The notes beneath the pieces were generated by a model. That model was not told the origin of the DNA, ran no database searches, and saw only the letters and a program-made list of their open reading frames with translations. The position numbers and the translations under genes are program-made. Of a stretch of DNA of 64,000 nucleotides, positions 1 to 64,000 are shown in pieces. How positions within the stretch are numbered: the first letter of the stretch is position 1; every line of letters starts with the position of its first letter. The DNA comes from Cordylochernes scorpioides (lineage: Eukaryota > Arthropoda > Arachnida > Pseudoscorpiones > Chernetidae), in NCBI GenBank assembly GCA_030710605.1, contig CP092881.1, positions 74,477,106 to 74,541,105 on the forward strand, written 5' to 3'.

Positions 1-752
1 GTCCGGAGTTCTGCCTTTGGTGTGAGGATATCTTATTGAACTGCCAACTGAACGCCATCGAGCGGCTCTGACAACAGTGATGGGGAAGGCCTGTCTACAG
101 GATTGGAATGATCAGAGTCGTAAAATGTCTAAGTATGAATGACTTGGGGTATACAGATGTAATTGTATTTTTATTTCTATTGTTTTGAATACGTACTTGG
201 AGGGAACAATGGCTATAAACTCGTTTGGCTAGTGACTTGCCTGTGTTGATGGCTGAGAGGATAAAAGGATGGCAATATATATAATTAGGATCAAAAGTAC
301 TAAAACACCATAACCCGACCTCCTTATTAGTAGATCATGCTCTCATCAATGGCCACATTCCAGACTTTGAACAAACATCAATAATACACCAAGATATAAA
401 AGAAAAGCACAGCAGGCTATTCTTGGAGAGTTGGAGTTCTTTGGAAAACAGAAATAGCATAAACCGAAAGATCGATATACCGGACATGTACACACAATTT
501 AGATGCTCCTAGAATAGGAACCTCTATGTATATATGAACTTCAGTGAAATGTCTTCATTCATAATGCAATAGCCGAATATTTATTTTGTATATATAGATA
601 TTTACTTTTCACTCTATTTATTCATTTATTTTAATTAGTATTGTACGATATTTATTTGTATACATTACATTTTCATTTGGATGATTTTCGCCCGAAGAGA
701 TTGTGAGACGCCCGTGTCTCAAGTGTAATGCGCGGCTTGCCGCGAGAGGGGA

Positions 753-815
753 TGAGATCCTTGAAAAAGATGGCCGTTTAGCCCATTGAAATATCGGAAA
801 TAAAAGATTATTTAT
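753..815 (+). repeat. Penelope-type terminal relic with hairpin and GAAATAT
   Basis: CTTGAAAAAGATGGCC, loop, GCCCATTGAAATATCGGA, then AATAAA. The same layout recurs near 9982 and 38590. The hairpin followed by GAAATATYGG resembles stem II, GAAA and stem III of a hammerhead, but the CTGANGA segment is degraded. Confidence 0.4.
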
Positions 816-951
816 TGAATCCAAGATGTGCCCTTTATGAACAAAAGTAATTTTGTAAAAAAACCGTTGAATGGAAACGGTGTGGGGTTATAATTAGGAG
901 GATGACTGAGAAAGGAAAACAATGTTCTTTCAAAGAGTAAAGGCCATTTCA

Positions 952-1143
952 CTATGGCAACTGTTTAACTTTGTGAGGAATTGTTAACCTGGTTATGGAT
1001 ACAAATACAAAAACATCGTCTATATATCTGCGCCATGTAAAATATCTGAGGTAAAGTATGTGTGTGATATGTGGACCAATGGACACACAGCTGTGGACAA
1101 TTTCAGTAACAGCTGTGGAGAAGAAACGGACCAATGGGACCAC
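952..1143 (-). pseudogene. Possible Penelope-like RT fragment, copy 1
   Basis: The open stretch contains FTWRRYIDDVFVFV, which resembles the catalytic R-Y/F-x-DD-x-F box of Penelope-like reverse transcriptases. Flanking residues are not convincing and nothing else of the RT is readable, so this is a short relic at best. The equivalent in copy 2 (about 42593-42780) is further broken by indels. Confidence 0.35.
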
Positions 1144-1640
1144 TTAATGTGCTTAAAGAAGTTGGGATCGAAAGAAAATATGCCTAGCTGTAGACAAAGT
1201 GCAATTATTTTGACAATTTTTGAGATATTTCGAGGCCTATTATATTTGGTACACTTCAGGCAGTGGGGTAGACCGAGATACAAGGCTACAACATCAAATA
1301 ACTTGTTCCGGATGAAGGGAAATTCTGTTAATTTCTTCTATAAAACTGAAGATATAGATGTGAATGATCCTTTAATAGTAGCTTAAGACAGGCTGCGATA
1401 AATATTGAAACGGAGACGACCCGGGATAGATGAAAGGATTGGTCTGTGGAATTTATGTATCTACGGGAGGCCTTAGCTTCAGTATTTATATTCTTCCACT
1501 GAAATTATTTATTTATAGTTTACTAAGTTTCTTATTGGCCAGGCTCTCCTCTCTCTGACTCGGTAACAAATGTGGGTTCATCCGAGAGAATTTCTATTAG
1601 TTAATTTTGGTATAATTAATTGTACGTGTGAGTCACTCAC

Positions 1641-1760
1641 GGCAGCCCTCCTCGTCCGTCCAGGAGTGCTCACAGTCCAGATGGCCGTTGCACACCGCCT
1701 CCTCCGGCACACAGTAGCTGTTGGCGCACTTGAACAGTCCGCGCTCGCACACCGCGCTCT
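1641..1760 (-). CDS. LDL-receptor class A exon (LGR/GRL101-like receptor), copy 1
   Basis: A 120-bp internal exon encoding one LDLa module of about 40 residues. The six cysteines and the acidic C-terminal box are visible: CERGLFKC, SYCVPEEAVC, then DC and TDEEGC, so it should bind calcium. The exon is preceded by a gtgtgcag acceptor and followed by a gtgagt donor. Two bases precede the first full codon and one follows the last, so both introns are phase 1, the usual pattern for LDLa exons that can be duplicated or skipped in frame. GC content is far above the flanking AT-rich intron. It lies 3.6 kb downstream of the next LDLa exon on the same strand. The gene family is inferred from all exons together; LRP- or VLDLR-type receptors are alternatives. 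Confidence 0.8.
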
Positions 1761-1763
1761 CTG

Positions 1764-3368
1764 CACACAGTCAGTCTCTTCACAACAAAATACAAGTTTT
1801 GAACTGTAAGAGCTGTTAAAAAATATATGGATTTTTTCCCTAAGATCTGCTCCATCCCCATATAGAAGTACTGTTGCTTTCTCCATTATTAGCTTTCATA
1901 CTTCAAATACGGAAGGACAGCATCTTATAAAATTATCAAATTTAACATATACGAGATATATTTTCATCCGTTTCATTAATTTAAAACATAATATAAGGTT
2001 TATTCATTAACAACAATTACAAAAACATTTTATATTTAGATATTCAGGAATGTAAACAAGATGATGGCTAATTAATGTTTACAGTCAATGGTCAGTATTT
2101 ATTATATTATAATCATAGAATTTTATAAATAAAAGAACAATTCGCTAAGGGAAGAGTTTCTCCCCTAAAAAAAGAAAATCTTCCATCAGAGAATTGTATT
2201 TTGTCTACAATTTTACTGAAGAGATTATAACATAGAATTTTATGACCAAATTTACAACAATTCTTTCCCTTCTTTCAAAACCTAAATATGTCAGGTGGTA
2301 TTGGCACTGAACTCAGCTTGTCTCACACCGAGGTCCCAGGAGTTGGCTGGGGGGAGTCTCTTCCACTAGGTCTTGTCTGAGGCAAGGTCCTCGGGGCGCT
2401 CTTGAGAATTTATTGGCCATGGTAAAAATACCCGAGGAGCGTATTTCGGCAATATTAAACTTTTTATTAATTGGTCTCTCTCTCTCTGCAGGCCAAACTC
2501 TATTATCTCTTAATTGGATATTTATAGAGGCATTTCCCTAAATTTTCCTTCTTTCCACCTTTCAGGACCAAAATAGCCTCCAACAAAAATATTGACTTCA
2601 AATTCTGGAGAATATTTCCGATTTAATTCTGCCTCGCTTTCAAAGTTTGTTTGTAAGAGGTTCATTCGACTTTTCGGCATCTTAAAAAAATGCTGTCGAT
2701 TCTTCCGTGCTCGAATATAGCACTGTTTTAAGTCTCTCGTTTTTCATATTTTCAATGATATTTTTAGAGTCTATACACAAGGCTCAGCCAAGCCAAAAGT
2801 AGTTCGAAAATATAGAGAAAACTTACCATTTGACTTCTAAAGGTTTATAAAGGAAGAGTTTTCGCTTCAAATGTCTTACCAAAATCTATTCGATAACGGT
2901 ATAAAATATTTTATGATTAAATCATATCCGTTCTATGAGTGGTTGTCAAGTGCTGTAAGTTCTCTGGGAGCAAATTCTGGAGATGGCGACCTCAATGGAA
3001 TCTCTATTGTGTATTTATAATAACGATTGTCGAAATTGTAGTGAAGTAGAATCAACATTGCCATCGTCAGGGTATTCATTGTTTGATTGAGGGCGGCGGA
3101 AGATTAAAATATATAATATTTAGTTGAATAGAATAAATTTTCTACAAAAGGGATGCCTCACTCAATGGCGCCATACGAGATCTATGTCCACAATTCTGTC
3201 TCTCCACTCAGGCAATTCTGAAAGCCATTCTGGGATTCCATGAATGGGCAAATCTCAAATGCTTCTCTGGAAGTTTTTATATATCATCACTTAGATTCCG
3301 AAGTCGGGCTTCTTGACCTCAAATTTTCCTCTCAGGTATAGTAGCTTTGGTAGAGCTTCGACATTAAG
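1764..3368. other. Intron between LDLa exons, upstream of the 1641 exon
   Basis: AT-rich, no coding signal. A GC-rich patch at 2290-2450 (ACCGAGGTCCCAGGAGTTGG) followed by a CT run is not explained; no frame in it is convincing. The same stretch in copy 2 is about 43385-44977. Confidence 0.6.
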
Positions 3369-3571
3369 TTTTCTTTTAGAATCTTTGTTTTATAAAAACT
3401 TTCTTTTCCAGAACGTTTAGGTTGAATTGACTTAGGTGAGATTGACTTTGATATATAGGATGAGACTAGTATACTTAATATATTCACCTTACCTTTAGCC
3501 AATCTTACGTCAAATCTTTATAGGCGTTCTTGAAAGAAAGTTTTTATAAAACATTGATTCTAAAAGAAAAG
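3369..3571. mobile_element. MITE with about 45-bp inverted repeats, copy 1
   Basis: About 203 bp. The left end TTTTCTTTTAGAATCTTTGT, followed by TTTATAAAAACTTTCTTT, matches the reverse complement of the right end except at a few bases. No coding capacity. The counterpart in copy 2 is 44978-45180. Confidence 0.7.
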
Positions 3572-3798
3572 ATAATTTCTTTAAAATGTATTTGTGCGAT
3601 AGAATAAATCTTATATATTTTTATTTTTTATTATTCACTTTTTTGTTTATGAAAATAATATTCATATGTAATTACTTCAAAGAAGCTCGGCCAATTAAAT
3701 TAGATTTTCAACTCTTCAAGTTCGTCGACTGCGGGCAATATTATCTTCAAAATCCAATCTTCTTCTAACTCGATTTAAATCCACGAAGTGTTTGTGTT

Positions 3799-4002
3799 TC
3801 ATCTTCTGAGATCCATCCATTCTGTATCAGAAAAAGCTTTTCTTCTACACAGCGGACATTTGTTTTCAGGAGCAAACATTGTGTGGTACACACCAAATGG
3901 AATTTGTGTTCGCACGTCAAATCCTCCAACAAACTCATTATATTGGAGAGTCGTTGGAAGAAGCCATGTTGGTCTAACTCTTCCAACTACAAACCCTCTA
4001 TT
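3799..4002 (-). CDS. Unidentified 67-codon open frame with CPLC motif, copy 1
   Basis: Open between two stops and reads FVVGRVRPTWLLPTTLQYNE, later IPFGVYHTMFAPENKCPLCR and then KAFSDTEWMDLRR at its end. The CPLCRRK segment resembles the second half of a zinc-binding motif, but no matching first half is seen. A CTATTGAAATAG acceptor is possible at the upstream edge. In copy 2 (about 45407-45610) single-base indels break it. Another frame of the same stretch gives LTCEHKFHLVC, which is RING-like but lacks a partner. It could be an exon, a TE fragment or chance. Confidence 0.25.
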   Translation of the reverse strand, partial: NRGFVVGRVRPTWLLPTTLQYNEFVGGFDVRTQIPFGVYHTMFAPENKCPLCRRKAFSDTEWMDLRR

Positions 4003-4005
4003 TCA

Positions 4006-5325
4006 ATAGAAATGCAACACGTGAAACTCTATTCCCAACCAACCATATCTACAACTTGTAATACTTTTCATCAAATCGACCCTTTGGAACTCCCCTCAAT
4101 TGAAATGTTCCCGCGTCTTATGCACCAACACTTTCTCTGGAAGCGATAATTATATGTCATCTACCTTGACACTAAATTCACCTTTTGAAAAAAAAAATCC
4201 ATTTTTTTTAAATGTCTCTATTGTAAAATGATATCAAGGGCACTATCGAAAAGCAATTAGCCTCTGCAATAGTTCTTGGATGTAAACTGCACCCACCGGC
4301 CTGGGCGATGTATGTCTCAGCTACCGCCATCGCAGAAACCATTCCTCCTGTCTCCAATCTCCAGTGAAATCCCTTTCACGTTCTGGTGGAACATCTTAGC
4401 CCGATACCTGTCCCTCCACAATGGAACGTAATTTAACAGGAAACATTATTTATAAATTTGGTGGTTGAATTCTTTTTGTGACCTTACTGATAAGATTCAT
4501 TGGTCACAGAAACAACCTTCTCTATTGGGGAACCTTTTGTAACCACGTCAAATACATATTTAATAGAGAGTTATAACCTTTGTAACCACGTCAAACACAT
4601 ATTTAATAGAGAGTTATAACCTTTGGCCTTGAACAATTAGTCGCAGAGTATTTCCATTCTACTCACAAAGATATTTATAATCTTCAAGTCCCGTGGATCG
4701 AACAAACGCGATTTACCAAAAGTCAAATATCTAAAGTGAACAAATTACCGCACAAGATAGGCGAACAGTCTTTCAAAATATTGGAATAAGAGGTTTTAAA
4801 ATTTATAATATTCATTTAAATAAAGTATAAGTGGAATGAACACATTATTAAAATTATTTCATATATGTTTTCTAATATTCCATCCCTTATTTAAAATATA
4901 TATTAAAATGCTAAAATATGTTTCATGCTAAGTAATAATGTTAATTTATTATTTATAATTTATAAATATTATACATATATATTTAAATTTTTACTATTTT
5001 TTTTTCTAAAAAATACATTTAAAATCCCTCTCTGTTTCGATAATATTAGAAATACATAAATTTTAATATATAAAATTAAAAAAAAACAAGAACATATCGG
5101 TAGTAGCCATAGAAACTTTACTTTCAAATATATTATACTGTATAATGTGCTGTATAATATAAACGCCATATCGTGATGTTATCTTGCCAAAGGAACAACA
5201 TTTCTCACAAAGGTTCTCAGATACATATTTAAATTTTTCTAAGCATAGACTTGAGTTATTTTGTCTGAATTCTGAAATAATTTATTTGGAGATTGTGTTG
5301 AGATTAAACCTAGCAGCAGACCCAC
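4006..5325. other. Intron upstream part, nothing coding seen
   Basis: Contains the 43-bp duplication and a moderately GC-rich stretch (4270-4440) without an open frame. The rest is AT-rich. Copy 2: about 45611-46920. Confidence 0.55.
4539..4624. repeat. 43-bp direct duplication, copy 1 (also at about 46141-46227)
   Basis: Two head-to-tail units beginning GTAACCACGTCAAA and ending GAGTTATAACCTTT, differing at one base (aatac versus aacac). Present in both large copies. Confidence 0.9.
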
Positions 5326-5451
5326 CGCAGCCCAGGAGGTGCGACCCGTCCGCGCAGCCGTGGCGCCCAACGTTGAGGCAGCGGCTGGCGCGAGGCACGC
5401 ACTGCCCGCTGTGACACTGGAACTCCGTGGCGGGGTCGCATCTCCGCTTCT
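5326..5451 (-). CDS. LDL-receptor class A exon, degenerate Ca box, copy 1
   Basis: A 126-bp exon, phase 1 on both sides, with acceptor gagacag and donor gtgggt. It reads CDPATEFQCHSGQCVPRASRC and then GCADGSHLLGC, so all six cysteines of an LDLa module are present. The usual D-x-S-D-E calcium box is replaced by ADGSHLLGC, which suggests a module that does not bind calcium in the normal way. A similar ending (CPSMLGC) occurs in the second module of the exon at 25684. Same strand and phase as its neighbours, so part of the same receptor ectodomain. Copy 2 (46921-47046) encodes the same residues. Confidence 0.78.
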
Positions 5452-6478
5452 CTGTCTCACCAGCCACCACTTCGGAGTTACATTTACGTCTTGTTAGAAC
5501 AACCTTTTGATTATCAGGACTAAATTGCGATAGTATAAACGGCCTCGTTGGAAAGCTAGCGGAGTATTCTACAAAAGAAGCTCCTTTTTGTTCTTTTATA
5601 TTATCGCAATATATTTACGTCTTGTTGAATAGAGAAGCACATCCATTAAAATGTACAATATCAAGGAATAATTAAAAATTGAAGATTTTTTATTTCAAAC
5701 TATGAAACCAAATACAACAAGGTTTTGTAACTTAATAGCTAAATTAATATGTTTAGCATGAAATAATGACACAGAATTATCAAATATCAGAGAACAAATT
5801 ATCAACTACAAACTGTACATTAAACATTTGCAGAGATATGTGATTTAGATATACATTTTATTTTTGAAATGAGAGAAAAATTAAAACGACGAATAAATGC
5901 TTTTTTTGCCAAAAGAAGTTGTAGGATTCTAAGTTTCTGTTTGATATTTATCTCCACGAAGGCTCTTTCAATGATATTTCCCGCTCAGCGAATATTCAGA
6001 TTTAATACACTACATCCGAACTTTTAGATTGAATTTTATTTGAATTTTTTTTCCAGATTTGTTCAGAATCTAACTCCACTAAATCACACACTTTATCTGG
6101 GAATATTTGAAGGATGGGGAACAGGGCTTCAAATAAAGAGCGGCGGATGCTGGGGAGAAATCAGTTAACTGGGAAGTGATAGAATACATCAGAGCAATGA
6201 CGCAAGCATGATGCAAAGTAGAATTTCATTTTGAATTAGGTCTGAATAAAAGTTTTTCAAATTGAATAGAGCTACATACTGCTTAAATATTTTACGTTAT
6301 GTAAAACATATTTTGAAATCAATATTCCTAGGAAACAGCAGTCTCACTTGGAATTTTAAAAATATTTCAAATAATATTTTATGTGTGTGTAAAATTATTT
6401 AGGGAAGGTATTACTGAATACTTAAAATATTGGAAAATATATTTAGAAATTTGAACTTTTTTTTTGACGCGTATGATT
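5452..6478. other. Intron, possible short foldback at 5480-5625
   Basis: ATTTACGTCTTGTT occurs directly repeated at about 5483 and 5608, enclosing an inverted pair ATTGCGATAGTATA / TATATTATCGCAAT, so a small mobile insertion is possible. Otherwise AT-rich with no coding signal. Confidence 0.45.
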
Positions 6479-6675
6479 CTTTTAAAAATAAATCAATTTT
6501 CTACTGCCCTTACTGCAATGATGAACTATGGGAGGACCCGGCTCATCACCCTCCCAGCGGTTTCGCCAATTTAATCTACCATACCGCTGTAATATCGCAT
6601 TTTAATTGTAATATGCCCTGCCATTATTTTATCATTGCAGTATGGACAGTAGAAAATTGATTTATTTTAAAAAGA
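6479..6675. mobile_element. MITE family CTACTGYCC, element 1, copy 1
   Basis: Ends are inverted repeats of about 40 bp around AATAAATCAATTTTCTACTG. The interior contains AGCGGTTTCGCCAATTTAAT. The same family occurs at about 6825-7047, 25152-25382 and (partial) 22722-22795. The copy 2 counterpart is about 48053-48257. Confidence 0.68.
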
Positions 6676-6824
6676 ATTATACGCTACGTCACAAATAATT
6701 CAAATTTTTAAATGCAGATGGCGCTCTAATGCATCATATTAATAATGCGTTTTAAAAATATTTTACTCGCAATTTACGGAAGAGCGATGCTCGAAGCATA
6801 TTATATATTTATAATTGTATTGAG

Positions 6825-7047
6825 TATTTCTACTGTCCTCAAAGCTTATGTCCATAGTTAATTCAAAATACCCAGGCCAAGAGTTTAGCTTCAGTATCAG
6901 TATAAAAATGAAACCGAAAAATTCAATATAACAGCAGTATGGTAGATTAAACTGGCGAAACCGCTGGGAGGGTTCACCACTGATGAGCCAGGCCATCCCA
7001 TCATATCAGTAAGGGCAGTAGAAAATTGATTTATTTCAAAAATAATC
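6825..7047. mobile_element. MITE family CTACTGYCC, element 2, copy 1
   Basis: Opposite orientation to element 1: ATTTCTACTGTCCTCAAAGC at the left and AGTAAGGGCAGTAGAAAATT at the right, with the ACTGGCGAAACCGCTGGGAG interior. The counterpart in copy 2 is about 48404-48627. Confidence 0.62.
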
Positions 7048-8114
7048 AAATGTGTCTGAAATAAGTTAAATTTCTTGTAACAGATGACGCGCTATATTGG
7101 AAAATATAATTTGATACGAGCTCGTGATTAGAACCCTATACAAGGTGATTGCATTTAAATAAACCCGAGAGAATTCGAACAGGTACTATGTGGGATAAAC
7201 CAAATTGGCCAAACCGCGTTGTAGCTTTATGGTAATTCACAATTGTTTTAATGGTATTTCACATTTCTGACAGATATCGATTGGAAAAATAATAATTTAT
7301 TTGATGGCCCCCCCTACTTTAATTATGAAAATAAAAAATCAATTCTAATTTGTGCGAAGGATTTTTCTCTCCACAAAATTTACCAAAATTATAAAGTTGG
7401 AATGTTATTTTAAAATTGTCCTTTTTATATTGTTAGAATGATGTTTTATATCTAATATAGTTTATATATTGGTTCTTTATAAGATATATAAGCTAATACA
7501 AATTTTGAAATGAATATATTTATTTTAAATAGATGAAGGTTATCTGTATGATATGATCAATCTAGGTAGAATAGGTTTCATTACGTATCTGTTTATACAA
7601 CATGTATCATACTTCGAATAAATTTTATTTTTGTTAAAAGTTTTATTTTAAAAAATAATTAAAGATTCAACAAAATGTTTTTTTTTTAATTGGAAAAGTG
7701 ACTTTTCGAGCAATGAAGCTCTTCTACTGGCTTAACAATGTCAAGTACAAACTGTTTGTAGAAACAGATGTTCACACGTGCGGGAGGATATAACGAAATA
7801 AAACTTTAAAAGCCCTCCAAACCACTCAATTATTCCACATGTGTGTGTATATATTTACAATTTGAAATATAATTATAAATAGGGGTGGTTTAAATGTACA
7901 TATATATAAGCAGCAATTTTTATAGGTAAAAGTAGAATTGACACGATTGTTAACGGAATCATTTGTTTAAATGATAAAAAAAACTATAAATAAAAATTGA
8001 GTGCAACCTACAGAGTTATTAGAACAAAGGATAACAATCAAGTCATCCCTACTTTTATATATAAATATTTCTACATATTTACATATGTACAGATGTCACA
8101 AACCCGAGTCTTAC
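7048..8114. other. Intron, nothing recognised
   Basis: AT-rich, no open frame, repeat or RNA recognised. It is the downstream intron of the 8115 LDLa exon. Copy 2: about 48628-49694. Confidence 0.5.
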
Positions 8115-8231
8115 CGCAAAATTGTTCGTCTGAGGCATCCAGACAATCCAGGCGGAAGTCACACCACCACAGGGCGGGGATACACTGGCCGCTCAGACAG
8201 CGGATCTGGTCTCTCGAGCAGGGCACCTTGG
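8115..8231 (-). CDS. LDL-receptor class A exon, canonical, copy 1
   Basis: A 117-bp exon (39 residues), phase 1 on both sides, acceptor gtatgtag and donor gtaaga. The module is canonical: [24 protein letters not shown], then LDASDEQFC with the full calcium-binding D-x-S-D-E. This is the best conserved LDLa module in the window and is identical in copy 2. It faces the extracellular side in known LDLa proteins and binds ligand. It is separated from the next exon by about 2.7 kb of AT-rich intron on its downstream side. Confidence 0.85.
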
Positions 8232-8692
8232 CTACATACCGACAATCAGAATCCCACATTTAAAAAATAAGTTTTGAAAAAAAAATTCAATATTCTCTTA
8301 TTTTTCATATATTTATGTAGTAATAAGGTCAATATACACTAGATCGCAATGTACCATCTTATAAATAGTATAGCAGCCCCAAAATGTATTTAAAACTCAA
8401 CGCATTAACTTGTAACTTTTATAAGCCAAATAAAGTTCCTAAAGAGAACCAGATACCAGCGGACGACACAAGCAAGCTAGACCAACAACAACGTCGAGAT
8501 TGCATCGAACCTCCCCGCGGATATTCCACAAGTCCAGAGTCTGGTCACATCTCATCCCTCGTTCGGAACTCTACTCAACATGTGAAACAATCAATGCATA
8601 CTATGCAGTAAATGTGACGGTGGCCAATGCAATCCATGTTTACGACATCAAACCTATCTGTGGGTTCGGAAAACTGCCTATTTCAGATTATA

Positions 8693-9388
8693 TATGCCTA
8701 GCTATCTTGTTAATCTGATAACCCATGCATGTACGGGCCCTTTCCTGGACATCCTTCTTTATGTTTGTCCAAATTAATCTTGCTGTCATTTGTTTGACGA
8801 TTGCCTTGATTCCGGGTTGAACTGTTCCATGAATTAGCTGAAACATATTTTACCTGATTTATTCGGGAATTAAAGGTCTGATATTGCTAGTTGAAGTATC
8901 GCACCATCCTGGTGGTATAAAGGCGATTGTTGAAACTCAAAGTTTTTGTTTTGTTTTAGGAATATCAATTAAGTGTGCTTTATTGATTGGTTTCAATGCT
9001 ATTTCATTGTAATCAATTATCAAACTTTTTCTACTAGCATGTGTTTGAAGTTTTTAACAGAAAGGTAAATAGCCAATAGTTCACGGTCATATGTGCTATA
9101 GAACTTAAGGGTATTATTCAATTTCTTGGAGTAAAAGGCTATGGGTTTCCAGCCATTCTCCTCGTATTGTTGAAGGACTGCTACAATTGCCCAATTCGAA
9201 GCGTCTGTTTTTAAAGACAGAGGTAATTCTGAATTGGGATATGTTAGCATTGCAACATCTGAAAGGTCTTGTTTATATTTTTCTAACATATCTTTTGCTT
9301 CATTGGCCCATGGAATTTTCCTTTTGACCTTTTTGCCGGCACATTTCAGGAATTCGTGCAATACTGCTTGTTTCTGCTCTCTCTGCAT
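8693..9388 (-). pseudogene. Relic of a second gypsy pol: RNase H and integrase fragments, copy 1
   Basis: At 9020-9388 an open stretch reads KTDASNWAIVAVLQQYEENG, then PIAFYSKKLN and YSTYDRELLAIYLSVKNFKH, the RNase H domain of a gypsy pol from a different lineage from the full-length element. Further on, 8693-8850 reads VQPGIKAIVKQMTARLIW, then KKDVQERARTC, the integrase zinc-binding region. The part between is missing and stops intervene, so this is a degraded fragment. No LTRs were found around it. Confidence 0.75.
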
Positions 9389-9981
9389 CTTCTATATATC
9401 TTTAATAGAAGTTTATCCTACCTATAAATGTGTTCGCAAATCTTATGTGGTTTCAGGTAATTTATATTATTGAATTGCCTTCGTTTTTGAAGGTAAAGGC
9501 CTCAATCATATTCCCTATTGTAAATACCTTCTGATATAATTTGCACTTGCCATATAAACTAATTCCTTTTCCTAGGGCATAAACGAAGTAATAATTGTAG
9601 TAATTAACGTTAATAAACACCAGGTTTTCCAATGTATCATGATTAGAAATAGTATAACAAAATGTTGACACGCCAGCTTGGCGACCAGATAATTTATAAA
9701 AACAAAGTCCCCAGAGAGAGGTCCAGATACCCCAGCGGACAGAGTCAAGGTTGCGCAACATTTGTCGAGATTACATCAGAAAATGGAACCTCCCCGGGGA
9801 TATTCCACAAGCCATTAGTTTAGAATTAACGGCTGGATGCGGAAAGCCTCACACGCTTTATGTTAGGAACTCGTCGTTGGTGTCTGGCCGCTTTAGGAGC
9901 CATCCGCCTGCCTCGTCCTTCGTATAGGAACGTCAATGGACGTACGTACATTGATGTTGTGTTTGTTGTTGACATAAATAT

Positions 9982-10045
9982 GTTTTTATACCTTGAAAAA
10001 GGTTGGCGATCATCCAACTGAAGTATTGGTAAATAAATTATTTTT
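9982..10045 (+). repeat. Penelope-type terminal relic, second example
   Basis: CCTTGAAAAAGGTTGGCGAT, then CATCCAACTGAAGTATTGG and TAAATAAATTA. The stem arms (GTTGG and CCAAC) are kept although the sequence differs from the one at 753. It is preceded by a GC-rich patch (9830-9960). The counterpart in copy 2 is near 51571-51634. Confidence 0.4.
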
Positions 10046-10096
10046 AATCCAATATATATGTTTTTTAATTTAATTAAATATATAATGAAAATATAT

Positions 10097-10317
10097 TGTA
10101 ACGTTTTATTTTTGCTTTTACTTTTAAAGAAATGTTTTTATTTTAAATCTTTATCTAATTAGTTTGTTTGTTTTAAATAAAGAGGCAAATTTACCATGTT
10201 GTTCTTTTGTTTATTAATTGTTCTTTTTTTTTAATGATGATAAAAGTTATTGATAACACATTAAAAATCAATGAAAAAACAATTACAAAATTAATTACAA
10301 AATTTAGAAACGTGTCA
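10097..10317 (-). repeat. Gypsy 3' LTR, copy 1
   Basis: 221 bp, TG...CA, with the target duplication ATAT directly outside. It contains a TTTAAATAAAGAGG stretch on the plus strand and is nearly identical to the 5' LTR. Confidence 0.9.
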
Positions 10318-10337
10318 TATCCCTCGGCTTGAAGGAT

Positions 10338-13300
10338 TTATTTTCGCAAAATAAATGGTTTCAATTGTGACACATGAACTTTAACCAAGGAGGAATCATC
10401 TTTCAATAATTCACACGTAACACTAGATATTATTCTTGTTATTTGAAAAGGACCCTCATACTTTGGGGATTTTTTGACCATACTTGGATCATTACTAGCT
10501 ATTTTACGAAGGACCAGATCACCAACTTTGAATGACGACTTCGGATGTTTTGCATCGTGTCGTGCTTTCCACTTTTCTCTATGCTTTGCGCTATTTTCTA
10601 TTGCTTTCTTCCTTGCATTTTCTATGGTGAAATGTGGTGATTCAGAAAATTCTGGTATTGCACAATCACCAAAAAGTAGGAAATTTGGAGAAAACCCAGT
10701 GACATCATGGGGTGTGCTATTATAATCTTTCACAATTTTGGCAAGTAATGATGACCATTTTAGTTTTGGATTCTCTTGAAGGTTTGTTCTTAATTTGGTG
10801 AGTATAGTGTCATTCATCTTTTCACACAGTCCATTACTCTGCGGATGATATGGCGTCGAATAGGTGTGTTGAACTTGATGCTCATTCAAAAACTTGTTAA
10901 ATTCTTTTGATGTAAAATTCTTTCCGTTGTCGGTTAAAATACATTTGATTTGGGGAACAGTTTTGTTGATTTTGTCTAAACATTGAATTACTGCTTGAGA
11001 AGTGTTGGTGACAGTAGGGAAAGCCCAAACAAATCTTGTTAGGTGGTCAATTATTACTTGAATGTATTTGTGCTTGGTTTCATTTGCTGCAGAGCCTAGC
11101 ACAATAGTATCCATTGATATTAATTCCAGTGGTTTCAGATCAGAGTTTGGTGCAACATATTCTCCAATAAATGGTTTATGACTGCATTTAGTTATTTGAC
11201 ATATTTTACATGAGCGAACATAGTCTTTGATGCATCTGATAGCATTCGGCCACCAATAAAATGGTGTTATCAATCTTACTGTCTTGTTAATTGAGGGGTG
11301 AGAATGATTATCGTGGTATTCTTTGAGAATTTCTTCTTGGAATGATTCTGGAACAACTGTTTTTAGAACTCCATTATGTTTCACCATAATAAGATCTCGA
11401 TGAATATGAGAGTTCTTTACAAAACTGAGATCCGCTTTTTGTTGGTGTAGTCGAAGAGTGGGGATTGATATATGAAATGACACTGGTGATCTTGACAATG
11501 CATCAACATGCGTTTGCTTTGATCCTGATCTGTGAACTAATTTCATTGACTTGGTTGATAATTCAATTATCCATCGGAGATATTTTGCCTTTGGTTTCTT
11601 TACGTTGAAGAGCCATTCCAAAGCCGAATGATCCGTAATGACTTCAAATGTATTGTTCTCAAGATAAACTTCAAAGTATTCAACTGATTGAACTACAGCA
11701 AAGCATTCCAACTCAAATGCAGAATAGTTCTGTTGATGTGGTAGAAGTTTTCTTGAATAATAGGAAATTACATGTTCTTGATTATCATTTCCAATTTGAG
11801 CTAAAATAGCACCAATTCCCAGTTTAGATGCATCTGTATAAAGCTTACATGGTAATGAAGGATCATATGTAGAAAGAACTGGATCTGTGGATAAATGAGA
11901 CTTTAGTTCCTGAAATGATTTGTTAACTTCAGTAGTCCATTTGAATAACTTATTTTTTCTTGTGAGGCTTGTTAAAGGATCTGCAATTTCACTAAATTTA
12001 GGAATAAATTTCCTGTAGTAACCTGCTAAACCCAAAAACTGCCTTACTTGCTTCACTGTTTTAGGTTGAGGGAACTCATTTATTGCCTTTGTTTTTTCAG
12101 GGTCAGGTTTAATCTTGTTATGTCCTATGATATGACCCTAAATATCCTATTTCTTGTTTTGCAAAGGAGCTTTTCTTCAACTTGAGTTTGATATTGTTTT
12201 CTTTAAGCTTGTCAAATATTTTCTTCATGAGTTCAATATGATCTTTAAAAGTACTGCTGTAAATTAGAATATCATCTTGATAATTACAAACACCGTTCCA
12301 AAGAAGATTTCCAATAATATGCTGAATTATTCGCTGAAAAGTACTTGGAGCATTTTTCAAGCCAAATGGCATAACCAAAAATTCATAATGCCCGTCATTT
12401 GTAATGAAAGCAGTTTTCTCAACAGAGTCCTGGATGTATTTCAACATGCCAATAGCCCCATGCTATGTCAAGTGTTGTGAAGTATTTCGCATTATGTAAG
12501 CGATCAAACTATCTTGGATGTATGGAAGAGGCTGCTTGTCATCAATTGTAATTGCATTCAGTTTTCGGTAATCTATGCACATCCTTTGTGAACCATCCTT
12601 TTTAGAGACCAACACTACGGGGAAGGCCCCAAGGTGACTGAGATTCTCTTATTAGTCCCTTTTTACTCAATTCTTCAACTTGTCTTTTTATTTCATCATA
12701 TTCGGCAAGTGGTCTTCTATATGGTCTACAACTGATGGGTGGATGTTCAATTGTATGGATCTTGTGTTGAACAGCAATCCTTCCGATGTCAGTTTCATGC
12801 TGGCTGAACAATGCTTGATTTTCTTTAAGTAATTGATTAAGCTCTTTTTGCTGAACAGATGGAAGATGCGTTTCAGGAGATATATAAAAACATTCATTTC
12901 CTTTAACATACACCGCTTTGTCTTTTGTGTCAATTATTAATCCAATTTTTCCTGCTACATCAAGTCCAATAAGCAATGGATAGCTAAAGTTTTTCACTAC
13001 ATGAAGCTTACACCTGACAAGTTTAGAATGGATTTTCAAAAATACTTCTACTGATCCTAAAGTATATGCAAAACTATCTACTTGTTTAATTTTGATTCTA
13101 TCGTTTACATTCAATTTTAACTTATGTTGTTTTAAAAGCGAACAGCTCATTAATGAAATAGTTGACCCGGTATCAATAAAAGATGAAACTGGAATATTAT
13201 TAAGTAAAACTTCAACATTAACAAATCTATAAGGGAAAATTGGTATTTGCTATGCAAAGTGAATCAGCTATGGTTTGTTTAACATCTGTGGTGATATTAG

Positions 13301-13964
13301 TTGCTTGGTGTTTAAGCTTGTCTTTATAATTAGGATCATAATCTTTGCAATCACTTATCCAATGTTTAAAATACAATCCTTTTTTCTTACAAATAGGACA
13401 CCAATATGGGCAATTTTTTGAGATTGTAGGTGTAGTTATATTAAAAACCTTGGTTTTACTTCTCTGTTGTTGCCTTATTTGATTATTGTTTTGTTCAATC
13501 TCCATGGCAATCTGCATCCAATGTGATGGATCTTTAGGCTGGGCTGTTACGAGATAATTTTTTCCAATCTAATGGCAATCCATCCGTTAACATTTTTAGC
13601 TTCTCGACATTATTGAGGCTTGTTTGATTTAATAATCTAATTTTATCTCTAAAATAATCTTCCACGGTTTCTTCTTTTTTAAGTCTTCTTTTTGATGCTG
13701 CAACTATAGGCTTTCAACTTTATAACCAAAGCGCTGAATTAATTTGAGTTTAACAGTATCCCATTTTTTAATGGATGCGTTGCTCAATATTTCATCAGCA
13801 AACCATTCTAAAGCATCTTTTGATAAATAATAAATTAGATTATTGATTCTATCGACTTCATCTAGTTTACTAGTTTCCAATTCATATAGTTTAAGCCATG
13901 ATTCAGGCCGAATTGAACCTTTATCACCGCTAAATTTCTCTAATTTGTTTACATTTACTGCCAT
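10338..13964 (-). pseudogene. Gypsy gag-pol polyprotein, copy 1, frameshifted
   Basis: One reading frame of about 1,200 codons, cut by several single-base shifts (near 12060-12140, 12450-12610, 13230, 13560 and 13710). In order from the start: gag (MAVNVNKLEKFSGDKG), a CX2CX8HX4C zinc knuckle, aspartic protease FIDTGSTIS, reverse transcriptase with FGLKNAPSTFQ and a YQDD box, RNase H with TDASKLGIGA and HVDALSR, integrase with HHCC zinc site and the D-D-E residues in SMDTIV, LTDNGKNF and LCEKMND, then a GPF motif. The 572-codon stretch from the RT end to the integrase end (10338-12056) is open. Each shift I compared is absent from copy 2, so they look like sequence errors. Role: copying and insertion of the element. 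Confidence 0.88.
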
Positions 13965-14040
13965 TGTACTTACTTTTTCTTTCGTCGAAGCCTTTTTTGA
14001 TTTATATTTTAATCCTTTCGTAGCTGCGCCAAATATTTTA

Positions 14041-14260
14041 TGTAACGTTTTATTTTTGCTTTTACTTTTAAAGAAATGTTTTATTTTAAATCTTTATCTA
14101 ATATTAGTTTGTTTGTTTTAAATAAAGAGGCAAATTTACCATGTTGTGTTCTTTTGTTTATTAATTGTTCTTTTTTTAATGATGATAAAAGTTATTGATA
14201 ACACATTAAAATCAATGAAAAAACAATTACAAAATTAATTACAAAATTAGAAACGTGTCA
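14041..14260 (-). repeat. Gypsy 5' LTR, copy 1
   Basis: 220 bp, reading TGACACGTTTC...AACGTTACA on the minus strand. It differs from the 3' LTR by a few short indels (for example ctaatattag versus ctaattag). Confidence 0.9.
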
Positions 14261-14373
14261 ATATTCTCTATATTTTGCGGGTGTTTGGTCGTTATCATGA
14301 CATAAAATGAAATAAAATTCAGAATCCAACAAGTTTACTTCAAATGCTGTGCTGAATTAAAGAAGCAACTTAC

Positions 14374-14491
14374 AGCAATCCAGCTCGTCGGACTTATCCC
14401 AGCAGTGGAAACTCGCTGTCGCAGCGCTGGTTCAGGTCAATGCACTGTCCGCTGCTACAGGTGAACTGGTCTAGACCGCACGGGAGGAATT
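14374..14491 (-). CDS. LDL-receptor class A exon beside the minisatellite, copy 1 (1-base insertion)
   Basis: An LDLa exon starting [17 protein letters not shown] and, after a one-base correction, ending in a WDKSDELDC calcium box. Acceptor gtgtgtgcag, donor gtaagt, phase 1 on both sides. At about 14411 this copy has ggaaactcgc where copy 2 has ggaactcgc; the extra A shifts the frame and makes a stop. Copy 2 is normal there but lacks one G about 60 bp away. The two errors are complementary, so the underlying exon (117 bp, 39 residues) is probably intact. The minisatellite upstream repeats this exon's own acceptor and first codons, so alternative acceptor use is conceivable. Confidence 0.75.
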
Positions 14492-14928
14492 CTGCACACA
14501 CAGCTGGATTGGTCTGGACGGCACGGGAGGAATTATGCGCACACAGCTGAACTGGTCTAGATGGCACGGGAGGAATTCTGCACACATAGGTGGTTGGTCT
14601 GGGCGGCACGGGAAGAATTCTGCACACATAGGTGGTCTGGGCGGCACGGAAGAATTCTGCACACACAGCTGGATTGGTCTGGACGGCACGGGAGGAATTC
14701 TGCACACACAGCTGGATTGGTCTGGACGGCACGGGAGGAATTATGCGCACACAGCTGAACTGGTCTAGATGGCACGGGAGGAATTCTGCACACATAGGTG
14801 GTCTGGGCGGCACGGGAAGAATTCTGCACACATAGGTGGTCTGGGCGGCACGGGAAGAATTCTGCACACACAGCTGGATTGGTCTGGACGGCACGGGAGG
14901 ATTATGCGCACACAGCTGAACTGGTCTA
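14477..14928. repeat. Splice-acceptor minisatellite, left part, copy 1
   Basis: About 11 units of 38-43 bp, each with a CACGGGAGGAATTCTGCAC core on the plus strand. On the minus strand each unit reads as a pyrimidine-rich acceptor, gtgtgtgcag, followed by AATTCCTCCCGTGC, which is exactly the junction at the start of the LDLa exon at 14374-14491. Some units carry gcgcataattcc, in which the AG is lost. The array begins directly at that exon and is interrupted at 14929 by the mariner. Confidence 0.93.
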
Positions 14929-16233
14929 AGAGGTGTGTTCAAAATGTATCGCGAATTTTGAATTTTCGCGGGTTACGTATATTCGAATTTCGATCTTTAT
15001 GTGGCTTTATGTTGGTACCTCATGTCTCTCACTTATGCCGACAAGCTCGGCATTTTGAATGTTCACTTAATTGTTGACAGCTGCTTTGCTCTGCAGGTGT
15101 TTTGGATCGTCTTCGATTTTTACCTATTAAAAAAATGGATCAAAGAACCTGTATCAAATTTTGTGTGAAAAACGAAATTAAGTGCGCGGATGCATTCCGA
15201 ATGTTGACTGTGGCATACGGAGAAGCTACCTTGGGCCGAAGCAATGTTTATCGGTGGTACAAAATGTTCTCAGAAGGCCGAGAAGATGTGAACGACGAAA
15301 GAGCGTGCCGGACGCCCGAGCACTTCAACAACAGACGAAAAAATTAATGAAGTGGAGAAAATGATATTGGCCAATCGTCGAATCACCGTTAGAGAAGTTG
15401 CTGAGGAACCTAAAATATCGATTGGCTCGTGCCATTCGATTTTTATCAATGATTTGGGCATGAGACGGGTCCGCCGCGAAATTGTACCAAAATTGCTCAA
15501 TTGCGACAAAAACAGCATCGCATGAACATTGCTAATGAGATGTTGGACTCTGTCCGCGACGACCCAAATTTGCTCCAGAGGGTCATAACTGGTGACGAAG
15601 CGTGGGTTTATAGTTATGACGTGGAACCAAAGCTCAATATCTCAATGGAAGCTGGCCGCACGAACCAAGACCGAAAAAGCGCGCAAAGTTCGGTCGAATG
15701 TGAGAGTTTTGCTGACAGTTTTCTTCGATTGCAGGGGCCGTGGTGCATCATGAGTTCTTGCCACAGGGTAGAACGGTCAATAAGGAATATTACCTGCAAG
15801 TTATGCGCAATTTGCGCGAAGCAATCCGCCAGAAACGCCCGGATTTGTGGAAGAACAAAAATTGGCTTTTGCACCACGATAACGCCCCTGCTCACACATC
15901 GTTGCTTGTGCGCGACTTTTTGGCCAAAAACAACACACTAATGATGCCGCAACCACCGTAATCCCCAGATCTGCCCCCCTGTGACTTTTTCTTGTTCCCC
16001 TAAACTGAAGAGGCCCATGAAAGACGACGTTACGCTACGCTTGACGAGATAAAGACGGCATCGAAGGAGGAGCTGAAAAAGATTTTAAAAATGATTTTAT
16101 GAAGTGCTTCGAAGATTGGAAAAACCGTTGGCACAAGTGTATAATATTTTATGGGGATTACTTTGAAGGGGACAAAATAAGTATTCATGAATAAATAAAT
16201 AATTTTTGAGAAAAACACAAAAGTCGCGATACT
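14929..16233 (+). mobile_element. Mariner element inserted in the minisatellite, copy 1
   Basis: About 1.3 kb with imperfect terminal inverted repeats: TCAAAATGTATCGCGAATTT near the left end matches TCAAAGTATCGCGACTTT read inward from the right end. It splits a unit ggtcTAgatggcac at its TA: the left flank ends ggtcTA and the right flank resumes gatggcac. The right-hand TA copy reads TT. The insertion is therefore younger than the array. Confidence 0.9.
15135..16194 (+). pseudogene. Mariner transposase, copy 1, frameshifted
   Basis: Starts MDQRTCIKFCVKNEIKCADA, as in copy 2, but several 1-base shifts break it (about 15298, 15405, 15480, 15640 and 15740) and an ochre-type change occurs in the YSPDL region. 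The catalytic regions TGDEAW, HHDNAPAH and PDLPPCDFF can all be read in one frame or another. Most breaks are absent from copy 2. A cut-and-paste transposase of about 350 residues would be expected for the family. Confidence 0.85.
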
Positions 16234-16837
16234 TTGATGGCACGGGAGGAATTCTGCACACACAGGTAGATGGTCTAGACCGCACGGGAGGAATTCTGCA
16301 CACACAGGTAGATGGTCTGGACGGCACGGGAGGGAATTCTGCACACACAGGTAGATGGTCTGGACGGCACGGGAGGAATTCTGCACACATAGGTGGTCTG
16401 GGCGGCACGGGAGGAATTCTGCACACATAGCTGGATTGGTCTGGACGGCACGGGAGGAATTCTGCACACACAGATGGTCTGAGCGGCACGGTAGGAATTC
16501 TGCACACATAGGTGGTCTGGACGGCACGGGGGAAATTCTGTACACATAGGTGGTCTGGGCGGCACGGGAGGAATTCTGCACACACAGGTAGATGGTCTGG
16601 ACGGCACGGGAGGAATTCTGCACACACAGGTAGATGGTCTGGACGGCACGGGAGGAATTCTGCACACACAGGTAGATGGTCTGGACGGCACGGGAGGAAT
16701 TCTGCACACACAGGTAGATGGTCTGGACGGCACGGGAGGAATTCTGCACACACAGGTAGATGGTCTGGACGGCACGGGAGGAATTCTGCACACATAGGTG
16801 GTCTGGACGGCACGGGGGAAATTCTTCACATACAAGT
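16234..16837. repeat. Splice-acceptor minisatellite, right part, copy 1
   Basis: About 15 more units of the same array on the far side of the mariner. Most are 42 bp (a multiple of three) with the variant ACACACAGGTAGATGGTCTGG, so all three minus-strand frames stay open for long stretches. That is a property of the repeat, not evidence of a protein. Confidence 0.93.
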
Positions 16838-16885
16838 TTCGATATCCATTTGTTGGTTGGAACACAAAGAGAAAATAAAATATAT

Positions 16886-17556
16886 AGTAGCAAAATATTC
16901 ATTATTTTATTAACAGAGTATCATATTTTATGTTTTTTTTGCCACTCTGTAAACTTCCTTTATTGCTTATATTTTGTTTATAATTCATAGTTTGTTCTTG
17001 CCTTAAATAAATTTCTTTTCATCCTGAAGTTTGTCTTTCCTAATTTTCCACGTGGCATTTTGGTGGAGATGCTGAGTAGATTAGGGAAGACAAACTGACG
17101 ATCGCCGAGAAGACCATGAGGCAATGGGTGCTGTGATCTACATTTTCAGAGACTGACCCCAGAAATCCACCGCCGGGTCAAAGCCAAGACTTCCCTCTTA
17201 TACCCTATAGACGATACGACAATAAAGCCCTCTTCACGCCGCAAGAAAAAGGACGCAAAGGTACTAGGGACAAAGTTCCAATAATTCGATGGAATCCTTG
17301 GCAGAAGCACGTCAGATCCATGTCAGGTACTACAATAATTTACAAGCTGTGGGTCACAGCTCCCATAGGGAAGGAGCTATGTAGAAATTTTTTTTATTAT
17401 TTTATTAACAGAGTATCATTTTTTATGTTTATATTTTGCTACTCTGTATACTTCCTTCATTGCTTATCTTTTTTGTTTATCATTCATAGTTGTTCTTGCC
17501 TTAAATAAATTTCTTTGCCATCCTGAAGTTTGTATTTCCTAATTTCCCACGTGGAA
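16886..17556 (+). mobile_element. TRIM-like miniature LTR element, copy 1
   Basis: Two direct repeats of 172 and 177 bp (16886-17057 and 17380-17556) enclose 322 bp without coding capacity. The repeats share TTATTTTATTAACAGAGTAT and CCTTAAATAAATTTCTTT and end at the CCACGTGG motif. TGGTGGAGATGCTGAG, a candidate tRNA primer site, starts 3 bases after the left repeat; a purine tract (AGGGAAGGAG) lies just before the right one. ATAT flanks both outer ends (16882-16885 and 17557-17560). These are the features of a terminal-repeat retrotransposon in miniature. A solo copy of the same repeat lies at 32978-33152. Confidence 0.72.
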
Positions 17557-17642
17557 ATATGTTGAATATTGCGATTATAAATTAGAATGAGCTTGTTTTT
17601 TTCAATCGTCTATTCTATAAGGTAATTTATATCCTTTCCTTT

Positions 17643-18434
17643 ATATATATAAAAATGAAATCCAAAATCGATGTTTGTTATCGCGTTGCGCAAAATCTAC
17701 AGAATCAATCATTATAAAATTTTGCATGTAGTTAGCTGAAGATTTCGTTTAACATATAGGCTATTCAAAAAACTAAAAAGGTTAATGTGCTTTTTTTAAA
17801 AATGTAAAACCAAAAGGATTAGTTCCAGCCTTTTACCGCTTGGCGCCGCACTGGTCGCGACGATAAATGAATTTGATTGGTTAATAATTTTACACGTAGT
17901 TTGTTTACACGATGAATGTTAGTTTGTTTACACGATGGATATTTTTAAAAGGTAAGATTATCCAATCGCCTTGAAACTTTAGGAAGTTATATATATTTAC
18001 TATACTACTGGGAAGGTTTCTGGTTTGAATTTGATTTGAAATAAATATTCGTTGCAATTTATTTGCAAATTTTATTATTTAACTCGCAAGCAGTGCCTCT
18101 CGTGGAATCTGGCGAAATTACATTTAGAAATTGTAAAAATGCTAAAATGTGTTCAAGTTTAATAAATTTAATATTTAATTTGAGGATTTAGTAATATAAA
18201 TTCCAATGACGTTGTAAAAAAAACTTGGGGAATTTCAATATTAATATATATTTAAAGAAAATATCTTATTTAAAATTTAATAAATGTTTTAAAAATATAT
18301 TTAAACGCATTTTTATATGTTTATAAATCTATATATAGGTGGATTGGATGTTTTCTAGAATCGTTTTAACAAATGTTCGTTAGGCAAACATTTACTCGGG
18401 TAAAAACCGGGCGAAGCCAGGAACATTCGCTAGT
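17643..18434 (+). mobile_element. Non-autonomous Helitron, copy 1
   Basis: About 790 bp. It ends ACCGGGCGAAGCCAGGAAC, an imperfect hairpin, followed by ATTCGCTAGT, as in Helitron/Helentron 3' ends of insects and other arthropods. It starts TATATATAAAAATGAAATCC, also typical. No Rep/helicase frame is present, so it would depend on a helper in trans. No target duplication is expected. Confidence 0.62.
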
Positions 18435-18633
18435 AACTATATAAAAACAACACCAACAAAAAAAAAAAATTAACGAGCTAAAAATTAAAGTGACGGCACA
18501 AATATCTTATTAATTTGATTAAGAGATGAAAATGAAATATTTTGATAAAATAATGCTGGTATATATAAAAAAAGAGATGATATAAATAAAAACAAACAAA
18601 ATGATTTTTCTATATTGTCTCTCTCTCTCTCTC

Positions 18634-18730
18634 GTTCTTGTTCGGCGGTGCATATGCTGGAATTGGAGCGATACAGAGAAGATTAGCATGGCCCCTGCGC
18701 AAGGATGACACGCAAAATCGTGAAGCGTTC
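18634..18730 (+). ncRNA. U6: U6 snRNA-like gene, divergent 5' part, copy 1
   Basis: The core GATACAGAGAAGATTAGCAT, followed by GGCCCCTGCGCAAGGATGAC and CGCAAAATCGTGAAGCGTTC, matches the nearly invariant U6 spliceosomal RNA, including the ACAGAGA box and the AGC of the U4/U6 region. The 5' stem region differs: TTCGGCGGTGCATATGCTGG replaces the usual sequence mainly by purine transitions. The Pol III T-run expected at the 3' end is missing; a CT run follows directly, and another precedes the gene. It may be a functional variant or a retro-copied pseudogene; the absent terminator favours pseudogene. Confidence 0.88.
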
Positions 18731-18734
18731 TCTC

Positions 18735-19850
18735 TCTCTCTCTCTATACAGCAATCACATTATATTGAAAGTTGACTTATCTTAATATAATTTCATTATA
18801 ATGTTTATATTATTTTTCTTTGTATAAACCTTTCTTTTTTTTTTTTTTACATAAAATTTTTATGAGGTGCCAGCACAAAATAAATAAACATTCCTAAAAC
18901 TGTCTGAATGTACTAAAGTCAATGTCAGAGAGTCCCACAGGAAACTTATAAAAAGGTTTTAAGACATTTTAAAAGAACTATTCTACGGAAAACGGGCAAA
19001 GTGAGTCGGAAAAAAACCCCCGCTACACCATTCGTCATAGCAATGGACGAATTTGTGAGGCAAATTAGACTACAACATGCCAGAAACGATCTCCCTTAAA
19101 TATAAAAACTATCATTTAACAAGAAATATACAACCAAACGCTGAAATATACTAAATTCTATTTAAATAAAATATAAAAGGAAATGAAAAACTCTATTTTT
19201 TATAAATATATAATTTCAAAAATAATTATGTAAATTGATAATTAAATATCTAGACAAAACGAAAATTATATGTGGAAAAAAATACACTAAAAATAGAAAA
19301 ACGAATATCGTTAAAATAAGGAAATATTTTTAATTACGTATCAACAGATCCAGTCAAATACTCCGAATAGAAAAAAATCCCGCTACACACAAATATTTTC
19401 TTAATTATAAATTAACTAGAAACAACCTACCACTGAGGAAAAAAATAACAAAAAGAAAATAAAGAGAAATAAATACCCATTTAATTGCCCATTTATAAAA
19501 ACTGAATATATTTAAGATATTAATGCATCCATTATATTGTAATTAGAAAATATAGATACACAATTGGCATCAACTTTCAAATTTCTATACAAAAAAATCA
19601 CAGTTCAAACATGATTTAAGATTTATACGCAAATATAAACTTAAAATATCTTTAATTATGCAACCTTTTAAATATTTTATTTATGATAAAACTTAGACAT
19701 ACCTATACAATAACATAATACTTTAAACTTCTTAAAAGCAAAAATTTATTATACAAGACATTATACAATACAAGATATTTTGTAAGCTTGGTCATTCAGT
19801 TTTGTCACCATTTTTCTCAAATTTAGACGGTTCACTTGAATCTTGGAAAT
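18735..19850. other. AT-rich intronic stretch after the U6-like gene
   Basis: Very AT-rich, with homopolymer runs, and no coding frame. A polyadenylation hexamer on the minus strand near 19745 is the only signal noted. Confidence 0.5.
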
Positions 19851-19976
19851 TTAGTTGTTGGCTGGAAATTCTTGATCTTTCCATTTAAAGCCCCCAGGCT
19901 CCATGTGATCATTCAGCATGGAAATATTCTCCGAAGACTCCACAATATCGGCTCCAGGGCTGTTTTCCCCGCGGAT
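19851..19976 (-). CDS. Candidate 3'-terminal coding exon, unidentified, copy 1
   Basis: 41 codons and a TAA, reading IRGENSPGADIVESSENISM, then LNDHMEPGGFKWKDQEFPAN and a final N. It is GC-rich for the region and identical in copy 2. An AATAAA lies about 105 bp downstream on the same strand (near 19745), compatible with a last exon. The acceptor is uncertain (GGGGAAAACAG is the nearest AG). It lies in the intron between the LDLa exons 24952 and 14374, so it would be a nested gene, an alternative end or a relic. The sequence is not recognised. Confidence 0.33.
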   Translation of the reverse strand: MRGENSPGADIVESSENISMLNDHMEPGGFKWKDQEFPANN

Positions 19977-21302
19977 TCACGTACAGAATTCACCTGGTAG
20001 ATTGGCAACTAAGGTGAAACGTAGGATAGGTTTGGTCAGAACTCAGGTGAGCAGTTATCATTATGATAAAATCATACAGATCGCTTTTATATAGAGATTA
20101 AATTTTATTGCTTTATATAAATTTAAAATGTGTTAAAAATATTTCGGAGATGTCAAAGCCAAAATACTTTGAAACCACTTAATTCCTAGAAATATGGAAA
20201 TAAGTATAAAAAGAATTACCCGCAGATTCTGTAAATGAATTAGTACTGCTAAAAATTTTTTTAAAATCTTTTTCAAATAATAACGCAATAAAAAAGAGTG
20301 GGTTGATTGTTGGACCACCCAATGCCATCATGTGGCCTTAGTTACAAAAGGAATGCCTAGCGACAAATTGTGATACAAAACATCCTTCTCTTTAAACTGA
20401 CATATCGCCCGCAATTTTTACCTGGAAAATGTCTGAAGGAATTGATATTACAACCTATAGCTGGATTTGAAGATGTTTATGTGAAAAAGAACTAATGTTG
20501 GGACATATATCAGAGTAAGTGTTTATCTCCCACGGAAGAATTAAGGAGGAGAATGCCTGAAAATGAGGAAAATTAAAAGAAGAAGCTTCGACCGTCCATT
20601 ATTGTACCATTGAGAGGAGTGAGAAACACTTTGTTATTCACTTATATATTTGTGGAAATAAATAATAAAAGGGTCAAGTGTTGATATTTACTTATTTTAA
20701 ATATTAAAGATTATTCTTTTGTGTATGTGTGACATATATTTATTGTAATTAATAGAAGAATATGCCACAGAACCAGCTTTGGTAAATATAAACAAATAAG
20801 CACCAATTCCACAATTTCAAGTTTTGACCCTCATCATTACGCCAAGGATTCGGTAAAATATCCTACGGTTATAACATGTGTCAGCGTGGTGTTTTCAACT
20901 ATAGAGTCGAGTGGTAGTCTCAGGCTTGAAGCCATTGTGAGTTATGAAGATGTTCATGCGCAAAATAAATCCATATATTGTTTTATTAATTTATTTAACA
21001 GGATTTTGGAGCTTATTTAGCTCTAATGTTTATATTTTAAATTTTAAAGCAATTAACTATAAACTATAGCTGTACCTATATAATACCACTATATAATAAT
21101 CAATAAACAGAATATGTGTGTGAAAAAATAAAATAATAGAAAAGGTCAGGTGTTGGTATTAAAATAAAAATAAAAAAGACATTTTCTGACCACGAGCACA
21201 TGAGCTTTTTAGATGGCAGAGCGCCATCTAGTGGAACAGAAATAAACTAAACATTGATTTGGTCAACCTAATATCTTGGTAAATCAAGAAAATACAACTA
21301 CG

Positions 21303-21332
21303 AACGCATTTCGGGCTGTTGGCCCTCGTCAG
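21303..21332 (-). ncRNA. Hammerhead ribozyme-like core, copy 1
   Basis: CTGACGA, GGGC, CAACA, GCCC, GAAA, TGCGTT: both conserved hammerhead segments, a 4-bp stem II and a wobble-allowed self-complementary stem III. No RT or GIY-YIG frame is visible nearby, so it may be a solo relic of a Penelope-type element. Confidence 0.55.
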
Positions 21333-21950
21333 CGTGGTGCAGGCTGTAACTCTGCGAACAAAAATCTTGAGAAACCAAGAAATGGGTATTTAAGGCCAAA
21401 CCTGCGTAGATACGCTAAACATGCGAAAATATATATATGTATTGAATTTATAAATTATAACAATATAACGTACAACCCAAGATAAATAGTAAATTGTTCC
21501 CAGCTCTATCCTAAGCAGGGAATATTCGGAGCAAAATTATATTTTCCTAATTTGTAAAGAAAACATCCTCTCTCTGCCCCGCACTGACAAGTTTTAATCT
21601 GTTCTTACACATGGTAGTAAACTATTTATAGTTTTAAAGTTATCTTTTGATTTTTCATTTTAAGAAAGAAAAACAAATAAGATTTTTAATTTTCTCAGAA
21701 TGAATAAAAAATCGAAGTTAGTTACCTCATCCATTTCATTCAATGCTCTAAGACGTAGTGAAAGAATTATAAAGAATTAGAGATTGAATTTAATTAGAAA
21801 CGCGCATATTGAGAATTTTGAAATTATTTCATTCAAAATGTTTGATTCGCGTTTTAATGAGACCCACTTGATAAACTTAAGAAAAACTAAAATGATATTA
21901 AACGAATAAATTCATTCATTGAAATAAACTCTGTTTACATTTTTATTATT

Positions 21951-22283
21951 ATGTGTTATTTATTATGTGTGTGTGAAGATTTCTATAAAATGGCGTCTAA
22001 TTTGTGTGTGGCGAAGAATTCTATTAGAAATGCCATAAATATTTTTATTTTGACCATCAATACTGGCAAACAATCTTATACAATCTTAGCACACGCTGAA
22101 TTAATCCAATTCAGGCAACCAGAAATATTATTTGAATATTTTACCTTCCAATCTTATTCAGAGAAATACAGAGTAAAGTGCACTTATATTGATATCAGAG
22201 ATAAAAATGACACTAAGATGACTTATCCTTATCGCGCAAATGAGCAGTTTTGTTGGAATAGCGCCTTCTATCGGAAAATATGA
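21951..22283 (+). CDS. Hypothetical 110-residue ORF, copy 1
   Basis: The longest non-transposon, non-repeat ORF with an ATG in the segment. It starts MCYLLCVCEDFYKMASNLCV and ends with EQFCWNSAFYRKI. It has no signal peptide, transmembrane segment or motif I can name, and is AT-rich like its surroundings. It is intact in both copies; the one difference seen is synonymous (att versus ata). No promoter or splice site could be assigned. It may be a chance ORF or a TE fragment. Confidence 0.25.
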   Translation: MCYLLCVCEDFYKMASNLCVAKNSIRNAINIFILTINTGKQSYTILAHAELIQFRQPEILFEYFTFQSYSEKYRVKCTYIDIRDKNDTKMTYPYRANEQFCWNSAFYRKI

Positions 22284-22801
22284 GGTTGATTCATGTTTAT
22301 TCCAGACGATGGGTCAACCTGGTAAACCAGGAAAGGATAATTCACCCATGTCAGATGGCGGAGACAGCGATCTACCAAGACGGATATACTACGGTTATAT
22401 TTAGAAATATTCAAATAAGATGGTGAAGGAATGAGGAGGGGAAGAAACAATTCCCGGTCAGAACACCCCCTGGGTGACCATATGTCCAACTTTCTGAGAA
22501 CAAACAATTCCGGGAGATCACCATTTGGTCCCTGGGGAATAATATATCTTACTGGGAAGAATTCGAAAACACTCGGATTTGATGATCAGAGGACATTTCT
22601 CACGTAGGTGGACTCTACGGTGTGATTCCCAGGGTGGTCCTCGGACCCTCTCTGATCCTCACGGGTTTATATAAGAAATACAAACATAAGGCCCGGATGT
22701 TTCTTTTGAACATAAAACTTCAACTCTCTTACTGCGATGAAAAAATTATTGGAAGGGCTTGGCTCATCAGTGGTGAACTCCAATAACCCTGGTTTCCAAA
22801 C

Positions 22802-22893
22802 TAGATCCTGTAAATAGATCCGTAAATAGATCCTGTAACTAGATCCTGTAAATAGATCCTGTAACTAGATCCTGTAAATAGATCCTGTAAAAT
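22802..22893. repeat. Short tandem repeat of about 15 bp
   Basis: Six or so repeats of AGATCCTGTAAATAG alternating with AGATCCTGTAACT, ending sharply at both sides. It is in the intron upstream of the LDLa exon at 14374. Confidence 0.9.
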
Positions 22894-22899
22894 TTTAAG

Positions 22900-24945
22900 A
22901 ACTGAACTGTTTAGTCCAACGGAGAAAACTTTATTTCCCCAATATTTAAATCCATTTAACGATTTGTCCGCGATTTGAACATTAACTACTAATTGAGTTA
23001 ATAAAATGTAATTAAACAAGACAGAGAGAGATTGAGTTGAAACTGATTTATCACAACGCCCATAGGTTTGAACAAGTGTATCACATTAGACTTCTAGTTG
23101 GTGCTGTGTAACTACTATCTCTATTGGAAATTAAATACAAGGCTTGCGGACAGACAAAGAAGCAAGGTGAATAAAAGCTTTTAAAAAGTTTCGACCTCAC
23201 ATACTCTTTAGCTCTAATCATATATTTTATTTAGTATGCCATTATATATATATATATAAATAAACCAAAGAACTATCCCAAAACTTTCAAAGTTAAATTT
23301 TAATTTAATTGACTCCGGTGATATTGTGAATATTTAATAGAAAATCTATCCATAAAACAGTTAAATTGCAAATACTATACATGAAATGTTTCAACACCTT
23401 TTCTAGATAATTGCAATTACTGTTGCGAACTGTATAGAACTCGGTGATTTGATAAATATATAAATTTTAATATAATAATGTTATATATGTTCACTTCCAG
23501 CTTAAATTATGAATTCAAACGGAATTTTAAAATAGGATTTATATTAAAACATTTTGAAAAATTGGACTTATATTAAAACATAAAATATTTCGCTTATATA
23601 ATATTTGCCTTATTTTTATATAAGATGTTTTATGTACGAATTTATTCATTTTAATAAATTCTTGAGAGAAAGTTTATTTCATATATATATGCAAATAAAC
23701 ATAGATATATTACTCCAATAAGTTGCTATTTTATTGTTCAACAAGGGGACTAGAGAAGCATTATTTACAAAATAAATATCCGCACAAAATATTTTCGAAA
23801 GATAAAATCTTCTGACATATTAATACACATTTCTTGCTTTGAAACTTATCCTCTCGGAAGTTGTTTATTATTATTACGAAAATACTTTAGAAATTTGTGA
23901 AATTTATGAAGATTCTTTGGTTAAATATTTGAAGGAATAAAATCCAAATTTACTTGATTTTATAATACAAACGTCCTTATATTTGCAGCAGGAAATAAAA
24001 TAAAGATCAATATTTTGACACATTTGAGTCATTTTTAAAATAAAAATTGATAATATGAATTTAAAACATGTAAAAAATATTTATAAATATAAGGGTTGTA
24101 TATCTCAAAACGGGATTTTTATAGGTTTTACACATTCACACATAATCACTACCATTTTGTACACCTATCCTCCACTGATAACAAGCCAGGTTATTCTGAT
24201 TTATCAACCTATTTGACCTGTTGACCTGGACAGTACCATAAGATCCTGCTTGAAGCGCGTTCTTTTTAGAATCTATTCAAACGCCTAAACAAGTGAAAGT
24301 CGAAGGGTCACGGTGGATGTTCCATTACCCTCCATGTGAAATTTGACGGCAAATATTGTGTGATAGATGCAGAGTGAGATCGCTGTAACAATATGACATA
24401 TGTCTTTAAAATTCGATACTTCGGGCAGTTTGATTTTCTCTCTATGAGTGAATAAATAAAGAGAAAATAAAACTGTAACTGGCCGAAGTGTCTATTTTAA
24501 AAAAATATGAATGCCGGCCAGGCAACCTCTAGATAACAATATACATGAACAATTTTAATGTAAATATTGGATGGAATTTGAGAGACAATTTTGTTCACAC
24601 TTGGTTATCTCGTGTGTCTTCAATAAAAGCCACTGAAATATCTTTTAGAGTTATTGTCTGAATCCCGATATACATGCTGAAAGGTACAACTTCAAGTTTT
24701 GTAAATAAGTGTATATACAATCCCGTTCAAATTGATTAAGATTTCATTCAAAATTTCCATGACACAATTGATTCAAATAATTCAGGACAACTTGTCAAAT
24801 TGTGGAAATTTCTGAATGAAATACATACCGGCGTTATATAATTACGGTTTATATATTTATTCACTAAATTTATAAATTCTTTTTAGAATATATTCGAGTG
24901 TAAATTCCACTGTGTACACAATAATTAATATTTCAAGGACTTGTC
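22900..24945. other. AT-rich intron, nothing coding
   Basis: Contains a dispersed repeat fragment at about 23140-23190 (CAAGGCTTGCGGACAGACAA and AAGCTTTTAAA) with a relative at 31968-32020. No exon found. Confidence 0.5.
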
Positions 24946-24951
24946 ACTCAC

Positions 24952-25080
24952 GGCAATCTCTCTCGTCAATCCCGCCGAGACACTCCACGACGTAGTTGCA
25001 GCGGGCGGCGGGCGGCAGGCAGCGGGAGGAACACTTCAGGTGTCCGGGCGGACATCCCTGCTGTCTGGTGGGAGCCGCCT
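24952..25080 (-). CDS. LDL-receptor class A exon
   Basis: A 129-bp exon, phase 1 on both sides, acceptor ctggcag and donor gtgagt. After a short linker (AEAAPTRQQG) it reads CPPGHLKCSSRCLPPAARC and then ECLGGIDERDC. The six cysteines fit an LDLa module, with an acidic IDERDC end. The region between the second and third cysteines is short. It lies only about 600 bp from the two-module exon at 25684, so this part of the gene is compact compared with the 3-10 kb introns in the duplicated segment. Confidence 0.75.
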
Positions 25081-25151
25081 CTGCCAGGGTCTCACATAGT
25101 ACACAATATATTTGAAAAGTTAAAGTATTCAAAGCACGAATGTCTCTTTTT

Positions 25152-25382
25152 AAACTAATATCAAACTTCTACTGTCCTTACTGCGGTGAAATAAATATTG
25201 GGAGGCTTGGCTCATCAGTGGTGAACCCTACCAGCGGTTTCGCCAATTTAATCTAACAGACCGCTTCTTAGAGCTTTAATACTGTATTGGACGCTTCTGC
25301 TCATATATGCTGCACTGAAGGGCGGAATTTCAGAAATGGTATTCACATGGACATAAGCTTTTAGGACAGTAGAATTTCGTAT
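25152..25382. mobile_element. MITE family CTACTGYCC, element 3
   Basis: CTTCTACTGTCCTTACTGCG at the left, AGCTTTTAGGACAGTAGAAT at the right and the CAGCGGTTTCGCCAATTTAA interior. It lies in the short intron between the LDLa exons 24952 and 25684. Confidence 0.62.
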
Positions 25383-25683
25383 AAATATATGCATATTATA
25401 TCTCTCATAGCACCACGCAGATTGAAAGAATATACAAAAATATTTTTCAAAACTTTAAATCGTGTGCATAGCTACAATTAAAATCATTTTCCACAAAATA
25501 AATTTTAAAATGCCCAATAACAACACTATGTGTACAACCCACAACAATTGAAATAATAAAGAAATAAATCCTTATGCCATAGGTTTATTTATTGACTTAA
25601 CCGCGGATTTCTACCTCTCGCGCTTCAACGGCCAGAAAGACGATAGAGTGTGATTTCTGTCTCTCGAGGGAGTCGCTACCCAC

Positions 25684-25952
25684 CGTGGCAGCCCAGCATC
25701 GAGGGACACTCCGAGCAGACGTTCTCTGCGTGGACGCAGCGGTCGCTGGCGTTACAGAACAGCGTGGAGGCGGGGTCGCACACCACCACGGCGTTCCGCA
25801 AGCTGTAGCGGTGGTCACAGCCGCCCGTCTCGTCGTCGCACTCTGGGCCGCAGTCACAGAACCGTCGCACGTCCGGACCGCGGGCACGCAGCGAGAATTC
25901 CGGCACTGGAACTCTTCTTCGTGCACTACCGGCCTAGGGCAACAGGCCGCGT
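25684..25952 (-). CDS. Two-module LDL-receptor class A exon with a 1-base deletion
   Basis: This exon encodes two tandem LDLa-like modules. The first reads EEEFQCRNSRCVPAVRTCDG and, after a frame change, DCGPECDDETGGC. The second reads CDPASTLFCNASDRCVHAE, then VCSECPSMLGC, and lacks the acidic box. Donor gtgggt gives phase 1. The observed 269 bp is one base short of a multiple of three and the frame break falls at gacggttctgtgac, so one base is probably missing from the assembly. The 5' boundary is the least certain: I chose the AG before acgcgg because it restores phase 1 and length 3n, but its polypyrimidine tract is weak and a second AG lies in ccctag. Confidence 0.65.
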
Positions 25953-26274
25953 CTTTGTCATTAACAGTATTTATCTATAATTTCTGTGTATTCTTATTGT
26001 GTGTCTCATCTATGTATTCCTTATAATATCCTATGAATATATTTATACCGATTGTATACAAGGCAGGTAAATAGGCGTTAGTCTGAAATTAACATAATAA
26101 AAATACAACAAAGGCTTTCTACGTAGGTTGCACAGGAACAATAAGCTCTTAGAATAAAACGGTCTCAAAATATAAATATATATTTTACACCTTCACAAAA
26201 AATGGAAAAATCTCACCCGTTACATTACATTCCCGCCCAAGGTTGTGAAGCCAGCTGTCAAGACAAACACTTAC

Positions 26275-26406
26275 AGTGGAGCTCGTCCGCCTGGTTGATG
26301 GGACAGTCCACCCAATCGTCGCACCACACGGACCGATGCGCCTGGCTCCCGTCGCCGCACTCCACGAAGTGAGCTGGGCACAGCGGGGTTAGCTCGGGGA
26401 ACACAG
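26275..26406 (-). CDS. LDL-receptor class A exon
   Basis: A 132-bp exon between acceptor gaatcgaacag and donor gtaagt, phase 1 on both sides. It reads CPAHFVECGDGSQAHRSVWC, then CDDWVDC and NQADELH, with the last cysteine codon beginning on the final base of the exon. The spacing CxxxxxxC and the QADE box fit LDLa, although the segment around GDGSQ is unusual. It is the LDLa exon closest to the scaffold gap on the left-hand contig; an earlier AG at tttccag is possible but would not give phase 1. Confidence 0.65.
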
Positions 26407-26409
26407 CTG

Positions 26410-27438
26410 TTCGATTCTGGAAATGGATCGAAATTTTATAAGTGACAAAAATTGCAAATATTTTGCATTTAAATACAACCTAACTCATACATGCGCTTTT
26501 ACAAACCTTACCGAAAATTAAACAGTTAAAAGAAAAACTTAAGTGTAATATAAGGTTGTACCAAAAGTTCATGTTTTTCTTATTACTTGGCGAATAAATA
26601 ATACACAGTAACATAAGTGATAATATATAAGTAATACATAATACAACTATTTTACACGAAATACAAAGACATTATACATAACAGCGAACAATATTGGTAT
26701 TTCAATTCTTTCCAAGTGTTTACGAACTTTTGGAACAACCCTGTATAATATGTATTGGCTTAACGGGACATAAATTTGCTTCGTTGTTTTAACACAACCT
26801 CCTAAGTGCTGAGCCATTGATCTATGGTACCACGTATTTATCTTAAGGAATTTATTTAATTGCACCACTAATGCTGATGTCAACTTTTTCAAATTATGAT
26901 TAATTTTTTGCACAACTTATCTTCTGAATGTGCCAACAGAATAATCAAAGACGTTCGAATTCACTCAGGTGGGATATGTAAATAAAGATGATCCAATCAC
27001 TCTTTTCCATTGGAAATATATTAATAGAAAATTGATAAATTTAACAATTAGGCGTGCATGGATGACTTTGCTGTTTGAAATAGAGGCTATTTACTGCATG
27101 GTTTTCAAATTAAAATAAGAACTAATTTACATATTTATTGTTATATTGAAATTAAAGGTAAACATCGGCCCAAATTGCTTAGTTTGGGTCATAACGCCTG
27201 ATGCCTATAATATTTTCAATAATTATGTTAATAATACATTTTAAAAACAATGATGGAACATGGGCTCTTTATATCACTAAAAGATTTTTAACTTAATACT
27301 AACTGTAAATTTAAGAGAAAACTGATTTTCTCAGGAGAGATATAATGTTTCACATAATTCTTGATCTATTCTCTCAATATAAATGATAACACCTGTCACC
27401 CTCACTTTTGTTCAATTCATATTGTCGCGTTGGAAAAT
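26410..27438. other. Stretch up to the gap, nothing coding
   Basis: AT-rich. An 88-codon minus-strand open frame at 26647-26913 contains YRVVPKVRKHLERI, but no family could be recognised. It may be a transposon relic. Confidence 0.4.
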
Positions 27439-27538
27439 NNNNNNNNNNNNNNNNNNNNNNNNNNNNNNNNNNNNNNNNNNNNNNNNNNNNNNNNNNNNNN
27501 NNNNNNNNNNNNNNNNNNNNNNNNNNNNNNNNNNNNNN
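27439..27538. other. 100-N scaffold gap
   Basis: Exactly 100 Ns, the conventional placeholder for a gap of unknown length. The right side starts inside a tandem array of about 70-bp units; the left side shows no unit of that array. Anything inferred about order or spacing across this point is an assembly claim, not a sequence observation. Confidence 0.99.
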
Positions 27539-30500
27539 TACTAATACAACACCTGGAATTCTTGAACAGGCAAACAGCGTTGCCGGATATTCACATGTAT
27601 ACAGATTATTACTAATACAACACCTTTGAATTCTTGAACAGGCAACAGCGTTGCCGGATATTCACATGTATACAGATTATACTAATACAACACCTTTGAA
27701 ATCTTGAACAGGCAACAGCGTTGCCGGATATTCACATGTATACAGGTTATTACTAATACAACACCTTTGATCTTGAACAGCCACAGCGTTGCCGGATATT
27801 CACATGTATACAGATTATTACAATACAACACCTTTGGATTCTTGAACAGGCAACAGCGTTGCCGGATATTCACATGTATACAGATTATTACTAATACAAC
27901 ACCTTTGGATTCTTGAACAGCCAACAGCGTTGCCGGATATTCACATGTATACAGATTATTACTAATACAACACCTTTGGATTCTTGAACAGCCAACAGCG
28001 TTGCCGGATATTCACATGTATACAATTTATTACTAATACAACACCTTTGAAGTCTTAAGCAGCAACAGCGTTGCCGGATATTCACATTTATACAGATTAT
28101 TACTAATACAACACCTTGGAATTCTTGAACAGGCAACATCGTCGCCGGATATTCACATGTATACAGATTATTACTAATGCAACACCTTTGAAATCTTGAA
28201 CAGGCAACAGCGTTGCCGGATATTCACATGTATACAATTTATTACTAATACAGCACCTTTGAATTCTTGAACAGGCAACAGCGTTGCCGGATATTCACAT
28301 GTATACAATTTATTACTAATACAGCACCTTTGAATTCTTGAACAGGCAACAGCGTTGCCGGATATTCACATGTATACAGATTATTACTAATACAGCACCT
28401 TTGAATTCTTGAACAGCCAACAGCGTTGCCGGATATTCACATGTATACAATTTATTACTAATACAACACCTTTGAAGTCTTAACAGGCAACAGCGTTGCC
28501 GGATATTCACATTTATACAGATTATTACTAATACAACACCTTGGAATTCTTGAACAGGCAACATCGTTGCCGGATATTCACATTATACAGATTATTACTA
28601 ATACAACACCTTTGAAATCTTGAACAGGCATCAGCCTTGCCGGATATTCACATGTATACAGATTATTACTAATACAACACCTTTGAAGTCTTAAACAGGC
28701 ACAGCGTTGCCGGATATTCACATGTATACAGATTATTACTAATACAACACCTTTGAAATCTTGAACAGGCAACAGCGTTGCCGGATATTCACATGTATAC
28801 AGATTATTACTAATACAACACCTTTGAAATCTTGAACAGGCAACAGCGTCGCCGGATATTCACATGTATACAGATTATTACTAATACAACACCTTTGAAA
28901 TCTTGAACAGGCAACAGCGTTGCCGGATATTCACATGTATACAATTTATTACTAATACAACACCTTTGAAGTCTTAAACAGGCAACAGCGTTGCCGGATA
29001 TTCACATGTATACAATTTATTACTAATACAACACCTTTGAAGTCTTAAACAGGCAACAGCGTTGCCGGATATTCACATGTATACAGATTATTACTAATAC
29101 AACACCTTTGGATTCTTGAACAGGCAACAGCGTTGCCGGATATTCACATGTATACAATTATTACTAATACAACACCTTTGAAGTCTTGAACAGGCAACAG
29201 CGTTGCCGGATATTCACATGTATACAGATTATTACTAATACAACACCTTTGAAATCTTGAACAGGCAACAGCGTCGCCGGATATTCACATGTATACAGAT
29301 TATTACTAATACACACCTTTGAAATCTTGAACAGGCAACAGCGTTGCCGGATATTCACATGTATACAATTTATTACTAATACAACACCTTTGAAGTCTTA
29401 AACAGGCAACAGCGTTGCCGGATATTCACATGTATACAATTTATTACTAATACAACACCTTTGAAGTCTTAAACAGGCAACAGCGTTGCCGGATATTCAC
29501 ATGTATACAGATTATTACTAATACAACACCTTTGGATTCTTGAACAGGCAACAGCGTTGCCGGATATTCACATGTATACAATTTATTACTAATACAACAC
29601 CTTTGAAGTCTTGAACAGGCAACAGCGTTGCCGGATATTCACATGTATACAGATTATTACTAATGCAACACCTTTGAAGTCTTGAACAGGCAACAGCGTT
29701 GCCGGATATTCACATGTATACAGATTATTACTAATTGCAACACCTTTGAAGTCTTGAACAGGCTACAGCGTTGCCGGATATTCACATGTATACAGATTAT
29801 TACTAATACAACACCTTTGAATTCTTGAACAGGCAACAGCGTTGCCGGATATTCACATGTATACAATTTATTACTAATACAACACCTTTGAAGTCTTAAT
29901 CAGGCAACAGCGTTGCCGAATATTCACATGTATACAGATTATTACTAATACAGCACCTTTGAATTCTTGAACAGCCAACAGCGTTGCCGGATATTCACAT
30001 GTATACAGATTATTACTAATACAACACCTTTGAAATCTTGAACAGGCATCAGCCTTGCCGGATATTCACATGTATACAGATTATTACTAATACAACACCT
30101 TTGAAGTCTTAAACAGGCAACAGCGTTGCCGGATATTCACATGTATACAGATTATTACTAATACAACACCTTTGAAATCTTGAACAGGCAACAGCGTTGC
30201 CGGATATTCACATGTATACAGATTATTACTAATACAACACCTTTGAAATCTTGAACAGGCAACAGCGTCGCCGGATATTCACATGTATACAGATTATTAC
30301 TAATACAACACCTTTGAAATCTTGAACAGGCAACAGCGTTGCCGGATATTCACATGTATACAATTTATTACTAATACAACACCTTTGAAGTCTTAAACAG
30401 GCAACAGCGTTGCCGGATATTCACATGTATAATTTATTACTAATACAACACCTTTGAAGTCTTAAACAGGCAACAGCGTTGCCGGATATTCACATGTATA

Positions 30501-31672
30501 CAGATTATTACTAATACAACACCTTTGGATCTTGAACAGGCAACAGCGTTGCCGGATATTCACATGTATACAATTATTACTAATACAACACCTTTGAAGT
30601 CTTGAACAGGCAACAGCGTTGCCGGATATTCACATGTATACAGATTATTACTAATACAACACCTTTGAAATCTTGAACAGGCAACAGCGTCGCCGGATAT
30701 TCACATGTATACAGATTATTACTAATACAACACCTTTGAAATCTTGAACAGGCAACAGCGTTGCCGGATATTCACATGTATACAATTTATTACTAATACA
30801 ACACCTTTGAAGTCTTAAACAGGCAACAGCGTTGCCGGATATTCACATGTATACAATTTATTACTAATACAACACCTTTGAAGTCTAAACAGGCAACAGC
30901 GTTGCCGGATATTCACATGTATACAGATTATTACTAATACAACACCTTTGGATTCTTGAACAGGCAACAGCGTTGCCGGATATTCACATGTATACAATTT
31001 ATTACTAATACAACACCTTTGAAGTCTTGAACAGGCAACAGCGTTGCCGGATATTCACATGTATACAGATTATTACTAATACAACACCTTTGAATTCTTG
31101 AACAGGCAACAGCGTTGCCGGATATTCACATGTATACAGATTATTACTAATACAACACCTTTGAATTCTTGAACAGGCAACAGCGTTGCCGGATATTCAC
31201 ATGTATACAGATTATTACTAATGCAACACCTTTGAAGTCTTGAACAGGCATCAGCGTTGCCGGATATTCACATGTATACAGGTTATTACTAATGCAACAC
31301 CTTTGAAGTCTTGAACAGGCATCAGCGTTGCCGGATATTCACATGTATACAATTTTACTAATACAACACCTTTGAATTCTTGAACAGCCAACAGCGTTGC
31401 CGGATATTCACATGTATACAGATTATTACTAATACAACACCTTTGAATTCTTGAACAGGCAACAGCGTTGCCGGATATTCACATGTATACAGATTATTAC
31501 TAATACAACACCTTTGAATTCTTGAACAGCCAACAGCGTTGCCGGATATTCACATGTATACAGATTATTACTAATACAACACCTTTGAAATCTTGAACAG
31601 GCAACAGCGTTGCCGGATATTCACATGTATACAGATTATTACTAATGCAACACCTTTGAAGTCTTGAACAAT
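27539..31672. repeat. Minisatellite of about 58 units of 70-71 bp
   Basis: The unit contains GGCAACAGCGTTGCC (a 6-bp hairpin), then GGATATTCACATGTATACA and TTATTACTAATACAACACC. Units are 85-100 percent alike. Rare variants recur about 1417 bp apart: GGCATCAGCCTTGCC near 28627 and 30044, TATACAATTATTACTAA near 29155 and 30572, and GCGTCGCC near 28847/30264 and 29271/30688. That is a higher-order repeat of 20 units. A six-unit block is duplicated inside it. The array starts at the scaffold gap, so its true length is unknown. Open frames across it are repeat-derived. Confidence 0.96.
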
Positions 31673-32449
31673 CGCTGAAACAATCAAGTCACAACTCGCA
31701 ACAGTTTCCGAGTTGAAATCGTTCATCACATGAGATTTAAAAAGAAATTGGTTTATTTCCGGCCACCCATAAGTCTTACAATTTGTACACTTGCAGCTGG
31801 ACTGAGAGAGTATTCAAATTTGATTTCCATGTTGTCTGAACGCGTTGGTCCATTCCAGCCTGACAATCCAGAAGTCTGAAAATGTGTCAACTTGCATTGT
31901 CATCAGGTTCGAGCAAATGTGCAAAATACAGACATCCACGAGCTCAGAAGGTATGTTAAAAATGATTACAAGGTTTGTGGACAGACATGGAAGCAAGTTA
32001 AATATAAGCTTTTAAATAGACCAAATCCAAACTTATAAATTATGTTTCAGATGTCACCGAAGCGCGTCACACAGAATTTATTAATTTGGATTTGGACTTG
32101 TTATTTTATGTTTCTAATCTAAAAATTGAAGTGAAACTTTTGTTTTATATATAAATACGAAAATAAATACAAAATTTAATATAAGTATCTGTTGAAATTC
32201 AATAAAAAAAGCGTTGTTCCTTCATTTTGAACTAATGTTCTAATTGACAAAATCCAACATTCAGTATGACTCATATCTCGATGAAAATAAAATATATTTT
32301 GGTTTCATTGGTTTAGCGCTTCTAGGCTGTTTTATTCTGTAAGAGATAATTATTGTTCCTATTTACATATATTAGCATTAGGAAACTGTGACTAAAGCAT
32401 ATAAATTGAATATAGACTATTATTAAATGTAAAATTTGAAAATATTGAT

Positions 32450-32712
32450 TATATCGTCCCTACAACTGCAAACTATCGAATGTGAAAAATTCAATTTTGA
32501 AGGAGAGAGAAATGAAGAGACCATGTGGCCTACCCTCAGTAGAGGAAGGCATTGAAGGAGGGAGAAATGAAGAGACCATGACATGGTCTCTTCATTTCTC
32601 CCTCCTTCAATGCCTTCCTCTACTGAGGGTAGGCCACATGGTCTCTTCATTTCTCTCTCCTTCAAAATTGAATTTTTCACATTCGATAGTTTGCAGTTGT
32701 AGGGACGATATA
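32450..32712. repeat. Palindrome with 131-bp arms
   Basis: The arms 32450-32580 and 32582-32712 are perfect reverse complements around one central base (ACCATG A CATGGT). Within each arm GAAATGAAGAGACCATG occurs twice. A near-perfect palindrome of this size may be real or a foldback artefact of long-read sequencing. Confidence 0.93.
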
Positions 32713-33141
32713 TGCACAAACTATTGCCACGTGGAAAATTAGAAAAGACAAACTTCAGGATGACACAGCAATTTATTTAAGGCAAACACAAATTCTGAAT
32801 GATAAAAAAAGGATAAGTAATGAGGGAAGTTTACAGAGTAGCAAAATATAAACATCAAAAATGATACTCTGTTAATAAAATAATAAATACATGGTCTCTT
32901 CATTTCTCTCTCCTTCAAAATTGAATTTTTCACATTCGATAGTTTGCAGTTGTAGGGACGATATATGCACAAACTATTGCCACGTGGAAAATTAGAAAAG
33001 ACAAACTTCAGGATGACACAGCAATTTATTTAAGGCAAACACAAATTCTGAATGATAAAAAAAGGATAAGTAATGAGGGAAGTTTACAGAGTAGCAAAAT
33101 ATAAACATCAAAAATGATACTCTGTTAATAAAATAATAAAT
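32636..33141. repeat. 253-bp tandem duplication
   Basis: 32636-32888 and 32889-33141 are essentially identical. Each unit holds the outer half of the palindrome arm plus most of the TRIM-family LTR. The junction ATAAATACATGGTCTC marks the duplication point. Confidence 0.92.
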
Positions 33142-33152
33142 ACTTCGCTACA
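32978..33152 (-). repeat. Solo LTR of the TRIM-like family
   Basis: 175 bp on the minus strand, starting TGTAGCGAAGTATTTATT and ending CCACGTGGCA, clearly the same family as the repeats at 16886 and 17380. Nearby flanks are ATAT and ATAG. A truncated second copy (about 32725-32888) results from a 253-bp tandem duplication. Solo LTRs form by recombination between the two LTRs of one element. Confidence 0.68.
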
Positions 33153-33424
33153 ATATTTTCGTATATTTTTCCACTTACCTTTATCAACTAAGTTGAAACA
33201 TAACGATATATCGACGTCTCTTGAAACTACATAGACAAGAATAGATCGAGAGAGTGGGATTGCTATGTGGGGGCATTTCATCATCATACTTCTAATAACA
33301 CGACTCCAGGTTATTGACCCCCCCCCCCGGTCAACTAAATTAATCATATTGATGAGGCACAATTTGGATTGTAGATTATAAACACAAGGTAATAAGACCA
33401 AATCCAAATAAATAAATAGTGTGT

Positions 33425-33460
33425 GACGTTTCGGTAACAGCGTTGTTACCATCTTCAGAC
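33425..33460 (-). ncRNA. Hammerhead ribozyme motif, 3' end of Penelope-like element
   Basis: Reads GTCTGAAGATGGTAAC, a short loop, GTTACC, GAAACGTC. CTGAAGA and GAAA are the two conserved core segments, the GGTAAC/GTTACC arms form stem II, and ACGT is the self-complementary stem III followed by C at the cleavage position. This minimal form is known from Penelope-like elements, where it acts as a dimer. Confidence 0.75.
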
Positions 33461-33613
33461 AAAAGTACTGAATGAGAGAATTTTACCACAGCATGCTTTT
33501 AAATAGTTCCTGTTATCAAGTGTGTAAACAAGATAACAGATAAGAAGATATTTATCTGATAAACAGATGGGATAAACACCTGCTGATTAATATTCTTAGA
33601 ATTAAAAGTTTTT

Positions 33614-34048
33614 TCAAATATAATTAAAAGCATATCTATAAATATTTATATTTCCTCTTTCTTCCATTCTGTTAATTGTAGCACATTTCTTTTGAATGAA
33701 AAATGCTTCTTTAAATTGTCTCTTAAAATAATTTTTCTCATAATCTAGTATCGTTGTTTCTTTTAGGTTAAAATTATTATGTCCTGTGATTTTTCTATGT
33801 TCTACAAGTGCAGAATTCTCAATTTTATCCCATTTCAGAGCATATTCATGGTTTTTCATTCTTTCTTTTAAAGTTCTGGATGTTTGTCCTACATAACATT
33901 GGTCACATTTTTCACATTTCACTTCATAAATTAAACCTGCTCTATTTGGTATGTGAGTGTTCTTATGGTTGTTGATATATTGAGAGATAGGGTTACATGG
34001 TTTCCATGCAATGTTTATTTTTTTATACTTTTTGAATATATTAGTCAA
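33614..34048 (-). CDS. GIY-YIG endonuclease region of Penelope-like element
   Basis: 144 codons, open. NRAGLIYEVKCEKCDQCYVG followed by QTSRTLKERMKNH shows the GIY-YIG core (LIYEV and CYVGQT, with the catalytic R and the CEKCDQC insert found in Penelope-like elements). The C-terminal part (NYFKRQFKEAFFI, then ATINRMEERG) is also typical of that family. The enzyme nicks the target DNA for retrotransposition. The ATG at 34048 is internal to the original ORF, which continues from the RT and is interrupted upstream. Confidence 0.85.
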   Translation of the reverse strand: MTNIFKKYKKINIAWKPCNPISQYINNHKNTHIPNRAGLIYEVKCEKCDQCYVGQTSRTLKERMKNHEYALKWDKIENSALVEHRKITGHNNFNLKETTILDYEKNYFKRQFKEAFFIQKKCATINRMEERGNINIYRYAFNYI

Positions 34049-34271
34049 ATTTCTTGCAAACCTTTAGTTTATAAATGGCAATGTGATAAATTTGGCTTCT
34101 TTGTTTTTGCACTTTAGATTTTGAATTAAAGTATTATTCTCATATTTTTGCTTCATGTCTTCTATTATTCTATCTATCAATTTGATGGGAAAATCTTCAT
34201 TGATTAGTTCTTTTTTGATGTTGTTAATTTCTATATTTCTTTTAGTTGTATCATTAATGAGTGTAAAAGCT

Positions 34272-34490
34272 CTATATATAAGAGCTTTTACTAATCCTAC
34301 TTTTTGTGGCTGAAATGGTGCTGTGAGCTAAAGTTCCAATAAGTTCCTGTATGTGTTGGTTTTTTGTATATAGAGGTTGTAATGTTGTTATTGTTGTATG
34401 ATAGTTCATGTCCAGGAAATTTATTGATTTGTTGTTATCTACTTCCATAGAGTAATTGATATCAGGCAATATATTGTTGAAAGTATCCAA
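34272..34490 (-). pseudogene. Penelope-like RT C-terminal fragment
   Basis: 72 open codons including INYSMEVDNNKSINFLDMNY and LYTKNQHIQE, which is the end of the Penelope RT (the SINFLD motif follows the catalytic YxDD by about 40 residues). The YxDD part is not present; the element is cut near 34527, where the inverted end begins. Several stops separate this piece from the GIY-YIG frame. Confidence 0.65.
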
Positions 34491-34860
34491 AATTTTTTGT
34501 TCACTTCCCTGATTAATAAATAAAATACTAGATTATGAGAAAAATTATTTTAAGAGACAATTTAAAGAAGCATTATTCATTCAAAAGAATTGTGCTACAA
34601 TTAACAGAATGGAAGAAAGAGGAAATATAAATGATATTTATAGATATGCTTTTAATTATATTTGAAAAAACTTTTAATTCTAAGAATATTAATCAGCAGG
34701 TGTTTATCCCATCTGTTATCAGATAAATATCTTCTTATCTGTTATCTTGTTTACACACTTGATAACAGGAACTATTTAAAAGCATGCTGTGGTAAAATTC
34801 TTTCTTCTCTTATGGCCAATTAGTCTCAACAACAACAAAATTCTCTCATTCAGTACTTTT

Positions 34861-34896
34861 GTCTGAAGATGGTAACAACGCCGTTACCGAAACGTC
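34861..34896 (+). ncRNA. Hammerhead ribozyme motif, inverted copy
   Basis: Same motif as 33425-33460 on the opposite strand with one change in the loop (aacgcc versus aacgct). Core and stem II are kept. Confidence 0.75.
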
Positions 34897-35046
34897 ACAC
34901 ACTATTTATTTATTTGGATTTGGTCTTATTACCTTGTGTTTAAATTAATCATAAAAATATCATCTCAGTAAATTTATGCTAATTTGTGCTAACACTTCTG
35001 ATCGTAAATACATCAAACATAATTCAGAGCACAACAAAATACTCAC

Positions 35047-35115
35047 AGGTTTCGAGTTTTCTCCAGTCCAAGGAATGAATCCGCTCCCAGACGCAGCCGA
35101 TTTTTCCGAAAAATC
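35047..35115 (-). CDS. Candidate 69-bp phase-1 mini-exon, unidentified
   Basis: A short open segment with a strong acceptor (gctgtgatttcag) and a consensus donor (gtgagt). It is 69 bp, phase 1 at both ends, and reads GFFGKIGCVWERIHSLDWRK and a few more residues, with one cysteine. Base composition is higher in GC than its surroundings, as with the true exons. It does not look like LDLa or LRR, and I do not recognise the sequence. It could be a linker or half-module of the same receptor, because it shares strand and intron phase. Chance is possible at this length. Confidence 0.4.
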
Positions 35116-35119
35116 CTGA

Positions 35120-36283
35120 AATCACAGCAACAAATGTAGCCAAATATGACTAGTAAATAAACGTTATCACTTTAGCTCTATTTCAAAATTTTAATTAAAT
35201 ATTTTTCCATGTAAAAATGTAGTTTTGACAGTTCGTCGAATTTAGGTAATCAATTGATAATTAACCAACTTATTTATACACGCCAATTAACAACCATAGA
35301 CGCGGATATTCAAAATAGGTAAAAATAAAAATGGCAAAAATTCCCATTAGGCCGATTTTCTGGAGGCCTTGGAAAATAAAATCACTCTTGATGAGTTGAC
35401 ACCCAGGGGATTGACCAGGAAGGATGAAGGCTTTTGAACAACAGTCAACTTTCCAGGGGCCCTGAAGCTTGTCCGCCAAAGTATCCAATGAAAGGAGATA
35501 AAGTCCTGGCTGAAGAGTTGTTTCTCAAATTAGAAAGAACAGGCAACAACAGGCTTTTAGCATGTCGAGGTCAACAACAGAAAGTTATCAATGCTGTTTC
35601 ATCGAATCCCTTGCACTGGAAGAACTGATAGGAACCTGTATTCTAGGTCATGTCCAGGCTATGTCCTGTATTGGGCTATAGAAAATAGTGCTGAGAATAG
35701 TGTATCATTTCTTGTATAAAGAAATCCCCTCAATGTGGACCTTTTATAAATCTCTCAAATTAAAATCATGATCATAAGCTCAATGAAACAACTTTTAAAA
35801 TGGAATTGGTTATTTTTAATAAACAATGATTGTTATTTCCAAAAATTGTTTATTAAAAATATACAATTATAATATTATAATTATAAATAACAAAAAAAAA
35901 CCAAAGTACATTATAACTTTTATTGCTTGGATAAAACACACACAATTTTAAAATTGGAATAATCCAACACGTCCTCAAATTTAGGCCGTCATTGGTCTCA
36001 CTTAAGCCATCTAGTTTGAAAAATTTCTTTGTAAAGGCTCCTGGGACCTAGTTAGCTCCGCAATTCTGTAGAGATAAAATATCTTTAAAACAACAGACGA
36101 GAAAAAAATAACTGTTTTTTCGTAATTTAATCGTATCATTTCGCTTAAAAGGACCAATTTAATAGAAAATTTTAAGAAATTTGTGTCTGTTACTAATGAA
36201 TTATATAATATAATAGATTTTTTAAAATTATAATTTAATACATGTTAGACATAGCCCCAAGAAATATCCCATCAGGACTGTAT
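35120..36283. other. Stretch between mini-exon and Tc1 relic
   Basis: 35330-35640 is less AT-rich and holds a 64-codon plus-strand ORF (35434-35628) with no recognisable motif. The rest, with an inverted pair around 35800-35870 (GGTTATTTTTAATAAACAAT), is AT-rich. Confidence 0.4.
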
Positions 36284-36795
36284 TGTGGAAAGACATACAG
36301 CAAGAACCCTGGCTTCATGTGTGGGGTGGAATCAGCTATGAAAGTAGGACCTCTTATTGTTTTATTCAAGGCACAATGACTGCTCAGCCCTACATTGCAG
36401 ATGTGTTGTTACTGTTTCTTTAGAAGATTGAGAATACCATTTTCCAACAAGATAATGCCCGACCACATACAGCCAAAATGTTGACATCCTTCCCTGGCCC
36501 GCATGTTCCCCAGATCTATCTCCAATTGAGCATGTGTGGGACACAATGGGGAAGAAAATTGATAATATCCACAGCCAAATAATCTTCAAAAACTTCGGTA
36601 AAAAGTTGAAATGGCTTGGTCTAGCATTCCACAAGAAACCATCAAAAACTGTATGACAGTATGTCTCACCATGTAGCTGCTTGTATACGTGCCAAAGGAG
36701 GACGCAACAAATATTGCTGAAAGCTCTCTATCTCAATAAATTTGCATAACTCTTTTAAAAATATTTCCAGGTGATATAATATTTTGTGACCAGTG
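36284..36795 (+). pseudogene. Second Tc1-like transposase relic, 3' half
   Basis: Frames on the plus strand read MTAQPYIADVLLLF, then NTIFQQDNARPHTAKMLTSF, and in another frame SPDLSPIEHVWD-like remains, ending in HHVAACIRAKGGRNKY. This is the second half of a different Tc1-family transposase with stops and frame changes. A possible right inverted repeat is at 36776-36800 (tttgtgaccagtgta). The left end is missing. Confidence 0.7.
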
Positions 36796-36984
36796 TATTT
36801 TATATTTTATGAATTAATAAAATAAACATATAGATTTATAAAATATTTCTATTATATATTCTTAGAGAGAATTTAAATTCGGATAAGATGTAGAATTCAC
36901 ATTTGACAAATACATCCCTACTGCTGAGGACCGTCACGGTTGAAGGTTGATATGTTACTCACTAGGTACCAGACGGTAGAAGAC

Positions 36985-37530
36985 CAAGATAACACGGTTC
37001 CAGACAAAGAGTAAACACGGTACCAAGAGAACACAAGTTACCAAGATAACACGGTTCCAGACCAAGAAAAAACACGGTCCCAGACAAAGAGTAAACACGG
37101 TACAAAGAGAACACAAGTTACCAAGATAAAACACGGTACCAGACCAAGAGAAAACACGGTACCAAAAGAACACAAGGTACCAAGCGAAAACACGGTACCA
37201 AAAGAACACAAGGTACCAAGCGAAAACACGGTACCAGACCAAGAGAAAACACGGTACCAAGAGAACACAAGGTACCAAGAAGAAACACGGTACCAGACCA
37301 AGAGAAACCACGGTACCAAGAGAAAACACGGTACCAAGAGAACACAAGGTAACAAGAGAAAACACGGTACCAAGAGAACACAAGGTACCAAGAAGAAACA
37401 CGGTACCAGACCAGAGAAACCACGGTACCAAGAGAAAACACGGTACAAGAGAACACAAGGTACCAAGAGAAAACGGTACCAGACCAAGAGAAAACACGGT
37501 ACCAAGAGATAACAAGGTACCAAGATAAAC
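36985..37530. repeat. GGTACC-rich minisatellite next to the LRRNT-like exon
   Basis: About 30 short units of 17-24 bp built from CACGGTACCAAGAGAA, CACAAGGTACCAAG and CACGGTACCAGACCAAGAG. It lies just inside the intron after the 37543-37653 exon. All minus frames stay open and give valine/leucine-rich repeats; no protein is implied. Confidence 0.92.
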
Positions 37531-37542
37531 AATGGTACTGAC

Positions 37543-37653
37543 AAGTTTAGAATCCCAGGTTCGATATCCTTCGGCAGTTCGGTCAACCGGCATTCGTGCA
37601 GTTGATGGTGATGTCGAGACACGGACAGCGCTTGTTGCTGGAGCACTCGAACG
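37543..37653 (-). CDS. LRR N-terminal cap-like exon of the LDLa receptor (1-base deletion)
   Basis: Reads FECSSNKRCPCLDITINC then TNAGLTELPKDIEPGI, the arrangement C-x5-C-x-C-x7-C followed by a leucine-rich L-x-x-L-P strand that caps LRR domains. Acceptor gtcgtgcag gives phase 1, matching the LDLa exons; the likely donor gtcagt gives phase 2, the usual phase between LRR exons. A missing base at about 37590 (ggttga) breaks the frame; adding one makes 112 bp, which fits phase 1 to phase 2. LDLa modules followed by an LRRNT occur in relaxin receptors (RXFP) and in Lymnaea GRL101. No following LRR or seven-helix exon was seen in the window. A KpnI-site minisatellite starts just inside the next intron. 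Confidence 0.6.
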
Positions 37654-37721
37654 CTGCACGACATTTACACGGTCAGCTCACACATCAATTGGGATATAGG
37701 GAGAACACAATCTCACAAATC

Positions 37722-38030
37722 CTTTTTTCCCCTAGTACACCAAGTACAGGCCATGATAATCATGGTGGGTAAAGTTGGCGACTGCTTTTACTGTAAGTGC
37801 ACCACATGTCTACACATGTGGAAAGAAATTCGACTTGCACTTACAAATGTGCCAGAGCCCGGTTTGGTTACTTGCACTCGCTGGTGGGAGTTTGATTTTT
37901 GCAAGATTCGGGCCATTGAAGCATTTTTTTAATTAGAAAAAAGTTCACATGCGGGATTCGACCCGGGTCGTAGCGGTAGAAAACCAGCGGTTTAGATTCC
38001 ACCAGCAGGACTATGGTGCTTTAGTGTTCG
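37722..38030 (-). repeat. tRNA-derived SINE-like element
   Basis: On the minus strand a head of about 75 bp contains GGGTCGAATCCCGC, a near-match to the Pol III B box of tRNA genes. A poor A-box lies 35-45 bp before it (TCTAAACCGCTGG). A body of about 200 bp with ACATGTGTAGACATGTGG follows and ends near a run of A (GGGGAAAAAAGG). The head does not fold as a good tRNA, so this is a SINE-like element rather than a tRNA gene. Confidence 0.45.
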
Positions 38031-38034
38031 TTAA

Positions 38035-39495
38035 TTCTTTCTTATAAATATTTGCTGGTTTCTGCTATATAGAATATTTGCCTGGCAGGATTTACATGGT
38101 ATTTTATAAATTACGTTTCGCACATATACTGCTCACGCCTTCAACAACACCCCAGACTTCGATCTCACATCTATAATATATCCAAATATCGAAGAAATAC
38201 ATTGCCGATTATTTTTAGACAGCTGAAGCTCATTAGAAAATAAAAATAGTATTAATATAAAATTGACTTACCAGATGTACGTATATACTCAGTTAGAACC
38301 TCTCAGATGATTATGTTTTTATATATATTTTATTTCATTTTAGATATTTATTATTATTATTTATGTATTTATTTCCCCAGTTATTTCAATTGTTTGTTGA
38401 TGGTTTTATTTATTTGTTATATATTTCTTTAATTAAATTTAAATCTCTTAATTATTGATATTTATTTATATATATTACACTGTTTTTATTTATATTTACT
38501 TTGTTTAAAATGTATACGATAGATGGTTTATCACCCAACAAGCTTGTAGAGACGTCCATGGCTCACCGCGACCTGCTGTGTGCTTCAAAACAAAAACCTC
38601 GTAAAAGATGGACAATTGGTCCATCGAAATATTGGATAAATAAAAACTCTGATTATCCAAAATGAGCCTTAAATATTTATTATGGATTTCTCTATATTCA
38701 GAATTTATATTTAAAGTCCATTGTTCTCTAGTTTTGTCATAAGATCGTCGTGTCTCTCCAATCACCAACACAATAAGACATTTATTGTCAACACAAGATA
38801 AGGTACAAGACTGGCTTAACTACTGGACTGTCTCCGCCTAACAATGGTATTTATATCTTACAATAGCACAATTAAAACTATGCAAAATAGCATAGCAAAC
38901 AACTATGCAAAATACAAGAACATATATGCTAATACACAACAATTATTAACAAAGATAATGTAGTGAAAATTACATCAAGTTTTATGACCTCAATTAAGAT
39001 TAGTCAGAATTTTGACTTTTTTAAATTATGGGGTCAAATTACTTCCAGATCTCTCTCATGTTTCTTTCTCAAAAAAGCGTAAATTAGGCATTGGCTTAAT
39101 TGAATAGGCTTCAACAGCCGATATTTTAAGCTGCGACTCCATCTATTCAACTCCATCTATACACTTACTTGTTTAATTCATGAAAAGAATGAAGGTTCCC
39201 TTTTACATGCTCGCGATGAATGTTCCGCAGAAAGAACTTGTTGATGCCCATTAAAAATGATGCATAAATTATATTATTATCATTTCTGACCGAAAATGTA
39301 AAAATATTTAATATATAATTTTAATCTTCTCGGTTGAAAATTCGACAAAAATATCTTCCAATATAACTGTTAAAATTTCAGCCACACACAGATTAATTAA
39401 ATCTTGAAGAAAACGCATAAGATAAGATAAATAACAATGTGACTTATAAAATGCACGATTTACAAAACTGATATTAGACATAGAGAGAAAAATAT
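38035..39495. other. AT-rich stretch with Penelope-type relic
   Basis: Apart from the hairpin relic at 38590, no exon, RNA gene or element was recognised. 38300-38500 is almost pure A/T. Confidence 0.5.
38590..38645 (+). repeat. Penelope-type terminal relic, third example
   Basis: CTCGTAAAAGATGGAC, AATT, GGTCCATCGAAATATTGG, ATAAATAAA. The stem GATGGAC/GTCCATC is perfect. Confidence 0.45.
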
Positions 39496-39500
39496 AAATA

Positions 39501-40911
39501 CACTGCGTGACATTGAAAATGGAACACCAAGAAATAGTGGCCAGAAAGTGATGAACTCGGCAGACAGAGAGAGACAGGGACGAACAATAAGTGATCTTTA
39601 TTTCAAAATGATAGTCATAATACAGAGCGAGAACGGCGTCGCTTAGTAGCAAGTAGGACCACCGCGACGGCGATGCACGCAGCAACACGTCTAGGTAGAG
39701 AGTCAATCAAGTACGGATGGCGTCCTGAGGGATGGCTCTCCATTCCCTCTCAACCATTTGCCACAGTTCGTCTTCTGAACGCGGCTGTGGCAAAGCATGC
39801 AAACGGCGTCCAATGATGTCCCAGACGTGCTCGATTGGTGAGAGATCAGGAGAGTACGGTGGCCAGGGAAGCATCTGTACATCTTGCAGAGCTTGTTGGC
39901 TAATGCGAGCAGTGTGCGGTCGGGCGTTATCCTGCTGATAAAGGACATTGGGTACCCCTGAAGGTAGGGGAGTGTCACCGGTTGCAGCACATCATCAACG
40001 TATCGTTGGGCCGTCATAGTGCCCTGAATACGAAGTAAAGGTGACCTGGAATCATACGCGATTGCGCCCCAAACCATGATTCCACGTTGTCGCACGGTGG
40101 GCGTTCCACAATCGCTGCCGGATTGGATTTTTTCTCCACGTCGACGCCACACGCGTACACGGCGACTATCACTGGACAAGCAGAAACGCGACTCATCTGA
40201 GAACACGACCCTGTGCCATTCCGTCATCCACGTCGATCTAGCCCGGCACCATTCCAAACGTTGGCGCCTATTCGGTGGGGTCAATGGCAGTTTCTTAGCG
40301 GACGGCATGAGTGCAAGCCATTAGCAACCAATCGACGGGAAATGGTTCTGGTCGAGATGGAATGATCTAGGGTGTCTTGCACATGTTGCAGGATGGCGGT
40401 ACAAGTGGCTTGTGGGGCCGCCACTGCTTGTCGAAGATACGCCGATCCACACGTGCTGACGTCACTCTGTTGCACCGACATTCCTATAAATTGCCACATT
40501 TCCTTGTTCCAACCATCTTCTCCACAGTCGGTGCACCGTGGACGCAACCAAGGTGTGTATCAGCTGCGATTTGACGTATGGACCAACCTGCCCTTTTCAG
40601 TCCGATCACCATGCCCCTCGTTAAAGCGTCTGTCTGCTTGAACTGCCTCCGTTTACGATGACCTGGCATTCTCTGTTATTACACGTGTCTTTTGACACAA
40701 GAACAAATTTCTACAATGATTTTCCTTGAAGAAATAACGACACGAATACTGTCCTTTCTGCAAGTTCCTTCCCTTATATCTTACTCCATGTGCGCACGAG
40801 AGCTGCGCATTTTACATCATTTGCATAACTCGGTTAGGCGCGTCTACCCTGAAATTTGCATAATTTTCTGGCCACTATTTCTTGGTGTTCCATTTTCAAT
40901 GTCACGCAGTG
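39501..40911 (-). mobile_element. Tc1-like DNA transposon
   Basis: 1411 bp, with perfect 47-bp terminal inverted repeats beginning CACTGCGTGACATTGAAAAT, flanked by TA on both sides (39499-39500 and 40912-40913). A single transposase frame, now broken, fills most of the interior. Located outside the duplicated segment. Confidence 0.93.
39615..40669 (-). pseudogene. Tc1-like transposase, frameshifted
   Basis: Starts MPGHRKRRQFKQTDALTRGM, with the N-terminal HTH (GWSIRQIAADTHLG). A second HTH is readable in the next frame (TCTAILQHVQDTLDHSIS). The DDE domain includes VVFSDESRFCLS, YQQDNARPHTA and YSPDLSPIEHVWD, giving the D-D-34-E residues. Frame changes occur near 40545-40600, 40300, 40130 and 39950. 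The full length would be about 345 residues, usual for Tc1. The long inverted repeats are intact, so the element might still move if a transposase were supplied. Confidence 0.85.
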
Positions 40912-41211
40912 TATATTTATATATGATGAAAAAAAAAAAGAATTTATAAAAAGTTTGAATTATTAATGAATATATGTAAATAAGAGAGTAAGATTACAAT
41001 TAACATCTCTTCAACTGCCACCAACTAAAGAGAACAAAACTAAAAAAAAATAAAAATAAATAATAATATAAATACTTCAAATTAAACTCTATATTCTATA
41101 AATTATGCTTCAATTTACAGGCGCTATCATCGGGTAGATAAGTGCATCATTCATAGATTGGTGGCCTTTGGTTATAAGAGCTTCCAGAAATAAACGTTTG
41201 CTATTGGAGTA

Positions 41212-41478
41212 ATGGATGGAGGGTTGAGAGACCGGTGTCTTCTGATGTGTTATACACAGGATATTTACTGTCTTGGTGTTTCTGAGGTCTATCAGAAACA
41301 TCAAATTGTTCTGCGAGAAACTGAACAAACTGCTCTTCACCTTATCTGCGACTGTTCGAACTTTACAGAAGTGAGACATCGATTGTTTTCTGATCTAAAG
41401 AATTTAACTCTCTTACATCAGCCACTTTGTCTATATAAATTTTACGAACTCTGTCGATTAATACATGTAAAGTTGTAA
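41212..41478 (+). pseudogene. LINE C-terminal relic
   Basis: 88 codons open, including VLRETEQTALHLICDCSNFT, then EVRHRLFSDL. This resembles the tail of non-LTR retrotransposon ORF2 proteins (E-T-A-x-H-L-x-x-x-C followed by a conserved R and LF), after the RT domain. Nothing upstream of it is readable, so it is a 5'-truncated fragment as is usual for LINEs. It ends 160 bp before the point where the second duplicated copy begins. Confidence 0.5.
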
Positions 41479-43260
41479 ATATTTTAATTCTAAGTTTTAA
41501 CTTGTTTTTGTTCGTTTCCTCTGTAATAGGCGCAAATATTTCAACATCGCGCCTGGTTTTGAAAATAAATGTTTCTGATATTGTGTTCACCCATACTCTC
41601 TCTGGATGAAATGTAATAAATGATTGTTTCATTAGATGGTCCGGAGTTCTGCCTTTGGTGTGAGATATCTATTGAACTGCCAACTGAACGCCATCGAGCG
41701 GTTCTGACAACAGTGTAGGGGAAGGCCTGTCTACAGGATTGGAATGATCAGAGTCGTAAAATGTCTAAGTATGAATGACTTGGGGTATACAGATGTAATT
41801 ATATTTTTGTTTCTATTGTTTTGAATACGTACTTGGAGGGAACAATGGGTATAAAACTCGTTTGGCTAGTGACTTGCCTGTGTTGATGGCTGAGAGGATA
41901 AAAAGGATGGCAATATATAATTAGGATCAAAAGTACTAAACACCATAACCCGACCTCTTATTAGTAGATCATGCCTCATCAATGGCCACATTCCAGACTT
42001 TGAACAAACATCAATAATACACCAAGATATAAAAGAAAAGCACAGCAGGCTATTCTTGGAGAGTTGGAGTTCTTTGGAAAACAGAAATAGCATAAACCGA
42101 AAGATCGATATACCGACATGTACACACAATTTAGATGCTCCTAGAATAGGAACCTCTATGTATATATGAACTTCAGTGAAATGTCTTCATTCATAATGCA
42201 ATAGCCGAATATTTATTTTGTATATATAGATATTTACTTTTCACTCTATTTATTCATTTATTTTAATTAGTATTGTACAATATTTATTTGTATACATTAC
42301 ATTTTCATTTGGATGATTTTCGCCCGAAGAGATTGTGAGACGCCCGTGTCTCAAGTGTAATGCGCGGCTTGCCGCGAGAGGGATGAGATCCTTGAAAAAG
42401 ATGGCCGTTTAGCCCATTGAAATATCGGAAATAAAAGATTATTTATTGAATCCAAGATGTGCCCTTTATGAACAAAAGTAATTTGTAAAAAAACGTTGAA
42501 TGGAAACGGTGTGGGGTTATAATTAGGAGGATGACTGAGAAAGGAAAACAATGTTCTTTCAAAAGAGTAAAGGCCATTTCACTATGGCAACTGTTTAACT
42601 TTGTGAGGAATTGTTAACCTGGTTATGGATACAAATACAAAAACATCGTCTATATATCTGCGCATGTAAAATATCTGAGGTAAAGTATGTGTGTGATATG
42701 TGGACCAATGGACACACAGCTGTGGACAATTTCAGTAACACTGTGGAGAAGAAACGGAACCATATGGGACCACTTAATTGCTTAAAGAAGTGGGATCGAA
42801 AGAAAATATGCCAGCTGTAGACAAGTCATTATTTTGACTATTTTTGAGATATTTGAGCACTATTATATTTGGTACACTTCAGGCAGTGGGGTAGACCGAG
42901 ATACAAGGCTACAACATCAAATAACTTGTTCCGGATGAAAGGGAAATTCTGGTTAATTTCTTCTATAAAAGCTGAAGATATAGATGTGAATGATCCTTTA
43001 ATAGTAGCTTAAGGACAGGCTGCGATAAATAATTGAAACGGAGACGACCCGGGATAATGAAAGGATTGGTCTGTGAATTTATGTATCTACGGGAGGCCTT
43101 TACTTCAGTATTTATATTCATTCCACTGAAATAAATTTATTTATAGTTTACTAAGTTTCTTATTGGCCAGGCTCTCCTCTCTCTGACTCGGTAACAAATG
43201 TGGGTTCATCCGAGAGATTAGTTTATTTTGGTATAATTAATTGTACTGTGATTCACTCAC

Positions 43261-43379
43261 GGCAGCCCTCCTCGTCCGTCCAGGAGTGCTCACAGCCAGA
43301 TGGCCGTTCACACCGCCTCCTCCGGCACACAGTAGCTGTTTGGCGCACTTGAACAGTCCGCGCTCGCACACACGCGCAC
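43261..43379 (-). pseudogene. LDL-receptor class A exon, copy 2, several indels
   Basis: Homologue of the exon at 1641. The donor context (actcac on the plus strand) and the TDEEGC end are kept. Relative to copy 1 it has lost bases in cagtccag and in gttgcacacc, gained one in gttggcg, and differs near the acceptor (cacgcgcacc versus accgcgctct). The frame is broken more than once. The surrounding 1.8 kb is equally indel-rich, so poor consensus quality is a better explanation than decay of one exon. Confidence 0.7.
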
Positions 43380-46300
43380 CTGCACACAGTCAGTCTCTCA
43401 CAACAAAATACAAGTTTTGAACTGTAAGAGCTGTTAAAAAATATATGGATTTTTTCCCTAAGATCTGCTCATCCCCATATAAGAAGTACTGTTGCTTTCT
43501 CCATTATTAGCTTTCATTACTTCAAATACGGAAGGACAGCATCTTATAAAATTATCAAATTTAACATATACGAGATATATTTTCATCCGTTTCATTAATT
43601 TAAAACATAATATAAGGTTTATTCATTAACAACAATTACAAAAACATTTTATATTTAGATATTCAGGAATGTAAACAAGATGATGGCTAATTAATGTTTA
43701 CAGTCAATGGTCAGTATTTATTATATTATAATCATAGAATTTTATAAATAAAAGAACAATTCGCTAAGGGAAGAGTTTTCCCTAAAAAAAGAAAATCTTC
43801 CATCAGAGAATTGTATTTTGTCTACAATTTTACTGAAGAGATTATAACATAGAATTTTATGACCAAATTTACAACAATTCTTTCCCTTCTTTCAAAACCT
43901 AAATATGTCAGGTGGTATTGGCACTGAACTCAGCTTGTCTCACCGAGGTCCCAGGAGTTGGCTGGGGGAGTCTCTTCCACTAGGTCTTGTCTGAGGCAAG
44001 GTCCTCGGGGCGCTCTTGAGAATTTATTGGCCATGGTAAAAATACCCGAGGAGCGTATTTCGGCAATATTAAACTTTTTATTAATTGGTCTCTCTCTCTG
44101 CAGGCCAAACTCTATTATCTCTTAATTGGATATTTATAGAGGCATTTCCCTAAATTTTCCTTCTTTCCACCTTTCAGGACCAAAATAGCCTCCAACAAAA
44201 ATATTGACTTCAAATTCTGGAGAATATTTCCGATTTAATTCTGCCTCGCTTTCAAAGTTTGTTTGTAAGAGGTTCATTCGACTTTTCGGCATCTTAAAAA
44301 AATGCTGTCGATTCTTCCGTGCTCGAATATAGCACTGTTTTAAGTCTCTCGTTTTTCATATTTTCAATGATATTTTTAGAGTCTATACACAAGGCTCAGC
44401 CAAGCCAAAAGTAGTTCGAAAATATAGAGAAAACTTACCATTTGACTTCTAAAGGTTTATAAAGGAAGAGTTTTCGCTTCAAATGTCTTACCAAAATCTA
44501 TTCGATAACGGTATAAAATATTTTATGATTAAATCATATCCGTTCTATGAGTGGTTGTCAAGTGCTGTAAGTTCTCTGGGAGCAAATTCTGGAGATGGCG
44601 ACCTCAATGGAATCTCTATTGTGTATTTATAATAACGATTGTCGAAATTGTAGTGAAGTAGAATCAACATTGCCATCGTCAGGGTATTCATTGTTTGAGG
44701 GGCGGCGGAAGATTAAAATATATAATATTTAGTTGAATAGAATAAATTTTCTACAAAAGGGATGCCTCACTCAATGGCGCCATACGAGATCTATGTCCAC
44801 AATTCTGTCTCTCCACTCAGGCAATTCTGAAAGCCATTCTGGGATTCCATGAATGGGCAAATCTCAAATGCTTCTCTGGAAGTTTTTATATATCATCACT
44901 TAGATTCCGAAGTCGGGCTTCTTGACCTCAAATTTTCCTCTCAGGTATAGTAGCTTTGGTAGAGCTTCGACATTAAGTTTTCTTTTAGAATCTTTGTTTT
45001 ATAAAAACTTTCTTTTCCAGAACGTTTAGGTTGAATTGACTTAGGTGAGATTGACTTTGATATATAGGATGAGACTAGTATACTTAATATATTCACCTTA
45101 CCTTTAGCCAATCTTACGTCAAATCTTTATAGGCGTTCTTGAAAGAAAGTTTTTATAAAACATTGATTCTAAAAGAAAAGATAATTTCTTTAAAATGTAT
45201 TTGTGCGATAGAATAAATCTTATATATTTTTATTTTTTATTATTCACTTTTTGTTTATGAAAATAATATTCATATGTAATTACTTCAAAGAAGCTCGGCC
45301 AATTAAATTAGATTTTCAACTCTTCAAGTTCGTCGACTGCGGGCAATATTATCTTCAAAATCCAATCTTCTTCTAACTCGATTTAAATCCACGAAGTGTT
45401 TGTGTTCTTATCTTCTGAGATCCATCCATTCTGTATCAGAAAAAGCTTTTCTTCTACACAGCGGACATTTGTTTTCAGGAGCAAACATTGTGTGGTACAC
45501 ACCAAATGGAATTTGTGTTCGCACGTCAAAATCCTCCAACAAACTCATTATATTGGAGAGTCGTTGGAAGAAGCCATGTTGTCTAACTCTTCCAACTACA
45601 AACCCTCTATTTCAATAGAAATGCAACACGTGAAACTCTATTCCCAACCAACCATATCTACAACTTGTAATACTTTTCATCAAATCGACCCTTTGGAACC
45701 CCTCAATTGAAATGTTCCCGCGTCTTATGCACCAACACTTTCTCTGGAAGCGATAATTATATGTCATCTACCTTGACACTAAATTCACCTTTTGAAAAAA
45801 AAAATCCATTTTTTTAAATGTCTCTATTGTAAAATGATATCAAGGGCACTATCGAAAAGCAATTAGCCTCTGCAATAGTTCTTGGATGTAAACTGCACCC
45901 ACCGGCCTGGGCGATGTATGTCTCAGCTACCGCCATCGCAGAAACCATTCCTCTGTCTCCAATCTCCAGTGAAATCCCTTTCACGTTTGGTGGAACATCT
46001 TAGCCCGATACCTGTCCCTCCACAATGGAACGTAATTTAACAGGAAACTTATTTATAAATTTGGTGGTTGAATTCTTTTTGTGACCTTACTGATAAGATT
46101 CATTGGTCACAGAAACAACCTTCTCTATTGGGGAACCTTTTGTAACCACGTCAAATACATATTTAATAGAGAGTTATAACCTTTGTAACCACGTCAAACA
46201 CATATTTAATAGAGAGTTATAACCTTTGGCCTTGAACAATTAGTCGCAGAGTATTTCCATTCTACTCACAAAGATTTATAATCTTCAAGTCCCGTGGATC

Positions 46301-46920
46301 GAACAAACGCGATTTACCAAAAGTCAAATATCTAAAGTGAACAAATTACCGCACAAGATAGGCGAACAGTCTTTCAAAATATTGGAATAAGAGGTTTTAA
46401 AATTTATAATATTCATTTAAATAAAGTATAAGTGGAATGAACACATTATTAAAATTATTTCATATATGTTTTCTAATATTCCATCCCTTATTTAAAAAAA
46501 TATTAAAATGCTAAAATATGTTTCATGCTAAGTAATAATGTTAATTTATTATTTATAATTTATAAATATTATACATATAATTTAAATTTTATATTTTTTT
46601 TTCTAAAAAATACATTTAAAATCCCTCTCTGTTTCGATAATATTAGAAATACATAAATTTTAATATATAAAATTAAAAAAAAACAAGAACATATCGGTAG
46701 TAGCCATAGAAACTTTACTTTCAAATATATTATACTGTATAATGTGCTATATAATATAAACGCCATATCGTGATGTTATCTTGCCAAAGGAACAACATTT
46801 CTCACAAAGGTTCTCAGATACATATTTAAATTTTCTAAGCATAGACTTGATTATTTTGTCTGAATTCTGAAATAATTTATTTGGAGATTGTGTTGAGATT
46901 AAACCTAGCAGCAGACCCAC

Positions 46921-47046
46921 CGCAGCCCAGGAGGTGCGACCCGTCCGCGCAGCCGTGGCGCCCAACGTTGAGGCAGCGGCTGGCGCGAGGCACGCACTGC
47001 CCGCTGTGACACTGGAACTCCGTGGCGGGGTCGCATCTCCGCTTCT
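46921..47046 (-). CDS. LDL-receptor class A exon, degenerate Ca box, copy 2
   Basis: Matches 5326-5451 with the exon body unchanged: CDPATEFQCHSGQC and the ADGSHLLGC end. Donor gtgggt is identical. One base is missing just upstream of the acceptor (ctcacagcc versus ctcaccagcc on the plus strand), in the intron. Phase 1 on both sides. Confidence 0.78.
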
Positions 47047-49694
47047 CTGTCTCACAGCCACCACTTCGGAGTTACATTTACGTCTTGTTAGAACAACCTT
47101 TTGATTATCAGGACTAAATTGCGATAGTATAAACGGCCTCGTTGGAAAGCTAGCGAGTATTCTACAAAAGAAGCTCCTTTTTGTTCTTTTATATTATCGC
47201 AATATATTTACGTCTTGTTGAATAGAGAAGCACATCCATTAAAATGTACAATATCAAGGAATAATTAAAAATTGAAGATTTTTTATTTCAAACTATGAAA
47301 CCAAATACAACAAGGTTTTGTAACTTAATAGCTAAATTAATGTGTTTAGCATGAAATAATGACACGAATTATCAAATATCAGAGAACAAATTATAACTAC
47401 AAACTGTACATTAAACATTTGCAGAGATATGTGATTTAGATATACATTTTATTTTTGAAATGAGAGAAAAATTAAAACGACGAATAAATGCTTTTTTTTG
47501 CCAAAAGAAGTTGTAGGATTCTAAGTTTCTGTTTGATATTTATCTCCACGAAGGCTCTTTCAATGATATTTCCCGCCAGCGAATATTCAGATTTAATACA
47601 CTACATCCGAACTTTTAGATTGAATTTTATTTGAATTTTTTTCCAGATTTGTTCAGAATCTAACTCCACTAAATCACACACTTTATCTGGGAATATTTGA
47701 AGGATGGGGAACAGGGCTTCAAATAAAGAGCGGCGGATGCTGGGGAGAAATCAGTTAACTGGGAAGTGATAGAATACATCAGAGCAATGACGCAAGCATG
47801 ATGCAAAGTAGAATTTCATTTTGAATTAGGTCTGAATAAAAGTTTTTCAAATTGAATAGAGCTACATACTGCTTAAAATATTTACGTTATGTAAAACATA
47901 TTTTGAAATCAATATTCCTAGGAAACAGCAGTCTCACTTGGAATTTTAAAAATATTTCAAATAATTTTATGTGTGTGTAAAATTATTTAGGGAAGGTATT
48001 ACTGAATACTTAAAATATTGGAAAATATATTTAGAAATTTGAACTTTTTTTTGACGCATGATTCTTTTAAAAATAAATCAATTTTCTACTGCCCTTACTG
48101 CAATGATGAACTATGGGAGGACCCGGCTCATCACCCTCCAGCGGTTTCGCCAATTTAATCACCATACCACTGTAATATCGCATTTTAATTGTAATATGCC
48201 CTCCCATTATTTTATCATTGCAGTATGGACAGTAGAAAATTGATTTATTTTAAAAAGAATTATACGCTACGTCACAAATAATTCAAATTTTTAAATGCAG
48301 ATGGCGCTCTAATGCATCATATTAATAATGCGTTTTAAAAATATTTTACTCGCAATTTACGGAAGAGCGATGCTCGAAGCATATTATATATTTATAATTG
48401 TATTGAGTATTTCTACTGTCCTCAAAGCTTATGTCCATAGTTAATTCAAAATACCCAGGCCAAGAGTTTAGCTTCAGTATCAGTATAAAAATGAAACCGA
48501 AAAATTCAATATAACAGCAGTATGGTAGATTAAACTGGCGAAACCGCTGGGAGGGTTCACCACTGATGAGCCAGGCCATCCCATCATATCAGTAAGGGCA
48601 GTAGAAAATTGATTTATTTCAAAAATAATCAAATGTGTCTGAAATAAGTTAAATTTCTTGTAACAGATGACGCGCTATATTGGAAAATATAATTTGATAC
48701 GAGCTCGTGATTAGAACCCTATACAAGGTGATTGCATTTAAATAAACCCGAGAGAATTCGAACAGGTACTATGTGGGATAAACCAAATTGGCCAAACCGC
48801 GTTGTAGCTTTATGGTAATTCACAATTGTTTTAATGGTATTTCACATTTCTGACAGATATCGATTGGAAAAATAATAATTTATTTGATGGCCCCCCTACT
48901 TTAATTATGAAAATAAAAAATCAATTCTAATTTGTGCGAAGGATTTTTCTCTCCACAAAATTTACCAAAATTATAAAGTTGGAATGTTATTTTAAAATTG
49001 TCTTTTTATATTGTTAGAATGATGTTTTATATCTAATATAGTTTATATATTGGTTCTTTATAAGATATATAAGCTAATACAAATTTTGAAATGAATATAT
49101 TTATTTTAAATACATGAAAGGTTAGCTGTATGATATGATCAATCTAGGTAGAATAGGTTTCATTACGTATCTGTTTATACAACATGTATCATACTTCGAA
49201 TAAATTTTATTTTTGTTAAAAGTTTTATTTTAAAAAATAATTAAAGATTCAACAAAATGTTTTTTTTTAATTGGAAAAGTGACTTTTCGAGCAATGAAGC
49301 TCTTCTACTGGCTTAACAATGTCAAGTACAAACTGTTTGTAGAAACAGATGTTCACACGTGCGGGAGGATATAACGAAATAAAACTTTAAAAGCCCTCCA
49401 AACCACTCAATTATTCCACATGTGTGTGTATATATTTACAATTTGAAATATTTATAAATAGGGGTGGTTTAAATGTACATATATATAAGCAGCAATTTTT
49501 ATAGGTAAAAGTAGAATTGACACGATTGTTAACGGAATCATTTGTTTAAATGATAAAAAAAACTATAAATAAAAATTGAGTGTAACCTACAGAGTTATTA
49601 GAACAAAGGATAACAATCAAGTCATCCCTACTTTATATATATAAATATTTCTACATATTTACATATGTACAGATTTCACAAACCCGAGTCTTAC

Positions 49695-49811
49695 CGCAAA
49701 ATTGTTCGTCTGAGGCATCCAGACAATCCAGGCGGAAGTCACACCACCACAGGGCGGGGATACACTGGCCGCTCAGACAGCGGATCTGGTCTCTCGAGCA
49801 GGGCACCTTGG
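49695..49811 (-). CDS. LDL-receptor class A exon, canonical, copy 2
   Basis: Identical in coding sequence to 8115-8231, including [13 protein letters not shown] and the LDASDEQFC calcium box, with the same acceptor (gtatgtag) and donor (gtaaga). The only nearby difference is in the downstream intron (gatttcac versus gatgtcac). Phase 1 on both sides. Confidence 0.85.
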
Positions 49812-50272
49812 CTACATACCGACAATCAGAATCCCACATTTAAAAAATAAGTTTTGAAAAAAAAATTCAATATTCTCTTATTTTTCATATATTTATGTAG
49901 TAATAAGGTCAATATACACTAGATCGCAATGTACCATCTTATAAATAGTATAGCAGCCCCAAAATGTATTTAAAACTCAACGCATTAACTTGTAACTTTT
50001 ATAAGCCAAATAAAGTTCCTAAAGAGAACCAGATACCAGCGGACGACACAAGCAAGCTAGACCAACAACAACGTCGAGATTGCATCGAACCTCCCCGGGA
50101 TATTCCACAAGTCCAGAGTCTGGTCACATCTCATCCCTCGTTCGGAACTCCACTCAACATGTGAAACAATCAATGCATACTATGCAGTAAATGTGAGGTG
50201 TGACCAATGCAATCCATGTTTACGACATCAAACCTATCTGTGGGTTCGGAAAACTGCCTATTTCATATTATA

Positions 50273-50968
50273 TATGCCTAGCTATCTTGTTAATCTGATA
50301 ACCCATGCATGTACGGGCCCTTTCCTGGACATCCTTCTTTATGTTTGTCCAAATTAATCTTGCTGTCATTTGTTTGACGATTGCCTTGATTCCGGGTTGA
50401 ACTGTTCCATGAATTAGCTGAAACATATTTTGCCTGATTTATTCGGGAATTAAAGGTCTGATATTGCTAGTTGAAGTATCGCACCATCCTGGTGGTATAA
50501 AGGCGATTGTTGAAACTCAAAGTTTTTGTTTTGTTTTAGGAATATCAATTAAGTGTGCTTTATTGATTGGTTTCAATGCTATTTCATTGTAATCAATTAT
50601 CAAACTTTTTCTACTAGCATGTGTTTGAAGTTTTTAACAGAAAGGTAAATAGCCAATAGTTCACGGTCATATGTGCTATAGAACTTAAGGGTATTATTCA
50701 ATTTCTTGGAGTAAAAGGCTATGGGTTTCCAGCCATTCTCCTCGTATTGTTGAAGGACTGCTACAATTGCCCAATTCGAAGCGTCTGTTTTTAAAGACAG
50801 AGGTAATTCTGAATTGGGATATGTTAGCATTGCAACATCTGAAAGGTCTTGTTTATATTTTTCTAACATATCTTTTGCTTCATTGGCCCATGGAATTTTC
50901 CTTTTGACCTTTTTGCCGGCACATTTCAGGAATTCGTGCAATACTACTTGTTTCTGCTCTCTCTGCAT
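50273..50968 (-). pseudogene. Relic of a second gypsy pol, copy 2
   Basis: Counterpart of 8693-9388, nearly identical; the RNase H open stretch is 50600-50968 with one substitution near its start (KQVVLHEF versus KQAVLHEF). Degraded in the same way. Confidence 0.75.
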
Positions 50969-51686
50969 CTTCTATATATCTTCAATAGAAGTTTATCCTA
51001 CCTATAAATGTGTTCGCAAATCTTATGTGGTTTCAGGTAATTTATATTATTGAAATGCCTTCGTTTTTGAAGGTAAAGGCCTAAATCATATTCCCTATTG
51101 TAAATACCTTCTGATATAATTTGCACTTGCCATATAAACTAATTCCTTTTCCTAGGGCATAAACGAAGTAATAATTGTAGTAATTAACGTTAATAAACAC
51201 CAGATTTTCCAATGTATCATGATTAGAAATAGCATAACAAAATGTTGATAAAATTACACGCCAGCTTGGCGACCAGATAATTTATAAAAACAAAGTCCCT
51301 AGAGAGAGGTCCAGATACCCCAGCGGACAGAGTCAAGGTTGCGCAACATTTGTCGAGATTACATCAGAAAATGGAACCTCCCCGGGGATATTCCACAAGC
51401 CATTAGTTTAGAATTAACGGCTGGATGCGAAAGCCTCACACGCTTTATGTTCGGAACTCGTCGTTGGTGTCTGACCGCTCTTAGGAGCCATCCGCCTGCC
51501 TCGTCCTTCGTATAGGAACGTCAATGGACGTACGTACATTGATGTTGCGTTTGTTGTTGACATAAATATGTTTTTATACCTTGAAAAAGGTTGGCGACCA
51601 TCCAACTGAAGTATTGGTAAATAAATTATTTTTAATCCAATATATATGTTTTTTAATTTAATTAAATATATATAATGAAAATATAT

Positions 51687-51904
51687 TGTAACGTTTTATT
51701 TTTGCTTTTACTTTTAAAGAAATGTTTTATTTTAAATCTTTATCTAATTAGTTTGTTTGTTTAAATAAAGAGGCAAATTTACCATGTTGTTCTTTTGTTT
51801 ATTAATTGTTCTTTTTTTTTAATGATGATAAAAGTTATTGATAACACATTAAAAATCATGAAAAAACAATTACAAAATTAATTACAAAATTTAGAAACGT
51901 GTCA
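51687..51904 (-). repeat. Gypsy 3' LTR, copy 2
   Basis: 218 bp, flanked outside by ATAT. Shorter than copy 1 by three single-base deletions in homopolymer or near-homopolymer runs. Confidence 0.9.
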
Positions 51905-51924
51905 TATCCCTCGGCTTGAAGGAT

Positions 51925-54900
51925 TTATTTTCGCAAAATAAATGGTTTCAATTGTGACACATGAACTTTAACCAAGGAGGAATCATCTTTCAATAATTCA
52001 CACGTAACACTAGATATTATTCTTGTTATTTGAAAAGGACCCTCATACTTTGGGGATTTTTTGACCATACTTGGATCATTACTAGCTATTTTAACGAAGG
52101 ACCAGATCACCAACTTTGAATGACGACTTCGGATGTTTTGCATCGTGTCGTGCTTTCCACTTTTCTCTATGCTTTGCGCTATTTTCTATTGCTTTCTTCC
52201 TTGCATTTTCTATGGTGAAATGTGGTGATTCAGAAAATTCTGGTATTGCACAATCACCAAAAAGTAGGAAATTTGGAGAAAACCCAGTGACATCATGGGG
52301 TGTGCTATTATAATCTTTCACAATTTTGGCAAGTAATGATGACCATTTTAGTTTTGGATTCTCTTGAAGGTTTGTTCTTAATTGGTGAGTATAGTGTCAT
52401 TCATCTTTTCACACAGTCCATTACTCTGCGGATGATATGGCGTCGAATAGGTGTGTGAACTTGATGCTCATTCAAAAACTTGTTAAATTCTTTTGATGTA
52501 AAATTCTTTCCGTTGTCGGTTAAAATACATTTGATTTGGGGAACAGTTTTGTTGATTTTGTCTAAACATTGAATTACTGCTTGAGAAGTGTTGGTGACAG
52601 TAGGGAAAGCCCAAACAAATCTTGTTAGGTGGTCAATTATTACTTGAATGTATTTGTGCTTGGTTTCATTTGCTGCAGAGCCTAGCACAATAGTATCCAT
52701 TGATATTAATTCCAGTGTTTCAGATCAGAGTTTGGTGCAACATATTCTCCAATAAATGGTTTATGACTGCATTTAGTTATTTGACATATTTTACATGAGC
52801 GAACATAGTCTTTGATGCATCTGATAGCATTCGGCCACCAATAAAATGGTGTTATCAATCTTACTGTCTTGTTAATTGAGGGGTGAGAATGATTATCGTG
52901 GTATTCTTTGAGAATTTCTTCTTGGAATGATTCTGGAACAACTGTTTTTAGAACTCCATTATGTTTCACCATAATAAGATCTCGATGAATATGAGAGTTC
53001 TTTACAAAACTGAGATCCGCTTTTTGTTGGTGTAGTCGAAGAGTGGGGATTGATATATGAAATGACACTGGTGATCTTGACAATGCATCAACATGCGTTT
53101 GCTTTGATCCTGATCTGTGAACTAATTTCATTGACTTGGTTGATAATTCAATTATCCATCGGAGATATTTTGCCTTTGGTTTCTTTACGTTGAAGAGCCA
53201 TTCCAAAGCCGAATGATCCGTAATGACTTCAAATGTATTGTTCTCAAGATAAACTTCAAAGTATTCAACTGATTGAACTACAGCAAAGCATTCCAACTCA
53301 AATGCAGAATAGTTCTGTTGATGTGGTAGAAGTTTTCTTGAATAATAGGAAATTACATGTTCTTGATTATCATTTCCAATTTGAGCTAAAATAGCACCAA
53401 TTCCCAGTTTAGATGCATCTGTATAAAGCTTACATGGTAATGAAGGATCATATGTAGAAAGAACTGGATCTGTGGATAAATGAGACTTTAGTTCCTGAAA
53501 TGATTTGTTAACTTCAGTAGTCCATTTGAATAACTTATTTTTTCTTGTGAGGCTTGTTAAAGGATCTGCAATTTCACTAAATTTAGGAATAAATTTCCTG
53601 TAGTAACCTGCTAAACCCAAAAACTGCCTTACTTGCTTCACTGTTTTAGGTTGAGGGAACTCATTTATTGCCTTTGTTTTTTCAGGGTCAGGTTTAATCT
53701 TGTTATGTCCTATGATATGACCTAATATCCTATTTCTTGTTTGCAAAGGAGCTTTTCTTCAACTTGAGTTTGATATTGTTTTCTTTAAGCTTGTCAAATA
53801 TTTTCTTCATGAGTTCAATATGATCTTTAAAAGTACTGCTGTAAATTAGAATATCATCTTGATAATTACAAACACCGTTCCAAAGAAGATTTCCAATAAT
53901 ATGCTGAATTATTCGCTGAAAAGTACTTGGAGCATTTTTCAAGCCAAATGGCATAACCAAAAATTCATAATGCCCGTCATTTGTAATGAAAGCAGTTTTC
54001 TCAACAGAGTCTGGATGTATTTCAACATGCCAATAGCCCCATGCTATGTCAAGTGTTGTGAAGTATTTCGCATTATGTAAGCGATCAAACATATCTTGGA
54101 TGTATGGAAGAGGCTGCTTGTCATCAATTGTAATTGCATTCAGTTTTCGGTAATCTATGCACATCCTTTGTGAACCATCCTTTTTAGAGACCAACACTAC
54201 GGGGAAGGCCCAAGGTGACTGAGATTCTCTTATTAGTCCCTTTTTACTCAATTCTTCAACTTGTCTTTTTATTTCATCATATTCGGCAAGTGGTCTTCTA
54301 TATGGTCTACAACTGATGGGTGGATGTTCAATTGTATGGATCTTGTGTTGAACAGCAATCCTTCCGATGTCAGTTTCATGCTGGCTGAACAATGCTTGAT
54401 TTTCTTTAAGTAATTGATTAAGCTCTTTTTGCTGAACAGATGGAAGATGCGTTTCAGGAGATATATAAAAACATTCATTTCCTTTAACATACACCGCTTG
54501 GTCTTTTGTGTCAATTATTAATCCAATTTTTCCTGCTACATCAAGTCCAATAAGCAATGGATAGCTAAAGTTTTTCACTACATGAAGCTTACACCTGACA
54601 AGTTTAGAATGGATTTTCAAAAATACTTCTACTGATCCTAAAGTATATGCAAAACTATCTACTTGTTTAATTTTGATTCTATCGTTTACATTCAATTTTA
54701 ACTTATGTTGTTTTAAAAGCGAACAGCTCATTAATGAAATAGTTGACCCGGTATCAATAAAAGATGAAACTGGAATATTATTAAGTAAAACTTCAACATT
54801 AACAAATCTATAAGGAAAATTGGTATTTGCTATGCAAAGTGAATCAGCTATGGTTTGTTTAACATCTGTGGTGATATTAGTTGCTTGGTGTTTAAGCTTG

Positions 54901-55546
54901 TCTTTATAATTAGGATCATAATCTTTGCAATCACTTATCCAATGTTTAAAATACAATCCTTTTTTTCTTACAAATAGGACACCAATATGGGCAATTTTTT
55001 GAGATTGTAGGTGTAGTTTATATTAAAAACCTTGGTTTTACTTCTCTGTTGTTGCCTTATTTGATTATTGTTTTGTTCAATCTCCATGGCAATCTGCATC
55101 CAATGTGATGGATCTTTAGGCTGGGCTGTTACGAGATAATTTTTCCAATCTAATGGCAATCCATCCGTTAACATTTTTAGCTTCTCGACATTATTGAGGC
55201 TTGTTTGATTTAATAATCTAATTTTATCTCTAAAATAATCTTCCACGGTTTCTTCTTTTTTAAGTCTTCTTTTTGATGCTGCAACTATAGGGCTTTCAAC
55301 TTTATAACCAAAGCGCTGAATTAATTTGAGTTTAACAGTATCCCATTTTTTAATGGATGCGTTGCTCAATATTTCATCAGCAAACCATTCTAAAGCATCT
55401 TTTGATAAATAATAAATTAGATTATTGATTCTATCGACTTCATCTAGTTTACTAGTTTCCAATTCATATAGTTTAAGCCATGATTCAGGCCGAATTGAAC
55501 CTTTATCACCGCTAAATTTCTCTAATTTGTTTACATTTACTGCCAT
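51925..55546 (-). pseudogene. Gypsy gag-pol polyprotein, copy 2, fewer frameshifts
   Basis: Same domains as copy 1, in longer open blocks: gag to just before the zinc knuckle (54968-55546), zinc knuckle to RT (53730-54956, 408 codons), RT end to early integrase (52706-53746, 346 codons), integrase core (52401-52700) and C-terminal blocks. Breaks occur where runs differ by one base from copy 1: seven Ts versus six near 54960, gtttata versus gttata near 55018, one lost G near 52716, one lost T near 52456 and one extra A near 52093. No break I checked is shared by both copies. The YQDD box is present in both copies, so that unusual residue is real. Confidence 0.88.
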
Positions 55547-55621
55547 TGTACTTACTTTTTCTTTCGTCGAAGCCTTTTTGATTTATATTTTAATCCTTTC
55601 GTAGCTGCGCCAAATATTTTA

Positions 55622-55844
55622 TGTAACGTTTTATTTTTGCTTTTACTTTTAAAGAAATGTTTTATTTTAAATCTTTATCTAATATTAGTTTGTTTGTTTT
55701 AAATAAAGAGGCAAATTTACCATGTTGTTGTTCTTTTGTTTATTAATTGTTCTTTTTTTTAATGATGATAAAAGTTATTGATAACACATTAAAATCAATG
55801 AAAAAACAATTACAAAATTAATTACAAAATTTAGAAACGTGTCA
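55622..55844 (-). repeat. Gypsy 5' LTR, copy 2
   Basis: 223 bp, TG...CA on the minus strand, with only small indels against copy 1. Confidence 0.9.
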
Positions 55845-55957
55845 ATATTCTCTATATTTTGCGGTGTTTGGTCGTTATCATGACATAAAATGAAATAAAA
55901 TTCAGAATCCAACAAGTTTACTTCAAATGCTGTGCTGGAATTAAAGAAGCAACTTAC

Positions 55958-56073
55958 AGCAATCCAGCTCGTCGGACTTATCCCAGCAGTGGAACTCGCT
56001 GTCGCAGCGCTGGTTCAGGTCAATGCACTGTCCGCTGCTACAGGTGAACTGTCTAGACCGCACGGGAGGAATT
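55958..56073 (-). CDS. LDL-receptor class A exon beside the minisatellite, copy 2 (1-base deletion)
   Basis: Counterpart of 14374-14491. Here the 3' half is in frame ([16 protein letters not shown]) but one G is missing at about 56051 (gaactgtctag versus gaactggtctag), which breaks the frame near the start of the module. At 116 bp it is one base short, while copy 1 is one base long; the expected 117 bp lies between. Acceptor and donor match copy 1. Confidence 0.75.
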
Positions 56074-56514
56074 CTGCACACACAGCTGGATTGGTCTGGA
56101 CGGCACGGGAGGAATTATGCGCACACCAGCTGAACTGGTCTAGATGGCACGGGAGGAATTCTGCACACATAGGTGGTTGGTCTGGGCGGCACGGGAAGAA
56201 TTCCTGCACACATAGGTGGTCTGGGCGGCACGGGAAGAATTCTGCACACACAGCTGGATTGGTCTGGACGGCACGGGAGGATTCTGCACACACAGCTGGA
56301 TTGGTCTGGACGGCACGGGAGGAATTATGCGCACACAGCTGAACTGGTCTAGATGGCACGGGAGAGATTCTGCACACATAGGTGGTCTGGGCGGCACGGG
56401 AAGAATTCTGCACACATAGGTGGTCTGGGCGGCACGGGAAGAATTCTGCACACACAGCTGGATTGAGTCTGGACGGCACGGGAGGAATTATGCGCACACA
56501 GCTGAACTGGTCTA
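56057..56514. repeat. Splice-acceptor minisatellite, left part, copy 2
   Basis: Same units in the same order as 14477-14928, with scattered single-base indels. Starts at the acceptor of the LDLa exon 55958-56073. Confidence 0.92.
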
Positions 56515-57822
56515 AGAGGTGTGTTCAAAATGTATCGCGAATTTTGAATTTTCGCGGGTTACGTATATTCGAATTTCGATCTTTTTGTGGCTTTATGTTG
56601 GTACTCATGTCTCTCACTTATGCCGACAAGCTCGGCCATTTTGAAATGTTCACTTAATTGTTGACAGCTGCTTTGCTTGCAGGTGTTTTGGATCGTCTTC
56701 GATTTTTACCTATTAAAAAAAATGGATCAAAGAACCTGTATCAAATTTTGTGTGAAAAACGAAATTAAGTGCGCGGATGCATTCCGAATGTTGACTGTGG
56801 CATACGGAGAAGCTACCTTGGGCCGAAGCAATGTTTATCGGTGGTACAAAATGTTCTCAGAAGGCCGAGAAGATGTGAACGACGAAGAGCGTGCCGGACG
56901 CCCGAGCACTTCAACAACAGACGAAAAAATTAATGAAGTGGAGAAAATGATATTGGCCAATCGTCGAATCACCGTTAGAGAAGTTGCTGAGGACCTAAAT
57001 ATATCGATTGGCTCGTGCCATTCGATTTTTATCAATGATTTGGGCATGAGACGGGTCGCCGCGAAATTCGTACCAAAATTGCTCAATTGCGACCAAAAAC
57101 AGCATCGCATGAACATTGCTAATGAGATGTTGGACTCTGTCCGCGACGACCCAAATTTGCTCCAGAGGGTCATAACTGGTGACGAAGCGTGGGTTTATAG
57201 TTATGACGTGGAAACCAAAGCTCAATCATCTCAATGGAAGCTGCCGCACGAACCAAGACCGAAAAAAGCGCGCAAAGTTCGGTCGAATGTGAGAGTTTTG
57301 CTGACAGTTTTCTTCGATTGCAGGGGCGTGGTGCATCATGAGTTCTTGCCACAGGGTAGAACGGTCAATAAGGAATATTACCTGCAAGTTATGCGCAATT
57401 TGCGCGAAGCAATCCGCCAGAAACGCCCGGATTTGTGGAAGAACAAAAATTGGCTTTTGCACCACGATAACGCCCCTGCTCACACATCGTTGCTTGTGCG
57501 CGACTTTTTGGCCAAAAACAACACACTAATGATGCCGCAACCACCGTATTCCCCAGATCTGCCCCCCTGTGACTTTTTCTTGTTCCCTAAACTGAAGAGG
57601 CCCATGAAAGACGACGTTACGCTACGCTTGACGAGATAAAGACGGCATCGAAGGAGGAGCTGAAAAAGATTTTAAAAAATGATTTTATGAAGTGCTTCGA
57701 AGATTGGAAAAACCGTTGGCACAAGTGTATAATATTTTATGGGGATTACTTTGAAGGGGACAAAATAAGTATTCATGAATAAATAAATAATTTTTGAGAA
57801 AAAACACAAAAGTCGCGATACT
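56515..57822 (+). mobile_element. Mariner element inserted in the minisatellite, copy 2
   Basis: Same insertion and same target unit as 14929-16233, with the same inverted repeats. Left flank ggtcTA, right flank gatggcacggg. Confidence 0.9.
56722..57782 (+). pseudogene. Mariner transposase, copy 2, one C-terminal frameshift
   Basis: Open from the ATG for 305 codons (to 57639). It has an N-terminal helix-turn-helix region (RSNVYRWYKMFSEGREDVND, then ITVREVAEDLNISIGSCHSI), and the D-D-34-D catalytic residues in VITGDEAWVYSYD, LLHHDNAPAH and YSPDLPPCDFFLFP. After KLKRPMK the frame shifts and ends early; in the next frame the usual mariner C-terminus continues (TLDEIKTAS, then FEDWKNRWHKC and YFEGDKISIHE) to 57782. 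The same one-base loss is present in copy 1, so unlike the other breaks it is probably real and the element is probably not autonomous. Confidence 0.9.
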
Positions 57823-57824
57823 TT

Positions 57825-58422
57825 GATGGCACGGGAGGAATTCTGCACACACAGGTAGATGGTCTAGACCGCACGGGAGGAATTCTGCACACACAGGTAG
57901 ATGGTCTGGACGGCACGGGAGGAATTCTGCACACACAGGTAGATGGTCTGGACGGCACGGGAGGAATTCTGCACACATAGGTGGTCTGGGCGGCACGGGA
58001 GGAATTCTGCACACATAGCTGGATTGGTCTGGACGGCACGGGAGGAATTCTGCACACACAGATGGTCTGAGCGGCACGGTAGGAATTCTGCACACATAGG
58101 TGGTCTGGACGGCACGGGGGAAATTCTGTACACATAGGTGGTCTGGGCGGCACGGGAGGAATTCTGCACACACAGGTAGATGGTCTGGACGGCACGGGAG
58201 GAATTCTGCACACACAGGTAGATGGTCTGGACGGCACGGGAGGAATTCTGCACACACAGGTAGATGGTCTGGACGGCACGGGAGGAATTCTGCACACACA
58301 GGTAGATGGTCTGGACGGCACGGGAGGAATTCTGCACACACAGGTAGATGGTCTGGACGGCACGGGAGGAATTCTGCACACATAGGTGGTCTGGACGGCA
58401 CGGGGGAAATTCTTCACATACA
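57825..58422. repeat. Splice-acceptor minisatellite, right part, copy 2
   Basis: Same unit order as 16234-16837. The near-identity of unit order between copies argues that they separated very recently, because minisatellites normally change copy number fast. Confidence 0.92.
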
Positions 58423-58473
58423 AGTTTCGATATCCATTTGTTGGTTGGAACACAAAGAGAAAATAAAATATAT

Positions 58474-59143
58474 AGTAGCAAAATATTCATTATTTTATTA
58501 ACAGAGTATCATATTTTATGTTTTTTTTTGCCACTCTGTAAACTTCCTTTATTGCTTATATTTTGTTTATAATTCATAGTTTGTTCTTGCCTTAAATAAA
58601 TTTCTTTTCATCCTGAAGTTTGTCTTTCCTAATTTTCCACGTGGCATTTTGGTGGAGATGCTGAGTAGATTAGGGAAGACAAACTGACGATCGCCGAGAA
58701 GACCATGAGGCAATGGGTGCTGTGATCTACATTTTCAGAGACTGACCCCAGAAATCCACCGCCGGGTCAAAGCCAAGACTTCCCTCTTATACCCTATAGA
58801 CGATACGACAATAAGCCCTCTTCACGCCGCAAGAAAAAGGACGCAAAGGTACTAGGGACAAAGTTCCAATAATTCGATGGAATCCTTGGCAGAAGCACGT
58901 CAGATCCATGTCAGGTACTACAATATTTACAAGCTGTGGGTCACAGCTCCCATAGGGAAGGAGCTATGTAGAAATTTTTTTTATTATTTTATTAACAGAG
59001 TATCATTTTTTATGTTTATATTTTGCTACTCTGTATACTTCCTTCATTGCTTATCTTTTTTGTTTATCATTCATAGTTGTTCTTGCCTTAAATAAATTTC
59101 TTTGCCATCCTGAAGTTTGTATTTCCTAATTTCCCACGTGGAA
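58474..59143 (+). mobile_element. TRIM-like miniature LTR element, copy 2
   Basis: Same insertion as 16886-17556: repeats at 58474-58646 and 58967-59143, same primer-site candidate, purine tract and ATAT flanks. Confidence 0.72.
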
Positions 59144-59228
59144 ATATGTTGAATATTGCGATTATAAATTAGAATGAGCTTGTTTTTTTCAATCGTCTAT
59201 TCTATAAGGTAATTTATATCCTTTCCTT

Positions 59229-60022
59229 TATATATATAAAAATGAAATCCAAAATCGATGTTTGTTATCGCGTTGCGCAAAATCTACAGAATCAATCATT
59301 ATAAAATTTTGCATGTAGTTAGCTGAAGATTTCGTTTAACATATAGGCTATTCAAAAAACTAAAAAGGTTAATGTGCTTTTTTTAAAATGTAAAACCAAA
59401 AGGATTAGTTCCAGCCTTTTACCGCTTGGCGCCGCACTGGTCGCGACGATAAATGAATTTGATTGGTTAATAATTTTACACGTAGTTTGTTTACACGATG
59501 AATGTTAGTTTGTTTACACGATGGATATTTTTAAAAGGTAAGATTATCCAATCGCCTTGAAACTTTAGGAAGTTATATATATTTACTATACTACTGGGAA
59601 GGTTTCTGGTTTGAATTTGATTTGAAATAAATATTCGTTGCAATTTTATTTGCAAATTTTATTATTTAACTCGCAAGCAGTGCCTCTCGTGGAATCTGGC
59701 GAAATTACATTTAGAAATTGTAAAAATGCTAAAATGTGTTCAAGTTTAATAAATTTAATATTTAATTTGAGGATTTAGTAATATAATATTCCAATGACGT
59801 TGTAAAAAAAACTTGGGGAATTTCAATATTAATATATATTTAAAGAAAATATCTTATTTAAAATTTAATAAATGTTTTAAAAATATATTTAAACGCATTT
59901 TTATATGTTTATAAATCTATATATAGGTGGATTGGATGTTTTCTAGAATCGTTTTAACAAATGTTCGTTAGGCAAACATTTACTCGGGTAAAAACCGGGC
60001 GAAGCCAGGAACATTCGCTAGT
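59229..60022 (+). mobile_element. Non-autonomous Helitron, copy 2
   Basis: Same element as 17643-18434, same hairpin and CTAGT end. Confidence 0.62.
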
Positions 60023-60224
60023 AACTATATAAAAACAACACCAACAAAAAAAAAAAAATAACGAGCTAAAAATTAAAGTGACGGCACAAATATCTTATTA
60101 ATTTGATTAAGAGATGAAAATGAAATATTTTGATAAAATAATGCTGGTATATATATAAAAAAGAGATGATATAAATAAAAACAAACAAAATGATTTTTCT
60201 ATATATTGTCTCTCTCTCTCTCTC

Positions 60225-60321
60225 GTTCTTGTTCGGCGGTGCATATGCTGGAATTGGAGCGATACAGAGAAGATTAGCATGGCCCCTGCGCAAGGATGAC
60301 ACGCAAAATCGTGAAGCGTTC
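60225..60321 (+). ncRNA. U6: U6 snRNA-like gene, copy 2
   Basis: Same sequence as 18634-18730, including every 5' change, so those changes are not sequencing errors. The flanking CT runs differ slightly in length. Confidence 0.88.
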
Positions 60322-61443
60322 TCTCTCTCTCTCTCTCTATACAGCAATCACATTATATTGAAAGTTGACTTATCTTAATATAATTTCATTATAATGTTTA
60401 TATTATTTTTCTTTGTATAAACCTTTCTTTTTTTTTTTTTTACATAAAATTTTTATGAGGTGCCAGCACAAAATAAATAAACATTCCTAAAACTGTCTGA
60501 ATGTACTAAAGTCAATGTCAAGAGAGTCCCACAGGAAACTTATAAAAAGGTTTTAAGACATTTTAAAAGAACTATTCTACGGAAAACGGGCAAAGTGAGT
60601 CGGAAAAACAACCCCCGCTACACCATTCGTCATAGCAATGGACGAATTTGTGAGGCAAATTAGACTACAACATGCCAGAAACGATCTCCCTTAAATATAA
60701 AAACTATCATTTAACAAGAAATATACAACCAAACGCTGAAATATACTAAATTCTATTTAAATAAAATATAAAAGGAAATGAAAAACTCTATTTTTTATAA
60801 TATATAATTTCAAAAATAATTATGTAAATTGATAATTAAATATCTAGACAAAACGAAAATTATATGTGGAAAAAAATACACTAAAAATAGAAAAACGAAT
60901 ATCGTTAAAATAAGGAAATATTTTTAATTACGTATCAACAGATCCAGTCAAATACTCCGAATAGAAAAAAATCCCGCTACACACAAATATTTTCTTAATT
61001 ATAAATTAACTAGAAACAACCTACCACTGAGGAAAAAATAACAAAAGAAAATAAAGAGAAATAAATACCCATTTAATTGCCCATTTATAAAAACTGAATA
61101 TATTTAAGATATTAATGCATCCATTATATTGTAATTAGAAAATATAGATACACAATTGGCATCAACTTTCAAATTTATCGCACAAAAAAATCACAGTTCA
61201 AACATGATTTAAGATTTATACGCAAATATAAACTTAAAATATCTTTAATTATGCAACCTTTTAAATATTTTATTTATGATAAAACTTAGACATACCTATA
61301 CAATAACATAATACTTTAAACTTCTTAAAAGCAAAAATTTATTATACAAGACATTATACAATACAAGATATTTTGTAAGCTTGGTCATTCAGTTTTGTCA
61401 CCATTTTTCTCAAATTTAGACGGTTCACTTGAATCTTGGAAAT

Positions 61444-61569
61444 TTAGTTGTTGGCTGGAAATTCTTGATCTTTCCATTTAAAGCCCCCAGGCTCCATGTG
61501 ATCATTCAGCATGGAAATATTCTCCGAAGACTCCACAATATCGGCTCCAGGGCTGTTTTCCCCGCGGAT
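61444..61569 (-). CDS. Candidate 3'-terminal coding exon, copy 2
   Basis: Same 41 codons and stop as 19851-19976 with no change, while flanking non-coding sequence has several indels. The lack of change is suggestive, but the segment is short. Confidence 0.33.
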   Translation of the reverse strand: MRGENSPGADIVESSENISMLNDHMEPGGFKWKDQEFPANN

Positions 61570-62900
61570 TCACGTACAGAATTCACCTGGTAGATTGGCA
61601 ACTAAGGTGAAACGTAGGATAGGTTTGGTCAGAACTCAGGTGAGCAGTTATCATTATGATAAAATCATACAGATCGCTTTTATATAGAGATTAAATTTTA
61701 TTGCTTTATATAAATTTAAAATGTGTTAAAAATATTTCGGAGATGTCAAAGCCAAAATACTTTGAAACCACTTAATTCCTAGAAATATGGAAATAAGTAT
61801 AAAAAGAATTACCCCGCAGATTCTGTAAATGAATTAGTACTGCTAAAAATTTTTTTAAAAATCTTTTTCAAATAATAACGCAATAAAAAAGAGTGGGTTG
61901 ATTGTTGGACCACCCAATGCCATCATGTGGCCTTAGTTACAAAAGGAATGCCTAGCGACAAATTGTGATACAAAACATCCTTCTCTTTAAACTGACATAT
62001 CGCCCGCAATTTTTACCTGGAAAAATGTCCTGAAGGAATTGATATTACAACCTATAGCTGGATTTGAAGATGTTTATGTGAAAAAGAACTAATGTTGGGA
62101 CATATATCAGAGTAAGTGTTTATCTCCCACGGAAGAATTAAGGAGGAGAATGCCTGAAAATGAGGAAAATTAAAAGAAGAAGCTTCGACCGTCCATTATT
62201 GTACCATTGAGAGGAGTGAGAAACACTTTGTTATTCACTTATATATTTGTGGAAAAATAAATAATAAAAGGGTCAAGTGTTGATATTAATTATTTTAAAT
62301 ATTTAAGATTATTCTTTTGTGTATGTGTGACATATATTTATTGTAATTAATAGAAGAATATGCCACAGAACCAGCTTTGGTAAATATAAACAAATAAGCA
62401 CCAATTCCACAATTTCAAGTTTTGACCCTCATCATTACGCCAAGGATTCGGTAAAATATCCTACGGTTATAACATGTGTCAGCGTGGTGTTTTCAACTAT
62501 AGAGTCGAGTGGTAGTCTCAGGCTTGAAGCCATTGTGAGTTATGAAGATGTTCATGCGCAAAATAAATCCATATATTGTTTTATTAATTTATTTAACAGG
62601 ATTTTGGAGCTTATTTAGCTCTAATGTTTATATTTTAAATTTTAAAGCAATTAACTATAAACTATAGCTGTACCTATATAATACCACTATATAATAATCA
62701 ATAAACAGAATATGTGTGTGAAAAATAAAATAATAGAAAAGGTCAGGTGTTGGTATTAAAATAAAAAATAAAAAAGACATTTTCTGACCACGAGCACATG
62801 AGCTTTTTAGATGGCAGAGCGCCATCTAGTGGAACAGAAATAAACTAAACATTGATTTGGTCAACCTAATATCTTGGTAAATCAAGAAAATACAACTACG

Positions 62901-62930
62901 AACGCATTTCGGGCTGTTGGCCCTCGTCAG
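62901..62930 (-). ncRNA. Hammerhead ribozyme-like core, copy 2
   Basis: Identical to 21303-21332 in core, stem II and stem III. Confidence 0.55.
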
Positions 62931-63551
62931 CGTGGTGCAGGCTGTAACTCTGCGAACAAAAATCTTGAGAAACCAAGAAATGGGTATTTAAGGCCAAACC
63001 TGCGTAGATACGCTAAACATGCGAAAATATAATATATGTATTGAATTTATAAATTATAACAATATAACGTACAACCCAAGATAAATAGTAAATTGTTCCC
63101 AGCTCTATCCTAAGCAGGGAATATTCGGAGCAAAATTATATTTTCCTAATTTGTAAAGAAAACATCCTCTCTCTGCCCCGCACTGACAAGTTTTAATCTG
63201 TTCTTACACATGGTAGTAAACTATTTATAGTTTTAAAGTTATCTATTTTGATTTTTCATTTTAAGAAAGAAAAACAAATAAGATTTTTAATTTTCTCAGA
63301 ATGAATAAAAAATCGAAGTTAGTTACCTCATCCATTTCATTCAATGCTCTAAGACGTAGTGAAAGAATTATAAAGAATTAGAGATTGAATTTAATTAGAA
63401 ACGCGCATATTGAGAATTTTGAAATTATTTCATTCAAAATGTTTGATTCGCGTTTTAATGAGACCCACTTGATAAACTTAAGAAAAACTAAAATGATATT
63501 AAACGAATAAATTCATTCATTGAAATAAACTCTGTTTACATTTTTATTATT

Positions 63552-63884
63552 ATGTGTTATTTATTATGTGTGTGTGAAGATTTCTATAAAATGGCGTCTA
63601 ATTTGTGTGTGGCGAAGAATTCTATTAGAAATGCCATAAATATATTTATTTTGACCATCAATACTGGCAAACAATCTTATACAATCTTAGCACACGCTGA
63701 ATTAATCCAATTCAGGCAACCAGAAATATTATTTGAATATTTTACCTTCCAATCTTATTCAGAGAAATACAGAGTAAAGTGCACTTATATTGATATCAGA
63801 GATAAAAATGACACTAAGATGACTTATCCTTATCGCGCAAATGAGCAGTTTTGTTGGAATAGCGCCTTCTATCGGAAAATATGA
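63552..63884 (+). CDS. Hypothetical 110-residue ORF, copy 2
   Basis: Encodes the same 110 residues as 21951-22283 with a single synonymous base change. Confidence 0.25.
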   Translation: MCYLLCVCEDFYKMASNLCVAKNSIRNAINIFILTINTGKQSYTILAHAELIQFRQPEILFEYFTFQSYSEKYRVKCTYIDIRDKNDTKMTYPYRANEQFCWNSAFYRKI

Positions 63885-64000
63885 GGTTGATTCATGTTTA
63901 TTCCAGACGATGGGTCAACCTGGTAAACCAGGAAAGGATAATTCACCCATGTCAGATGGCGGAGACAGCGATCTACCAAGACGGATATACTACGGTTATA

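Follow-up and report, generated by a model that had tools for sequence, protein, structure and literature searches.

A mariner-split minisatellite built on the predicted 3' splice junction of an LDLa exon in Cordylochernes scorpioides

On contig CP092881.1 of the pseudoscorpion Cordylochernes scorpioides (assembly GCA_030710605.1), an exon predicted to encode an LDLa domain is preceded by a tandem array whose units repeat the intron/exon junction of that very exon. The locus raises the question of how such an array came about, which of its many acceptors would be joined in splicing, and whether comparable arrays are known. The whole stretch of DNA analysed, 64,000 nucleotides (positions 74,477,106 to 74,541,105 of the forward strand), is called the window, and all coordinates are given relative to it.

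Anatomy and growth of the junction array

The array consists of 26 head-to-tail units on the minus strand, running from 16834 down to 14491, each repeating the junction of the LDLa exon at 14374-14491. A sequence-only reading of this DNA had described a junction minisatellite of about 25 units of 38-43 bp on the minus strand, and this was borne out with 26 units. The array is discontinuous, since a mariner-type element divides the units into 15 and 11. Lengths called agreed are those obtained after reconciling the two assembled copies of the locus, with units 16 and 22 taken in the form that their sister units have. The features of the first copy are:

16236..16823, minus strand: array block beyond the mariner-type element, units 1-14 plus 18 nt from the start of unit 15 (Tandem Repeats Finder and unit cores)
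14929..16235, no strand assigned: mariner-type element in unit 15, about 1.3 kb (boundaries by eye, +/- a few bases)
14492..14928, minus strand: exon-side block of the array, with the end of unit 15 and all of units 16-25 (Tandem Repeats Finder and unit cores)
14374..14491, minus strand: LDLa exon, copy 1, with unit 26 as exon start; 118 nt, one base more than the agreed 117; the donor gtaagt starts at 14373

Tandem Repeats Finder called the array at 14467-14927 (period 43) and at 16239-16834 (period 42). The core CCGTGC[CG] is present 26 times in the array. In copy 1 the cores are spaced at 38, 42 or 43 bp except for a single gap of 1349 bp, and in copy 2 spacings of 39 and 44 bp occur besides these classes. 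A 22-base junction probe (GTGTGCAGAATTCCTCCCGTGC, at most 3 mismatches) gave 45 matches in the window, both assembled copies pooled, and a mean of 0.00 in 100 shuffles. An AG is found at 23 of the 26 junctions in each assembled copy, whereas the junctions preceding units 16, 20 and 25 read GCAT instead of GCAG; the proposal that every unit is a potential acceptor holds for the former but not for these three.

In a 43-bp unit, the opening ~35 bases of the exon (AATTCC...CTGT) are followed by approximately 8 bases of the intron end (gtgtgcag). The unit spans the junction as had been described, but it is not a pyrimidine tract followed by 14 bp of exon. Because of this composition, the tract before the later acceptors is copied coding sequence and not an intronic pyrimidine tract; 8 to 11 pyrimidines per 16 bases were counted ahead of the acceptors of the units scored. 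In the 24 repeats compared, 3 to 11 edits separate the exon-derived part from exon bases 1 to 35; unit 15, interrupted by the insertion, was left out. The array can be classed, from these letters, as a tandem repeat with a unit spanning the predicted intron-exon boundary of its own gene.

By eye, the unit types follow the order d-c-b-b / d-c-c-b-b / d-c, and the exon-side block in copy 2 has a larger period of 166 bp. Both indicate that units were duplicated in blocks of several. The array would have originated by head-to-tail duplication of the last ~8 bases of the intron together with the first ~35 bases of the LDLa exon, and further duplication, partly as blocks of several units, would have expanded it to 26 units. 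Inside the exon, CTGTAGCAG is similar by eye to CTGTGTGTGCAG of the unit, and this likeness is a plausible slippage point. The exon's GCGGTCTAG (14471-14479) was found again in the internal unit 14 (16275-16283), distant from the exon, which hints that exon and array have exchanged sequence.

The mariner-type insertion would have split the array later. In copy 2, its transposase frame (56677-57639, plus strand) matched Transposase_1 with 65.2 bits (cut-off 24) and HTH_48, a Mos1-type HTH, with 27.6 bits (cut-off 24.1). A 474-bp end of the element is present at at least 38 other genomic places, 40 of 755 candidates having been scored.

The gene and its two assembled copies

The whole structure of exon and array is present twice in the window, the second time at 55958-58422. 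The following features belong to this duplication:

56074..58422, minus strand: array in its second assembled copy, again interrupted by the element (Tandem Repeats Finder and unit cores)
55958..56073, minus strand: second assembled version of the LDLa exon; 116 nt, where the agreed length is 117 (sequence comparison)
27439..27538, no strand assigned: scaffold gap of 100 N, exactly where the first copy of the duplicated block ends

Positions 1-22399 and 41639-64000 of the window are 98.9% identical, and with flanks the duplicated block covers -722..27438 and 40912..69059 (about 28 kb). Inside the window, the copies differ by 86 substitutions and 154 indel events; of the 131 one-base indels between them, 96 adjoin the same base. 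Both hold the 26 units in identical order with one-base differences in seven units, and they may be one haplotype. On the left side of the second copy, the segment 31700-38517 is colinear, as four main pieces (83-97%), with sequence found 18-24 kb to the left of the window. The second copy would be best explained as a false duplication, in which a single locus is represented by two overlapping contigs set one after the other. A real gene duplication was rejected because of the 100-N gap at the end of the first copy and the colinearity of the left part of the second contig. In a wider LDLa profile search of the genome, the 150 scored of 669 candidates were all above the cut-off, and many of these matches formed pairs of equal score, the two members lying 20-150 kb from each other on the same contig. 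Such pairing fits widespread false duplication, which may be common across the assembly.

At the contig end beside the gap, a 71-bp satellite (58 copies, 95% matches) occupies 27539-31670. An imperfect 18/36/59-bp tandem array was noted at 36973-37538, and 36987-38517 is 83% like sequence 18-20 kb left of the window.

The exon adjoining the array had been read as encoding LDLa, which the profile search confirmed. The agreed exon, its boundary predicted from sequence, encodes an intact LDLa domain of 39 codons (PF00057; 39.3 bits, curated cut-off 24.1) followed by the donor gtaagt, and the raw copy-2 exon frame, read across the missing base, gave 35.5 bits. Among solved structures, the LDLa peptide matched 50 distinct sequences at E ≤ 0.001 with LRP2 as the best, which identifies it as LDLa and says no more. 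Protein searches with the copy-2 array-plus-exon frame (160 aa; 333 candidates) and with a composite of three LDLa exons (120 aa; 3 candidates) yielded no hit at E ≤ 0.001 and no significant hit, respectively. The profile of the insect odorant receptor family (PF02949) had no match, but as the 14 controls had none either, this is uninformative.

Eight LDLa exons follow each other in order on one strand, starting at about 116808, 115573, 79169, 67554, 66697, 56073, 49811 and 43379 (window coordinates, second copy used); the one at 67554 is below the Pfam cut-off (20.2 bits). The two exons after the array exon have these coordinates in the first copy:

8116..8231, minus strand: exon B, the next LDLa exon of the gene; junction tested on the second copy at 49811, no local copies
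1642..1760, minus strand: exon C, the following LDLa exon, acceptor gtgtgcag; junction tested on the second copy at 43379, no local copies

The intron ending gtgtgcag is shared by 3 of the 8 LDLa exons and is therefore normal for this gene. Using junction probes for all eight, 23 matches within 6 kb were obtained at the array exon (itself counted); at the other seven exons the same distance contained one match each, the junction itself, and no local copies.

In the 2.62-Gb genome (24 contigs), the exon-side block matched six times, always at this locus and in both assembled copies, and the exon with its donor flank matched twice, i.e., at the two assembled copies; this single-locus result is strong but not absolute, as the search skips very common words. 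The matches agree with the view that the unit was copied from the 3' splice junction of the very exon it precedes. A dispersed satellite unrelated to the gene was looked for genome-wide as the contrary case and did not appear, because the exon-side block matched this locus only. No match to the unit pattern was found in viral contigs or in prokaryote genome contigs. By these searches, the array appears to be local to the gene and neither a dispersed satellite nor a transposon.

Several other elements share the region. In the intron after the array exon, LTR-retrotransposon frames were found on the minus strand at 10338-13950 and 52706-55546, those of the second copy with reverse transcriptase, RNase H, integrase zinc-binding and protease domains; the element is presumably gypsy-like. 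A survey of GC-rich ORFs in 264 kb had many transposon-like fragments among the matches listed. A U6 spliceosomal RNA gene (94.4 bits) is present in both assembled copies on the plus strand (18634-18739 and 60225-60330), located between two LDLa exons and on the strand opposite to them.

Acceptor strength, reading frame and the fate of the array

Acceptors were scored with an approximate matrix and with the array's own AGs included in the background, which gave 5.3 for the exon-proximal acceptor (87th percentile of 3,207 window AGs; 89th of 14,528 in 264 kb), 7.9 for eight upstream acceptors per copy of the 42-bp class (96th percentile, above the exon-proximal one), -1.2 for the AG of unit 1 (38th percentile) and 1.6 to 5.2 for the other acceptors of the gene. 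Scoring the units with a splice-site model had been suggested earlier; on this approximate matrix, most equal or exceed the gene's other acceptors, and many units therefore look equal to real acceptors. Each copy has 22 upstream AG acceptors. The region before the first of them is:

16824..16944, minus strand: AG of unit 1 and 119 AG-free bases upstream, including a pyrimidine-rich run and branch-point-like motifs

This length of 119 bases is attained by only 15 of the window's 3,208 AG gaps. The pyrimidine run reaches 17 of 20 (windows -57 to -36), and the branch-point-like motifs are TTAAT (-87) and TTTAT (-53). From about 16879-16898 upward, the AG-free zone is part of a dispersed element; about 75 AG-free bases lie outside this element and are less exceptional, gaps of at least 75 accounting for 1.9% in 264 kb. 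The motif yTnAy is absent from the 110 bases preceding the exon-proximal acceptor.

The dispersed element (gccacgtgg...) is about 160 bp long and has several copies at 16879-17559 and 32636-33159. One copy ends about 55-75 bp before unit 1, and inverted copies are found at 32722-33159 within a 253-bp tandem pair.

According to the scanning rule, as given in the accessible part of PMC1431707, the first AG after the branch point is chosen. Early units would be favoured under this rule, since the most typical branch-point and AG-free context precedes unit 1, while exon definition would favour the last acceptor because of the 117-nt exon. Between use of an upstream and of the exon-proximal acceptor, sequence alone cannot decide.

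Of the seven exon-side upstream acceptors, 2 keep the phase of the exon in raw copy 1 and 4 do so in raw copy 2, a conflict caused by single-base differences. None of the 23 acceptors, the last included, is open to the donor in either raw copy, because each has a one-base break in the exon. With agreed lengths, one of the seven exon-side upstream acceptors is in phase and meets a stop, and none of the seven is open with the LDLa domain kept. Of the earlier statement that several units are in phase, the part that stands is that the 42-bp units are so mutually; phase with the exon depends on the copy. For units 1-15, none of 15 was open after the element had been removed and the flanks joined; the exact join base is uncertain, and a stop in unit 19 in the exon frame shuts all acceptors farther upstream with any join. 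The frame test is sensitive and hinges on resolving the one-base differences in 7 of the 26 units: with unit 22 as in raw copy 1 (37 bp), acceptors 19 and 22 are open, and with the 38-bp form common to units 17 and 18 they are closed.

Since the exon-proximal junction is the only one giving an open LDLa exon with a gtaagt donor 117 nt downstream, it is assumed to be the junction used. The spliceosome would join to it, and erroneous products, if any, would be destroyed. The array is probably a minisatellite of the mirage type known from lancelets (see below), which arose by duplication of intron end and exon start, was split by the mariner-type element and is passive and tolerated, with the exon-proximal junction in use. 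Neutral tolerance, as we infer it for this array, is the reading best supported by the sequence.

It is unlikely that the array acts as a decoy or poison, in which case branch point and pyrimidine tract before unit 1 would commit some transcripts to upstream AGs, leading to stops and degradation and resulting in less receptor output or exon-skipped forms. The AG-free zone of 119 bases and the pyrimidine run are placed as this explanation demands, but a dispersed element makes up part of the zone, and unit 1 has only a low-scoring AG of its own (-1.2, 38th percentile). Eight of the 22 upstream acceptors per copy do reach the 96th percentile of window AGs, a figure from an approximate matrix with the array's own AGs in the background. 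With agreed lengths, all upstream acceptors reach a stop or lose the LDLa frame, as a decoy would require; the mirages of amphioxus are nevertheless reported to leave splicing intact (accessible parts of PMC3087553 and PMC3902484).

A dead or dying exon, next to which the array accumulates without constraint, is quite improbable. In both assembled copies the exon frame is broken by one base, but the two breaks are at different places and look like base errors, given that 96 of the 131 one-base indels between the copies adjoin the same base. While the mariner-type element hit the array and the LTR-retrotransposon the next intron, the LDLa domain encoded by the agreed exon is still intact over its 39 codons (39.3 bits against a cut-off of 24.1) and the gtaagt donor follows it. 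Seven more LDLa exons are arranged in order along this strand, of which one falls short of the Pfam threshold (20.2 bits).

A splicing attenuator, i.e., a ladder of 22 decoy acceptors fed by the branch point before unit 1, leading an adjustable fraction of transcripts into dead ends and with a repeat number that sets receptor output, is very doubtful. If true, a splice-acceptor rheostat of variable length would exist outside lancelets.

For a protein-diversifying array, which would add EFLPC/CRPD-type repeats to the receptor via upstream acceptors, the chances are slight. The mutual phase of the 42-bp units and the raw counts of 2/7 and 4/7 in phase with the exon start would be in line with it, but with agreed lengths 0/7 are open, and beyond the mariner-type element stops are met in the joined empty site as well. 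The addition of EFLPCRPD repeats put forward in the sequence-only reading thus finds no support, as no upstream acceptor (0/7 and 0/15) leaves an open frame into LDLa. Extra cysteines would upset the LDLa fold.

That the array is an assembly artefact or a dispersed satellite with no relation to the gene is scarcely credible: the region is rich in repeats and duplicated in the assembly, but the exon-side block matched this locus only (very common words skipped), and the 26 units recur in unchanged order in two contigs, bar one-base differences in seven.

Comparison with known minisatellites

The opinion that no case like this had been described proved wrong. Tandem minisatellites across intron-exon boundaries, termed mirages, are published for the amphioxus genes Adh3, globin (BflGb6/BflGb9), troponin C and PGBD5 (PMC3087553, PMC3902484; accessible parts). 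In the mirage of BflGb6, the 3' end of the intron and the 5' part of the next exon were duplicated, and mirages are apparently harmless to regular splicing although many units bear splice signals (same parts of both papers).

Judged by its sequence, the array most likely belongs with these mirage minisatellites already described in lancelets. As far as the accessible text of the two papers describes them, the likeness consists of a boundary-spanning tandem unit in its own gene (here across a predicted boundary) and of splice signals kept in many but not all units (here 23/26). The 26 units of 38-43 bp contrast with BflGb6, whose haplotypes have 6 and 3 units of 150-160 bp; for Adh3, mirage units of 10-72 bp are given in the same accessible text. 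The present array is split by a mariner-type element, unlike the amphioxus mirages. Length variation between haplotypes or somatic cells is a trait of mirages, whereas both assembled copies have 26 units here and may be one haplotype. An acceptor-side junction minisatellite outside amphioxus was not found among the open-licence papers listed, as judged by their titles, abstracts and some passages, which is no proof of absence.

The locus suggests that junction-spanning minisatellites apparently occur beyond lancelet genes and can reach 26 copies with the exon intact. It would offer a natural test of how the spliceosome chooses one among many near-identical acceptors. Possibly, it represents an early stage of intron or exon remodelling; otherwise, it is a curiosity of repeat evolution.

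Further systems were compared. The human DDX3Y minisatellite was rejected as a parallel, as it is a transcription-start repeat and not a junction array according to the accessible part of PMC3039753. Intron gain by tandem duplication spanning AG/GT sites, discussed in the accessible part of PMC3087553, is similar in that a tandem duplication makes new splice sites inside a gene. It differs, as far as that discussion goes, in that no new intron is evident here and the units have acceptors but, by eye, no good donor. The repeat units of human IFI6 are reportedly short (12 nt). The IFI6 (6-16) minisatellite contains multiple splice donor sites (Turri et al. 1995, as cited in the accessible parts of PMC4526556 and PMC2572611) and resembles the present array as a minisatellite offering repeated splice sites within its own gene. 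In these sources the IFI6 units are donor (5') sites and are used, whereas the units described here carry the acceptor, not the donor, junction.
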